A stretch of DNA of 64,000 bases from Paralichthys olivaceus. Taxonomy: Eukaryota > Chordata > Actinopteri > Pleuronectiformes > Paralichthyidae. Of this stretch, positions 1-64,000 are shown piece after piece. Under the pieces are notes generated by a model, which ran no database searches, was not told the DNA's origin, and saw only the letters and a list, made by a program, of their open reading frames with translations. The translations under genes were made by a program, and so were the position numbers. Within the stretch, counting starts at the first letter, position 1, and the number at the start of each line of letters is the position of its first letter. The stretch covers positions 1,736,001 to 1,800,000 of the forward strand of contig NC_091093.1 in assembly GCF_024713975.1 (NCBI RefSeq), in the 5' to 3' direction.

Positions 1-76
1 ATTTATTCATGAAGTGTACATTATATCTGAGTTTATTTGATCTTTCGCCATTGGGGAAAATGAATAACTCCATTAC

Positions 77-536
77 CAGACTGAACATTGTGCAGCTGGA
101 CTCTGATGTGGTTGTCCCTGTCAGAGCGGGTTTGTTCATGGTTGAATCCCAGAGCATGGAGCAGCTCATGCTGGACGGTTCCATGGTAAAGGCATCCGCT
201 ACGGGACAGAGACACCACCTGCTTACCACCACGACGTCCAACATAAGAGTAGCAGCTAGACAGGATGAGACATAAGTTGAAGATCAGTGATGTTTGACCA
301 CAGCTTTCAAGGCAAACTCTTCAATTATATCAATTTCTTACCCATTCTGAGACTCAATGCTTAGCCAGTCACGGTCGCTGCTTCTGCTGGGCCTAAAGCG
401 GATGCAGGAGAAGGAGGAGAAGGATTCCAGTCCACGGGTGATGATGGCCTTCTCTCGGGAGGCTGTGGTACCGCACAGCATTATGTTTTTTTTAACATCC
501 CACAGCACAGAGAAACAGAGGAACATGTTAGCAACA

Positions 537-577
<41 letters not shown>

Positions 578-2415
578 CACACACACAGTATTAGGCTTTT
601 ATAAGCTATGTGGAATTTATGCTTGGCTGTAATGGAAGCATTTCATGTTTCACTTGAATTCAGAATGGATTAAGACTAATGTGCAGGGTTTGGTGTCATT
701 TGGGCTTTTTCTGATACTGGTACTAAATTGTTTCTTTTGAAAAGGTTCAGGTGACTTTATAAGAGTGGATATGCTAGAGCTAATTGGAAGATGAAATTAT
801 ATATATTAAATATTCTTTATAGTATAGTTAACTTATTATTAAAATAAAATAAATAAGTCCAAAACTCTTGTATGTACAAATGTACTTAACATAGTTACAT
901 TCTAAATAAAACCCAACCCAACTAAATTAAGTAGGCAATGTGCTGACAGAACCATGCATGTGCTATGATGTTTATGTTGCCTTTAAGCAGGGCAACTATT
1001 TCAGTACATAGCTCATGGAAATCTGCATTCTGATTCGGTCCACGGTCCAGTAGGTAATATTATATTCTAATATATTGAGAAAACTTTGGGTGGGTATTTC
1101 ATTATTAGGGTGTTCATATTTGGGCCAATAAGGTATATGAGTAAAGTTGTTGAGCACAGACCAAAGATTCAAGGATGTTGTCAAAAATATACCTAAGAAT
1201 GCTGTTTGGACAATTGCTTAGCACTTTAATTCACAGTTTTTCATTAATCCTTATTCAATTTGATTTTATCCTGACTGTCGTTTGGATTTTAAATAATCCG
1301 TCTTTAAAAATGTAGTCATTCAAGTCATGACTCCAGAGGACAAGAGTGATGCTAAACATGAGTTCACAGGCAAATTGGCAGCCAACATGCTGGTTTGATC
1401 ACTCAAACCTTTTGACACCAGCGACCACCTGCAGTTTGACTCACAGGTTTTTATCTGATACTCACAGAAGTGATTAGTGATGTAATAAGGAATGTAGACC
1501 TTCCCGTCACTCCACTTGCCCCACATGCAGCCTCGGCTGGTGCAGGGGTCAGCATTTTTCTCTGCCTCGCTGCCAATGGCAATGTCTCCTCCAATCAGGA
1601 TGGGATCATTGTTGGAGCGGACTAAAACACATCATATAACATAATCGATTATTTAAATACCTGTTAAGGTATCACTAATAAATTATGAGTTGAAGAAATG
1701 TAAGCATCAACAGTCTACATGAAACTCATCAGCTCACACTCACTCAGATTATTGTTGGCTCTCTCTAGAAGTTCAGAGACTGAAAGATCCCCTGAGTCCA
1801 CTTCTGTAATCTCCTGTGCTCAATGAAATCAGCAGCAGCAACACAATTTTATTTTGCAGAAAAATACACCAGTCCTTATACAGTACATATCAATACAATA
1901 GGTCTGATTGTACATACCTGCCTGCAAGTAGGAAAGAAGAAACAAACATGTTGAGTTATTAGAAAAACAATATGGAATTACAATCAAAAGACGTACTCAG
2001 CCAAATAACCAAAAAATTGTCTCAAATTAAAAATAATAAAGATGGGAGGTTAAGAGATGCCAACTTAGCATAATAGAACCTAAGTTTATTGTACAGTTAA
2101 ACAACAGTCTACAGATGCAAAAAGGCCACTCTGTGTCAAAAATATTCAGCTTTCACTTAAAATAAAGACTTAACCTCAAATAAGAGAATTAACAACTTTT
2201 TTGTGACTGACAGATGACAGACTTCTTCTGTGACACAGGAGGCCTATCATGGTTGAGACTAACTAAAAAACAATATGTAGCTTTAAACAATTTATAACAT
2301 GTATACTGTGATTAAATGGGCCTTTGTACGGTCTTACCTCATTGCTGGCCCAACAGCAGGCAGACAGAAGCAGTAGAGTTAGAGCTGAGATCGTTAAACC
2401 AGACATGATAGACAT
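77..2415 (-). CDS. Astacin gene A: six-cysteine astacin metalloprotease (hatching enzyme/nephrosin-like), 3' part missing
   Basis: Predicted secreted zinc endopeptidase, minus strand, interrupted by introns. Coding exons: 2338-2415 (signal peptide, MSIMSGLTISALTLLLLSAC...), microexon 1918-1921, 1744-1818, 1466-1621, 342-462 and 77-255. The exons for the Met-turn and C-terminus lie left of the window. Visible parts are the propeptide, the LIGGDIA segment with the GD of the astacin propeptide switch, mature N-terminus [10 protein letters not shown] with the two extra cysteines of fish six-cysteine astacins, and the zinc site [19 protein letters not shown]. The zinc ligands are the three His and the base is the Glu. 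All visible splice sites are plausible, including the exon-4 donor GTGAGT that copy B has lost. Exon 4 could instead start at 1813 (CACAG|GAG), spliced directly from exon 2 without the microexon. An upstream in-frame ATG exists only in the unspliced DNA, so I start at 2415. Family call is firm; assignment to hatching enzyme, nephrosin or another subfamily is open. Confidence 0.9.
538..592. repeat. (AT)n/(AC)n microsatellite in astacin A intron
   Basis: Alternating TA followed by CA dinucleotides in the intron upstream of exon 6. The equivalent place in the right arm (about 16615-16625) has no such tract, so it expanded in the left copy or was lost from the right. Confidence 0.9.
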
Positions 2416-2533
2416 CCCAGCAGACCTGCAGGGAAAAGACAGCATTGAGCTAGTTTCTCCTCAGTGTAAAAACTGAATCAAAACCAAACAATCAAACTTT
2501 GATTCAGGTGTAGACATTAGCAGCCTAGCTCAC

Positions 2534-2587
2534 CTATGATCCTCTATGTGGACTTGTGTATCTGTAGTTTGGCTCCAGGCTTTTATA
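2534..2587 (-). promoter_or_regulatory. TATA box and non-coding leader exon of astacin A
   Basis: TATAAAAG reads on the minus strand at 2587-2580. A short leader exon ends at 2534 with a CATAG|GTGAGC donor. The next acceptor, CCCTGCAG, opens the signal-peptide exon at 2425. Gene B has the same arrangement in mirror image. The transcription start, about 30 bp below the TATA box, is inferred. Confidence 0.75.
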
Positions 2588-3579
2588 GATGTTCAGGTTT
2601 GTTGGTTGGACCAAATATGGATTATCTGAGTCCAGTAAAACGTGTAGTGTCAGCAGAGCTGGCACGCTTATCAGTCTCATTACATTTAAACAGATATGAG
2701 ACAGAAATACCCCCAAAGCATTATCAGTGGGAAAACAGACGTTTGTTGCATTTTCCATCATAACAGGTGGAATTAATGGAGAAAGTCACTGATGTCCTCA
2801 ATTTTATCTCAATTTCCATGGGGTGCCCTTATTTAATATGTAATTAGTGTGATGAGTGTTCAGTTCTCAGTTGATCTGAGGTATTTCATACTTTATTAAT
2901 GAAACCATATTTATGTGCTTAAATTAAAAAGATAACGATATAGTTTGACACGTCAGCTTTACAAAATAATAGCAACATATGTACAATGTGATGAAGCACA
3001 GCTTATTTCCATTTTTCCACCTCTTGTAAAAGGACAAATTCAAAGGAGAACTAAATAATCTAAGGCAGTCTTTTACAAAACTACAAAATGAATTGCTATT
3101 TGATCCATGGCTCATTCCATTAAGAATGCTGAACTGGATACAATTTGTAAATTTAAAATTTTACCAGGATTAAAAAGGGACTAGTTCTCACAGGTGTGTT
3201 TTTTTACGTGGACAGAAAAATAATTATCAACCACAATCTTACATTTGATCACAAACATGAAAATAATCTGCTATAGGTTACTCTGAATTCCTGAATTTTT
3301 ATCTTTTTTCTGATTATACAAAACAGTTCAAATCTTGTTGAGTTTAATGCTGTTACATTACTTTAATCTTTCCAGGTTAAGATATGTACATGTAGTGGCA
3401 CACAGAAACAGACGGACAGGGTTAAGACATGTGAATATGCTACTTTAATCAGTTTTAGCATTTATCCAGCTTCCTAGAAGTTTATAATGCAAGTGAAAAT
3501 TTGGTGATTAGGACAGCCTGAAGCAATTTCAGTTTGGGTCTCCCCATCTGCTCCTGAATAAGAGCAAGTTTCTCCTTTA

Positions 3580-4360
3580 AAGACAAAAAATAAGTCATGT
3601 TATTGTGACATGCAGAAATATAAAAACAAATAATACATTAACAGATTAAATGAATTAAAGAATAACCTTTGCAGTTGTGCTGCTTCTGAAATATCCCACC
3701 AGATTCCTTGCCTTCGAACGAATTGTGGACAGGACTGGGTTCTGATCAAGAGCCTTTTTTACAATGAGATTGAGAATGAATGGGCAATGCAAATGGCACG
3801 TCGGATCACTACCACATGCAATGATGTTGGCTGCACCATCACCAGGCAAGTTGTTTTTGAAATTATCCCCCATTCCTCCATGAGGGACGTCATCACATTA
3901 GCCAAATTGACTGCACCTGACTGCAGACCGGTGTTTTTATCTATATAATGACACGTCACAGCCAGGTATGCATCCATGTTAATGGATGTCCACATATCTG
4001 CGGTCAAGGTGACTGCTGCAATATTCTGCACTCCAGCTTTGGCTTTGCTTTTCTCACTCTGGTATTTCTCCTCCACCATTGCCTTTACAGCCTAAAGAAA
4101 AGGAAGAAAATAAAAGAAGAAATAATAACCACTGTGTGAAATTCAATAGTGTTCGCATGCTCATGCTTCCATCGTCACCAAACACACCTTTCTTGTTGGG
4201 AGGACGTAGGTTGGATCCAGTTTGGCCAAAAACGTCCTAAATCCTGTGTCCTTTACTATGCTGAATGGCTGGGTGTCTTTCACAATCATTGCCACCAAGG
4301 CCTCATCCAGCTCCTTCTTTCTGGTCCCTGGGAGAAAAAGTGACAAGTTTTTTTAAATAT
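3580..4360 (-). pseudogene. hAT transposase relic (ZBED/Ac type)
   Basis: Three minus-strand frames read as consecutive pieces of one hAT transposase. Positions 4161-4346 give an N-terminal stretch with MIVKDTQPFSIV and LDPTYVLPTRK. Positions 3759-4079 give the catalytic-core start, with TADMWTSINMDAYLAVTCHY. Positions 3655-3873 give a segment with LNLIVKKALDQNPV. The frames are joined only through an intron-like gap and frameshifts, and no C-terminal dimerisation region is seen, so this is dead. It lies directly inside the left arm boundary and beside the younger hAT element. Confidence 0.8.
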
Positions 4361-4416
4361 AGTATTAGTTCTGTCGACATTATTACAGGTGATTAGGAAA
4401 TATGTCATGAAAAGTA

Positions 4417-4472
4417 TTTTTTAATTGCCACATTTACCCCACATGCTTTGCATGAAAATAATGGGGTAAATG
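4417..4472. repeat. Half of a hairpin target split by a hAT insertion
   Basis: The segment ending ...attgccacatttacccc at 4440 is complementary to ggggtaaatg at 4463-4472 continued by tggcaattaaaaaa after 9224. Without the hAT element and one 8-bp duplication, the two pieces form a stem of about 23 bp around a 22-bp loop. Confidence 0.75.
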
Positions 4473-4834
4473 CAGGGCTGGACTGGGAGAACAAAACGGC
4501 CCGGGCATTTTTTGGCTCAGACCGGCCCACATAATTAGCGGAGCACATCTGCCATTAAATTGACGTAACTTATGTCTTCTAAATGTACAAACATTCTGGC
4601 CTAGTGGAAAAGGTGCACAATTTAACTAAAAAAACTCTCTTTCAGGTACCAAAAAAACACCAGGAAATGTGCAGTGACTTCACACTCAATTGTTTATTTA
4701 AAATGAATCTATAAATTTGTCATGATAGCTGGCAGAAAACCTGGACGTTGAGAGAAGAGAGCCTCTGGCAGCTGCCGATGAATTGGCCTTATCTGCTCTC
4801 TTCAGTCCAATCAGCTCCTTGGACAGAGAGAGGG

Positions 4835-5370
4835 GGGGGCACATACCCACTCTGATGTTAGGCACATACAACATCAGATTTTTAACGCTTTTATGTCGTG
4901 GTAATGTGGATATGTTTACTCACTTGGTGCATAGCCTTGTCTGCGCTCTTCAGTTCCAATCAGCTCTTTGGGCACACACACTACAGTCAATCAAACACTC
5001 ATGAAACCTACAGATAGCCACACACACACACACACAGGGGGGGGGGGGGACATACCCACTCTGATGTTAGGCACATACAACATCAGATTTGTAACACTTT
5101 TATGTTGTGGTAATGTGTATATGTTTATATGTTTACTCACTTGGTGCATAGCCTTGTCTGTCTACACCGACTACAGTCCATCAAACACTCATGAAACCTA
5201 CAGATAGACACACACACACACAGATAGAGAAGAGGAGGGGGTCGCATGCACACTTTGATGTTAAGCACATACAAGCTCATAAAAAATCTGGTTTGCAACA
5301 AGTTAATTATGTTCTGGTGAGGTGTAAATGTTTACTCACTTGGTGAATAGCTGACTTCACCGGAACCAAC
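4835..5370. repeat. Three tandem units of about 170-200 bp inside the hAT element
   Basis: Units start near 4837, 5041 and 5236. Each begins with a G run followed by a segment like acatacccactctgatgtta, then a stretch ending tactcacttggtg. Units 1 and 2 also share tcaaacactcatgaaaccta and are separated by CA tracts. Unit 3 is more diverged. They lie between the transposase stop and the element's left end. Confidence 0.82.
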
Positions 5371-5894
5371 GCTCACAAACCCCGTCAATCCAGTAAGAAC
5401 TATGTACATGTGAAGCCCTAGAGGGACAGGATTTCATAAAGAGGAAGACACAGAGAAGTGAGACTTGAATACATTACGTGTGTGTGTGTGTGTGTGTGCT
5501 TGTGTGCGTTTGTGTTTGAATCAGATTGATTTCTTCTCACTTACCCAGAAACCAAACGTCTGTCCATCTCCAAAAACAATCCTCACAATCCAATCTCACA
5601 ATCCTGAAATGGAAACCCTAAAAACAGTAAATAACAGAAAAGGATGTAATGCATGTTAAAGGGGGGGAAAGGGAAAAAGTTTTAATTTCAAGCCAAACAA
5701 TTACATTCATTTCCATAACTATAATACTTACTTTGTGAAAGCAAGTCGTCGCCACAACCTGAGACAGAGGCTTCCTAAAAGGAAAAAGAAGACAATCAAC
5801 AATGAAAGTGTTATGCCTTTTATTCCTTACTATCAAGTTTAGGTAATTTTGAAGAGAAACAAAACTAAACTAATATTAAAAATATTGTCTTACT

Positions 5895-8800
5895 TTAGTA
5901 GAGTAGGAGCTTCCGAAGCAGTTCACTTTTTTCGGCCACTCTGTCTATGACACTGTCTGTGTCCAATCCCATGAGGATGTCCTTTTCTGTGGACATCAGC
6001 ATGAAGGCCTCCAATTTACCAGCAGATAAGCTGCTCCTCAGCCTGCTCTTGATGAATTTCAAAGTTGAAAATGATCTTTCACAGGCTACCTGTGTCACTG
6101 AGAGTGTCAGCAGATATTTGTAGGACAGAGAAAGAAGAGGGTATGCGTCTGTGAGCAGGTTGAATCTGAGGAGAATCTGGTAGCAACACAGGGGGCAGTT
6201 TTTACATGAGGCACAGGCTTTGCTGACAATTTTCATCTCCTCTGGGTCTCCACCAGGTCCTTCCTCCACAGTACGGGATGTGTACTCATCTAGTGGTGGA
6301 TGTTTCAGCATGTCCCACTGGCTTGCCAAGCTTTCAAGTTCAGATTGTAAATTTGATATGGTTGCCGAATTGTTAAATTTGATGAGACATCTGCTTAGGT
6401 CTTTCAGTGCAGACTCAGGAAGACCACTGGTTTTGATATCTGGGAAGTTTTGGGGGTCCAGAATTGAGAGGTCTGCATACAGATTGCTGTTATCGAGGAA
6501 TCGTCTTTGCATGGCCTCAATAACGGTGTCCATAATTTGGTTATGGACTTTAACCTCATACGTCTTGCTTTGGTCATTGGAAGTTTAATCCTGGGCCATC
6601 TCTCCTGGCATGGACTTCTTCTTCTGTTGCCTCCTCTGCGGTAGTGAAACCTCCACCTCCATGCCCATCTCCTCATCCTGCTCCTCCAGCTTGTCATTTG
6701 CCCACTTCACAATACTCTCTGTTGCATCCTTGACTGTCTGGAAATCTCTTCCCATCTCCTTAAGGGCCTCTTGTGTGGACATCACCATCCTGTGGGCAGA
6801 GAGGATGTCCATCCCGCCTGTTTGGAGGTATTTGGATAGTGGGGTGGTCTTCTCAAATATCCGCAAGAATAATTGCGCGGTCAGGATGGTCTCGTGTCTG
6901 AGAAGGCCATCTTTGTATCCCCTTGCTTTGGATCTTACATTTGACTTCACTGTCGTCTGGTCTTGAATGGCTGAAAGGGTGCACAGAACATCAATGTAGA
7001 GACAGTCCTGCGGTTTCCCAAATGAGCCAAACACTTTCTCTAAGGCATCATGCTTTGCCCACCAGCGTGTCTCTCCAATGGGTGCTATGCGCTTGTGCCT
7101 GCTGCTGTGGCTTTCCTTCTCCCATACGTTCATTCTCTGATGAGATTCTCGGATGAACACAGCGATGTCATTCAGGAGATGAAAAAGAGATCCACTCTCT
7201 ATCACAATTTCAGTGGTGTCAGAAAGAATGAGATTGAGCACATGAGAGTAGCACCACACATGGACATGGTGAGGAGATTGTGATGACAAGAGTGAAGAGA
7301 AGCCTCTGTATCTTCCCTGCATGTTGGCAGCTCCATCTGTGGCATTTCCGATGCAGAGGCTTTTGTCTAAGTTCAGACCATCAAGCACATCACTCAACAA
7401 CTGAACAAAGGCCTCTCCTGTGGATGAACTGCACATTACCACAGCAACAAGCCTCTCGTTTACAGTCTCATTGACGTACCGAAGCACAACTGAGCACTGG
7501 TCTTGTGCTGTGATATCCTGTGTTGTGTCCAGTTGTAAAGTAAACATGCCGGCTTTTTGAATTTCCGTGCCGATGTTGTCTTTGATCATCTTAAGGATTG
7601 TGTCAATCACTGAGTTGACAGTCGATTTAGACAGCAGAGTGACAAGGGAACCCCTGCCTCTTGAGCCTGATGCAGATTCATGGAGCTTTTTGCTTTTATG
7701 AATTATGTCATTGAGATGTTCTTTCAATGCCACATCATATTTCCCCAGCAAAAGTATCATCTCCAAAAAGTTGCCATGATCAAGGCTGCTGTCCTCTAGA
7801 GTATAAGCAGCCTCATTGTCTTCGTGCCTGTAGCTTAGCCCCCTCTTTCCAATCACTCTGACCACTTCCACCACACGGTCTAACACCTGCCGTCTCTTCT
7901 TGATCTGCTCTCTATGAGCAGTTAGCTGTCTTCCTCTAAGCAGGCTGTTTATGTCAGATTTTGAGCAGTTTAGAAAATAAGCTTCAGCACAAGCTCTATG
8001 TGCCATGCTTTTTTCATGCTCTTCTGCTCTCTGGTGAGCATGTCTGCAGTCAGACATTCCAGACATTGCTAAAGGCCAAGCATACAAAACAAAATAAAGC
8101 AGGACGTTGATCACAGTATGTCAGCCACTTCCTGCTTGTACCTTCTTTGTTTGTGAAGACCTTTCCTATTGGGTTTGGAGCATCTTGCTTTGGATGGTGG
8201 TTCAAAAAAGTTTGCAGTGTAGCACGGTCTGGACGGCAAAAGTAGTCAACATCTGCCTCAACAGTCTTGCTTGACTAGAAAAGAACAGAGGGATCAATTA
8301 TTAATTACAAATAATACAATACTTAAACTAAATATCCAAATGTATATTTATTTGTAGTAACATTAATGCTTAAATGTTATATTTTATTTGGAAATATCCA
8401 AATAAGTTATACTGTATTCATCTCCATTAAGTCATTTTAATATCTTTAAATTACCCATATTTAGAACACTGTAGGATATCTCTAAAATATGCCACGTTTT
8501 AAAAATGCAATTTTATAGACGTGTGTATCGTGGGGCTATGCTGTGTGCTTGCTTATCCTTCAGGCATGATAGCGTGCAGCATGACTATTCATCTAGCATT
8601 TTCATTAGCATATTAGCATAGCCGTTTGTCACAACTATTACGCATCATTTTCATATCGCTGCGGCTGGCTAAATTCAAATCCATCATCTAAACGTATTAT
8701 CCTTATGTTAATAGCTGCTTACCTGGTGCACCGGCAGCGGCTCACTCAGTCCATGACCCTCGGATTCGGACTCATCATCTCCTCCTCCCTGTTCATGGCT

Positions 8801-9049
8801 AGTACTAGCGTCACCCTCTTCCACCATCTGTGCTGTCTCCATGGGTGGATCGCTACAGCTAGCCCCCTCGCCCTGTCCAATGGTGCTGGTGGTGCTTGAT
8901 TCACCTGAGGTGGAGGGGGCTCCCGAAACACCTCCACTGAACATGTCTGTTATTTTAGAACATTTTCCGGCGTCTGCGGCTAGATTTTTGAGCCTTTTGG
9001 CCCTGAGCTTTTCAGCTCCACCTTTATGTTTACGCTTTGGTTTGTCCAT
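5895..9049 (-). pseudogene. hAT transposase (TTF zinc finger, ZMYM1-like), one stop and one frameshift
   Basis: Exon 1, 9049-8723, encodes 109 residues beginning MDKPKRKHKGGAEKLRAKRL and ends at a CAG|GTAAGC donor. Exon 2 begins at 8274 after CTAG and opens with a TTF-type zinc-finger segment (RKWLTYCDQRPALFCFVC). The frame then shifts near 8070. The long frame that follows (read from there down to 6588) holds the catalytic core with LQLDTTQDITAQDQCSVVLR and CIGNATDGAANMQGRYRGF. A TAA at 6585-6587 interrupts it, but the same frame continues to 5895 with the hAT C-terminal dimerisation region (VACERSFSTLKFIKSRLRSS). As written it cannot make full-length protein. It resembles vertebrate zinc finger MYM-type 1-like genes, but the flanking transposon ends show it is the element's own gene. 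Confidence 0.85.
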
Positions 9050-9284
9050 TGCCGTCTTCCACTCTCGCAAACTCGCGGCCGAGGGCCGTCAACATGACAT
9101 CGTGGGCCGCCGGTTTCAAAAAAAAAAAAAAAAGAACCGGGGGCGGCCGTCGGCCCTCGAGGGAAGTCGGCCCACCGGGAAAATGCTCGGTATGCCAGAT
9201 TGCCAGTCCAGCCCTGGGTAAATGTGGCAATTAAAAAATATCGATTGTAGGAACATACTTTTCATGATTAATCTTCTTGCCTTG

Positions 9285-11790
9285 GAGGAAGATTAATTTT
9301 CCAGAAAGCAACAAGAAGGGGAGACTCTACAGGAGATGCAAAATGATATGCAAAATGCTGAGGTTCTGCCTCTAGATCAGTTCGTGGAGCATGTCCTTGA
9401 TGGTGCCCTCCGTCAGGGGCTAAAACAGTTGGTGCGCAGGCAGGTTACTTGATGTCAGAGGAGAAGAAATAAGGTGGAAACGTGAGGGTGTGCCTTGTGG
9501 GGCGAGAGAAAGAAGTCATTCTGTCCCGTGTTCTGGGTGGTCCTGCAGGGATAGTTGTTTCACAGCAAGCATCAGAGATGAGGGAAATGTTAAAGCTTCA
9601 ACAAGAGCAGTTGAGTCAGCTCACGCAAAGTTTCACCCTCTTGCAGAGCTCTCATCAGCATGGCCGTTCATCTCATCATCGTCCTGTCATATGTAAACGC
9701 CATACTCAACCCTCCTTGCACGCCCCCTCAATGTCTGGTATGCAGTCTCGCCCAGCTCGGCCTTTGGAAAACTAGCACCCACCAGATTGCAGAGCCAAAG
9801 CTCGAGTGGGGCATCTACTGGCTCACGGGTTGTTTTAAGTGTTTTGGGGGAAAACTGTAAGCTGATGTCATGACCGCATTTAGATGTGCTACCTCCAGCA
9901 TTTTGAGCCATTGGATCAAGAAATTCTCCAGTCTTGTCACTGGTTAGAGCAGCAAATGGGTTGGTCATAAGTTAATAGCTTAACAATGTTAAGAGCTGAT
10001 ACTATCCAAATAGATCACTTTGGTCCCAAAACACAGGCTCTCTTGTGGTTCCAAGAGTCTGTAAGAGTAGAACAGGAGGTAGAGCATTCAGCTACCAGGC
10101 TCCTCTCCTCAGGAACCAGCTCCCACTCTGGGTTCAGGAGGCAGACACCATCTCTACATTTAAAGTTAAACTTAAAACGTTCCTTTCTGATAAAGCCTAT
10201 AGTTAGTTCTGGATCAGGTGAGTCCTGAACCATCACTTAGTTATGCTGCTATAGGTCTAGACTGCTGGGGGAACTCCCATCATCCACTGAGCACTTCTTT
10301 CTGTGACTCTGCCCCCCCACATTCATTTATTTATTTTAATACGTGTCAATAACGATGTTTCTTTTTTCTCCCATAGTGTCTCTCACTCCCCCTCCTCCCC
10401 CACCCCACTATCTCTCTTTCTCTTCTCTCCCCTCTTCTCCACCCATCTCTCCTCTCCTCCCCTTTTTCTTTGCTCCCCCCAACCGGTCGATGCAGATGAT
10501 CGTCCACATTGAGTCTGGTTCTAGAGGTTTCTCCCTGTTAATGAGGGAGTTTCTCCTCCACAGTCTCCAAAGTGCTGCTCATTGTGGGAACTGTTGGGTT
10601 TCTCTATATTAATAAGATTTTAAGGTTTTGACCTTCTATGTAAAGTGCCTTGAGATAATGTATATTATGATTTGGCGCTATACGAATAAAATTGAATTGA
10701 ATTGAACTGAATTAATGCCACGGTGTGGGGTGTTGGTAGTAATGGATCCCCCTATCAATTAATCTTTTCATGTCCCAGGTGTTTTGGGGATAATAATGTA
10801 CAAAGGTGTTACAGAGGGCAAAATGGCCTGGCTTTGTTTGATCTGCCCTCAGTATCTGCAGTCCCAGAGTCTGTTGTGCAGGCATTGCAAAAGGGCTATA
10901 ATAGAAGTTTTCTGGAAAATGGTGAAAGGAGAACTCAGGCAGCAGCTGATTTCTTATGCAGAAGATTTTAATGTAGACTTGATGCATCAAGGAGACCAGA
11001 AGGTACAACAATATACAAACGCTAACAGAGTAACATGAGCAATTGTCACCCTCAAGTCTGACGATGTCTCCCACAGCATCCCCATATATCTCCCTCTACC
11101 TGCATTATCCATTCTAACAGCAAATGAAGTTGGTGAGAGATAAAGTTGGTGCCTCTCTGTCTGGGGAATCTGAGTTAGATATGAAAGTCTCTAAGCATAG
11201 ACACCACAATGCACTGTTGGTTGGTCCCTTATCTATAACCTGACCTTGGTTGTTGCTCAGAGAGATAAGTATCTGTGAATTAAACAGGCACTATTCTCTT
11301 GTACAGATATAATGTAATATACAATATATATAGTGGCATATACAGTAATGTGTGAGGATGGTGCTCTTCCACTATGGACCTGGTTATTGGGTACAACCAG
11401 GTCCCAGTCAGTGAGGGAGACAGACCCAAGACTGCATTCTGCAACCCATTTGTTTTTTTTTGAGTGGAACAGCATGCCCTTTGGACTGTTTAATGCCATT
11501 CACCTTCCGGAGATTAATGCAACATCTGTTTGGTGACCAGAAAGGCCAATCATTGCTTCTCTACCTTGATGACATTGTGGTTTTCTCTTCCTCAGTAGAA
11601 CAGCATCTGGAAAGGACGGAGGTGGTGTTGAGTCAGCTTCAACAGGAAGGCTTGAAAGCAAAGCGTTAATTTTTCCAACAAGAGGTGCGTTACTTGGACC
11701 ATGTGATCTCTGACAATGGTCCCTAAACAGATCCAAGCAAGGTAGAAGTGGTAGCCAACTGGAAGTCTCCCAACTTCTGTTGGTGGGAAT
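9285..11790 (+). mobile_element. Ty3/gypsy LTR retrotransposon relic
   Basis: At 9296-9450 the frame reads as gag-like (QFVEHVLDGALRQGLKQLVR), with more gag-like sequence to about 9660 (MLKLQQEQLSQLTQSFTLLQ). A dispersed repeat interrupts at about 10050-10706. Reverse transcriptase resumes at 11370-11780 in shifting frames: FEWNSMPFGLFNA, then LLLYLDDIVVFSSSVEQHLE with the catalytic YLDD, then a segment like VRYLDHVISDNG. Frameshifts and the missing protease, RNase H and integrase make it non-functional. No LTRs were identified. Confidence 0.8.
10050..10706 (-). repeat. Dispersed fish repeat, family R2 (copy 1)
   Basis: Long interspersed sequence ending in gatttggcgctatacgaata followed by repeated aattg. 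The same core (ccacattgagtctggttcta, ctgctcattgtgggaactgt) recurs at 60350-60655 and in reverse at 18256-18400. It sits within the Ty3/gypsy relic, so it arrived later. The family looks like the non-coding end of a LINE, but that class is inferred. Confidence 0.8.
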
Positions 11791-11984
11791 GTTTTTATAT
11801 TTCATCCTGAATGCCTACACTCAATGTCTTACAGACACTAACTCTAATTCAACAGAATTATACAAAGACAATCTAATGGCCAAGGGCTTTGGGGAGAATT
11901 TCTAAATTCATTATCAGTGAGTAACAAGTCCATTTCAGAAATTGAGTGCATATGTAGACTATAATTGTCACGATTTAAGGAGCG

Positions 11985-12655
11985 GATGGACCCAAAAATG
12001 CAGAAGCAAAAACCTTTGACAAAAAGTAAAGGGAACCAAGATCAGGGCTGACAAAAAAATCCTCCAACAGAAAAGCACTAAGAAAACTAGAAGAAGATCT
12101 CAAAAAGGCTAAACTGAAAAACATCGAAAAAAACTGAAGAAACACTAGGAACTCACGAGTGAAGGAGCGAGGGTGATGACATGAGCCGACATGAGGAAGA
12201 CCAGGATTGACAACCATGAAACGACGACAGGGTGCTGAGACAACCACATAAGATACGACAACGAACCGACAGCACAGAGACTTAAATACACACTGAACTG
12301 ATGACAAACTAGAGACAGGTGACACAGGACAAACGTGAAACTAATCAAGGCAGGACGTCAAGGTAAAAAAACCCACAAGCAGCAGAAAATAAAACAGGAA
12401 AGACGGTGAAACACAAATCTAAACAGAATGAAACACAGAGTGGGACACAGCAAACACAGAGTTACTGTTAACAAATCTGAAAACAAGGAAAACACACCAG
12501 GAGCAACACCAACAACATAAAACTGAAAACACAAATCCAAACATAAGGAAAGCACAGGTATAGCTAAACATATAATAAACAAGAAGAACATAATCAAAAT
12601 GAAAACACTCTTCATGAAAGAGGCAAAAAGTCCAGAGTCATGACAATAATTCACC
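11985..12655. repeat. Unclassified A-rich repeat bounded by tgtcacg/catgaca
   Basis: Begins ttgtcacgatttaaggagcg and ends gagtcatgacaat, with a purine-rich interior and no coherent coding frame. The ends give a short imperfect inverted repeat, as in many non-autonomous DNA elements, but I could not confirm a target duplication. Flanking sequence at 11790-11985 and 12655-12720 shows nothing recognisable. Confidence 0.45.
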
Positions 12656-12719
12656 TTTGGCATATTTTACATGCTCTTACCCGTTTATTAGAGATTAGAC
12701 ACACTGATCAGAGAACTGA

Positions 12720-13680
12720 GACATGGGAAGATAGTGTCTCAGATTAGAAAAGACCAAGAGGAGTGAGGAGCTGAACTTGGTGTTCAAGCTCAGAGTGGAC
12801 GAGTTTGATTATATTATCTTTGTTACATCAAACAACACAAAGTGTTTCAGCTGTGGAAAGGAAAGACATCAAATGAAAGCATGTCCACAGAAAAATAAAG
12901 CAGCTGTCAGTCAGGAAGGACAGGAGGAGACAAGAGGGGTCCAACAGGCCTGTGAGTGATATTAATGGAGTGAGACGAGGAGCTGCGTAAAGTTCCTCGT
13001 CTAAAAAGAAAAACCAGGAGCAACAGTGGAAGCTCACAAAGAAAGGGACAGTGAAGGAAGGAGTTCTGACACTGTTGCCCAAAAAAGAAGACATCCAAGA
13101 CATAAAAAACTGGCGACAGGTGTCTCTGCTGTGCACAGATTACAAACTGCTCTCAAGGGTCCTGGCGAACAGGTTGAAAAAGGTGATGGACCAGATCATT
13201 GACTGGACCCAAACCCACTGTGTGCCTGGCAGGTCAATTGTTGACAATGTGTCACTGATTAGAGATATTTTGAAACTCTCTGGTTCATTGGGCATCGGTG
13301 CTGGTCTGGTTTCTTTGGACCAGGAAAAGGAACCTGGGGAGCAGAAAAGCAGCTTTCAGGCAACAGTTCATACAAAGTCTGATAACTAGCCACAAGCACC
13401 ATTTTAAGGGGAGTAGCAGATCTTGGTTTAGATGCATCTTTCTTTTTAATGAACTGTGATTTTATCTGTTTATGTGACCTGCCTCCATTTTATCAGGGAC
13501 TGTTCAAACATGGACTCTTTTTAAGTGGAACAGACTGGAACCTGCAGCTTCACTGTTTTGGCTCCTAGATGAGCCTCTGATCCACGGAGCCATGCTGAAT
13601 GTTCAGGATAACAGCAGATCTGGTCTCATCTCGCTCTCTCTCACTCTCTCTGCTTGAGTTTGTTTGTTGTTTATTGTGAC
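12720..13680 (+). mobile_element. Tx1/L1-clade LINE relic
   Basis: Positions 12777-12959 carry an ORF1-like CCHC knuckle (CFSCGKERHQMKACP). Positions 13051-13320 carry reverse transcriptase from the 5' side of the domain: LLPKKEDIQDIKNWRQVSLL, then SRVLANRLKKVMDQIIDWTQ and CVPGRSIVDNVSLIRDIL. Near 13560 a further piece reads WLLDEPLIHGAMLNVQDNSR in one frame. The YADD core is missing, so a large internal deletion joins the pieces. The copy ends just before the right arm of the inverted duplication. Confidence 0.82.
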
Positions 13681-13700
13681 TCCCGACTCCTGACCTTTAT

Positions 13701-16700
13701 GCTGTCCTAATCACCATATTTTCACTTGCATTATAAACTTCTAGGAAGCTGAATTAAATGCTAAAACTGATTAAAGTGGCATATTAACCTGGAAAGATTA
13801 AAGTAATGTAACAGCATTAAACTCAATAAGATTTCAACTGTTTTTTTTTTTTTATCAGAAAACAAGATACAAAATTTTGCGGAGTTCAGAGTAAACTATA
13901 GCAGGTTATTTTCATGTTTTCTTTCATTCTCACCTTGTTGGCCTCCTTAACAGATCTAAGTGTTGCTGCTAGTTAAACAAACACAAGTGATCAAATGTAG
14001 CATTGTGGTTGATAAGCCTTTTTCTGTCCACATAAACAAACGCACCTGTAAGACCTAATCCTGAAAATATATTAAATTTACAAATTGTATCCAGTACAGC
14101 ATTCTTAATGGAATGAGCCATGGATCAAATAACAATTCAGTTTGCAATTTGTTTGTAACAGACTGCCTTAGATTATTTAGTTCTCCTTTGACTTTGTCCT
14201 TTTACAAAAAAAAAAAAAGGTGGAAAAATGGAAATAAGCTGTGCTTCATCACATTGTACATATGTTGCTATTATTTTTTGTGGCTTCTCAATCTATATGG
14301 TTATCTTTTTAATTTAAGCACATAAATATGGTTTCATTAATAAAGTATAAAATACACTCATCACACTAATTACATATTAAATAAGGGCACCCCATGGAAA
14401 TTGAGATAAAATTGAGGACATCAGTGACTTTCTCCATTAATTCCACCTGTTATGATGGAAAATGCAACAAACGTCTGTTTTCCCACTGATAATGCTTTGG
14501 GGGTATTTCTGTCTCATATCTGTTTAAATGTAATGAGACTGATAAGCGTGCCAGCTCTGCTGACACTACACGTTTTACTGGACTCAGATAATCCATATTT
14601 GGTCCAACCAACAAACCTGAACATCTATAAAAGCCTGGAGCCAAACTACAGATACACAAGTCCACATAGAGGATCATAGGTGAGCTAGGCTGCTAATGTC
14701 TACACCTGAATCAAAGTTTGATTGTTTGGTTTTGATTCAGTTTTTACACTGAGGAGAAACTAGCTCAATGCTGTCTTTTCCCTGCAGGTCTGCTGGGATG
14801 TCTATCATGTCTGGTTTAACGATCTCAGCTCTAACTCTACTGCTTCTGTCTGCCTGCTGTTGGGCCAGCAATGAGGTAAGACCGTACAAAGGCCCATTTA
14901 ATCACAGTATACATGTTATAAATTGTTTAAAGCTGCATATTGTTTTTTAGTTAGTCTCAACCATGATAGGCCTCCTGTGTCACAGAAGAACTCTGTCATC
15001 TGTCAGTCACAAAAAAGTTGTTTATTCTCTTATTTGAGGTTAAGTCTTTATTTTAAGTGAAAGCTGAATATTTCTGACACAGAGTGGCCTTTTTGCATCT
15101 GTAGACTGTTGTTTAACTGTACAATAAACTTAGGTTCTATTATGCTAAGTTGGCATCTCTCAACCTCCCATCTTTATTATTTTTAATTTGAGACACATTT
15201 TTTGGTTATTTGGCTGAGTACGTCTTTTGATTGTAATTCCATATTGTTTTTCTAATAACTCAACATGTTTGTTTCTTCTTTCCTACTTGCAGGCAGGTAT
15301 GTACAATCAGACCTATTGTATTGATATGTACTGTATAAGGACTGGTGTATTTTTCTGCAAAATAAAATTGTGTTGCTGCTGCTGATTTCATTTAGCAGAG
15401 GAGATTACAGAAGTGGACTCAGGGGATCTTTCAGTCTCTGAACTTCTAGAGAGAGCCAACAATAATCTGACTGAGTGTGAGCTGATGAGTTTCATGTAGA
15501 CTGTTGATGCTTACATTTTTTCAACTCATAATTTATTAGTGATACCTTAACAGGTAATTAAGTAATTGATTATGTTATATGATGTGTTTTAGTCCGCTCC
15601 AACAATGATCCCATCCTGATTGGAGGAGACATTGCCATTGGCAGCGAGGCAGAGAAAAATGCTGACCCCTGCACCAGCCGAGGCTGCATGTGGGGCAAGT
15701 GGAGTGACGGGAAGGTCTACATTCCTTATTACATCACTAATCACTTCTGTGAGTATCAGATAAAAACCTGTGAGTCAAACTGCAGGTGGTCGCTGGTGTC
15801 AAAAGGTTTGAGTGATCAAACCAGCATGTTGGCTGCCAATTTGCCTGTGAACTCATGTTTAGCATCACTCTTGTCCTCTGGAGTCATGATTACATTTTTA
15901 AAGACGGATTATTTAAAATCCAAACGACAGTCAGGATAAAATCAAATTGAATAAGGATTAATGAAAAACTGTGAATTAAAGTGCTAAGCAATTGTCCAAA
16001 CAGCATTCTTAGGTATATTTTTGACAACATCCTTGAATCTTTGGTCTGTGCTCAACAACTTTACTCATATACCTTATTGGCCCAAATATGAACACCCTAA
16101 TAATGAAATACCCACCCAAAGTTTTCTCAATATATTAGAATATAATATTACCTACTGGACCGTGGACCGAATCATAATGCAGATTTCCATGAGCTATGTA
16201 CTGAAATAGTTGCCCTGCTTAAAGGCAACATAAACATCACAGCACATGCATGGCTCTGTCAGCACATTGCCTACTTAATTTAGTTGGGTTGGGTTTTATT
16301 TAGAATGTAACTATGTTAATTACATTTGTACATACAAGAGTTTTGAACTTATTTTTTTTATTTTATTAATAAGTTAACTATACTAAAAAGAATATTTAAT
16401 ATATATAATTTCATCTTCCAATTAGCTCTAGCATATCCACTCTTATAAAGTCACCTGAACCTTTTCAAAAGAAACAATTTAGTACCAGTATCAGAAAAAG
16501 CCCAAATGACACCAAACCCTGCACATTAGTCTTAATCCATTCTGAATTCAAGTGAAACATGAAATGCTTCCATTACAGCCGAGCATAAATTCCACATAGC
16601 TTATAAAAGCCAAATACTGTGTTGCTAACATGTTCCTCTGTTTCTCTGTGCTGTGGGATGTTAAAAAAAAACATAATGCTGTGCGGTACCACAGCCTCCC

Positions 16701-17156
16701 GAGAGAAGGCCATCATCACCCGTGGACTGGAATCCTTCTCCTCCTTCTCCTGCATCCGCTTTAGGCCCAGCAGAAGCAGCGACCGTGACTGGCTAAGCAT
16801 TGAGTCTCAGAATGGGTAAGAAATTGATATAATTGAAGAGTTTGCCTTGAAAGCTGTTGTCAAACATCACTGATCTTCAACTTATGTCTCATCCTGTCTA
16901 GCTGCTACTCTTATGTTGGACGTCGTGGTGGTAAGCAGGTGGTGTCTCTGTCCCGTAGCGGATGCCTTTACCATGGAACCGTCCAGCATGAGCTGCTCCA
17001 TGCTCTGGGATTCAACCATGAACAAACCCGCTCTGACAGGGACAACCACATCAGAGTCCAGCTGCACAATGTTCAGTCTGGTAATGGAGTTATTCATTTT
17101 CCCCAATGGTGAAAGATCAACTAAACTCAGATATAATGTACACTTCATGAATAAAT
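13701..17156. repeat. Right arm of the large inverted duplication
   Basis: Mirror copy of 1-3517, carrying exons 1-7 of astacin gene B. Differences from the left arm include a 50-bp deletion near 13785, an A run at 14207-14218, absence of the AT/AC microsatellite, and single substitutions. One of these is at 15471 in the exon-4 donor. The match runs to the window edge of the left arm, so the duplication may continue through the rest of B. Confidence 0.93.
14626..14679 (+). promoter_or_regulatory. TATA box and non-coding leader exon of astacin B
   Basis: TATAAAAG at 14626-14633. The leader exon ends at 14679 (CATAG|GTGAGC) and a 108-bp intron reaches the acceptor at 14787. The upstream 75-residue open frames in both directions are shadows of this conserved promoter region, not genes. 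Confidence 0.75.
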
Positions 17157-18489
17157 AACTGGTAAGCAACACTGATGATAGACAATGCTGCCAAGTATAC
17201 ACTGTGGTATTGTACAATCAGGTCAAAGAAACATGAGATTGAGAAATATTAGGCAGGTGAAGAAAAGAGTCGTCCTTTGAAGGGACACTTACAGCTACAA
17301 ACTTTGACACAATCCTAATCATACATGAAACTGATGCTCATTGTTTGACTTCAGGTTTCTAACAAGATTATCCCTTTTCACTTTTAGGAATGGAGCACAA
17401 CTTCAGGAAGATTGCCACCCTCAACCAGGGCACTCCCTACGATTACAACTCTGTCATGCAGTACCACAAGTGAGAAGAACTGGCTGAACATCAGCCCTCT
17501 AATGTTTTATCATACATATGTGTGTTTGTGTGTGTGTTTGTGTAGCACATGCTGTGTAACTACCTAACTGCTGCTGTCTTGTTGTAGGTATGCCTTCTCT
17601 AAGAACAACCAACCCACCATGGTCCCAATCCCTAACTCCAATGTGTCCTTTGGCAATGCCAAGGAGATGAGCCGCAATGACATCGCCAGGCTCAACACGC
17701 TCTACAAGTGCTGTGAGTGTACACATGCGTAGTGCCACTCTCCAGTTATGTTGAATACTCTTCAACATGTTGCACGCTCTTAGGACTAAAAGTGCTGAGT
17801 AGAACCATAAAGGGTTCTTTGTCTTGTCCACAGGAGAACGCTTTTTTGTTCCAGGTCTTTTCATAAAGGTGCAACTTCGAACCCTTTCCAAGCTTTTTTA
17901 CAATAACCAAAGTTTTGATTAAGATAATTTGTGTAAGTGTTAGAACACTTGGTGGATAAGGAGGGGAGACTCTTATAAACCACATCAATCCAGATCGTTC
18001 CATTTTAACATTGATGTCCTGGCTGTGTGTCTCACACATGCACTAGACTCTGCAGATCCTCCGTAATTTCTCCAGAGGAGGTGCATGTGGGAACACAAAT
18101 GTCCGAGTGAGACGCTCTGCATGTTTCTACAGACTTTATCTGCCTGACCTCAGAGGATAAAGTCCTTAGAAATCGAGGAGAAGTTGATGTGAGAACACAG
18201 CAGGGAATCCCCGCTGGATTCACTGCGAGCGAGGGATTCCAAGAGTTTGTGGCGATAATTCAATTCAATTCAATTTTATTTGTATAGCGCCAAATCATAA
18301 TATACATTATCTCAAGGCACTTTACATAGAAGGTCAGGACCTTAAAATCTAAATATAGAGAAACCCAACAGTTCCCACAATATAAGATAAGAGCTGACAG
18401 CGGTGTTGGAGTGCTTTAAATAAAATCACGTGATCTACGCAGCGGAATTAAAACGTCACTTCTTGCCTCTGCTTTTTTGTTTCACAGGA
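14798..18489 (+). CDS. Astacin gene B: six-cysteine astacin metalloprotease (hatching enzyme/nephrosin-like), complete, one damaged splice donor
   Basis: Exons: 14798-14875 (signal peptide), microexon 15293-15296, 15399-15470, 15593-15748, 16695-16815, 16902-17080, 17388-17469, 17588-17712 and 18488-18489. The phases give about 272 residues, usual for the family. The order is signal peptide, propeptide with LIGGDIA, mature start [10 protein letters not shown], zinc site [19 protein letters not shown] and Met-turn [10 protein letters not shown], ending in LYKC. The stop TGA is split by the last intron (T|GA). Six cysteines are present (DPC, RGC, FSCIRF, GCYSYVG, GCLYH, LYKC). The exon-4 donor reads CTGAGT at 15471 where A has GTGAGT. 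Skipping exon 4 keeps the frame and removes part of the propeptide; retaining the intron gives an early stop. An alternative acceptor at 15400 could join exon 2 directly to exon 4. The gene may be functional, altered or a young pseudogene. Confidence 0.85.
18040..18245 (+). repeat. Dispersed repeat R5 in the last intron of astacin B
   Basis: The segment containing gcagggaatccccgctggat and actgcgagcgag recurs in reverse at about 59117-59176 inside an ano1 intron. No coding frame or class was recognised. Confidence 0.55.
18256..18400 (+). repeat. Dispersed fish repeat, family R2 (copy 2)
   Basis: Starts with repeated aattc, then ttttatttgtatagcgccaa and gagaaacccaacagttccca. It is the reverse complement of the ends of the copies at 10050-10706 and 60350-60655, and lies in the last intron of astacin B. 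Confidence 0.8.
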
Positions 18490-18542
18490 AGCCTGCTCAG
18501 ATGTAGACCTGTACACACCAGCACAACATTCAATCATCATCC

Positions 18543-18548
18543 AATAAA
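18543..18548 (+). terminator. Polyadenylation signal of astacin B
   Basis: AATAAA lies 54 bp after the split stop codon, a normal distance for a short 3' UTR. Confidence 0.75.
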
Positions 18549-19149
18549 TGTATTGTGACTGAATGACAGCAGACTCCCTTCATTCTTTCATTGCATCCTC
18601 TTTGTTTACTTTAAGTAAATGAGGCACATTCATTCAATCATCTATTCATTCATAACACTAACTGGTTGCTTTTCTAGCATGATGTCACTTTGAATGTTGA
18701 CATTATCTCAGGTTGATAGATGAAATTCAGAGGAACATATTTGAATTTGATCAAAAACACAAAGGGGTTGTGATCTGAAAACAAGACTTCTCATGGGAAT
18801 TAAGGTTGTCCAAGCAAAATGGCCACATTGGCTTATCTATCAGTTCTCCATTTTTGGAGGTGGGGCATTCTGCTCCTACTTGTCTTGTCTTTTGCCATGA
18901 TGCTTGTCATAAATATACTATGTATATATATTACACCACTGTGAAGAGAAAAGTGTTAAGATACAATGAGAAACATTGGTTTGAAAGATACCCACTGCTG
19001 ATGTCAGTGGGCATCTTCACTGGTTTGACTATTGACTATTGTCATAATATGGAAGCTAATCAAATATATGGCTAAAGTATAAATTATAAAAAAAGAATAT
19101 CTAATGGAGTAGAATGAATGAAGAAATGTAAGTAATCCTGATAGGTAGT

Positions 19150-19560
19150 GCAAATACTGGAAGGTGCAAAGTTTAGAGGAATGGCAAAATGGAGGAGTTT
19201 AACAGTCGTATGGCCAGGGGGGATGAAACTGTCTCTGAGCCTGGTGACCCGGATGCTGCGGTACCATCGGCCAGATGGCAGTAAGTAGAACAGTTTATGG
19301 CTGGGGTGAAAGGGGTCTTTAATGATTCTGTTGACCTTCTTCTACACCACTGGGTGTAGAGGTCCTCCATGGATGGCAGCTCTGTTCTAGTGATGTCCTG
19401 AGCAGAGTTCACCAACCTAGAGCCTTACTGTTCAGAGCGGTGCCGCTGCCAGAGAGATACAGAGAAACCCAATAGTTCCCACACAGAGCAAGCACTTTGG
19501 CATCTGTAGAGAGAAAAATCCCCATCATTACCCGGAAGAAACCTCTGGCAGAACCAGATT
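19150..19560. repeat. Dispersed repeat R6 followed by an R2 fragment
   Basis: Positions 19150-19435 match a sequence type common in fish genomes (gaaactgtctctgagcctgg, aggtcctccatggatggcag). Positions 19441-19560 carry an R2 piece (gagaaacccaatagttccca, aaacctctggcagaaccaga). Neither has a usable coding frame. Confidence 0.6.
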
Positions 19561-20225
19561 AAAAGTGTGTGGCCACAGTTGCTGTGTGAATGATGTCTGT
19601 ATATAAAAGTGTTATATCAATGTGAGTGTGAATGGGTGAATATGACTTGAACTGTGATGCGCTTTAAGTAGCAGCTATATAAACCAGTCCATTTACAGAC
19701 ATAGATTTCAGGATTTTTGTAAAAGGATGTTGTCTTATATTTTGCCAATCTATAAATCTGATGCTATTCATTCTAAATTTGTGTCTATAAAATGTACAAA
19801 AATGTTCATTTAAAAAGCATTTGGTTTACCTGAGTAGAAAAGAAAGAGTTGGCCTTTGAATCAAAACAGAATGTAAAATGGAGTACTGGGACAAGGTCTC
19901 ATTAAATCAATAGACATGTCACAACGCAAAACCATAGTGTCTCTATTTAGTAATTTCTTGGTCTCATCTTGAAATATGATGAAAATATGTTGCAGCAAGC
20001 TCACATGAGGTCTGCACTGCCAGCAGAAGTCTGGTTTATAATACAAAGCAATAACATAAAACATTAAACAATGTATTGTCAGGTCAGATTTAATAACTAT
20101 TTTGAAACTTAATAATGACCTTACATGTTTTTGACTGATTTCATAGTTGATGTAGTTCATAGTTGTTTTGTCCACTTATTTACTTTGTATAATGACTTTT
20201 ATAAATCATCAATCATAAAAAAAAA

Positions 20226-20310
20226 CAGGGGAACCAGAATGTAGAAACCTCATAGAGAGCCACATGTGAGGGATCCTTCTCCCAGGATGGACAGAAGTGC
20301 AATAGATGCT
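20226..20310 (+). repeat. R2 family fragment
   Basis: Short piece with gggatccttctcccaggatg and acagaagtgcaatagatgct, matching the start of the larger copy near 37895-37930. Confidence 0.55.
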
Positions 20311-21264
20311 ACGTCTAAAAATAAAAATAAATATGTGATATGGCACCTATTTTGGTTGTTTCTAAATTTCCACTTACAATTGCACATGGGGATTATTGCA
20401 ATTACATACTTCATTTTAGTGTTTGTCAGTCTTCATGTTGAGGAGTCTGTCAGTCAGAGTAAAGCAGGAAAAGACGGATTCTTGTAATAGTTTTTGATTT
20501 TCAAACATATTATCTTATGTTTTCATTGAGGCAGTCTCATACAATATCAAAACACATGACTTTAAGCAAACTCTTAATGCAAAGCCACCGTGTTTCGTCA
20601 ATCTTTTTCGTTCCTTTTTTTGCAACACTTTGCAAAACTGTTTGTATAACACATAACGCAACTGTTATGTGGTATATCTGCAGTTTGGAAAAAACACACA
20701 AAATAAGCTTTTGCAACTCTTGACTTCTGCTTTTATTCACACAGAGGTTGTGAAAATGTGCAAATTTTTAGGTAATAACAAACATGAATGTAAATGTAAT
20801 TAAGATTTATGTTGTAGCCTGTACCTGTTGATGTTTTGTGTATCTCAGTTCAGTAGTGCAAACTGTACGATACATGAAATAAAGGCTTTACATTTTTACA
20901 GGTCATGTGCAATATTTAATTTGTGCTTTACTGATATTGTCAAGAAACACATTTTTTTGGTGTATGTCTAAACTTTCCTCGGCTTTCATTGGTAGTAAAT
21001 CAGGGGAGGTGAGCCCCATGATTCATATTTAGACCACATTTCTACAATATATCTTTCTGAGATGACATATAAACATATAAACAATCAAACCTTTATCATC
21101 GGTTCTACTGTATATTAAATCAGATTAACCAGCTATGTACCTTTTAAGTAGCAGTAATTAAACCTCTGCTTAAGATGCCCACTCTTGACCAAGATGTTTT
21201 AGCTACTTATAAACACACGTATATCACACCTTCTCTTCATTCATAGAATCCTTATCGTGATAAC

Positions 21265-21590
21265 TTGCACAAAAATTGTCTGCTTGACAACCTTCATTCA
21301 GGATTTAATATGCATCACAGTAATGAAACAGCATTAGTGTTCAATAATTTTTTCATGCCTCCAGACAATGAACTTGTCTCTCTACTTTCATCCAGGAGGA
21401 CAAGTGTTGCATTTGACACCATAAGTCACAAGATTCTGATACAGAGATGGGACTATACAGGGATTAAACACTGGAACTAGAAGAAGTTCTGACTAACAGG
21501 TTGGGGCAGGTGGCAGCCCACATCAGGTCTGGTTCTGCCAGAGGTTTTTTCCCCCAACAGTCGCCAAAGTGCTGCTCATTATTGGAACAA
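21265..21590 (+). mobile_element. L2/CR1-type LINE reverse transcriptase fragment
   Basis: The frame at 21265-21480 reads DNLHSGFNMHHSNETALVF, then VAFDTISHKILIQRWDYTGI. This matches the conserved S-G-F...H-S-T-E-T-A and A-F-D-T...H-x-I-L segments of L2-like reverse transcriptases, with a deletion in between. A short R2-like tail follows at 21509-21585. Dead fragment. Confidence 0.7.
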
Positions 21591-22984
21591 ATTTGCAATT
21601 TATTAGATGTGAGATTTCAATGCTGTAATGAATGGTGTTATTTATTAAGAAATCATTTTGTTGAATTCAGTTTCATTGCACCGATTATTTGTGACTGTAT
21701 GAAAAATGTATTAATGGTTTACAGTTTTCCAATAAGCATAAGCCATCTGTAAGTATAATTTATACTATAAGTATTTTAGGCCATTTGTTGTAGAAAGTGA
21801 GATTTAATGATTTACTTTAAAGCAACTCTAGGTGCTATATAAATAGTGCTCAATCAATGGAGAGATGCACACAAAATGTGTAGACCCAGACCAATGCATG
21901 GTCAGGGGGGTATGTTGGAGCTCAGGTGTGTTTATGTCCTTCACATGACCATAACATATCAAAATTAGATTGAAGATGATACCATACTGTTATTTTAAAA
22001 ACCTGCTAAAAAAAAAGGTTGTCGATGGAAAACTATTTGTAAGTATAAGTATCCCTCTGAGCAGAGCAGAGCATCATAGGAGAAACCACAAACTGTTTTT
22101 GTACCTTAAAACATTAATACTAAGTGTAAAATAAACACTAGAAATGTACTTGGGGATTTTCCACCGGCTGACGGCATACATCATAATCCTATGACAATGA
22201 TGTCATTAATAGGTAGTGATGAGTAGTGTCAAAAGCATTTCTCACTTTTCCCGATGAGCACATTATAGTTGTATGGTGAAAAGTAGGGAAATGAGGAGTG
22301 AGTGGGTGATTTCAGACACAGCTTGAATCTTTCATGGAAACCTTTGCCTGTGTTTGGACTGCTCTTTTGTGTACCGATCTTGTTTTTTCAAATAAAGGAC
22401 TCTGCCTTTTGAACTTTTGTTCTCTGAGTCTTGCAATTGAGTCATGTTTTGTTGAGTAAACAAGCTTCTTCATATGGTATGTTTGGAATGTTAATTATAC
22501 ATAAACATACATATGCATCATACATAATCATAATAATATACCATCCCTCTCTTTGTATTAACCTTATCTTTTAGCCTTCACCAACTGAAACCATAACCAC
22601 TCATTATGTCCCAGGTGGTGTTGTCATCCACCTGTCCTAAAAATAAATAACTAAATAATTGAAAAAAGAAAAGCAAACAACAGAAAAACCAACAAAAATC
22701 TCAAAGTTGGAATTAGTAAAAAAGTATTTGTCTGTAGTGCTTATCATATTATATATAATACAATACTTAATACTTAGGAGACTTCAAATTTCTTTGTAAT
22801 GGTTATCGTCTTTTTCATGTTTAAATAATAACATTTCTTTTATCTCGTGTAGAAGTGTGGAATGGTATTTGAACTGATTTGCAACAAGTCTTAAAATATT
22901 GATTTGAAATGTCCATGTGCAAAACAATGAACTCCCATATTGCCTATGATTGGTATGTGAATGATCTGTGGTAGAAAAAATGCT

Positions 22985-23124
22985 GCTGTAGAACCACTGT
23001 ATGATTGTGTGTGTGAACGGGTGAATGTGACCATATATCCAAATCCAAGCTGACATTGAGTGAGTGAATGTGATTCAGTAGTGTAATGTAAAGTGCAAAA
23101 TAATTGCAGACCATTTACCATTAA
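22985..23124 (-). repeat. Old copy of dispersed repeat R1
   Basis: Contains gtgaacgggtgaatgtgacc and ends in accatttaccatta, the reverse of the R1 start. It lies immediately before the better-kept R1 copy and points the other way. Confidence 0.55.
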
Positions 23125-23137
23125 CTGATCATAATAA

Positions 23138-23414
23138 TGGTAAATGGTAAATGGTTGTATTTATATAGCGCTTTTCTAGTCTTGAAGACCACTCAAAGCG
23201 CTTTACACTACAGTTTTCCATTCACCCATTCACACACACATTCATACAGTGCTTCTATAGCTAGCACTTTTTTTTTGATGTTCTATTGGGCAGTTTTGGG
23301 GTTCAGTATCTTGCCCAAGGACACTTTGGCATGCAGATGGGAAGACTGGGGATCGAGCTTCCGACCTTCTGGTTGGAGGACGACCGCTCTACCCCCTCAG
23401 CCACAGCCACCCCA
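23138..23414 (+). repeat. Dispersed repeat R1 (SINE-like), best copy
   Basis: Begins with repeats of taaatgg, then tatttatatagcgcttttct, then gtatcttgcccaaggacact, and ends ctaccccctcagccacagcc. Related copies lie at 22985-23124, 27330-27590, 39585-39705, 44200-44417, 48272-48514 and 54310-54375 on both strands. The type is very common in fish genomes. Confidence 0.85.
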
Positions 23415-24168
23415 TAATGCTTGTTAAATTTCATCACTTCCTTGTTAAATCAATATAATTTCTATTTAAATGTATTTTAGACTGAACATGTAACAAATAT
23501 CATTTCTGATGGATTCTGTAACTGTTAGCTCAATTGATACATTTTTTAACAAACATCTCTTCTTATTTGCTCTGCTGCGTAAATGAGCATCACCTTGAAC
23601 ACACTGTGTCTTCTGGTGCATTTTTGAGTTATTATGTAAAGTTTCTGGACTCTTTTCTGCAGCAATATTTTTATTGTAAGGCTTATGAGTGGTAGCAGGC
23701 AGGAGATACAGGTAGACAGGCAGATTCATCCATTTATAGTCAAATTTGATATTATTGTGTCAGGATTACAAATTTCTTTAAACATCTGTTAATTTACTGT
23801 CACATACTACACACCCTCAATATTTGACAGTGGTTGTGCACTTAAATGATTGTTGTAAATCAGTCATGTTTTTGTGATTCCATTTTATTTTCGTTTTTGT
23901 TTTCCACATCTGACTTTGATAACTTTAATCACTCAGAAATATTTTTAAAAAAGGGAGGTAAAAAGCATTTAGCTCTTTTATTTTCACATCAGTGAATTCT
24001 AAAAATGTAGTCTGCTCACATGGAGAAACAGCAGAAGATAACGTCCACGTCTTACACAAACCAAAGTCTGTTTTAAGTAATAACTGCCACTTCCAGTTGA
24101 GCTACATTTGTCAATATGTCTGTTGAGCAGTTTACCATTTTAGGATGAGAGTTGACTGGTCTTCCCAC

Positions 24169-24176
24169 CTATATAT
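24169..24176 (+). promoter_or_regulatory. Candidate TATA element of astacin C
   Basis: ctatatat lies about 53 bp before the ATG at 24229. Unlike A, B and D, no leader intron is evident between it and the start codon, so C probably has a simpler 5' end. It is a weak motif in AT-rich DNA. Confidence 0.4.
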
Positions 24177-24228
24177 GTTCGAAAACTCCTTCCAATGAGC
24201 AGTCTGCAGCTGCTGTCTACAACCAGCC

Positions 24229-27200
24229 ATGATACTCCAGACTGCTGTTCTCAGTGTGTTCCTCTGCTCTGTCTGCAGCTTCACTATACAGGTAAGCATA
24301 AATACATTTGTCCATTTGAATATGGACAAATCAAGAGTTTTATCTTTTCATCAAAATTTGAAAAATAATGTGCAATCCTTGTGTTGAATTATTTACTGTG
24401 CCAAATTCAGGTTTTGTTAAAGGTTGTAAAATTTTGTGACATCTAGCAGTGAAGTGTCAGCTGAATACCCTTAACCTCACATTACCTTCCAACCATGTAA
24501 GATAACCTGTGGTAGACTTCAATCATAATAAACTCCAAAGGTGTTTAGTTTGTCTAGGCTGGGCTACTGTAAAAAAACATGTCGGTCGCCGCAGAGAGGA
24601 GTATTTTAATATAAATTTACTATTCTAGGGTAAAGAAAACTAATCAATTTACATGATTACACACTAGTGAAAACATCACTAGAATTATTTTATATTCCAT
24701 TTCTGCCAATAGATCCATTTCACCTAAATTATACACACTGGAGCTAAATATATCCTATATATAGATCTATATATATATATATATATTATGTTAATACTGA
24801 TGTAGTGTTCAGATAATAAGCTGACTTATCTTCTTAGCTGTAAGGAAATTGCAATTTTGTCTTTTATTTTACACTTACACAGAGTTTATTACAATCTATT
24901 CTGATGCCAGAGTGTAAACAATAGCAAGGAGAAAAACATTTACACCATGCCTGGTTTTCCTTGCACATTATGGATACAGGAACTGCACTTCCCATATGAT
25001 TTTAAAGTTAGATTTCTGTGGAACTTAACTGTCTCTCTGAACTTATTTCTGATAATATCACATTGGTTCCTCCTTCACTGAACCATATATAACACATTCT
25101 ATTTTTACACTATGTCTTATTATAGGCTTCACTTGAAAAGACAGAGGAATACTCTGGTAAGACTTGGCTACTTTTTATTACTAAAGTACTAGTTTTGCGT
25201 AATGCAACTGATGCACAAACAAACTGTTTCTTTTCCACAGGCAACACCATTGCAGATGATGAATTCAGCGTTTCCACACTGTTAGAGAAGGCCAATGCTA
25301 ATCTTGGTAAGTTCATGTCCACTGAATGTCAACCAGCATACTGTTATGTACTGTATGTATGTTGAGAACCAGACAAAAAAAATCAAACCATAAAATGTTT
25401 TACTAAATATTCATTAAGATGTTGCATAATGTTGGCATTACACTCTGACATATACAGTAGAGATACTTTCAAATATAACCCTCTGTGTGGAGGTTGTTTC
25501 AGGCCCAGATATCCCTTAACACATCAGTGATGTCAAGACAATGAAATATAGAACACAAAAAAGATCATCCTTTTGTGGTTTTGCAGGAAAGAACATGGAT
25601 GAGCCTCTGGTGATATTTGGAGACATAGCAGTGCCAACAGGTCTACAAAATGCTGATCCCTGCACAACCCGTGGCTGCCTGTGGCCTAAATCCTCTGATG
25701 GCAATGTTTATGTACCATACCGACTCTCAAATGCATACTGTAAGTTTCAGCAAACATGAAGGACTTTTCTTTTTCTGTAGCAGTGAATATAACTAATATT
25801 AAAGGATCACTTAATAATAGCAGTACTATAAAGGTGGTGGTAGCAGTAAATATTTGACTTGTAGCAGTCGCTGTAGCAGCTATATTGCAAAAGTAGTAGT
25901 TGTAATGCTAGTGATGGCAATGCTAATATTATTACTGGTAGTAATAGTTGTAGTAGGCTAGTATTAGTTGCAATAGCATTATTAACAGTAATAGAAATAG
26001 CAGCTTCACTAGTGGTAGCAGCAAGAGTGCTGTTGCAAGGCAGCAGAAGCAGCGGCAGAAATAGTAGCAATGGTAGCAGTGGTATAGTACTACAGTAGTT
26101 TAGTAGTAGTATTATTAGTACTATATATTCTAGCAGTAATGGTATTTTACTGCTAAACATATTATATTTAATATGATAATAGAATGAATGCAAGTCACTA
26201 AACTGATGAGAAGGTTTTTCTTTTTTACTCTTAAGCCCAAAGAGAGAGAAATACCATTATTGGTGGTCTGCGGTCATTTGCTGCATCCACCTGCATCCGC
26301 TTCACCCCCTTGCAGAGGCAGAGGGACTTTGTGGACATCCAGTCTCTGTCAGGGTATGGACCACACAGTGCACATACCACATAAGCATACATGAATGCAC
26401 TTTCCTATTAACACCAAGAGCTGACAGGTGTCTTAGGTCAAAGGACACAGTGTGGGATATTCTCAAAAGGGACTTTTTTATTTGCACTGTTCACTCTCAG
26501 GTGTTATTCGTATGTCGGGCGTCGTGGTAATAGGCAGCCAGTGTCTTTGAGTCGCAACGGCTGTGTCTTCCATTCAATTGTCCAACATGAGCTGCTCCAT
26601 GCCCTGGGCTTCAACCATGAGCAGACCCGTTCCGACAGGGATGAGCATGTTCGCATCCAGTTGCAGAATGTCATTCCAGGTGGGTCATGTTCATCAACTA
26701 TTTGAAATTGTTTTTCATTATGAACAGTACAAGGCATACAATATATAAATACAACTATCATACTCCACATGATTTCAGCAGGTAAATGTATGTGTGAAAT
26801 ACCTGTAGAATGAACAAGCATGGACAGAAATGATGATCCCTAATTTCCTGCAGATTTAAGTTACAGGTCTGACAAACTGTATTGTCCTGTGTGATCCCCT
26901 GCAGGAATGGAGTCTAATTTCAGGAAGATCAACACAAGGAACCTTGGTACTCCCTATGACTACAACTCTGTCATGCACTATGGAAGGTAACATCTTAGTT
27001 GTCCCTCTGAACCTACCAAAAAAATATATAATACAATGCAATTATGAAATCATGTGATATATACAGTATATAGCACAACTAAACATGATATAGTCTCTTA
27101 AGAAAGCATACACATGGCCACATGTACACAGGACACCACTGTCTTTCTGTCCCTACTGGCCAATATCAGATCAAAGTCCAAAGAGATGAAATTCACAGTT

Positions 27201-28585
27201 CTCCTCCTCTGTCTTTGCAAAAAATGTGTTCTCTATGTATTCTCAAACTCACTTGAGGCTAATATAGGCTAATAAAATGTTATCTCCAAAGATTTTTAAC
27301 TACAATGTCCCCGGCAAGGAAAGTAAGTGAATGACATAAAGAGGTTTTCTAGTCTTTGTGACCACCCAAAGCACTTTTACAGTTCAGTTTTGCTATTCAC
27401 CCACTAACACATTTTAATACAGTGCATCTATGTGAATCACTGTCTCTGTCACACATAACTCATACACTGCTGGCACAGCCATCAGGGGCAATTTGGGGTT
27501 TGCCTAAAGACACTGGCATGTGAAATGGGGAAGATGGTGATATAACCTTCGGTTTAGTGGACAACACACTCTCACCCAGTTGCACTGTAAATACAACAAA
27601 GGCTACAATCAATATAATCTAATTCATAACATTCATTATCTCAGGGCACATAGTAGTTCATAGTAAGGTTGAGACGTTATATATGAATACTGTCTTAAAA
27701 CAGATAACAAATAAAAGTGAACCTAGAATTTAACCATAACTTTTGTCTAGAATTACCTCAAAATATTGTTTTTATCTTTACATTGACATATTTTTAAGCC
27801 TGTATTTACTAATTGGCCACATGTTTACAACAAACTGTAAAAACATATGATATATTATCACCATATAAAGTTGTGAAATAATTGATGGAGTACTTAACAC
27901 ATCCAGTAGATATCACATAGGCATTTTAATGTTCAATGTTTAATTCATGCTCCCCTTATAACTCTACAACAACAAAATAAAGCTATTAAATGCTTCACTA
28001 TATTCATCAGCTGCTCTCTGACTGTGTGATTGCTGTCGGCAAACACTTGTGAATTTAACTATTTTTTATCAGGAGTTAAGACAATAACAGAGGTAAAAGG
28101 AGAGTGACCACTGATATTTTAATTATCAAGTGGACAAATAAACAATTGGGATGTATGGTGAACTGATAAAAACCTCTCGTGACTGTGGTTTTGCACCATA
28201 GGTTTGCTTTCTCCAGGAACAGGCAGGCAACCATCCTTCCAATCCCTGACAATAATGTAGCCATTGGCAGGGCCAACCAGATGAGTGCCAATGACATCCT
28301 TCGAGTGAACCGCCTTTATCAATGCAGTATGTAACACTTTTACACATTTAACTGACTACCCCACTTTTTCATACTCTCTCCCTACTGTACTGAATAAATG
28401 AACATACTTGAAATTCACTGCAGATTCAACTGCCTCTGGACCTGCTGTGCTGCGAGCCCATTTGAAATCAAAGTAAGTGGGTTCAGAGAAAGATGTTTTA
28501 GATGAAGGTTTCCACCTCTTTATTCTACAGATACAGATCAAGCTACAAACAGGACGCACAGGAAGTAAATGACATCAACTTTTGA
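24229..28585 (+). CDS. Astacin gene C: divergent six-cysteine astacin metalloprotease with extended C-terminus
   Basis: Exons: 24229-24291, 25126-25156, 25241-25306, 25587-25739, 26236-26353, 26501-26679, 26905-26986, 28202-28326, 28424-28472 and 28531-28585. They give about 306 residues in consistent phase. Signal peptide is [18 protein letters not shown]. The propeptide contains VIFGDIA. The mature start is [10 protein letters not shown], the zinc site [19 protein letters not shown] and the Met-turn NSVMHYGRF. All six cysteines are kept (DPC, RGC, STCIRF, GCYSYVG, GCVFH, LYQC). The second exon is 31 nt where A, B and D have a 4-nt microexon, with the same phases. After LYQC, B and D meet a stop split by the last intron. 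C reads A|AT there and runs on about 33 residues, through two further exons, ending VNDINF. Exon 6 has a weak acceptor (CTTAAG). A secreted protease is a safe inference; substrate and tissue are unknown. Confidence 0.88.
24410..24740 (+). repeat. Dispersed repeat R3 (copy 1) in astacin C intron 1
   Basis: Shares gtgacatctag, gagaacctgtggcag-like and ccaatagatccatttcacct blocks, in the same order, with 51389-51722. Both copies are about 330 bp, without a coding frame. Confidence 0.7.
25815..26145. repeat. Degenerate AGT/AGC triplet tract in astacin C intron
   Basis: About 330 bp dominated by interrupted agt, agc and taa triplets (for example gtagcagtcgctgtagcagc). The long antisense open frame rich in Leu and Ile over this tract is a by-product of the triplets. 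Confidence 0.8.
27330..27590 (+). repeat. Decayed R1 repeat in astacin C intron
   Basis: ggttttctagtctttgtgac, ggggcaatttggggtt and acactggcatgtgaaatggg follow R1 order with many changes. The rest of the 1.2-kb intron (26987-28201) is plain AT-rich sequence. Confidence 0.65.
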
Positions 28586-28719
28586 TATGCTGCATATGCA
28601 AATCCAATACAGCTGAAATAATTGCTGACTTATGCTTCTGAAGTACTAAAAGAACAGAAAAAAACACAACATTCATTCATACTGGCCGTGTGGTGTCCTG
28701 CAAGTGTCCGCAAGCCCTG

Positions 28720-28865
28720 ACATTCATATATGGGTGGAAACTATGTAATTTGCACCATGTTTAAGCCTAAAAGTCCAAACTCAGACACTTCACCCACCCC
28801 TTCATTGGCATAGTGGTGAGTAGATAATGAGTGAATTTTCATATTTTGGTGAACTATCCCATTAA
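28720..28865 (+). repeat. Dispersed repeat R4, single end
   Basis: acttcacccaccccttcatt and ttggtgaactatcccattaa match the right end of the element at 55855-56542. The left end is not found here. It lies just downstream of the astacin C stop, so it may be inside the 3' UTR. Confidence 0.65.
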
Positions 28866-29549
28866 GTTATTAATTAAAGCATTACATTATTTCTTTGATT
28901 AGTATGAATTGTTAACCAATCCCCTATGATGAAATGCTCTTAAATGTATAAAACAAAAAGAGAGAAACCTGCAAAGCATCAGTGGCTCAAGATATTGAAC
29001 CAGGGTTGTTGTGGTTGTGTGATATGTTTCTTAACCACTCTCAGAACAAAATTATGATTATTTTCTTGCATTAAGACAAATCACTTGTTACATATAACAT
29101 GAGAGCCTTAAAAATCTAACTGTATCCACACTCCTATTCGCATTTGCTGGTGTCAGCGTTCGCTGTCTATCACAGTCTCAACCACTGCAGTGAGTATAGC
29201 CAACAATTTGTATGCTAGTGTCCGTGTGTGTAAATTTTTAGTGACCTCTTCAGGACTGTTTCCAGCATAAACCTTGTCAGGGCTATTAGTCCTCTGTGTA
29301 TGTGTCGGTGTTTGTGTGTGTGTGTGTACTTAAGTATATTTATAAAAATGTCTTTTTTCCAACAGGAAACCAAGAGGAAAGGAAGACTGATGCAGCTTTT
29401 AACACAAGCCAACAGTGAAGTTTGTGCTTGATGAACATGCTTTGGGTCAGAATGTGATTTTTTTATAGCTTTTGTGCTGTCCCAATACAAAATGAAAAGT
29501 AGCAGCTGTCCAGTGGTATCAATATATTTACCCTTGCATGAAAAGGTGC

Positions 29550-29960
29550 TAGCCAGATTGCTTGAATGCTAAAAATGATTAAAGAAGCATATTCACAAAT
29601 CTTAACCACTTCGGTCTGTTTCTGTGTGCCACTGCATGTTCACCTGGAAAGATAAAAGTGATGTTCTAGTATTTGACTGAACAGAAAAAAGATAAACATT
29701 TATCTTGAAGTGGAAGTTTAAAGAGTAAACTATTGCGGATCAGCTATATTTACATTTTCTGTTATTCTCACATTTTTGTCCTTCATGAACAGGGCCAAGT
29801 GTAGCTGTTTGGTAAACAGGCACAGGTGATTAAACATGGCACGGTCATTGATAAGCCTTTTTCTGGCCTTGCTGGATGCCAGATTCAGCAAACAAAGTAT
29901 GTCCACATAGACAAACACACCTGTTAGAATAAGTCACTTTTTTTGTCTGCTTTTATTGAA
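29550..29960 (+). repeat. Old duplicate of the astacin flank found in both arms of the inverted duplication
   Basis: Segments such as tgctaaaaatgattaaagaa, ttctgtgtgccactgcatgt, ttgataagcctttttctg and agacaaacacacctgtta line up in order with 13745-14055 and, reversed, with the inner end of the left arm. Divergence is much higher than between the arms. It marks an older tandem duplication that also copied intergenic DNA. Confidence 0.65.
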
Positions 29961-30469
29961 ACACATCACACACATCACATTTAATACTGAAACCATAACA
30001 TTGCACAAAGTTGGGCCAAACTTTGGGAATGTTACATGTGTATTGTTTGACCTTGATACTTTATAACTTGCATATAGCATATGACACACTAAAGGAAATG
30101 AGGATATTAGTCACATTGTCATGTGACAATAACATCGTTTGTCAAGGATTTTCATTCCAGGATGATTTCAGACACTAGGTTTTTTTTGGAAAAAAACTTG
30201 AGGTATTCTATAAGACACAGTGTGGTTTAATTTATTAACAGAATTCATTTGAGGGAACATGGAGTAAACACTGTAAACACACTGCTGTAGGTGGTGGCAT
30301 TTAACCTATCTTTATTTTATGATAAATAAATAATCTTTACCACATAATCTTTACCACATACCACAACTTTTCAAAATTCAAATGAATGCTTCAAAAGGGA
30401 GTATTTAAATCGAATAAGTCATAAAATCATCAGATTTAAAATATAATTAAATTAAAACAAACTTAAATT

Positions 30470-31620
30470 AAAGAGAAATTCAGGGAAGCTATCCAAAAGC
30501 TTATTTGAGTCAGCTGACTTAATTTCCTCCGCCAGATTGTTAAAGAGCCTTGGGACCCGGAGCAAATAAAGTTGATCTGATAATATATGTTTTGATACAA
30601 AACATATATTGGAGATAGGTTCATAGTTTTGCTTTTTATCAGACTTTCTTTTGTATAGTTACATGGATACTGAATGCTGCTTCTCCATGTTTTGTTTTGA
30701 CCTGTTCCAGACAACCTGAGGGGGAACCAATGTAACGATTCTCAGAAACGGAGTGATATAATTCACTTTCTTGGTGGTAGTGAGAACTCAAGCAGCAGCA
30801 TTTTGAATTAGTTGCAGCTTTCTGATCTGAACACAACATTATAATAGTCAAGCAACATGATGACATTCTGCAGTGCTGAAAAAGCTATACAACTGCATGC
30901 ATTGTGTTAAAAGCAGAATGCATTACTTTAAGTCTGCGCTGTGCACAACCACTTAAAGTCAAAGGTACTGAATCTGTTCTCATGAATATTGTAAATATTG
31001 TTATTTTGTTGACATGGGAAGAGGATGTCACACTTTGTTAAGCCCTATGAGACAAATTGTGATTTGTGAATATGGACCATGGGATTGATTGATTTAGAAT
31101 GAGGGAGGGATCTAGTCCTGTTTTTTTAACAGTGCTTATAAAGGATACAAGTGCACATTGAGAGAGAAGGAACAGTATTGAGAGGTGGTGATCCACAAAT
31201 AATAACAATAATTTGTGATACAGGCAAGTTTAGTAATTCCACAGTGGATATTTTTCCACCCAGACTAAATACAAGGTCCAATGTATGTCCACAGTACTGT
31301 GTTAATCCACACACATTTTGCTTAAAAGATTTAGTAATGTCTAAGGAGTTTGCAGGATAGATATTTTTGATTTATCACTGAGAACAATCCTGTCATGACT
31401 TTAAACAAGAGTATATAAAAAAAAATTATGGGCTTCTAATTACAAGGTGCCAGAAGGTTTCTGAGTGACAGTAAATATGGTTGAATGGGGACTGCCACAT
31501 TAACAACGGAGAACTTTAAAGGATCAAAATTGGTCTCAAGGTGATCTGGTCTAATTCACCCAATGGAATTTCTGCTTAAAACCCACTTAAGAAGATTCTG
31601 ACATTCACTGATGTTCTCTT
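30470..31620. repeat. Probable dispersed repeat fragments
   Basis: 30520-30880 includes gccagattgttaaagagcct, gacctgttccagacaacctg and agcagcagcattttgaatta, sequence typical of degraded fish LINE ends. 31020-31620 has no identifiable content. No gene seen. Confidence 0.4.
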
Positions 31621-31639
31621 ATCTTGGATTTGTTCTTAT

Positions 31640-32680
31640 TTAAGAACATAATCTATGCACTCTGAAGAGCACTCTTATGCACACTTGACAACTATTATAT
31701 TTGTGTAAAAAAATCTCTTATTGTTTTATGTACTTTCTATAGTTGTGTGATAAGATATATTTTATCTGAAAAAAAAGACTTACAGTGCATATCATATTTT
31801 TTTTAAACACATGGAAATGTTGAGGAGAGAACAGAATATTTGGTCTATACTGCAAAAGATAACACTTTAAAAACTTTATTTAATAATTTTCTCATGAACA
31901 TATTTAAGAGAAAAATGTATGTGTCACACTGCTACAAATTTTAGCCTAATTTTCCATCCATGTGTAGCCTATTAATTCAGCAAAACAAGTGTATTACTGT
32001 TCTGAGAGATAGCTCAGAAGATGCAACAGCACCACACAGTGCATCTCCTGAGCCAACACCACGATTTACCTGCAGTGCTGTATTTGCAGTGATGAGCTGC
32101 TCCAGCTCAGATAACTCTGTGCACTTTCCTTTTCACTTTCCTTCTCCCCCACTCTTCTGTGTTCGACAATATTTATTTTGCCAACCCTCAAACCCCTCGA
32201 GAGCTGCGCTACAATGACATACACGCCCATACACACCAATAATTCCAGCCTCTCATCCAGCCTGTTTCCTTTTTTTTTCTGGTCTTTGTCTTTTGGCATC
32301 AACTTTGATGCCAAACCATGACATGCACCTGTCAATTTAGAATGCTTCTGATTCACAAACATTCGCAAGGTGTGTCATGAATCCAGCCAGGATTTTGCGC
32401 ACACACTTATTTTGTGCAGAGAGTAAGAATATTTCTGCACACATATTAGTGAATGAGGCCCAATATCTCTTAAAAGTCTACACCCATCTTTTGACTGTAT
32501 CCTTGGCTACAGCACGTTTCTTGTATTGGTCAGATCCATTAGCATTGATCTTAATTGCAAACACTCATCTACCCCCACTGCTTTCTTATCCTCAGGCAGG
32601 TTAATTTGTGTCATTCCTCTGAGTTAGATGAGTTTACAGCTTTCCTGTATGGTTGAGGGGCATTTCACATAAATCTTCTC
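31640..32680. other. Intergenic stretch, no gene recognised
   Basis: AT-rich to 31960, then an open frame at 31960-32217 without a recognised domain. The piece around 32377-32460 (acatattagtgaatgaggcc) looks like a transposon end fragment. Nothing supports a gene. Confidence 0.5.
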
Positions 32681-33924
32681 ACCCTGTCAGCGGATCGCCA
32701 AAGGTGTGAGGCGAGTGGCAGACTGGGATCTGCCTGAGCCTGATGAGGGAGTCCAGGAAGCCTGCTTTGATTTCATCAGTTGGTTTATGTACAGTAAGCA
32801 GTTGCTTAAATCTGAGAACAGTGGTATGGTCTAACTGTTGATATTGAAAAACTGTATTGATACTGTTATTAAGAATCGTGATGTAGAGCTTTGTGTTGAT
32901 GATATACGTGAAATAGAATCATCTGCTCGACATGTAACAAAACAGACAACCGATTACACGGGTGATATAATGGCTTGGTACCGATTGTAATCAATCTGCC
33001 TGGAAGTGGAGTTCCAAGCCTGTCAATAAGTGTTCCAGTGCTAGTCAGTAGTTTATCCATGGACAGGCCACTAATTGGTTTTAATGTGTTACAACAACTT
33101 GTTGAGAGACAGCCAGACCAGTTAGTACCCGCCCTGATCACATTGCTACACAATGCCATCTGTATTTCTCTTGAGGAAGCGGAAGCGATTGTGAATTTCA
33201 TTCAGACACCAAAACAACATGTGAGGCAAGGACAATTAAGAACAGGTGAGAAAGACTTGGTCCTCCCTGCTGAACGGGTTACCTGGGTCAAGTGCAAAGT
33301 TCCACCAGCCATGGACCTGTCTGATCAGCTGTTTGAGGTAGAGGAGAATAGTCAGACCCTAGAGCCACTGGAAATAGGTACTGGCTTGTTGGAGGTTCAA
33401 AACCCTGCAATGCCTTATGTTACAATTGCTGTGGGGAATAGTACTAAACATGACGTCACTCTGCCAAGGAAGACAGCGCTGGGTACCTTACAGCACATCG
33501 AGCGGCTGGTTGATGCCGAAATGCCTGACAAATCCACATATGCATTCACTGTCAATGAAAAAAACGTAGAATCTCCTGTAACAGCTACAACTCTCTGGCA
33601 CCCTCCAGTGCACCTTGGCCACTTGAAGGAGGAACAGCAACAGGTGTTCAGGACAATGTTGTACGAGGAGTCCAAGGCCTTTACGAAGGATGAAAGTGAC
33701 ATTTGATGTATCCCAAGCCTGCATATGGTGATTGACTTGGAGGATGATATCCCAGTGCAGAGTGCCTACACTTCCACTTCCCCAAACAGCTGCCAAAGGA
33801 GGTTAAAGAGTATGTTCAAGACCTTATTGTGAAGGGATGGATTGTGAAATCTAAGTCCTCTTATGCCGCCCCCATTGTGTGTGCGGAAGAAAGATGGTAA
33901 CCTACGCCTCTGCATCGATTATCG

Positions 33925-35606
33925 CAGAGCCCTTGCAGGGGGGGTGCCCCACACACGTGGATGGAATGAATCAATCAATCAATCAATAAATGACACTGCT
34001 AGCATAACATAGACAAGTTTTTGGCAGGGGCCGCGGGGCTCCCACGTAAACGCAAAGCAGAGGATGAAGCATCGCCCAAATGTGCAAAGCAAGTTCCTTC
34101 CAAGGCAAAGACAAGAAAATATGACGACACATATCTTGTCTTAAAGTGCTAGCTTGTGACAGCTTGAAGCCGAACAAGCTAAGACGCCACTTGGAGACAA
34201 AATATCCAGAGCACAAAGACAAGCCAGTAAACTGACGTGCTCAACAGTCTCTCTTTACTAAAGCTGCATCCATGCCGGCAAATGCTCAACTTGCCTCATA
34301 TAAAGTTGCTTACCGAGTAGCACAGTGTAAAAAGCCGCACACAATAGCGGAGGAATTAATACTTCCCTGTGCCACGGACATGGTTTCAACTATGCTTGAT
34401 GACACTGCGGCCAGCAAACTAAGGGCTATTCCTCTGTCCAACAACACCATTGGCAGGCGCATTTATGACATGTCAAAGGACATAGAGGAGCAGCTTAATG
34501 ACAAGGTGCGTGATAGCCGCTTTTCTCTTCAGATGGATCAAGTCACTGACAGTAACAAAGACTGTTTATTGATTACTTACGTCAGATTCATAGATGGAGA
34601 TGACATGAGGGAGGAATTGCTTTTTTGCAAACAAGTTACCGACAGAGCCACAGCAGAAGAACTGTTTAAAATCACTGACTCTTACTTGAAAGACACCAAC
34701 CTGAAATGGGATGACTGTGTGGGGATCTGCACAGACGGGGCGCAGGCTATAGCTGGAAGCCTGGGAAACGGGCAGGGCTGCAAGCGCTCATCAAGCTCGT
34801 GTCCCCCAATGTGCTGTGGACGCACTGCATGATACACCGTGAAGCACTGAGATCTAAACAGCTGAGTCCCGAGCTTAATGATGTAATGACCGACGTCATT
34901 GCCACCGTCAACTACATCAAAACACGACCTGGATTCATTTGAGAACCTAAAATCATTCATTGAAGAAAACAAACTGCAGAACACAGTGATCCCATGCATG
35001 AAAGCACACATCTCTGCCCTTCAGAAACATTTCCAGAAAAATTTCCTGATGCAGGATCCCAAAGAATATGATTGGACCTGTGACCCCTTCAGTGCAACAC
35101 CACCTGCCGACTTCAGCACATCAGAGGAGGAACAGTTCATTGATGTCACCTCTGATTCAACAATGATGCTGCAGTTTCAGTCAAAGACACTGGCAGCATT
35201 TTGGATTGGAGTGGAGAAAGATTACCCACTGCTAAATAAGAGAGCCCTGGCCATACTTCTTCCTTTTGCCACATCCTACCTATGTGAGATAGGTTTTTCT
35301 GCTGTGGCCCCAATCAAGACAAAATACAAATCAAAGCTGGACATTGAAAATGAACTCAGAGTGGCAATCTCAAAACTGCAATCCAGATTTGTGAAGATCT
35401 GCAGCATGAAGCAGGCCCACACCAGTCAGGTGTTATTTTTGCACAACAAAACTTTAGGTTTTAGTTTTTTCCTCTCAGGGAGTTGGTCATGTTTTAAAAC
35501 CCATTTTTGCAGAGAGGTAATTTTTGAAAAATGCATTGATAGCGATGTTGAATATTAAAAAAAGTGGCTCAAGAGGGGCCCAGCAGAGAAAGTTTGGGAA
35601 CCACTG
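33925..35606 (+). mobile_element. hAT transposon inserted in the Ty3/gypsy relic, with 8-bp target duplication
   Basis: gattatcg at 33917-33924 repeats at 35607-35614, exactly bordering a 1682-bp insert that begins cagagccc and ends gggaaccactg. The ends share only CAG/CTG, so the inverted repeats have decayed or the left end is rearranged. The right end is typical of Charlie-like hAT elements. Confidence 0.88.
34272..35430 (+). pseudogene. hAT transposase remnant (ZBED5/SCAND3-like)
   Basis: 34272-34832 encodes the first part of the core (YKVAYRVAQCKKPHTIAEEL, then IYDMSKDIEEQL and FSLQMDQVTDSNKDCLLIT). A frameshift near 34775 moves the next piece (LWTHCMIHREALRSKQLSPE) to another frame. 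A deletion then joins to 34899-35430, which carries the C-terminal region (LLPFATSYLCEIGFSAVAPI, then YKSKLDIENELRVAISKLQ). It is clearly inactive. Confidence 0.82.
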
Positions 35607-36279
35607 GATTATCGTTTGTTAAATAAGAAAACTGTACCAGACACCCGCTGCCCCTTGTGTATTTTTCCACCTGGGCTACAACAGGCACATGAAAACCTAG
35701 ATCAGAAGACTGATACCTGTGACTCTGATGATGACTCAGATGGAGGACATTGGTTGAGAGTACCAATAGGCTGGGTTGAGACAAAAGCCTGTGATACTAC
35801 TAAAAAAAGAGACAACCAACAAAGGACCCTTCCAGAACCCGAAACATGGTTCACTCCTGAGAGAATACTCACTCCTTCACGAAAACCTGAGCAGAGTTCA
35901 GCATGAGACTCTACAGGGAGAGTCAACTGAGGAGACCTCATGCAGTGCTTAAATTTTTGACTGGAGAACAAGAGAAGGGACAGGTGCAAAAGCAACCCCA
36001 GCATGAGCCCATGTTGTTGAGGGAGACTCCAGATTTGGGACAACCGAGACAGCTAAGGGATGGACTTGTCACTCCAGATGAAACTGAACTGCACGTACCT
36101 CCATCTGATGATGAGCCAGAGTTGCCTATACATGGAAGTCTGGAGGAGCAAATGTTGGATCCTCAGTCTGACCTGCCTGTCCCACTCAGAAGATCCACCA
36201 GACAAAGGCGACCAGGCCAGAGGTTAACTTACTCATCCTTGACCATGAAGCATACCAATCATACCCCACAGTAAACAGT

Positions 36280-37835
36280 CTTGATACTTACCTCACTCAA
36301 AAACACCCCTCTTATACAGTATATCTACCCAACTATCCTTATCCAATACACTATCATTAGGAAAGGGTTAGCAGAGCAGGCGCTTAGTCCACAGGATAAA
36401 AAATTGTAGGATGTGAGATTTAGTTTTATAAAAGTTTTATATGTTGGTAACATTTTCAGTTTGCAAATTGGACATGTATGTTTGGATCGGTGGCACCCCT
36501 AAAATAGGGTTACCACAATTGTGGTAATTAAACATTAATGTGATTATTTTTGGAAATAATTGTGTGTCGATATTTTGCACACAATGCAGTCAATGGATGG
36601 GGGCAGAAGTTTTGTCCACTCTCAGGTTCCTTGGGGGTGGGGTCTTGTACTGCAGCGCGCATTTTCCCTGTCCTCAGAAGCAATCTGGGAGAAAAAGGGG
36701 AACAAGGTGTCCTCATTGCTCTGCATTTACCTGCTTTTTACAGGTTTCATACAGTGGTTGTCAGCCTTGTAACACTGGCCCTGAATATGTCCTGGACTCA
36801 CATCACTCTTCTGCTCGGTCTTGCTAGCAATATTTTGCACCTCAAAACCATTGTCATCAAGTGTCAGTCTCTGTCTTTTTTGGCTCTTATATCAGACTCC
36901 GTGTTCCCAGTTTGTATAAATTGAGCGCACACTTCACAATGTAGGGCAGGTTTGTCTGTTTTACCTGATTTCTATACCATCAACAACTCTGACATCAAAA
37001 ACTGAATGTTATCATGATCTCATGCCAAGTCTGCATATCATAACACACCATTCATTGGTCATCACATTTTCATTTACTGTGTTTAAGTAGTATAGTGTGT
37101 TTATACCTTTGCTTAGTTACAGGACGTCTTTGCCTTGTTTGCAGATCACACTCACTCCACAGGCAGTAGCTGCTTTCTCACAGAAGATGTCAAGCAGGCA
37201 TGAGAGGATGTACACCTCTTCAGCGTCATTGTGGCTTTGTCCTCTGCTGTTGATTAAGCAAACCTTTGGCATCTCCACTATTGGCTCCGTGATTCAATCA
37301 GCCAACTCCCCGCAGTCTGGAACTTGAAATTGAACTTCCTTAATTTGCAATATTCATGATGATATGCAAAGTTGCTGCTCAACTCTTCAGAAACTTTTGT
37401 GCATCATCTTATTGTCATTTGTGTCCTCTTAGATCACATCTGAAGCTATAACTGCACTCTCAGGCCCAGAGTCACTTGACCCTGCCAAAGGGCATCTTGT
37501 GGGTGGCTGCACTTGCACCTTCATGACGTTTTCAGCGGATGCTGTTTAAATTTTTTCTGGCCACTGTCCAATGCTTCTCACATCACCAGCAACACATTTT
37601 CTAAATCTAAAAACTGGATAAGCTCAGCATGTGCCTCAGCATTTTTCTCTTCAACATCTGCCAATTCTTCTTCCTTCGACGCTGTGAACCATAGAATTAC
37701 TTGCAAAGCTTTCAATGTTCAACTTCTCCCCTAATGTTATTAAATGGATGCAGTATTTGTCTCTCATAGGGCGTAACAGGATGTGACATCCTCTGCCCTT
37801 AACCCCCAACAAGAGTAAGGAAAAACTACTAGAAA
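36280..37835. other. Intergenic stretch after the Ty3/gypsy relic
   Basis: 36400-36750 could be an LTR, because it directly follows the pol end. 37097-37740 has open frames without recognised domains. No gene is supported. Confidence 0.4.
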
Positions 37836-37839
37836 AAAA

Positions 37840-38640
37840 CTTTTAACATGGGAACAAGAACAAAGAAACCTCAGAGAGAGAGAGAAATGTTAGGGATCTC
37901 TCTCCCAGGACAGACAGAAGTGCAATAGATACCAAGTGCAACATCAGAAAAATAAGAGTAATTACAGCATTGGTTACAGTAAATAGTTTGTAGCATGATG
38001 GAAGGTAAATTAATTGAGGAGTTATTGCCAGTAATGGTCGAGTATCTGAGGAGACATATTGTATATCGAGCAGTCTTGTTGTAGTCATACCTTGATCATG
38101 TTCCACCACTACAATCAGATGCCAGCACAATACAGGATCCGCGATTACCATCAAGATCAGCCACCATTATGAACATGACCTCTGATTTGCGATCCACCAT
38201 CATAATCCATGATGTGGCCGCAGTCGTGGCCCTGGATCTGCGAGCAATAAGGCACAGGGACTCCGGGGAAGAAGTCAAGTCAGTATCATGTATTGATGAG
38301 ACAATAATTTATTTGATGTGATAAAGAGGGGGAAGAAAAAAGAGAAGCTCCGTGTGTCATGCGTCCCTTGACATTCTAGACCTATAGCAGCATAACTAAG
38401 AGAAGGTTGAAGACAAGCCTTGACCAGCTTTAACTACAAGCTTTATCATAAAGGAAGGTGTTAAACCTACTCCTAAATGTAGAGAGGGTGTCTGCCTCCC
38501 GAACGGAAACTGGGAGATGATTCCACAGGAGAGGAGCTTGATGGCTCCTACTCTACTTTTAGAGACTTTAGGGACAACATGGAAACCTGAATTCTGGGAG
38601 CGCAGTGCTCTAGTAGGGTGATATGGTACTATGCGCTGTA
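37840..38640 (+). repeat. Dispersed fish repeat, family R2 (large copy)
   Basis: About 800 bp with ggatctctctcccaggacag, tgcaatagataccaagtgca, gatccaccatcataatccat and tagacctatagcagcataac. The block tctagacctatagcagcata is the reverse of tatgctgctataggtctaga at 10242-10261, which ties this copy to the one at 10050-10706. Confidence 0.75.
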
Positions 38641-39330
38641 TGGTCTGGCGCTGACATTCAAATGTATGCAGATGACACTGTCATTTATCTGCATGCAGTA
38701 ACCAAACAACAAGCGGCATGTAAGCTTACAACAGATAATCCTACACCCAATGTTTATATCGCAGGGGAAGTGTTGGCTGTTTTATCTGATCATAAATATC
38801 TTGGGATAACACTTAGTACTAATCAAAAATCAGATTAAGATGGTCATAAATGTCATGAAGTTCAATTTGTCAACTTTGCGCCATATTAGAAGTCTTTTTA
38901 CCAAGGTGGCAACACTTTAGTTCAATGCTATGATTAAACATGATACACTAAAACTGTACAGTCAATATACAGTCAGGCCATTAAGAAACTTGACAGGAAG
39001 CCAGATAGACACCACTATTTTCATTGCTTAAGAAAACATAATTTACTGAGCTGGGACAATATCATAGATGTGTCTTGTGTATAAGGTTCTTCACCAATTA
39101 TCTCCTCCCCATCTCCTGCCTCTTATCAAGCAGAAAACCACTAATGATATACTAGGTCAGTGGTAAGAGGGGATTGAATAATACCAATGAGGAGGACTAA
39201 CTTTCACAGTTAGCAGCTCACACTCATAAAATCTACCAACATCCATCAGAGACTGTTGTACATTTCGTTCATTAAAATTCTATTTAAAATCATGGTTGAA
39301 AGAAAATCAAGTGTGTGACCATACTCTGTA
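38640..39330 (+). mobile_element. L2/Rex-type LINE reverse transcriptase fragment
   Basis: 38650-38840 reads IQMYADDTVIYLHAVTKQQA with the catalytic YADD, then HKYLGITLSTNQKS. Later frames continue as the C-terminal tail with LDRKPDRHHYFHCLRKHNLL near 38990-39050. Stops and frameshifts make it dead. Confidence 0.78.
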
Positions 39331-39584
39331 GATGTAAGTAGCCTGAGCGTGCTTTTTTGTTTTATGTGTTATATCTTATTGTCCTGTTTTCAAACATTTT
39401 GTGTTCTTAAGTATGTAAGTCTTAAATTGTTATTTGTCCTATGTAGATGTTTTCACACCTACAGTTGAAAATTAGCCAAGATGGCTAAACTGGCTCAGTT
39501 ACAAAATGTTTATCAATGTACATTGTCCCTGTAATTTTACACCTAATAAATAAATTCAATAAATTCATACAGTGCATGTATTAT

Positions 39585-39705
39585 ACAGTACACTTTATCT
39601 ATGAGGGGCAATTCTGTATCTTGCCCAAGGAAATTTCGGCATGCAGATGGAGAGAACTGGGATTGAACCATCTGGTTAGAAGACCTCAGCCACAGCTGCC
39701 CATAT
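39585..39705 (+). repeat. R1 repeat, 3' half
   Basis: gtatcttgcccaaggaaatt, ggcatgcagatggagagaac and cctcagccacagctgccc match the second half of the copy at 23138-23414. The following kilobase up to the astacin D promoter has no gene. Confidence 0.75.
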
Positions 39706-40562
39706 CACAAATCACAGTTTGTCTGATAGGGCTTAGCAATGTGTGTCCTTGTTACATTTTCTGTGGGTTTATGTGTTTTGCTAATCTATTAAAACATTTT
39801 TAAATATAACTTTTTTAATGTATTTTTTAAAGACTGATTCCATATTTTAAAGTAAACATATTTAAATTAATATATTCATTAAAGAAAAAAGACACACTAC
39901 ATTGCTTTTGTAATTTATTAGATTTATTATTTCAGTATTCTGAGGAAAGCTTTCATTAAAAGAGGTGTGCAGCAGTAGTGAGATGCTTTCTGACACCTTC
40001 AAACACATGTAAACACATGAAATGGAATTTATAAATAGTAAGTAAATTTGTATTTTTACTTTACTTTATTTGTTTCCTGTTCCAATGATAATGAATCCAA
40101 CTCCCCCACCACTCTATTCTTTCTTTGGGGTACAACTGGACCAATTTAAGATACAATACAACATGTGTGTACACCCCCGTTTACATATTTTGTTAATTTT
40201 CAATTTTTTGTACACAGGGGATGACTCTTCTGACAACAGTTTTCCTTCAACTCTGACCCAGACTGTCACCCATAAAGAAAATATTTTTACAGTTTACTTT
40301 GAAGGAACTTGACATTATACCCAGCCAAAACCTTCATGTTGAACAGATCTCAACACCAACATCAGAGATAGACATTTTTTACAGATTTAGAACTACTACG
40401 TACTGAGTACTGAATACTGAGAAAGGCCATACTATGTTCACACTGCTCGCACACCAGATGCAGTGTTTCACACAGGTTACAAGGACACAGACATTTCCAT
40501 TTTCAGTGATAAAGGGGTGCTGTTGTGTTTGCACATTTTGTTTACTTGTTCTACCTGAACAG

Positions 40563-40614
40563 TATAAAAACTGTCACTTTGTGACAGTAGGACACTGATT
40601 GTTCAGGTTCTCAG
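40563..40614 (+). promoter_or_regulatory. TATA box and leader exon of astacin D
   Basis: TATAAAAA at 40563-40570. A leader exon ends at 40614 (TCAG|GTAAGA) and is spliced to an acceptor at 40777 (ATCATAG), 13 bp before the ATG. The same leader-intron plan is used by A and B. Confidence 0.72.
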
Positions 40615-40790
40615 GTAAGACTCACACACCTTCCATACCACCACACATTATATTACAATAAGAGTAATAGAACCAGGATTAATGGATTGTTTGTTTTACT
40701 TTTCTGTTGTAGATTTATGAATTATACTTTGTCTTTCTGTACCATCTTCACCTCCTTTTTCTTTGTGGTTATCATAGGTCTGTTGCAAGC

Positions 40791-43700
40791 ATGTTGGTTT
40801 TCTCTTGGTCTCTTTTGGCCTTGCTGCTTGTGTCCTCCTCCTCGGCTGAGGTAGAAAACATCACAAACCACCTCATCTAACCAACATATCACATTTGTCA
40901 GAAACAAAATCAGTATCAACACAGGCAAAAAGGCCTGAAATTATTGTGAAATTGCCCATATGAAACAAAATGTATTTATTTATTTCACGGTTATTGTTAT
41001 TATTATTTTTCTAACATTAAGTTCAATTTATAACAGATTAATATAATGCGTACATATATTTATGCTAACAACTGCTTCACATTTCCATGTGTCAGGATTG
41101 TATTTTCATTAATTGACACCAAAGCAATTCAAAGATGTTTCGGCCACTTTAGCGGCAGATAAAGATAAAACAAAGTTTCATGAAATCATACAGAGGAGAG
41201 CCTATGTTAAATTCTTCTTTTGTGAATGTGCTTCTTCAACATTTTGCTTTTTCATGTCTTTCTGGGCAAGCACAGGATGGTAAGTCACTCATATTTCATT
41301 CAGCCTATATATTTAGAATTATTATGCGTACAGTTCATACAATATCACATACAATGTGTTGTGCAGAGGTTGCTACCATGGAGGAGGACACATCCAGGGA
41401 ACTGTCTGTTGGTGAACTGCTGGAGAGAGCTAACAGAGACCGCAGTGAGAACATATTTCCCTAAACTTAACTTGTGATTCTGTTCAGTCCCATGGTCAGC
41501 ACTTCACCATGCCATAGTCACAATATTGAAGACAAACACATAAAGAAATGCTATCATCATATTTCATAGTGTGCTTAAAATTGTATACAGAACATAATGA
41601 AAGTTGGTCATCTGCACAACAACCTAACTGCGTTTCATGAAATAATTCATTAATTTCATATAAGATCCACAAACAGGCAGAGACACAATTGACCTGTAAA
41701 AGCTTAATGGCCATTCAGTCTGACAAAATAAAACAAAAATAAAACAACAAAGGAACCAAATGATTACATATGTTATTCTGTATGTATGTCAAACTCACCT
41801 CCAAAACCTGTGTTGGTTTTGCAGCCCCTGACTTTGATGAGCCCACCCTGATCGGAGGAGACATTGCTATCAAGTCTGAGGCTGACAGAAACGCTGACCC
41901 CTGCACCTCTAGGGGCTGCCTTTGGGAAAAGTGGAGTGATGGGAAGGTCTACATCCCATACTACATTGCCAATCACTTCTGTAAGCCTCAATAGTTTTAA
42001 TATTTTTATATACATTTTACTCACTTATTTGAGTGAGTAAAATGTATCTTTAGCATTTACTCCAACTGTCTACAACATCAAAACCACTGACAGCTAAAGT
42101 GAATAACTTTGATTGTCTCATTACAACGCCATTTGTCAGGTGGTGGGACGTATTTGGCAGCAAACAAACAGTCAGTTCTTGAGGTTAATTTGATAGAAGC
42201 AGGAAAAATAGGCAAACAAAACAATCATCTCTGATAAGGGCCATAACATGATTGTTTGACGACTGGGTCAGAGGTTCTAGAGCATCTCCAGAACAGCAGG
42301 TCCTGTGTGTCCAAGGAAGGATGTCAGTGGATCAGTGACAGGGTCACTGGCGCCCAAGGTTAATTTATAAACCATAGAGCAATGGATGGGCTGGTCTGAT
42401 GAATCATGTTGTCTGGTGGTTGGCTGGGGAATGGTGCAGGATGTAACTGGTGAAAAGATAACAGCAGGTGCACCATGGAAAGAGGTTTAGTCAGCAGAGG
42501 CAGTGTGGTGCTCAGGGTAAGACTCTACCTTTTGAAACACTGTTGAAACAAACAAATTCAACATTTTTATGGTGGATTAATGAAAGTGATCGCCTCCCAT
42601 ATTGCAAATGTTCCACTAAATCAAGCCCCCTTCAGACACTATTTTGCAGAGGCTCCATCACTGCATCAAGGGTTTACTGCCAACCAAGCTGATTGTACAA
42701 ACCAGAGGTGATGATGGGTGTAACCAGACCATTCTCCAGTACTGATGCAATGCTGTGGAAAGGGGGTCTGGCTATGCAAGATAGCTACACTGTTACAGAT
42801 CCTCTCAACCTGCCATCCCACCAGCCTCCCGTGAGAAGGCCATCATCACTCGTGGACTGGAGTCCTTTTCTTCAGTTTCCTGCATCCGTTTCAGACCCTA
42901 CCAGAACGGTGATCATGAATGGCTGAGCATTGAGTCCAGGAATGGGTAAGGCTCTGGCTCGGGCTTCACTACATAACTCCAAGGTTGAAAGGCATAATGA
43001 GGGGAAAAAATCGATTTTACCAGGTTGTTTCCTGTTAATTGCTTAAAACTTTTTTCTTATAACTGGCGCTTCTATTCCTGTAAGGGCTGTCAAATGTTCA
43101 GTGACTCATTCTGCTCTCAGGGTCCTATATATTCTATGAGTTACTGTCCAGCACACAAGGACCTTCGCTATCTATTTAATTCATAGATGCAGGCAAAGGT
43201 GGTTTTAAGTCCTTGACAACTGCTTGTCATCATGACTTTCCATGTTGACCTTCTAGTTACTGCCAACTCTGTTGTGTGGGTGTGGCACATATTCAGCGCC
43301 ACTGTAAATGCCAATTAATATCCACAACATTTCCTGCCATTGCTTTGTGTTTTTAGCAGCCACACGTAAATGTAAGGAATCAATGAGTTTTTGTATTTGC
43401 TTCAACAATTCACATCCTTAAAAAATGTGTGATATAACATCTGTCTTGAAGTTTCTGTGTTTCATCGTAGTCCTCCCTTTGACTAACTTTTAATTACAAA
43501 CATAAATTACAGAAAGTTCAGGCTTTTAGGTTTAATTGACCTGGGACCAACAATAGATACTTACTGATGTTTGCTGCATCTGTAGAACAAAAGGAGATTT
43601 TTTTTCATATTTTTTCCGATTATGTTTCCACAGCTGCTACTCATACGTAGGTCGTCAGGGTGGTGCTCAGACTGTGTCCCTGAGTCGTCAGGGTTGTCTG

Positions 43701-45567
43701 TACCACAGCACAGTCCAGCATGAGCTGCTCCACGCCCTCGGCTTCAACCATGAACAGACTCGCTCTGACAGAGACAGCTACATTAGGGTGTACTGGGAAA
43801 ACATCATTGATGGTAAGACATTTTAACTATAAAGTAGGCTATAACTTGTATGGAGGCAGAGCTGTTCTAGAGACAGACATACAGGAGCATTGTTTGAGCT
43901 AAACTTGACTGATTGGTGGAAACATTCTGAAAACAAATTTGTTATGTGAATGTTGAACAGTAAAACATTCAAACATATGTCTACTGACTTTGTCAAATAC
44001 TGGCACCTACACTACCTAAATTGCAACTTCCTTGTCATGACATAGACATAGACATAGAAACTGGGGTGTGTTATGCAGATAGTGGCTGATATAGCATTAT
44101 GCCTGTAGCCTACAGCAGAGATAAGGAGCAGACATGGAGGTCTGTTCACCACACTTGAATCTATTTCAACACTAAAGGATTCTATTTGCACTTTTAGTCT
44201 TCAGCCCCACCCAACCCTGAATCAACTATCATTAATTGAGGACATTTTTCAGACTTCACACAGCTCCCTCTCAGCACACCTGGAGTGATGTTTAATAGAA
44301 AAAGTGCTGCACTTTGATGTATAAATGAGTGAATGGCAGAAATGTATTGTACAGCATTTTGACTGATCGTCAAGACTGAAAATGTGCTATATAAATACAA
44401 ACCATTTACCATTAAACTGCAATTTTTTAGCCACTTTGAGTTTACAGTATGATTAACACATGGCAAAACCGCTGATTCTCTATTGTGCTCCTCAAAATCA
44501 CTGTACTTGTGTGATTTGACATATTTTCTATTATCCCTGCAGGCATGGCGTACAACTTTGATAAGATTAACACTCTTAACCAGGGAACCTCTTATGACTA
44601 CAACTCTGTCATGCAATATGAGAGGTATGAATAATTTCATTTTGTGTCATGAACTTTATTTGGTCTATCTATCTCTTTCATTTTATGCACCTAAAATAAT
44701 TAAAATCGTCAGACTTATCAGCGATTGTTCTTAACAGAGTAAGTTAACTTGCATCGTGGTGTCTATGATTCTCCAGGTACGCCTTCTCCAAGAACAACCG
44801 TCCCACTATGGTTCCAATTCCCAACAGCAATGTATCCCTTGGCCAGGCCACCCAGATGAGCAAGAATGACATTGACAGACTGAACAGGCTGTATAAGTGT
44901 TGTAAGTGTTCTGTGGTTTAGCTGGATGACAGACAAATGTAAAAATGAGACCCGAGAGACAGCGTCACAGTAATGCCACAAGAAAGTTTGTGACTGTTGG
45001 AATCACTCCTCCTCCCTTACTATATCACATTGATCCACAGTCCGCATTTGGTGCAGAAACAGTTTATTAATTTAGGCATATCTATCACAAGGCTTAAGCA
45101 GTCTGGATTTCATGAAAATCAAGTGGGAATCTTCTAAAGGCACAGTCCTTTTGGCATAGAAGTTAGTTTATATTACACTGTACTGTATACTGTACCTTGG
45201 TAGACAAGACAGAAATGCATCTTTGTGTTTAAAGGGGACACAGAAAGAGGTAAGATTGTACTGAAAGAACAAAAACTTTACTAGTGAATTTCTTGATTCT
45301 TTCAACTCAGGCTGTTGAGGCTCTACTTTAGCATGAAAGCCTATCCCCCATTACTTCAACCGAAAATAAAAAGAAGGGATCGCTACAGCCAGTATATCAG
45401 CAATGATTACAGGATAGGCTTGAGTATTTTAAGACAGACTTAGTCAAATGAACCTTTCCTTTAATGTTGAAGTCAACAAAACTAGAATATTAAGCACACA
45501 AACATGTATCAGTCCCACTTTTGCACATCCCTTCGTTCACCTAATAACATGCATTTCTTCTGCAGAA
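40791..45567 (+). CDS. Astacin gene D: six-cysteine astacin metalloprotease (hatching enzyme/nephrosin-like)
   Basis: Exons: 40791-40850 (signal peptide [20 protein letters not shown]), microexon 41276-41279, 41367-41444, 41825-41980, 42825-42945, 43634-43812, 44543-44624, 44777-44901 and 45566-45567. All have GT/AG borders and matching phases, giving about 268 residues. The propeptide carries LIGGDIA and the mature start is [10 protein letters not shown]. The zinc site is [19 protein letters not shown], the Met-turn [10 protein letters not shown] and the end LYKC. The stop TAA is split by the last intron (T|AA), as in B. Exon lengths 156, 121, 179, 82 and 125 equal those of B, so D and A/B are close paralogues. 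Without the microexon, an acceptor at 41368 would splice in frame directly from exon 2. No damage is seen; this is the most clearly intact member of the cluster. Confidence 0.92.
42135..42530 (+). mobile_element. Tc1/mariner-type transposon relic in astacin D intron
   Basis: Pieces in shifting frames resemble a fish Tc1-like transposase: an HTH-derived stretch from gacgactgggtcagag, then [11 protein letters not shown] around 42385, then the 3' part aggcagtgtggtgctcaggg. Internal deletions and stops throughout. The following 300 bp (42530-42820) are not recognised. Confidence 0.6.
44200..44417 (-). repeat. Partial R1 repeat in astacin D intron
   Basis: aaaatgtgctatataaatac and accatttaccattaa are the reverse of the R1 start; upstream parts are weakly preserved. 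Confidence 0.65.
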
Positions 45568-45663
45568 ACTGCAAGTGACCTTTGACCTGCTGCCTGGATG
45601 ACATCACAGCAGATGAAGGCAATGAGGACGTTGGGCAGATGGATGTTTGAGTGGTCCTGAAAC

Positions 45664-45669
45664 AATAAA
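45664..45669 (+). terminator. Polyadenylation signal of astacin D
   Basis: AATAAA about 97 bp after the split stop codon. The next 480 bp to the fadd stop hold no other feature that I can identify. Confidence 0.7.
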
Positions 45670-46157
45670 CTTGCATACTTCAGATCATAAATGTTGTTGG
45701 ACTGATTTGGTTAAGAATTCAAACACTAAAGATTCTTGGGATGTGAAGGCAGTTAGCCTGGCTCTGACAACAATTACGAAATGTGCTAAAGGTCACAGAT
45801 TTCAGTTTCATCTCGTCTATGATCCAGGAAAAACAGCACTTCACCATTGCTGTATTCTTTAATTAACAGACAGACTGATATGATTGGTGTTTATCTGTTG
45901 GTCTAACTCTCTGACTGAAAGCTAATAAGTGGATGTGGCACTGATGACATTCAATCTGAAAGTTTTATCCCACTTGTAGATAAAGTTTTAATTCAATATA
46001 ACATAAAAAGAAATGGTCAGACATAAAAAGCTGTTGTTATACATTTTATGACATCCAGAAAGTCAACTGATTCACCTCAACAATCATAATTTAATATATA
46101 ACTACAGTAGTAAATTTATATTTTTACAGAGTTTTGAGTCTTATCTGTTGAACCCAA

Positions 46158-47710
46158 TCAATATCCTTGGGCTGACAGTTTCTCTTCCACTTTATCAGCA
46201 GTCAGGTTTAAACAACATGCCCTCAGGGCTTCTATCAGCTCATTTGTTCGGGCCTCGGCTCCTCGGCTCTTCCTCCACTCCTTCAGCAGCTCTATTCCTG
46301 TCTCCTCCAATTCTGTAGGATACCTCCTGCTTATGGAGTCCAGCTTGACATCATTCAAACCCAGTTTGCGGCCCAGTTTACGCCAAGACCTTCCTAGGTT
46401 TTCTGCAATCACCTCTGTAGCAATGTCCAGTTGGGCTGAAAGAGAAGGAGATATAAATGGTTTAGAGAATAGGGTTTTCTACTTTTGGGAAACAATTTCA
46501 ACGCATATTTGTACAAAACATAATAGCACAACATAACTATTAAGCACCTCCTAAGGCCAACAAGGATAATTGGGAATAGACAACAGCTAATGAAAAAAAG
46601 GCTTGTCCATCTTCCCTTCTGGAAATGAGGAGTAAACTGAAGGTCTTTAAAGAGTCAGCTGTTCTACACACATTTAGAGACATTAAGATACTATGTCAGG
46701 TTTATATAAAATCCCCTTAGTTTCAGTCAACAGTGTAAATTATTTAGAGCTTATTGAGAGGTATAAAAAGAGTGGTAGCCCCGGTGTTATAAAGTCAAGA
46801 AAACAATATTGATAGTGATTAATCAATAATGACAATAATTTTATGTCCAGCAGGTCAATGTCCACAGTTGTCCAAAGAGAACAATCCCACCTCTGCGATT
46901 TTCTGTTGTCTGAACAGAAATGAACAAAGTCAGTCCATATTTAATTTTGTTTGATTTTTAATATACACTACAGGAAAGATATCATGTTTTATCTTTCCCC
47001 ACACCCGCTGCCAATTCCTTTCTTACAAGGACTAGTCTGTCTTAGACAATAAGGTTCAGATCAGGTAGACAACATTCAGTCAGGTACAGTTGTACTGAGG
47101 GGACATTCCATCAGAGTTGTTGATTTCACCACTGTTGTTACAATCACAAAAAGGTCTCCTGTCACCAGGAATCAGAATTTCGGAGTCAAATTTGACAACT
47201 TCAATCTTCACTTCGCGCTGTTACATTACGGGTGTTTGGAGCGGCCAAAAAAACATGCGACGCATCGCAGTCCAGTGAAGTGGAGTATATCTCATATAGC
47301 CTACAGCGAATGTTTGAGGCCACCACATTAGCTGAGAATTGTCACTGTAAAGTTTCGGGCTGTCTGACGGAGGCTGGCTGAGAGAGAGAGAGAGAGAGAG
47401 TTTCATTACCCTTCTCCGCCTGCTCCGGTTCGCTGGCAGTGTTTCCACGCCGACTTTCATACGTGTTGAATTTGTCCGCGAGATCGAGTCGTTGAATTTG
47501 TTGGAGAAGCTCGGACAGAGGCTCTGTTTTATCGGCTCCCAGCTCGCCTCTCTCTGTCAGAAACTGAAAGAGTTTTAGTGCGCTGTTGATCTTCTCCATA
47601 TTTTTTTTCCCGATCTTCCCTCGACACAGAAACTTCATTTTATCCAGCTCGTCACTGGAAAGCTGGTTTGAAATCTCAAGTAAAACAGCGTTAAATTGCA
47701 AAGAGCTCAT
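46158..47710 (-). CDS. fadd: FADD, Fas-associated death domain adaptor
   Basis: Two exons on the minus strand: 47710-47410 and 46435-46158, joined at GAGAAGG|GTAATG and TTTCAG|CCC, giving about 192 residues. Residues 1-80 form the death effector domain (MSSLQFNAVLLEISNQLSSD, with the RLDL match to the RxDL motif). Residues from about 100 on form the death domain (NLGRSWRKLGRKLGLNDVKL). FADD links death receptors to caspase-8/10 in the cytoplasm through these two domains. The two-exon plan with the intron between the domains, and the size, agree with vertebrate FADD. It lies downstream of ano1 on the same strand, as in human. Confidence 0.95.
47380..47400. repeat. (GA)n microsatellite at the fadd donor
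   Basis: A pure GA run starts a few bases inside the fadd intron, seen as CT repeats on the coding strand directly after the donor region. Confidence 0.9.
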
Positions 47711-48271
47711 TCTTTCACACAGACCGACAGTCGGACCCGATCCTTCTGAACTAGGAAACGCTTCACTTGTACTTTCACTTCCGTGTTTTTCTTACTTTGC
47801 CAGATTTACGGTAATTATCGTATTTGTACGGTATTTCGCCCACTGTGCGACGGGTGATCGATAACGCCACAATGAAGTCAATCATGTGGCGACAGTATGA
47901 CGACTTACAACTATCAGTGTCATACGGGTCGACGGGGTATATGTGTACGCACAGTGATAATGCATGTGAATGCGTCTGTTTTTACCACGGTTAGCCCAGA
48001 TTGAAAATTGATGCGCGTCAGTTTGTGGTGTTACGGTAATGGACTTGGAGTGGAGAAAATGGCATCCAGAATTTACTCCTATAGAAATCCTTGAGAGGTG
48101 AAATATTTGTGTGCATGTCAAGTTTCAAGTAATTTCACTGCACGAACTTAGAGAAAATTCAAGGGAAAGACAGCACAATTTTCATTATGGTACTCATAAC
48201 TTGCTCATATTAAATATTATTAAGAATCCTCAAGAGTTGACAAATATGTTTCCCCTTACTAAGCTTGTTAC

Positions 48272-48514
48272 TAAGATGTGGCTGAGGGCGGTTGTCCGTC
48301 AACCAGAAGGTCAGCAGTTCAATCCCCAGTCTTCTCCATCTGCATGCCAAAGTGTCCTTGGGCAAGATGCTGAACCCCAAATAGCCCTTCATAAAAACAG
48401 AAGTGCTGCTAATAGATGCACTGTATGGGTGAATGGTAAAAATGTACTGTAAAATGCTTTTAGCGGCCATCAAGAGTAGAAAAGCACTATATAAATACAA
48501 ACCACTTACCATTT
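48272..48514 (-). repeat. R1 repeat (reverse copy)
   Basis: tgtggctgagggcggttgtc, ccaaagtgtccttgggcaag and actatataaatacaaaccac are the reverse of the R1 sequence at 23138-23414. Confidence 0.82.
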
Positions 48515-51500
48515 GTTCATGGTGACCCCCACTATCTGCATGTCAAGTTTCAAATACAATGTGTTTGTTTAAAACCTTCTGAAACTTGATATACAGAGGT
48601 GGTCAACCTGAACAACAGTGAGGTGAAAAGATTTTTCACCTCTTAAGAATTAAAAAAATAATAATATTAAAGAGAAGCAAGTTGTGAATACCATAAAGAA
48701 AATTGAGCTGACCTTTGTGAAGCAATTTTCTTTTGTATTTGTTTACAGAACAGGGTCTGCATCATGCTACACACACTCCCTTCTCTTGCAGTACTCAATG
48801 TCAGGTTATAGATAAAGGGGTAGCAGTACATTGTAGTGTCTATATGCTCAGGAACTTTCATACCTAACTCAAATGCCCCAGACAGAGAGACACCAACTCC
48901 AACTATTTTCTAAATTATATCAGAAGCAAGACGTAATGGACACAACGTGATTTAGGCATGCATGCTTTAGGTTTAACTATCCAGTAAGATGCAAACACCC
49001 ACATAGAGCAGCTATTCTAGCCTTTCATGGACATGATGTTGGAATGGTTGATGCGAGGTGGAGAGGGAAAAAGATTAGTTGGGATGTTGTGTGAGATATC
49101 TTCAGACTTGGAGTTGACAATAACTCATGCAACTCTGTTAATGTTGATATGTACATCAAGCCTTCAAGAAACCCTCCTGCATAAGACATAAGATTCTTCC
49201 TGAGTTCTCCTTCACCAGCTCACACTTTTATCACATATTTCCCACAAATAGATATGGTAAAATCACCTGCAAACAGTGGGGGTCACCATGGACAATACAG
49301 AGGTGAAAATTCTTGAAACATGGTATACAGACAATGGCTGTCTTTAGCCTGAAAGGTTATCTGCATACCATACTCAAGATGAACACTCCCACCTCCTCTT
49401 AAATTATTAGAAAAATCAAGTAAATATTGCATCAAAAAAGGTGATGTTCTATACATGGCAACACAGTGTCCAAATCCATCACTATTTTTTTTATAATATA
49501 TATATATATACAGTAGAATATATTTTATTAATTTGATATATTATTATATTACTATATGTTATTTTTGCATTATTTGTAGACACTAGGGGACAGTAAGCAT
49601 CAGACCAGGTAGGATTCACAATAAATGTAGCAGGTGTGTTAATGAGGGGAAGCACCAGGAAGGGACATTTCTTTCTTTACCAGCACATGAAGAGAAGCTG
49701 CAGGAGAAGCACATGTATATCTGTGCTTTTCAACGGGAAAATAAATCAACCCAACCGTGAATTTTGTGTGGACAATGGACTTCTTCATTGCCTGTGTACA
49801 ACTCAACTGAACTGGTGCCTCAGTTTAAAGTAAAAAGGAATCTGTTGACAAATAGTCACTAAATATAAATATATATCAATGTGCACACACCAGGTAGTTC
49901 CTCACTCATTTATTTGCAGTATGAAGACAAATCTGTTATACGTGCATATACACTCATGCATGTTGTGAAATGAGCATTGACATACATTGTAATAAATATT
50001 ACCATGTTACAGTATTTAGTGTTTTATTGATGGCTGTGAATACATGGCAACAAATGGCAGGAGGACATCTCATGAGGGACATGGAGAGATGATCTTGAGT
50101 TATCAGGTCACAAGAGATCATGAGGGAAAATATTCTTTGTTATTCATCAGATATCACATTAATCATATCTGAATATCAACACATACACACACACACACAC
50201 TCACACATGCACACGTGCAGTTTTTGCTCAAGGAAAGTTATATCCCAGAAAGAAGTAATGTCTGTCCAGATACAGTGAAATAGGCTGATATTGATGGTTT
50301 GTCATACATTAAATAAAGAATGAAAATTACGATAATTACATGAAGTATATTCTTGTCATTGTGACAGTTGATCTTTCAGTGGTCCCCTGTGGGCTGAACA
50401 AATTAGATCCACTTAGAAATGCAATGTCATAAAACAACATACATACAACATTTTGACCTAAAAGTGATTTTACATCACTGAAAATTTTAAATGTATTAAT
50501 ACATTCTCTTAGTCTGGGTAGTTCAACATATTTACAGCAGGGGGCAGGTTTTTACACACTTATAAGACTGTAGTGTTGCTGCACCTTTGGTCTACAGTAT
50601 AGTACTATTCTTCAAAGTGATATCCAGTCACTCCCATATTTTTTGCAGCAGGAACAATACAAAAATTATATATAATATTCAGTCATTGTGCTTTAATTGT
50701 TTAAGAATTACAGCTTTAGGAGAACACCAAATAATGTTTAAGGTTCATATAAGGTATATAATAATAAAGATAATAATATTGAAGCTGTTTACATGAAAAC
50801 TGCTAAATGAAGCTCTAAAATTATCCAGTGGTGGTTTGGAGAAGCTATAAATCAACCGTGTTAACTCCTGGAGCAGCTAGTAGGACATAAGGCAGGGTCA
50901 GAGTGAGTAATGCTGTTTTCTCTCTTAACAACGGTCATTATGGTGTCCTCAAGCAAAACACTGCTTTTGGATACAGCGACATGAATTCACATTAAAATTC
51001 GAGATTGACCAAAAACTAAATGCAATGTCCCTTTAAATGAGCATCTCCCATTAAAAGGCAAGATTCTTCAATTGTTCCAAGATGCAGCTATCTAACATTA
51101 TATTAGTTTACAGTAATTTATGTGACCGAAAACATTTAGTACAATAAGTAGAATCAAATGTGCACAACCTTAAATCTGTTCTATTAATGATTAAACATAC
51201 ATTTGAAAGGTAGCAAGTAACATTTCATTTCATTAAAAGTTGCTAACACTACACAAAGTAGCTACTGTTTTACAAAATATCACTATGAATGGAGTATGGG
51301 TATGAAGTCATGGTGATTTTAACAGCTCAACCAATACGTTTAAAATTCAAACCCAAAGAGAATTTTCAACTCCTAAATTCAACTTAAAGGTTAAGTGTGT
51401 AGAATTTAGTGACATCTAGTGGTGAAGTTGCTGGATACCCCTCACCTCACCCCCCCTTTCAAACATGAAAGAGAACCTGTGGCAGCCTTCAGTCATTATA

Positions 51501-53052
51501 AAAAATCAAAACGTGTTAAGTTTGTCCATTCTGGGCTACAGTAAAAAACACACTCCCAATGTAAATATAAAGTATTTAAATATTATTGGTCCATTCTAGG
51601 GTAAAGAAAACAACAATTCCTACAATTTAAAAGAAACACAATAGGTGACAAAATAGGATTATTTTATATTCAATTTCTGCCAATAGATCCACTTCACCTA
51701 AATCTTACATTCTAAACCTTTAAGCTCGCACTAAAGTATTTTAGTGTCTTTTAGTTTAAAACTCTTTTCCAACGGCAGCAAGCTGCTGTTTTTACATAAT
51801 CTGCCTGTCACAAGTTATTCAAAGGTAAACTAAACTGAATGAACTAAAGTGATAACTTGACTGATAGACACTGGAAAAACATTTGAATGCTAATGCTGAT
51901 TTGTGTTGGACATGTAAATTACTTTTGCAAATTACTTTCACCATATCAAGTTTTATAATGTGATAATATGTCAGTGTTATATGCTGTTCTGCTGTAGACA
52001 AAATATAGATTATACAGCAGAAACACGGGAAAAACTACTGGAATTATTTTAATTTTCTGACTATCTGGACATCATGACATCCCTTTGTATTTATACTTTA
52101 AATCTTGCCAATCTTGCAGCTTTAATTCCAGTTCATTACAATGAATAATTATATGATTTGTGCTTTTAGGAATAATGCCATTGAGCACTGTTAGGCTGTT
52201 TGTTCAACAATAAGCACTGTGGCACTCACACAAGAGAATAGTACAAATCAACAGGCTTGTTTCTGGTCCTTCAAAACCTGTGTCCGAACAACAAAAGCAC
52301 AAGTGCCTGACCATGTTGCATATTAAAGAAAAACATCAATAAATTCCTGCATTTGTATAGAATTGTGCAAAACAGAAAAAGGCCTGTCTGAGCTGTTTAT
52401 ATTGATAGCATTTAATGGTGTTGTATCTCACCCGCGAGCTATCAAGGCCATTTGTATGGATTGAAAGGCAGTTTCCAGTACAAAAACTGCATTTAGTTGC
52501 TCGGCATGAACTTCATGCTCAAAAATATGATTTATATTAAGTTACAGGTTTTGTGTTATTTTCTCAGACATCCTGAATGCTTACATCAACGAGTGAATTC
52601 CCCCGAGTCTTATGAAGATAATGGCTTGTTCCTTTTAATTACATCCAATAAATAATGTTTTGTGATCATAAATCCTGTGGTTGAGTAATTGGCTACTAAT
52701 ACCATGTCTGCTACTTCCTGGGTGTTTGTTAATGCCTGATAAGGTTAAGTCTGGCTTGTTGAAAAATGGAACAAACTAACTGAAAGTGTTAAAAACAAAC
52801 AAGCAAAAACAGCCAGTTAATCAGCTGAAAGAATTCTAATGTGAACACTTCAAAATAAGTCCGGTCACTTCAGAAAATATTCCAAAACAATTTAAATGTA
52901 ATAAAAGCTAAAATATTTATAACAAAGTGATCATATGTTGAAGTATGCGCATTAACCATTACCAGCTAGCTATAAGCAGCTGATAAAGTTATTTACAGTT
53001 AGTATACAAGTTGGGGTGTTGGCTTATTTTTCTCTATCTCACAGCAAGCAGC
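48515..53052. other. Intergenic region between ano1 and fadd
   Basis: AT-rich with microsatellites near 49490 and 50185, the R3 copy at 51389-51722 and no open frame with a recognised domain. The phrase catgtcaagtttcaa occurs at 48115 and 48538. Related sequence occurs inverted around 49275-49345, suggesting a decayed foldback element. Confidence 0.5.
51389..51722 (+). repeat. Dispersed repeat R3 (copy 2)
   Basis: agaatttagtgacatctagt, gtttgtccattctgggctac and tgccaatagatccacttcac match 24410-24740 in order. Unlike copy 1 it lacks many small indels, so it is closer to the family form. Confidence 0.72.
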
Positions 53053-56000
53053 CTAACAGCAGTTGGCATGTGAGATGGGCCGTGAGCGCGGCTGTGGTGG
53101 GCTTTGATTAGCTAATGAGGTGGAGGTGCAGTTGTCCTGGTTGTGGTTGTCTCGCGCTGCAAGTCTTTTGCCCTGCTCCTCCTTCATAAAAAGCTCCACC
53201 ATGAGGATCTTCTCCTTGTGGATCTGGAGGCTGATGTCCTTGGGGATGTCTGGGATTAGCCAGTCTACAAAGTCACTCATAAGCATCACCACATTCTGCA
53301 CAGGACAGAGTAGACAAAGAGCTGATTGGAACATCTTAGAAATTGACATGTCATTAAGAACCTAGACATTGAGCTACTTGCATAGCAACATTGAGGGAAG
53401 CCAATTAAACTTAAAACAGTCACTTGCTATGGTATGTTTAAATCTTGTCTTAAGTAAATATACAAGTTTGCTCACATTATCCATCATAAACCTCTGGTTG
53501 AGCAAATGTGTTTTTTACTGCCTATACATTTTTCTTTTCATTTCTCAAGAAGTGATCACAGCCCTTCCCAATTTTGACCAATGGGATCAATTTTGATCCA
53601 AGGGTTTACAGATCTAGGAAAGCCAAGAGGTCCAAGCAATGCCTTTTTTGAATTGCAGTCATGGCCTCATGTCCCAAGGAGGTAATGAATGATATTTCAC
53701 CTTCTGGGTCACACACAGTGTGGCAATAAAGAGCAGTGAGTTGGATCTCCACAGCATGAGACCGGCTTGAGCTCTGGGATATACAATTGGCACACCACAA
53801 TTTCCTGAAGTTTTTGAGTGACAGTAGTGTCCTTGTATTGCCAGGAAAATCTGCTGCCTATCTTGACAATAGTCAAGTAGACAGCAGATGAATCCATTCA
53901 CTGCAGGTGGCTCAGTATCTCCTTGTATGGGCTTTACTTCATTTTGCCAGCCTCAGGCCTATGTACCTGATATGTCCCCACAATTTGACATTGGACGCGC
54001 TGAGTCTACTATGTTTCCCTAATGGGAAATGGGAGCCCGGGACCACCAGGTCGTCTAAGGAGGGGTGCACTGGCCCAGGTCGGAGACGGAGCAAGTCGAA
54101 TCTTAATCTTAATATTCATTTTATAACTATAGTTTTTCTATTGTTTGAAATGTGATTGTACTTTAATAGGCTACTCTGGACATTTAGCTTGGGAAGTTTA
54201 GCGCCTCTTAGTCAATCAAAAAAATCGAGAACTTCAGTTGAACCCCATTTTTTTTGTCATTATATATATGTCATTTGGTGGACACTTGCAATTAGTGCAT
54301 CATCATCTATGAATTGGCATTTAGGGGTTCAGTATCTTGCCCAAGGACACTTCCACATCCACAGCTGCTGAGTGGCTGTTTTTTTCACTCCTCTCCAAGA
54401 ATCATAACATTTTCACTAATCTAATAACTTCATTATTTCACTGAGAGACCATAAATCAATCAAATATGAATGACCTGTTTGCATTTTTGCATCTATTTCT
54501 ACATTAAAATACAAATGACAAAAGTGAGTGAAAAGTCTATTTGAAATCATGGAGAGGAAAAGATGCTTTGATATTGATATCTGTGTTTTGTACTGAACCT
54601 GAAAGACGATAACAAAGGCAAGGCGGGCTGCCAGAATGGCCCAGAACTCCTTGGAGAGTTCATAAGGTGTGCTGGACCAGGGAGGCTCTCTGTAGTCCTT
54701 ATATCTAGAAACAGAAACAAAACCGAAGAAAATGTAACAACTATTTATTTTGAAACATAGTTAAGAGGTTGTTATTTGACAATTCATTTCACTTTACAAT
54801 TTGACAGATATCTATATTTTGACCTGTAATGCTCCCTTTTAAATTTCAATTTAGCATAATCAACAATCACAACAAACACAAATACATATATAAGATAGTA
54901 CAATTACCATTGTCAAAAATATCAAATGCTGTCCCAATGCATGAATTGAGCAACTATCGTTAAAGTGGAAGCTTACCTGCATAATTCTACATTATGGCCC
55001 AGGTGCATTGGTTGTTTGGGTTCTGTGCCTGGCTGGAAGTCACTGACTTTGAAGTAGGACAGAGTGTGATCCACAAAGCCATGCATGGTGCCGTCAGGGC
55101 TGTACATGTACTGATAGACCAGCCGTGGGATGAAGTCAGAGGTGAAGGAGATGACAAAGGCCTGAGGGAGATAAAACCTTTTATAATATTATGTCTTCCT
55201 TTCTATTTGACAGATTCATTTATCTTGATGAAATCAAATAAATTAAGACTCTGCTTGGATTTCTTGATTCCAGGGCTTAAGATGTCAAACTATGACATCT
55301 GTGGCATGACACCATATTTTAAATAGTAATTCTATTTGGACCTGCCAACAAAGTAAAGGCAGTTCTAAGGATGTGATTGTTGCTTGCTCTATACCAGGGG
55401 TGAGGGTCGCCAACAATCAGTAGTCTGATCGTTGGCACGCCCTCAGTCAAAAATCAAGACAGTTGTTTCCCCTGAACTATGTTGCCATTAGAAATGCTAT
55501 ATTGATGAGTAAAATACATCATCTTACTGCTGATTCACATCCACAGTGCAAGGTAGGCTGCTCATAACTCCATCAATCCATTATCTATACCAATTTTCCT
55601 TTGCAGCTTTGTGGGAGGAGCTGGAGCCAATCCCTGTTGACATTGGACGAGAGATGGATATACCCTGGACAGGTCGCCAGTGTTTTGTAGGGCCAGTATG
55701 CAGTCCAAGGACCCTTCACACTCATTAACCTAACCCCAATTTGCATCTCTTTTGGCTGTGGGAGGAGGCCAGAGTAACCGGAGAAAGCTCATGAGTCAAC
55801 CACCTCACAACAGAACCTTTTAAGGTGCCCAAGGTTGCTTTTTAGAGTAAGGAATTAAAGGGATAGTTCACAAAATGAAAATGAACAAATCATCTACTCG
55901 CCACTATGCCGGTGGAGGCGTGGGTAAAGTGTTTGAGTCCACAAAACACTTCTGGAGTGTGGCGCTGGAAGTGGCTAAACATAGTGTGTCAGAGGGTCTG

Positions 56001-58731
56001 TGAACACACCTCGTACGAAAATATCAGCGAAATCTAGGCTTAAGACATGGTGTAAATGTCTTAAAAATGTGAATGATGTAGCAGATTGGTGAGGTAAGAG
56101 GGAGCCTAGTTATGGAGGGCTTTATGAGTGAGGAGGAGGACTTTGTATTGGATGTGTTGTGGGAAGGGGAGCCAGTAGAGATTCTGGAGAACAGGGGTAA
56201 TGTGATCACGGGAGCTGGAGTGGGTGAGCAGGCGAGTAGCAGAGTTCTGGATGTTCTGTAGTTCATTTAGTACTTTGGATGATGTGCCATAGAGGATACT
56301 GTTGCAATAGTGGATTCTGAAGGCATGGATGAGAGGAGGAGAGTGATGGGCGGAGATGGGCTATGTTTTTTCTGTTCTTTTATTACGTCTGAAGACTAGG
56401 TCACCATAGACTTCACTGACTTGTATTGGATTTGGCTGCTACAACGTGTTTTGGGGACCAAACACTTCACCCACCCCTCCATTGGCATAGTGGTGAAGAG
56501 ATTATGAGAGCATTTTCATTTTTCAGTGAACTATCCCTTTAAGGTCCACTTTTGTTTACATTTGGCTCCCGGTAAGAAAGGATATAGCCCATGTGATATA
56601 GCATTGTCAGTCCAGCCCTTTGGGATTGTAAGTGTATAGTGCTTGTAAAGATAAAAGACTTACATTAACAATGACTGCTACCTTGCTGAGGCCTCTCAAA
56701 AGGTTGTACCAGATACCTGCAGAAAGGCAGACTCGTCATGAAGGTAAGAACAGAGGATACAGCAGTTTCAACATACAACTTTTGTACAGGGTCAGTAAGC
56801 AGCAGTCGGAGAGGTGGAAAGACCACTGTGCTGTGTTAAAGGAGTGATACAACTAAGTGGTTAGGAATGTTAGGTGTATGCTAAAAAGTTTATTATATTA
56901 TGATATATTATTATTGATGTATATAATATTACTGCACACTAGGACCATAGGTTCTGAGACTATTTTCCATTTTTGTCAAAACATCACACTACCTTATGTA
57001 AACCATAGAGTACATTTTAAAACTTGAAATTTGTAATCCTTTTCTGTGTTAGTTTGTTGTTTGGTTTTGAAGCTGTATGTCTGGTGCATTTCCAACTTAA
57101 TTGATGGAGAGAAAATCCATAGCCCTCAATCTTTGTGTAGGCGGTAGTGAAATGTCCCTCCAGGGCTACTGTTGGGATGGGTAGGCCTTAGCACCTCTTA
57201 CTTCCTGGTTTCTGATTTGTTTAGTTCCCTATATAAGCTGTGAGTTTTTGCATGCACTCCTTTTCATCTGACCCCTGGTGCAACAGGTTGAGACAGCTAC
57301 GAGCTGCTATCCTTGTATTATTCAGGTCCTAAGTTAATGAGTTGGTCTTTGTTCATTTGTTAAACTCAGCTATCCTTGTGGCATCCATTGCTTTCCCCCA
57401 AGAAGAGAATAGATCTTTGTATCTGCCATGCAATGCTAGTATTGTGTATTGAACATTTGCTTTCTATTTTTGTGTGTTCGAGTGCTGTAGGAACGGTGGA
57501 AAATGGGCAGTGAACACCTACCAATGTCTTTGGCTTTGGCTGCAATTGGCCTGCGCAGCTGCATAACAAATTTTTTGGCATCCAGGCGAATCTCAATGAT
57601 GTTATTCAGAAGAGCGAAGAGTGGAGCCAGAGGGAAGGAGGCCACGAAAAGAGTAACCATTCCAAACTGGATTACTACAGAAACAGACAATAGGAAAAAT
57701 TAGCTCAAGTTCCTGGATGAACATGTGGGGACAGGCACAATTCAGCCATGGTAAACAATAAGACTCATATGTTCTCCATTCCTGAGCTACCCCATGCATT
57801 CATGTAAACACAGGTTCATTACACATACAGTAATATGAAACAACTGATACAGACTGTATCAGAGACAGGTACTGATATTTTGCAATGAATACACCAGTAG
57901 ATAGCGTGATAACTGTACTTCTATATTTTAATATCGATTAGACCAAAATGAAGCTGCAGTTTAAACCTACACAACAAGGTGCAATCTACATTTTACCTTT
58001 AACCTATTAATTTACCTTTGCCTTCAGTTATTAGTGTGATGCCATCATTTTCTCATTACACATTCACTTTACCCATAGTGCATGGTAGAATCGGTTGTAT
58101 TACATATTCAACTGAATATCTGTGAAGCTTTATGGATTATCTGTGGAAAACATGGATGGGGTAGTTAGTATGGAGCTAAACAAAGAGGGTTTGGAGGTTG
58201 AGAGGCAAAAATCTAATTTAAATTAAAAATAAATGTAGACATTTTTGGCTAGAGTATTTTTGGATTTGTTATCATCTAGTCACTAGATTCTAGTGCATAC
58301 CCTTAAAACAAAGAGATGTCTCATCAAGATGTTTTCTTAATGTAGAAATAATGATGACCACACTGATGTGCGTCATAATGCTATGTAGCTAAGCTGTGCT
58401 TCAGTTTTCCTTTTATTGTCTCATCTCAGGTGTTTGAGCATGAATATATAATGTGCTTGTGTCCTCCTAATGATTTTTAAACCTCACCTTCTAAGGATTC
58501 AGCACACATCTACAATGAGTGTCTTTATCATGACGGTTTGTGTCCACAAGATGAAGTTAAGTCCAATATTCACTCTTTATCTCTGTTTTGGTCCAGTGTC
58601 TTACAAAATACTGTATCCAATTCTTAAAGTAAAACATAAGTCAAAGTAATGTTGGCAGGTTGTTTTATCCGAAAAAGCTTTCTACCACTGCTGGAAACTA
58701 AACTGCCAAAACAACAAACTACAAGTTATAT

Positions 58732-58762
<31 letters not shown>

Positions 58763-61700
58763 GTATATGCTACCCCCCTTCACTTTCTTACAACAAGAGT
58801 TTGTTACACCTGAGAAGCAAATGATATCTACAGCTGTTGTTGTTACTGATCGATTTCAGAGGAAATTTTTGTAATCTGTTTACACAACCTGGGTATTGTC
58901 ATGGATAGTTATATTACTCATGGAAAATTTATTTTTGTGGATGTGGTGCTGAGTTTCCCGCAGTTTGCTTTTCACACATGCACAACACATCAGCAACACA
59001 TCCTCATCTGCATTATTAAAGCGATCGGTGGGGCAGCCACGTGCGGCAGAAGCAGACACCACTCTTTTACCTTGAGATATACTTTTTTCATTTATTCCTC
59101 CGTCTCATGAAGTGACACCACCCCCCCACTCGCTCGCAGTAAATCCAGCGGGGGATTCCCCACTGTGTTCTCACATAGGATTATTCTGACTTTCTGTGGA
59201 GAAAGGGTGGGGAATCTCCAGATTTCAGTGAATGTCTGAAAGCATCTTTAGAGGAACAAACAGATTTTCAAACATTTGTGTACTGTTCATCCCAGAAATA
59301 CTTAGTAATCAAATGGAAGGAAGTTGTATGTATCTTGAGTATTGAGCCATAAATGAGTTTGGAAAGAATATATATTTTTTGCAAATGATACAAGGTGTTT
59401 AATGTTTTTTTATTTTTATGTGTTAGTTATTGTTTATTTGTAATCATATTGACTCAGGAGAAAGTAGGTCACATAGGATGTGGGCGGGGTGGACTTATAT
59501 GGGCACCTATTCACCTTTGTGGGGTTAGTTGGTTGCTACACTCTTTTGGTATCTGTTATTGCTTCAATTTATGAGATTGTGCACATCACAAGTTTATCAT
59601 CTTTTTCTTTAATACAAAATTTAAAGAGATTTTCCGGATATCAGTGATTTTTTTTTGGTAAGCGAGTCGTTAAAATATTCACGCCTGACTTCAGCCTCTC
59701 AGGGACGCTTTTGTTTACTAGATATGCTACAGGGGTGTTTGGTAACAGGATAAGCCTCAGTCTGTGTTTATTATATAAATCTTCTTGCATCACCTGCTTG
59801 CTATGAACCTTAAATGAGCCACAGTATCCATCAGCTCTGACCAGCCACACTCAAATCATCAATAAAGATACGAGCATGCAGAGGAATGTCTGGTGGACAT
59901 GAAGCATAATAAAGCCAAAGTTTTCAGATCACTGGTTGACATTCTCTCTGCTCTAAATCTGGATTTAAAAAAAATTAAATTAAAGGTCAACGCAGTGTGC
60001 CTCAACAGTGCGATTCATTTGTATATCACACCAAGAAGCCGACTAATGGTGCTGACATTTGAAAAGTCAAGCAAAAGGAGCATAGAAAGAGCAAAAGTAA
60101 ACACAGACGTTATTTCTGTTAGTTTTGATCTGTACATAACTTATTCGCCAAAGATAAGACTGTTAAAGTAATGACCTTCGTTGAAGGGAACATCCTATGC
60201 TTCCATTTTAAAACAGCTTTTTGAATTGAAAACGATCCTCAACCAGATGAGCATTTTAACTCCACATTAGAAATATTCATACCAACACCTGAAAAAGCAT
60301 TTCACATGACTATTCACCATTACACTATTCATGTACGTGTGAATGCACACTATCTCTCTCTCTTCTCTCCCCTCTTTTCCACCCATCTCTCCTCTCCTTC
60401 ACATTATTATTTGCTCATCCCAACCGGTTGAGGCAGATGATCGTCCACATTGAGTCTGGTTCTAGAGGTTTCTCTCTGTTAATGAGGGAGTTTTTCCTCC
60501 ACAGTCTCCAAAATGCTGCTCATTGTGGGAACTGTTGGGTTTCTCTATATTAATATGATTTCAAGGTCTTGACCTATAATATGAAGTGCCTTGAGATAAT
60601 GTATATAATATGATTTGGCGCTATACAAATAAAATTGAATTGAATTGTCACTGCAGATTGTTGCTTAGTTGTAGAAAATACTATGAATGAGGAATAGCAA
60701 TGGTGAGCTTTTCTTGGGACTGATGATGAGGTGAAACAGTTATTTACAGTAACTATTAGCAACACTGGTCATGTCATTGATAAGAGACAATTAGAAAAAA
60801 AGGTATAGGTGAGTGCATTCTTGTTTCCAAAATAACTTTGATTCTGCACCTCAAGACAGAAACACAGCCCTGAGGTTTTCATATTAAAATGCACCAGCAA
60901 TTTTTCCAGTCTCTTTTTTAGGGGCCTGAAAACTTGTTACATCTTCCCCTTGAACTGCTCCTACCATGCCCTCTACCTCTAGTTCTGGGTACTGCTAACC
61001 TGCTGCCACTCCCTGAGTAGTTCTTCCTGTGTGTGATTACCTACGGGTGCACCGGAGTCAGAGCAGAGCCTCACCAGCTGCACCTCATCTGTCATCAAGC
61101 ATCTTGATATACTCCTCCTGACCACCTCCACTGCTACCACTCCTCCTGTTCTGCTCCTGTCCCTGCTCCGTGTCCCTTCCACTAGCTACTACCTCAGCCT
61201 TTACCTCTGCATCAGCACAGATACATCAACTGCACCTAAAGACTGTATGAATAAGACAAAATATGAACGGACTCAAGCCAAAATTACAGAGTAACGTGTT
61301 CAGACCAAGAAAATACAATAGAGTGGGTGGTTGCAGGTGATTATCTACTTGGGTGAGGCTGCTTCACCTTAAACTCCACGCCATGTTGTTTTACTAAGTG
61401 CTATGTTTTACTGCATCCAACAGCTCAGCCCAGAGACTCCAACCATTTCCTTATCTTTTAACTCCAAACTTTTAAATTCAACATAGAGGCAGAGTGTAAT
61501 TTCTTTTCAGTATTCATAAACATAAATAACCTCTTTTAAAACACATATATTAATTTCAGAGTCTATAGATAACAGCCATAACATATAACAACATACAGCA
61601 AAGAGACACAGAGAATGAAGCAGACAACAGCTGCAGTTGAAACTTACATCTGCAAACCTGTTTACATGGACAAGAAAAGATAGAAGTAATGAAAAATGAT

Positions 61701-63702
61701 CTCGAAATAACGTGACCTCTGTCTGGATTTTTAGATTTTGGTCATATCACACAGCCCCTCTAAATGTATTTCAAAATGTATAAATTCATTTGAACTAATA
61801 TCAAAATATTTCTAATTTCAAATGATAATAATAGTGATTGCCGATAGTTCCTTAAACCTTCGAACATTCATGTTTAAACTTACTCATCTCCATGTACTCG
61901 GGGCTGAGGCCAACAAATGGACCCAGCAAGTGGTCTTTCTCGTGACGATGCAGGCTTTTGTTCAGCTCCTCCTCCTGCTTTGAGTCCAACTCTGACTTCC
62001 TCTTCCGCAGAAGTTTTTTCAGCTTCCTGTACAAACCAAAAAACAGTGATTAGAATATCACATTCACTTTTGTTAATAGATCAATAAGAGTATTATCCTT
62101 CAGGATACCTTGCAGTGTTTCTGATCAATAGTGGATGGTAGTGTGGCTCAGCAAATATATTATTATACATGTTATATGAAATTAGTCGAATTCATGTTAT
62201 TGCAATGAGTGATGGCTGGTGTCAGTAAGGTGCCAAGAAATTCAGCAAGCCTCAGAAAAAGTAGGGGAGGAAAACAATAATGGATGTTGGTATCATGTAT
62301 GTTCTATGACCATCAACAACCTGGTCTGAAGTCACTGGAAAAGTATTTAATCTATTGGCAGATAGTTGGTGACACATCCATTTGGTTGTGTATTATTTTT
62401 GGAGTTCAATAAGATCTATGAATTATAAATGTGACACAGCTCAGATGTGTGCTGTTGGTGGACTGTTCGATAAAGAAGAGGAACCAAACACACAGTGCAC
62501 TCTCTACCCCTCAGTGGACTGTAAGGATGAAGACAGACCAAGGACAAATTGCAGGCACCCAGATTTCTGCAAGGTGTGTCTGGTTTCCAGGTATGTGTCT
62601 GTAAACCAGACAGGCATTTAAATGTTTGCTCTTACATGTAAGTACAAGTGAGTAGGTGTGCACAATTTGTTCTGTGGCTTGCTGAGCTCATATGTCGTGA
62701 TCTATTGTTTTGCTTGTCATCTGTGTGAGTGTTGGTGTCTGTGTTTGTGAACGTTACACAGAGAATGCTTTGCACTCACGGTATGCCGATCTCAAACAGG
62801 TTGTTCTGAATGAGCTGCTTGCCCAGCATGGTTATGCACAACTGGATGCACAACTCCATGAGGCAGCCCGCATGAGCACACTGGGGAGAGAAGAAGAGAA
62901 CGATAAAAAGTGCCATAATCAAAGTGAGGCAGAAGAGCATGAGAGAACAGGGACAAGTGACACGGCCACATTATATGAGGATACAGATATCTGTGTGGAG
63001 GCTCAGGATTATTCAAGATTTTTTAAAGAAATATTCAGTGTGTGAACAATGTACTACACAGTTAAATAAAAGGTTCCTTGTATTCAAACCCTACACTGCA
63101 GCGAGGATACGTGATTGATGCATGATGATCAGCTGTGTCCACTGCAATTCACCGAATAATAATCAGTTAAAATGAATTAGTCCTTTCTGATAAAGGCTTT
63201 AGAGAACAATTCTGCTCTGATAACAAGCTTTATTGTATTATCTATTTCCCATCTTTTCATGGGACCTCAAGAAAATATAATTTAATATACACAGCATAAA
63301 GTAAACAACCTAAACCTCAGTGAAGTGGAGTCATATATAGTATAGAATTACCTCTTCCATTCTGTATGATCCAACAACATACAAGTAGTTTCCAGGCCGC
63401 CCAACAAGCCTGTGGACCAAACATAGCCATATGCATGGTATATGGTATTAAAGTAAAGGTTTGCCAAATGTTAGGTGAAAGCAGCAGCAGATGAGTTTTT
63501 ACATTACAAATGGACCATAGAATTAGTTTGATTCAAATGATTTAACATAACAATGTAAAAATAACAAGGTGTGAGAAGTCGCTCTCTTACCTGCCCCGGA
63601 AAAAGGCCAAATAGACAATGGGTGTGAAGGCATTGACAAACTTCAAGATAAAAGTTTTGAAGATGAGGCGCTCCTCAAAGCTCTTGTCTGTCTTTGGAAC
63701 CT
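53053..63702 (-). CDS. ano1: ANO1 (TMEM16A) calcium-activated chloride channel, C-terminal exons
   Basis: Nine minus-strand exons: 63702-63591, 63409-63352, 62880-62780, 62026-61884, 57674-57522, 56716-56664, 55161-54977, 54704-54599 and 53295-53053. About 384 C-terminal residues are encoded; the 5' exons lie right of the window. Anoctamins are ten-helix dimeric membrane proteins, and this part covers roughly helices 4-10. The calcium-site residues known from mouse ANO1 are all present: Asn and Glu in [10 protein letters not shown], both Glu in PEYMEM, and Asn, Glu and Asp in [13 protein letters not shown]. The end ([20 protein letters not shown]) matches ANO1 rather than ANO2. The last exon's tail after MKEEQ is unlike mammals and ends ISHANCC. 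The loop in exon 62026-61884 is Lys/Arg/Glu-rich. Orthology is supported by fadd downstream. Confidence 0.94.
54310..54375 (+). repeat. R1 fragment in ano1 intron
   Basis: ggggttcagtatcttgccca and aaggacacttcc, then gctgagtggctg, correspond to the middle of R1. Confidence 0.6.
55555..55800 (+). repeat. Common fish dispersed repeat in ano1 intron
   Basis: Has the order ccattatctatacc, gagctggagccaatccctgt, cctggacaggtcgccagtgt, tgtgggaggaggccagagta, which I know as a very frequent sequence type in fish genomes. No coding content. Confidence 0.75.
55855..56542. mobile_element. R4 element with terminal inverted repeats, carrying a LINE fragment
   Basis: The left end ttaaagggatagttcac and right end gtgaactatccctttaa are perfect inverted repeats of 17 bp. 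Subterminal sequence is also inverted (ccactatgccggtggaggcg against cctccattggcatagtggtg). Between the ends, 56024-56340 encodes on the minus strand an L2-type reverse transcriptase tail (frame pieces with RDHITPVLQ-like order and LLLTHKAL-like order). It is a MITE-like element, invaded by or having captured a LINE piece. Confidence 0.75.
58727..58764. repeat. (AT)n microsatellite in ano1 intron
   Basis: Alternating AT run within the 4.2-kb intron 57675-61883. The rest of that intron shows no exon-like sequence. Confidence 0.88.
59117..59176 (-). repeat. Dispersed repeat R5 (reverse copy)
   Basis: ctcgctcgcagtaaatccag and gcgggggattccccactgtg are the reverse complement, with a few changes, of 18190-18235 in the last intron of astacin B. 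Confidence 0.55.
60350..60655 (-). repeat. Dispersed fish repeat, family R2 (copy in ano1 intron)
   Basis: Closely matches 10395-10706: pyrimidine-rich start, then gatgatcgtccacattgagt, ctgctcattgtgggaactgt and gatttggcgctatacaaata, with an aattg tail. Confidence 0.85.
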
Positions 63703-64000
63703 CTGAAAAAGAGAAACATGTGACTTTATTAGGATTATTTAGTATCATTTATACTATATCACCATTACTTATTTAACAGTATTACTGTTAAGGCAGACTG
63801 TTTGTTGTACTGTTTTGTCAATAAATTAAGACATTCATGGTCTTTAATTTTGTTTCTCATTAAGTATTGTCATATTTAACTTTTAAAACATTTTCAATGA
63901 AGCATATTTAGACAGGGAAGCCAATTGGAGCATTGGTGTAGAATGTGCTCTTCCCATGACTCGTTCCTTGACCTCCAAAATTTCATAAGAATGAAAAAAT

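What the first reader, a model, noticed from the sequence alone, without database searches (positions are those of the whole stretch)
1..17156. Divergent astacin pair inside a large inverted duplication with a transposon-filled 10-kb spacer
Arms 1-3517 and 13701-17156 are mirror copies. Exon 7 encodes the same residues in both and noncoding parts differ by few changes. The genes point away from each other, promoters included. Such a structure is either very young or kept alike by arm-to-arm gene conversion. The spacer contains at least five separate insertions, and some of these are clearly old (dead Tx1, gypsy and hAT relics). That favours an older duplication homogenised by conversion, or a duplication whose insertion point was already repeat-rich.
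Basis: partly seen in the sequence, partly recalled or inferred. Interest (0 to 1): 0.72.

Follow-up and report, generated by a model that had tools for sequence, protein, structure and literature searches.

The report
Inverted astacin twins kept alike
Two fish-like protease genes sit as mirror copies on one chromosome; their bodies appear to have been recently copied over one another and are almost identical, while both ends of the mirror copies, including a conserved stretch upstream of the genes, have drifted apart.

Summary
The inverted astacin pair is real, but the window cuts it. With the left flank fetched, the arms are about 5.3 kb (A -1746..3523; B 13695..18909), head to head across a 10.2-kb spacer, each with a complete C6-astacin-like gene model; the proteins differ by one residue in 278. 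Arm identity is uneven: a 4.2-kb core with the gene differs at 38 of 4135 sites (0.92%), the outer edge at 13 of 241, the inner 0.7 kb at 57 of 608. Its TE argument is half right: the large spacer hAT is a recent, TSD-flanked insertion; the Tx1-like and ZBED-like pieces look old.

New: the inner ~350 bp has one further detected genomic copy, U (29.5 kb, upstream of a third astacin gene), more conserved than nearby noncoding sequence. Against U, arm A lost 67 bp and arm B 55 bp of it. So the enzyme was kept alike while distal upstream blocks diverged reciprocally. Any effect on expression is untested.

The parts
1..3523 (-). Arm A, part inside the window (continues left to -1746 = G000:C1:1734254)
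13695..18909 (+). Arm B, whole
1..2822 (-). Near-identical core of arm A, part inside the window (core begins at -1371): 38 mismatches in 4135 aligned sites over the whole core
14391..18531 (+). Near-identical core of arm B
77..2415 (-). Astacin gene A, coding exons 1-5 (2338-2415, 1738-1813, 1466-1621, 342-462, 77-255); exons 6-7 at -312..-231 and -571..-427, left of the window. Gene model by homology to B and splice motifs, no transcript
14798..17732 (+). Astacin gene B, seven coding exons (14798-14875, 15401-15476, 15593-15748, 16695-16815, 16902-17080, 17388-17469, 17588-17732), 278 aa, Pfam Astacin E 1.3e-58. Gene model by eye from splice motifs, no transcript
2823..3523 (-). Diverged inner edge of arm A (57 mismatches in 608, plus indels); 67-bp loss after 3252
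13695..14390 (+). Diverged inner edge of arm B; 55-bp loss at 13786 and 11-bp loss at 14054
29470..29945 (+). U block: the only further copy detected in the genome of the inner ~350 bp of the arms; about 11 kb upstream of astacin gene D
3524..13694 (.). Spacer, 10.17 kb, TE-rich
4473..9216 (-). Young hAT (hAT dimerisation domain E 4.7e-8; DUF4371 E 2.3e-7, just under its cut-off), 14-bp TIR CAGGGCTGGACTGG, TSD GGTAAATG, one in-frame stop before the terminal stop of a 742-codon stretch
3524..4352 (-). Frame-broken ZBED-like hAT fragment (family by recall; Hermes-type DNA-binding domain E 0.003, below cut-off); only one other match, 82 bp, found in this genome
12691..13628 (+). LINE fragment (Tx1-like by recall; RVT_1 E 7.8e-10); copies elsewhere 83-90% identical over short pieces
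25255..28332 (+). Astacin gene C (first coding exon not located)
40791..44921 (+). Astacin gene D; B-D dS 1.35 over four exons (513 nt)

Best explanation
An inverted duplication placed two copies of a C6-astacin-like gene head to head. The copies first drifted apart over their whole ~5.3 kb. Later the middle ~4.2 kb (gene, about 0.4 kb of 5' flank, about 0.8 kb of 3' flank) was made alike again by ectopic gene conversion between the inverted arms, through one long tract or several events. The conversion did not reach the arm ends. Order by divergence per lineage: duplication (about 2.7-6.7%), then insertion of the hAT in the spacer (about 1.3-2%), then the last homogenisation (about 0.5%). Shown: arm structure, uneven identity, deletions private to each arm, a young hAT. 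Inferred: conversion as the process, the order in time, and any effect on expression.
For: Identity by arm position: outer edge 13/241 different, core 38/4135, inner edge 57/608; Fisher p 2e-6 (outer vs core) and 6e-28 (inner vs core). Core noncoding sites alone: 37/3298, so coding constraint does not explain it. A two-segment change-point test on gap-filtered columns within the window gave LLR 34.3 against a maximum of 7.2 in 500 permutations. The third copy U shows independent losses (67 bp in A; 55 bp and 11 bp in B) and similar substitution counts on each arm (15 A-derived, 17 B-derived), as for two long-separate copies. Matches to the inner block were found only at A, B and U in 588 Mb (the tool scores best candidates only). 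hAT age: three fetched copies differ from each other by 0 or 8 mismatches over about 4.6 kb, and from the window copy by 1.3-2.0%.
Against: No related species or population data, so conversion cannot be shown as arms more alike within than between species. The core mismatches are not significantly patchy (100-bp dispersion 1.28, reached in 177 of 2000 permutations; longest identical run 544, reached in 352 of 2000), so no internal tract mosaic is seen. GC of the core (0.395/0.399) is only mildly above the edges (0.28-0.37), exons included. When columns within 12 of a gap are dropped, the two-segment break moves to A 3157, so the mid zone 2823-3157 is no longer set apart from the core, and the three-segment scan puts both breakpoints in the inner end and does not pick out the outer edge. 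The outer drop rests on a direct comparison of a segment I chose after seeing the profile.
Confidence: 0.82

Rival explanations
1. Young duplication: the arms arose recently (about 1%), and the ends of one arm were later overwritten from, or joined to, an older related sequence.
For: Core mismatches show no significant clustering, as after one recent copying event.
Against: Needs a donor; no other match to 13690-14430 was found besides A, B and a part in U, and U differs from either arm at about 33% of three-way aligned columns. The drop is seen at both ends.
Confidence: 0.1
2. Young duplication with uneven mutation: the ends simply evolve faster than the core.
For: Many edge differences lie beside indels and homopolymers: dropping columns within 12 of a gap leaves 70 of the 111 arm mismatches, in 4670 columns.
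Against: The inner block is recognisably conserved against U although synonymous sites of B and D differ at 63%, so it looks slow, not fast, if U is as old as that split. The innermost zone stays at 23 of 169 after the filter against 28 of 2867 elsewhere in the window.
Confidence: 0.05
3. Assembly artefact: haplotypes or repeats joined in inverted orientation.
For: Long arms of 99% identity are a known source of misassembly; no reads were available.
Against: The arms differ at 57 of 608 sites at the inner end and carry different deletions relative to a third copy, unlike two reads of one locus; no N in the window or in the 40 kb of flanks; the contig is 31.8 Mb.
Confidence: 0.03

Closest known systems
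Mammalian X/Y palindromes (PMC8981503; abstract and passages seen)
   Same: Inverted arms kept >99% alike by intrachromosomal gene conversion; spacers described as structurally unstable.
   Different: Here arms are ~5 kb, sex linkage is unknown, the spacer is longer than the arms, identity falls at the ends, and GC enrichment is slight.
Tail-to-tail LWS opsin genes of poeciliid fishes (PMC3087554; passages seen)
   Same: Teleost gene pair in inverted order, in a gene group for which conversion has been proposed.
   Different: Different family; tail to tail rather than head to head.
Teleost C6ast genes at the 'Npsn&Pac' synteny set (mtch2, plekho2, fadd, ano1; PMC8812170, passages seen)
   Same: Intron-containing six-Cys astacins; the window has a death-effector-domain gene (fadd by recall) and an exon that looks like ano1 (by recall, no Pfam hit).
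   Different: The passages seen describe tandem or neighbouring copies; the main text has 0 occurrences of 'gene conversion' and 1 of 'inverted'.

Membership tests
Astacin family (M12A) | Astacin domain | tested here: met
   PF01400 E 1.3e-58, 198.3 bits against a cut-off of 22.5; PDB 3lqb E 1.6e-60
C6 astacin as worded in PMC8812170 | HExxHxxGFxHExxRxDR | tested here: met
   [19 protein letters not shown] in A and B
C6 astacin as worded in PMC8812170 | SxMHY | tested here: not met
   A, B and D read SVMQY, C reads SVMHY. I therefore call A and B 'C6-astacin-like' and file them only as astacin-domain proteins
C6 astacin as worded in PMC8812170 | Two extra Cys at the start of the protease domain | tested here: met
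   [12 protein letters not shown]; definition from passages
Gene-converted inverted duplicate | Inverted arms with a homogenised core and older edges | tested here: met
   inner edge firm, outer edge only in the unfiltered comparison
Gene-converted inverted duplicate | Arms more alike within than between species | not testable with these tools
   no relatives held
Gene-converted inverted duplicate | GC-biased replacement in arms | tested here: inconclusive
   slight GC excess, exons not removed; 12 vs 13 strong/weak differences, not polarised

The most novel reading that the evidence does not exclude
Conversion holds the two enzymes identical while their upstream ends escape it: a ~350-bp conserved cis-regulatory module has been partitioned by reciprocal deletion (67 bp lost in A, 55 bp in B, each lost part present in the other arm and, in recognisable form, in U), giving two differently regulated copies of one protein. 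One arm-to-arm difference also changes the exon-2 splice acceptor, which may silence one copy.
Probability: 0.25. Interest if true: 0.6.

Novelty: new member of a known kind. Interest (0 to 1): 0.42.

Why it matters
It is a compact natural test of how far gene conversion reaches: the coding unit is homogenised, and the similarity stops before a conserved upstream block that has decayed differently in each copy. If expression differs, it would show regulatory subfunctionalisation coexisting with protein-level concerted evolution, in the protease family that includes fish hatching enzymes.

Tried and rejected
Rejected: 'the main spacer hAT is an old relic' (a first TIR/TSD scan limited to 4700-5900 had found nothing because the element starts at 4473). 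Disfavoured: 'inner block is a dispersed repeat' (3 places found, all in this cluster; the tool warns that very common words are skipped and only the best candidates are scored). Unsupported: arm A or B as a simple insertion into a TE; the ZBED-like frame that ends at about 3524 was not seen to resume left of arm A (by eye) and no Tx1-like continuation was seen right of arm B (by eye). No significant similarity of the arms' upstream region or U to the stretches upstream of C, between U and D, or to 45-64 kb (permissive gap costs, 20 shuffles each, no score above the null maximum). Phage search with arm DNA: no match. Rfam (gathering threshold) and tRNA scans of the window: nothing. NCBIfam gave only a below-cut-off bacterial metalloprotease match (140 bits, cut-off 300).

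Literature: 0 held papers contain 'astacin', 'gene conversion' and 'hatching enzyme' together. Searches are listings. Passages only were seen of PMC8812170, PMC6385490, PMC8981503 and PMC3087554.

Full report
Place and content. The window is G000:C1:1736001-1800000 of a 588-Mb genome in 25 contigs. It holds four astacin genes: A (-), B, C and D (all +). The modelled B protein is 278 aa with a strong Astacin match; its two best solved matches are 3lqb ('LOC792177 protein', a zebrafish hatching enzyme by recall) and 3vtg ('High choriolytic enzyme 1'). A death-effector-domain exon at 47345-47791 (fadd by recall) and an exon at 54419-54760 that looks like ano1 (by recall, no Pfam hit) fit the 'Npsn&Pac' set mtch2-plekho2-fadd-ano1 (PMC8812170, passages). 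A, B and D read SVMQY where the published C6ast consensus is SxMHY, so I use 'C6-astacin-like'.

Arms. Within the window the arms match from 1/17156 to 3523/13695. The left flank shows that the outer limit is the window edge: the match runs on to -1746/18909, 97.5% over 1780 columns. Both genes are therefore complete as modelled. Their 837-nt coding sequences (stop included) differ at one site, T50S. The models rest on splice motifs and homology, not on transcripts.

Identity along the arms. In 200-column steps the arms are 96.5-100% identical between -1371 and 2822, falling to 96.3 and 91.7% at the outer end (the last step includes bases past the arm end) and to 95.3, 89.9, 80.0 and 92.8% at the inner end. 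Totals: outer edge -1746..-1500, 13 of 241; core -1371..2822, 38 of 4135 (noncoding 37 of 3298); inner mid 2823-3157, 17 of 308; innermost 3158-3523, 40 of 300. The innermost figure includes a poorly alignable T-rich stretch; the two BLAST pieces nearest the spacer give 86-93%. On gap-filtered columns in the window (3036 columns, 51 mismatches) a change point is found at A 3157/B 14071, 28 of 2867 against 23 of 169, LLR 34.3 (500 permutations, maximum 7.2). With that filter the mid zone is not separated from the core, and a three-segment scan of the whole arm (LLR 44.4; maximum 8.0 in 20 permutations) puts both breaks at the inner end. So the inner drop is firm, and the outer one rests on the unfiltered comparison (p 2e-6) of a segment chosen after the profile was seen.

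Third copy. Block U (29470-29945, + strand) matches only the inner ~350 bp of the arms. It lies about 1.1 kb downstream of C and 11 kb upstream of D's first coding exon. Genome searches with U and with B's 13690-14430 find only A, B and U. In a three-way alignment 76 columns separate A and B from U, 15 are A-derived, 17 B-derived, 7 all different and 178 identical (some columns are poorly aligned). The 67 bp missing in A are present in B and, at 50 of 67 aligned sites, in U; the 55 and 11 bp missing in B are present in A and, in large part, in U. A 92-bp piece of A scores 109 and a 90-bp piece of B 63 against the stretch 29000-45000, where 60 random 92-bp noncoding pieces of the B locus reach at most 35. 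B-D synonymous sites differ at 63% (dS 1.35, 513 nt). If U is as old as the B/D split, the block has been conserved; it may be a cis-regulatory module. That U belongs to D is an inference from order and strand; a younger spread of the block inside the cluster is not excluded.

Spacer. hAT 4473-9216 has 14-bp inverted ends and a perfect 8-bp duplication GGTAAATG, one in-frame stop before the terminal stop of a 742-codon stretch, and 97-98% long copies elsewhere in the genome. Three fetched copies differ from each other by 0 or 8 mismatches over about 4.6 kb and from the window copy by about 1.3-2.0%. So it is a recent arrival. The Tx1-like piece has matches of 83-90% (40 of 424 candidates scored) and the ZBED-like piece 3518-4472 has one 82-bp match elsewhere: these look old. 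The spacer is thus of mixed age and does not by itself date the duplication. The stretch 9217-12000 was not dated.

Interpretation. The edges record the older duplication, the core a later equalisation. The per-lineage order is edges 2.7-6.7%, hAT 1.3-2%, core 0.46%. No clock was applied. Core mismatches are not significantly clustered, which fits one long event or frequent conversion; these are not separated here.

Splice acceptor. Of the core differences, two lie in the last eight bases of intron 1 (B 15393 and 15398) and one seven bases before exon 6 (B 17381). With the phase-0 model, A reads TTGAGCACAG|GAG and B TTTAGCAGAG|GAG; in B the in-frame acceptor is GAG, with CAG two bases and TAG five bases upstream, out of frame. 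D also has CAGAG at this place, so B need not be the broken one, and an unrecognised exon could change the phase. The preference CAG>TAG>GAG is recalled.

Noticed in passing
B 15393 and 15398 / A 1821 and 1816: The exon-2 splice acceptor differs between the two copies so that the best-looking AG lies in registers 2 nt apart; one copy may be mis-spliced.
   Followed up: partly
G000:C1:5433938-5517386 (L028-L030 hold 5430001-5456000): Seven single-exon hatching-enzyme-like matches, 46-47% identical to B, in mixed orientations; the six in the fetched part are about 93-99% identical to each other.
   Followed up: partly
G000:C7:23844129-23853149 (L023, L024): Another intron-containing astacin pair, tail to tail, long diverged (only 79.6% over 157 bp in a self-comparison).
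   Followed up: partly
G000:C1:29643147-29663695 (L025-L027): A further group of astacin-like exons in both orientations, with short inverted and direct matches of 76-97%.
   Followed up: partly
window 18259-18381 and -1221..-1099: A short repeat shared by both arms at the same place, with further copies at 10581-10706 and 60522-60647; it predates the duplication or was carried by conversion.
   Followed up: no
window 32966-35558: Open frames that look gypsy-like and hAT-like (by recall; no Pfam hit at 0.01) between U and gene D.
   Followed up: no
window 47345-47791 (-): Death effector domain exon (E 4.5e-25), probably fadd (recall).
   Followed up: partly
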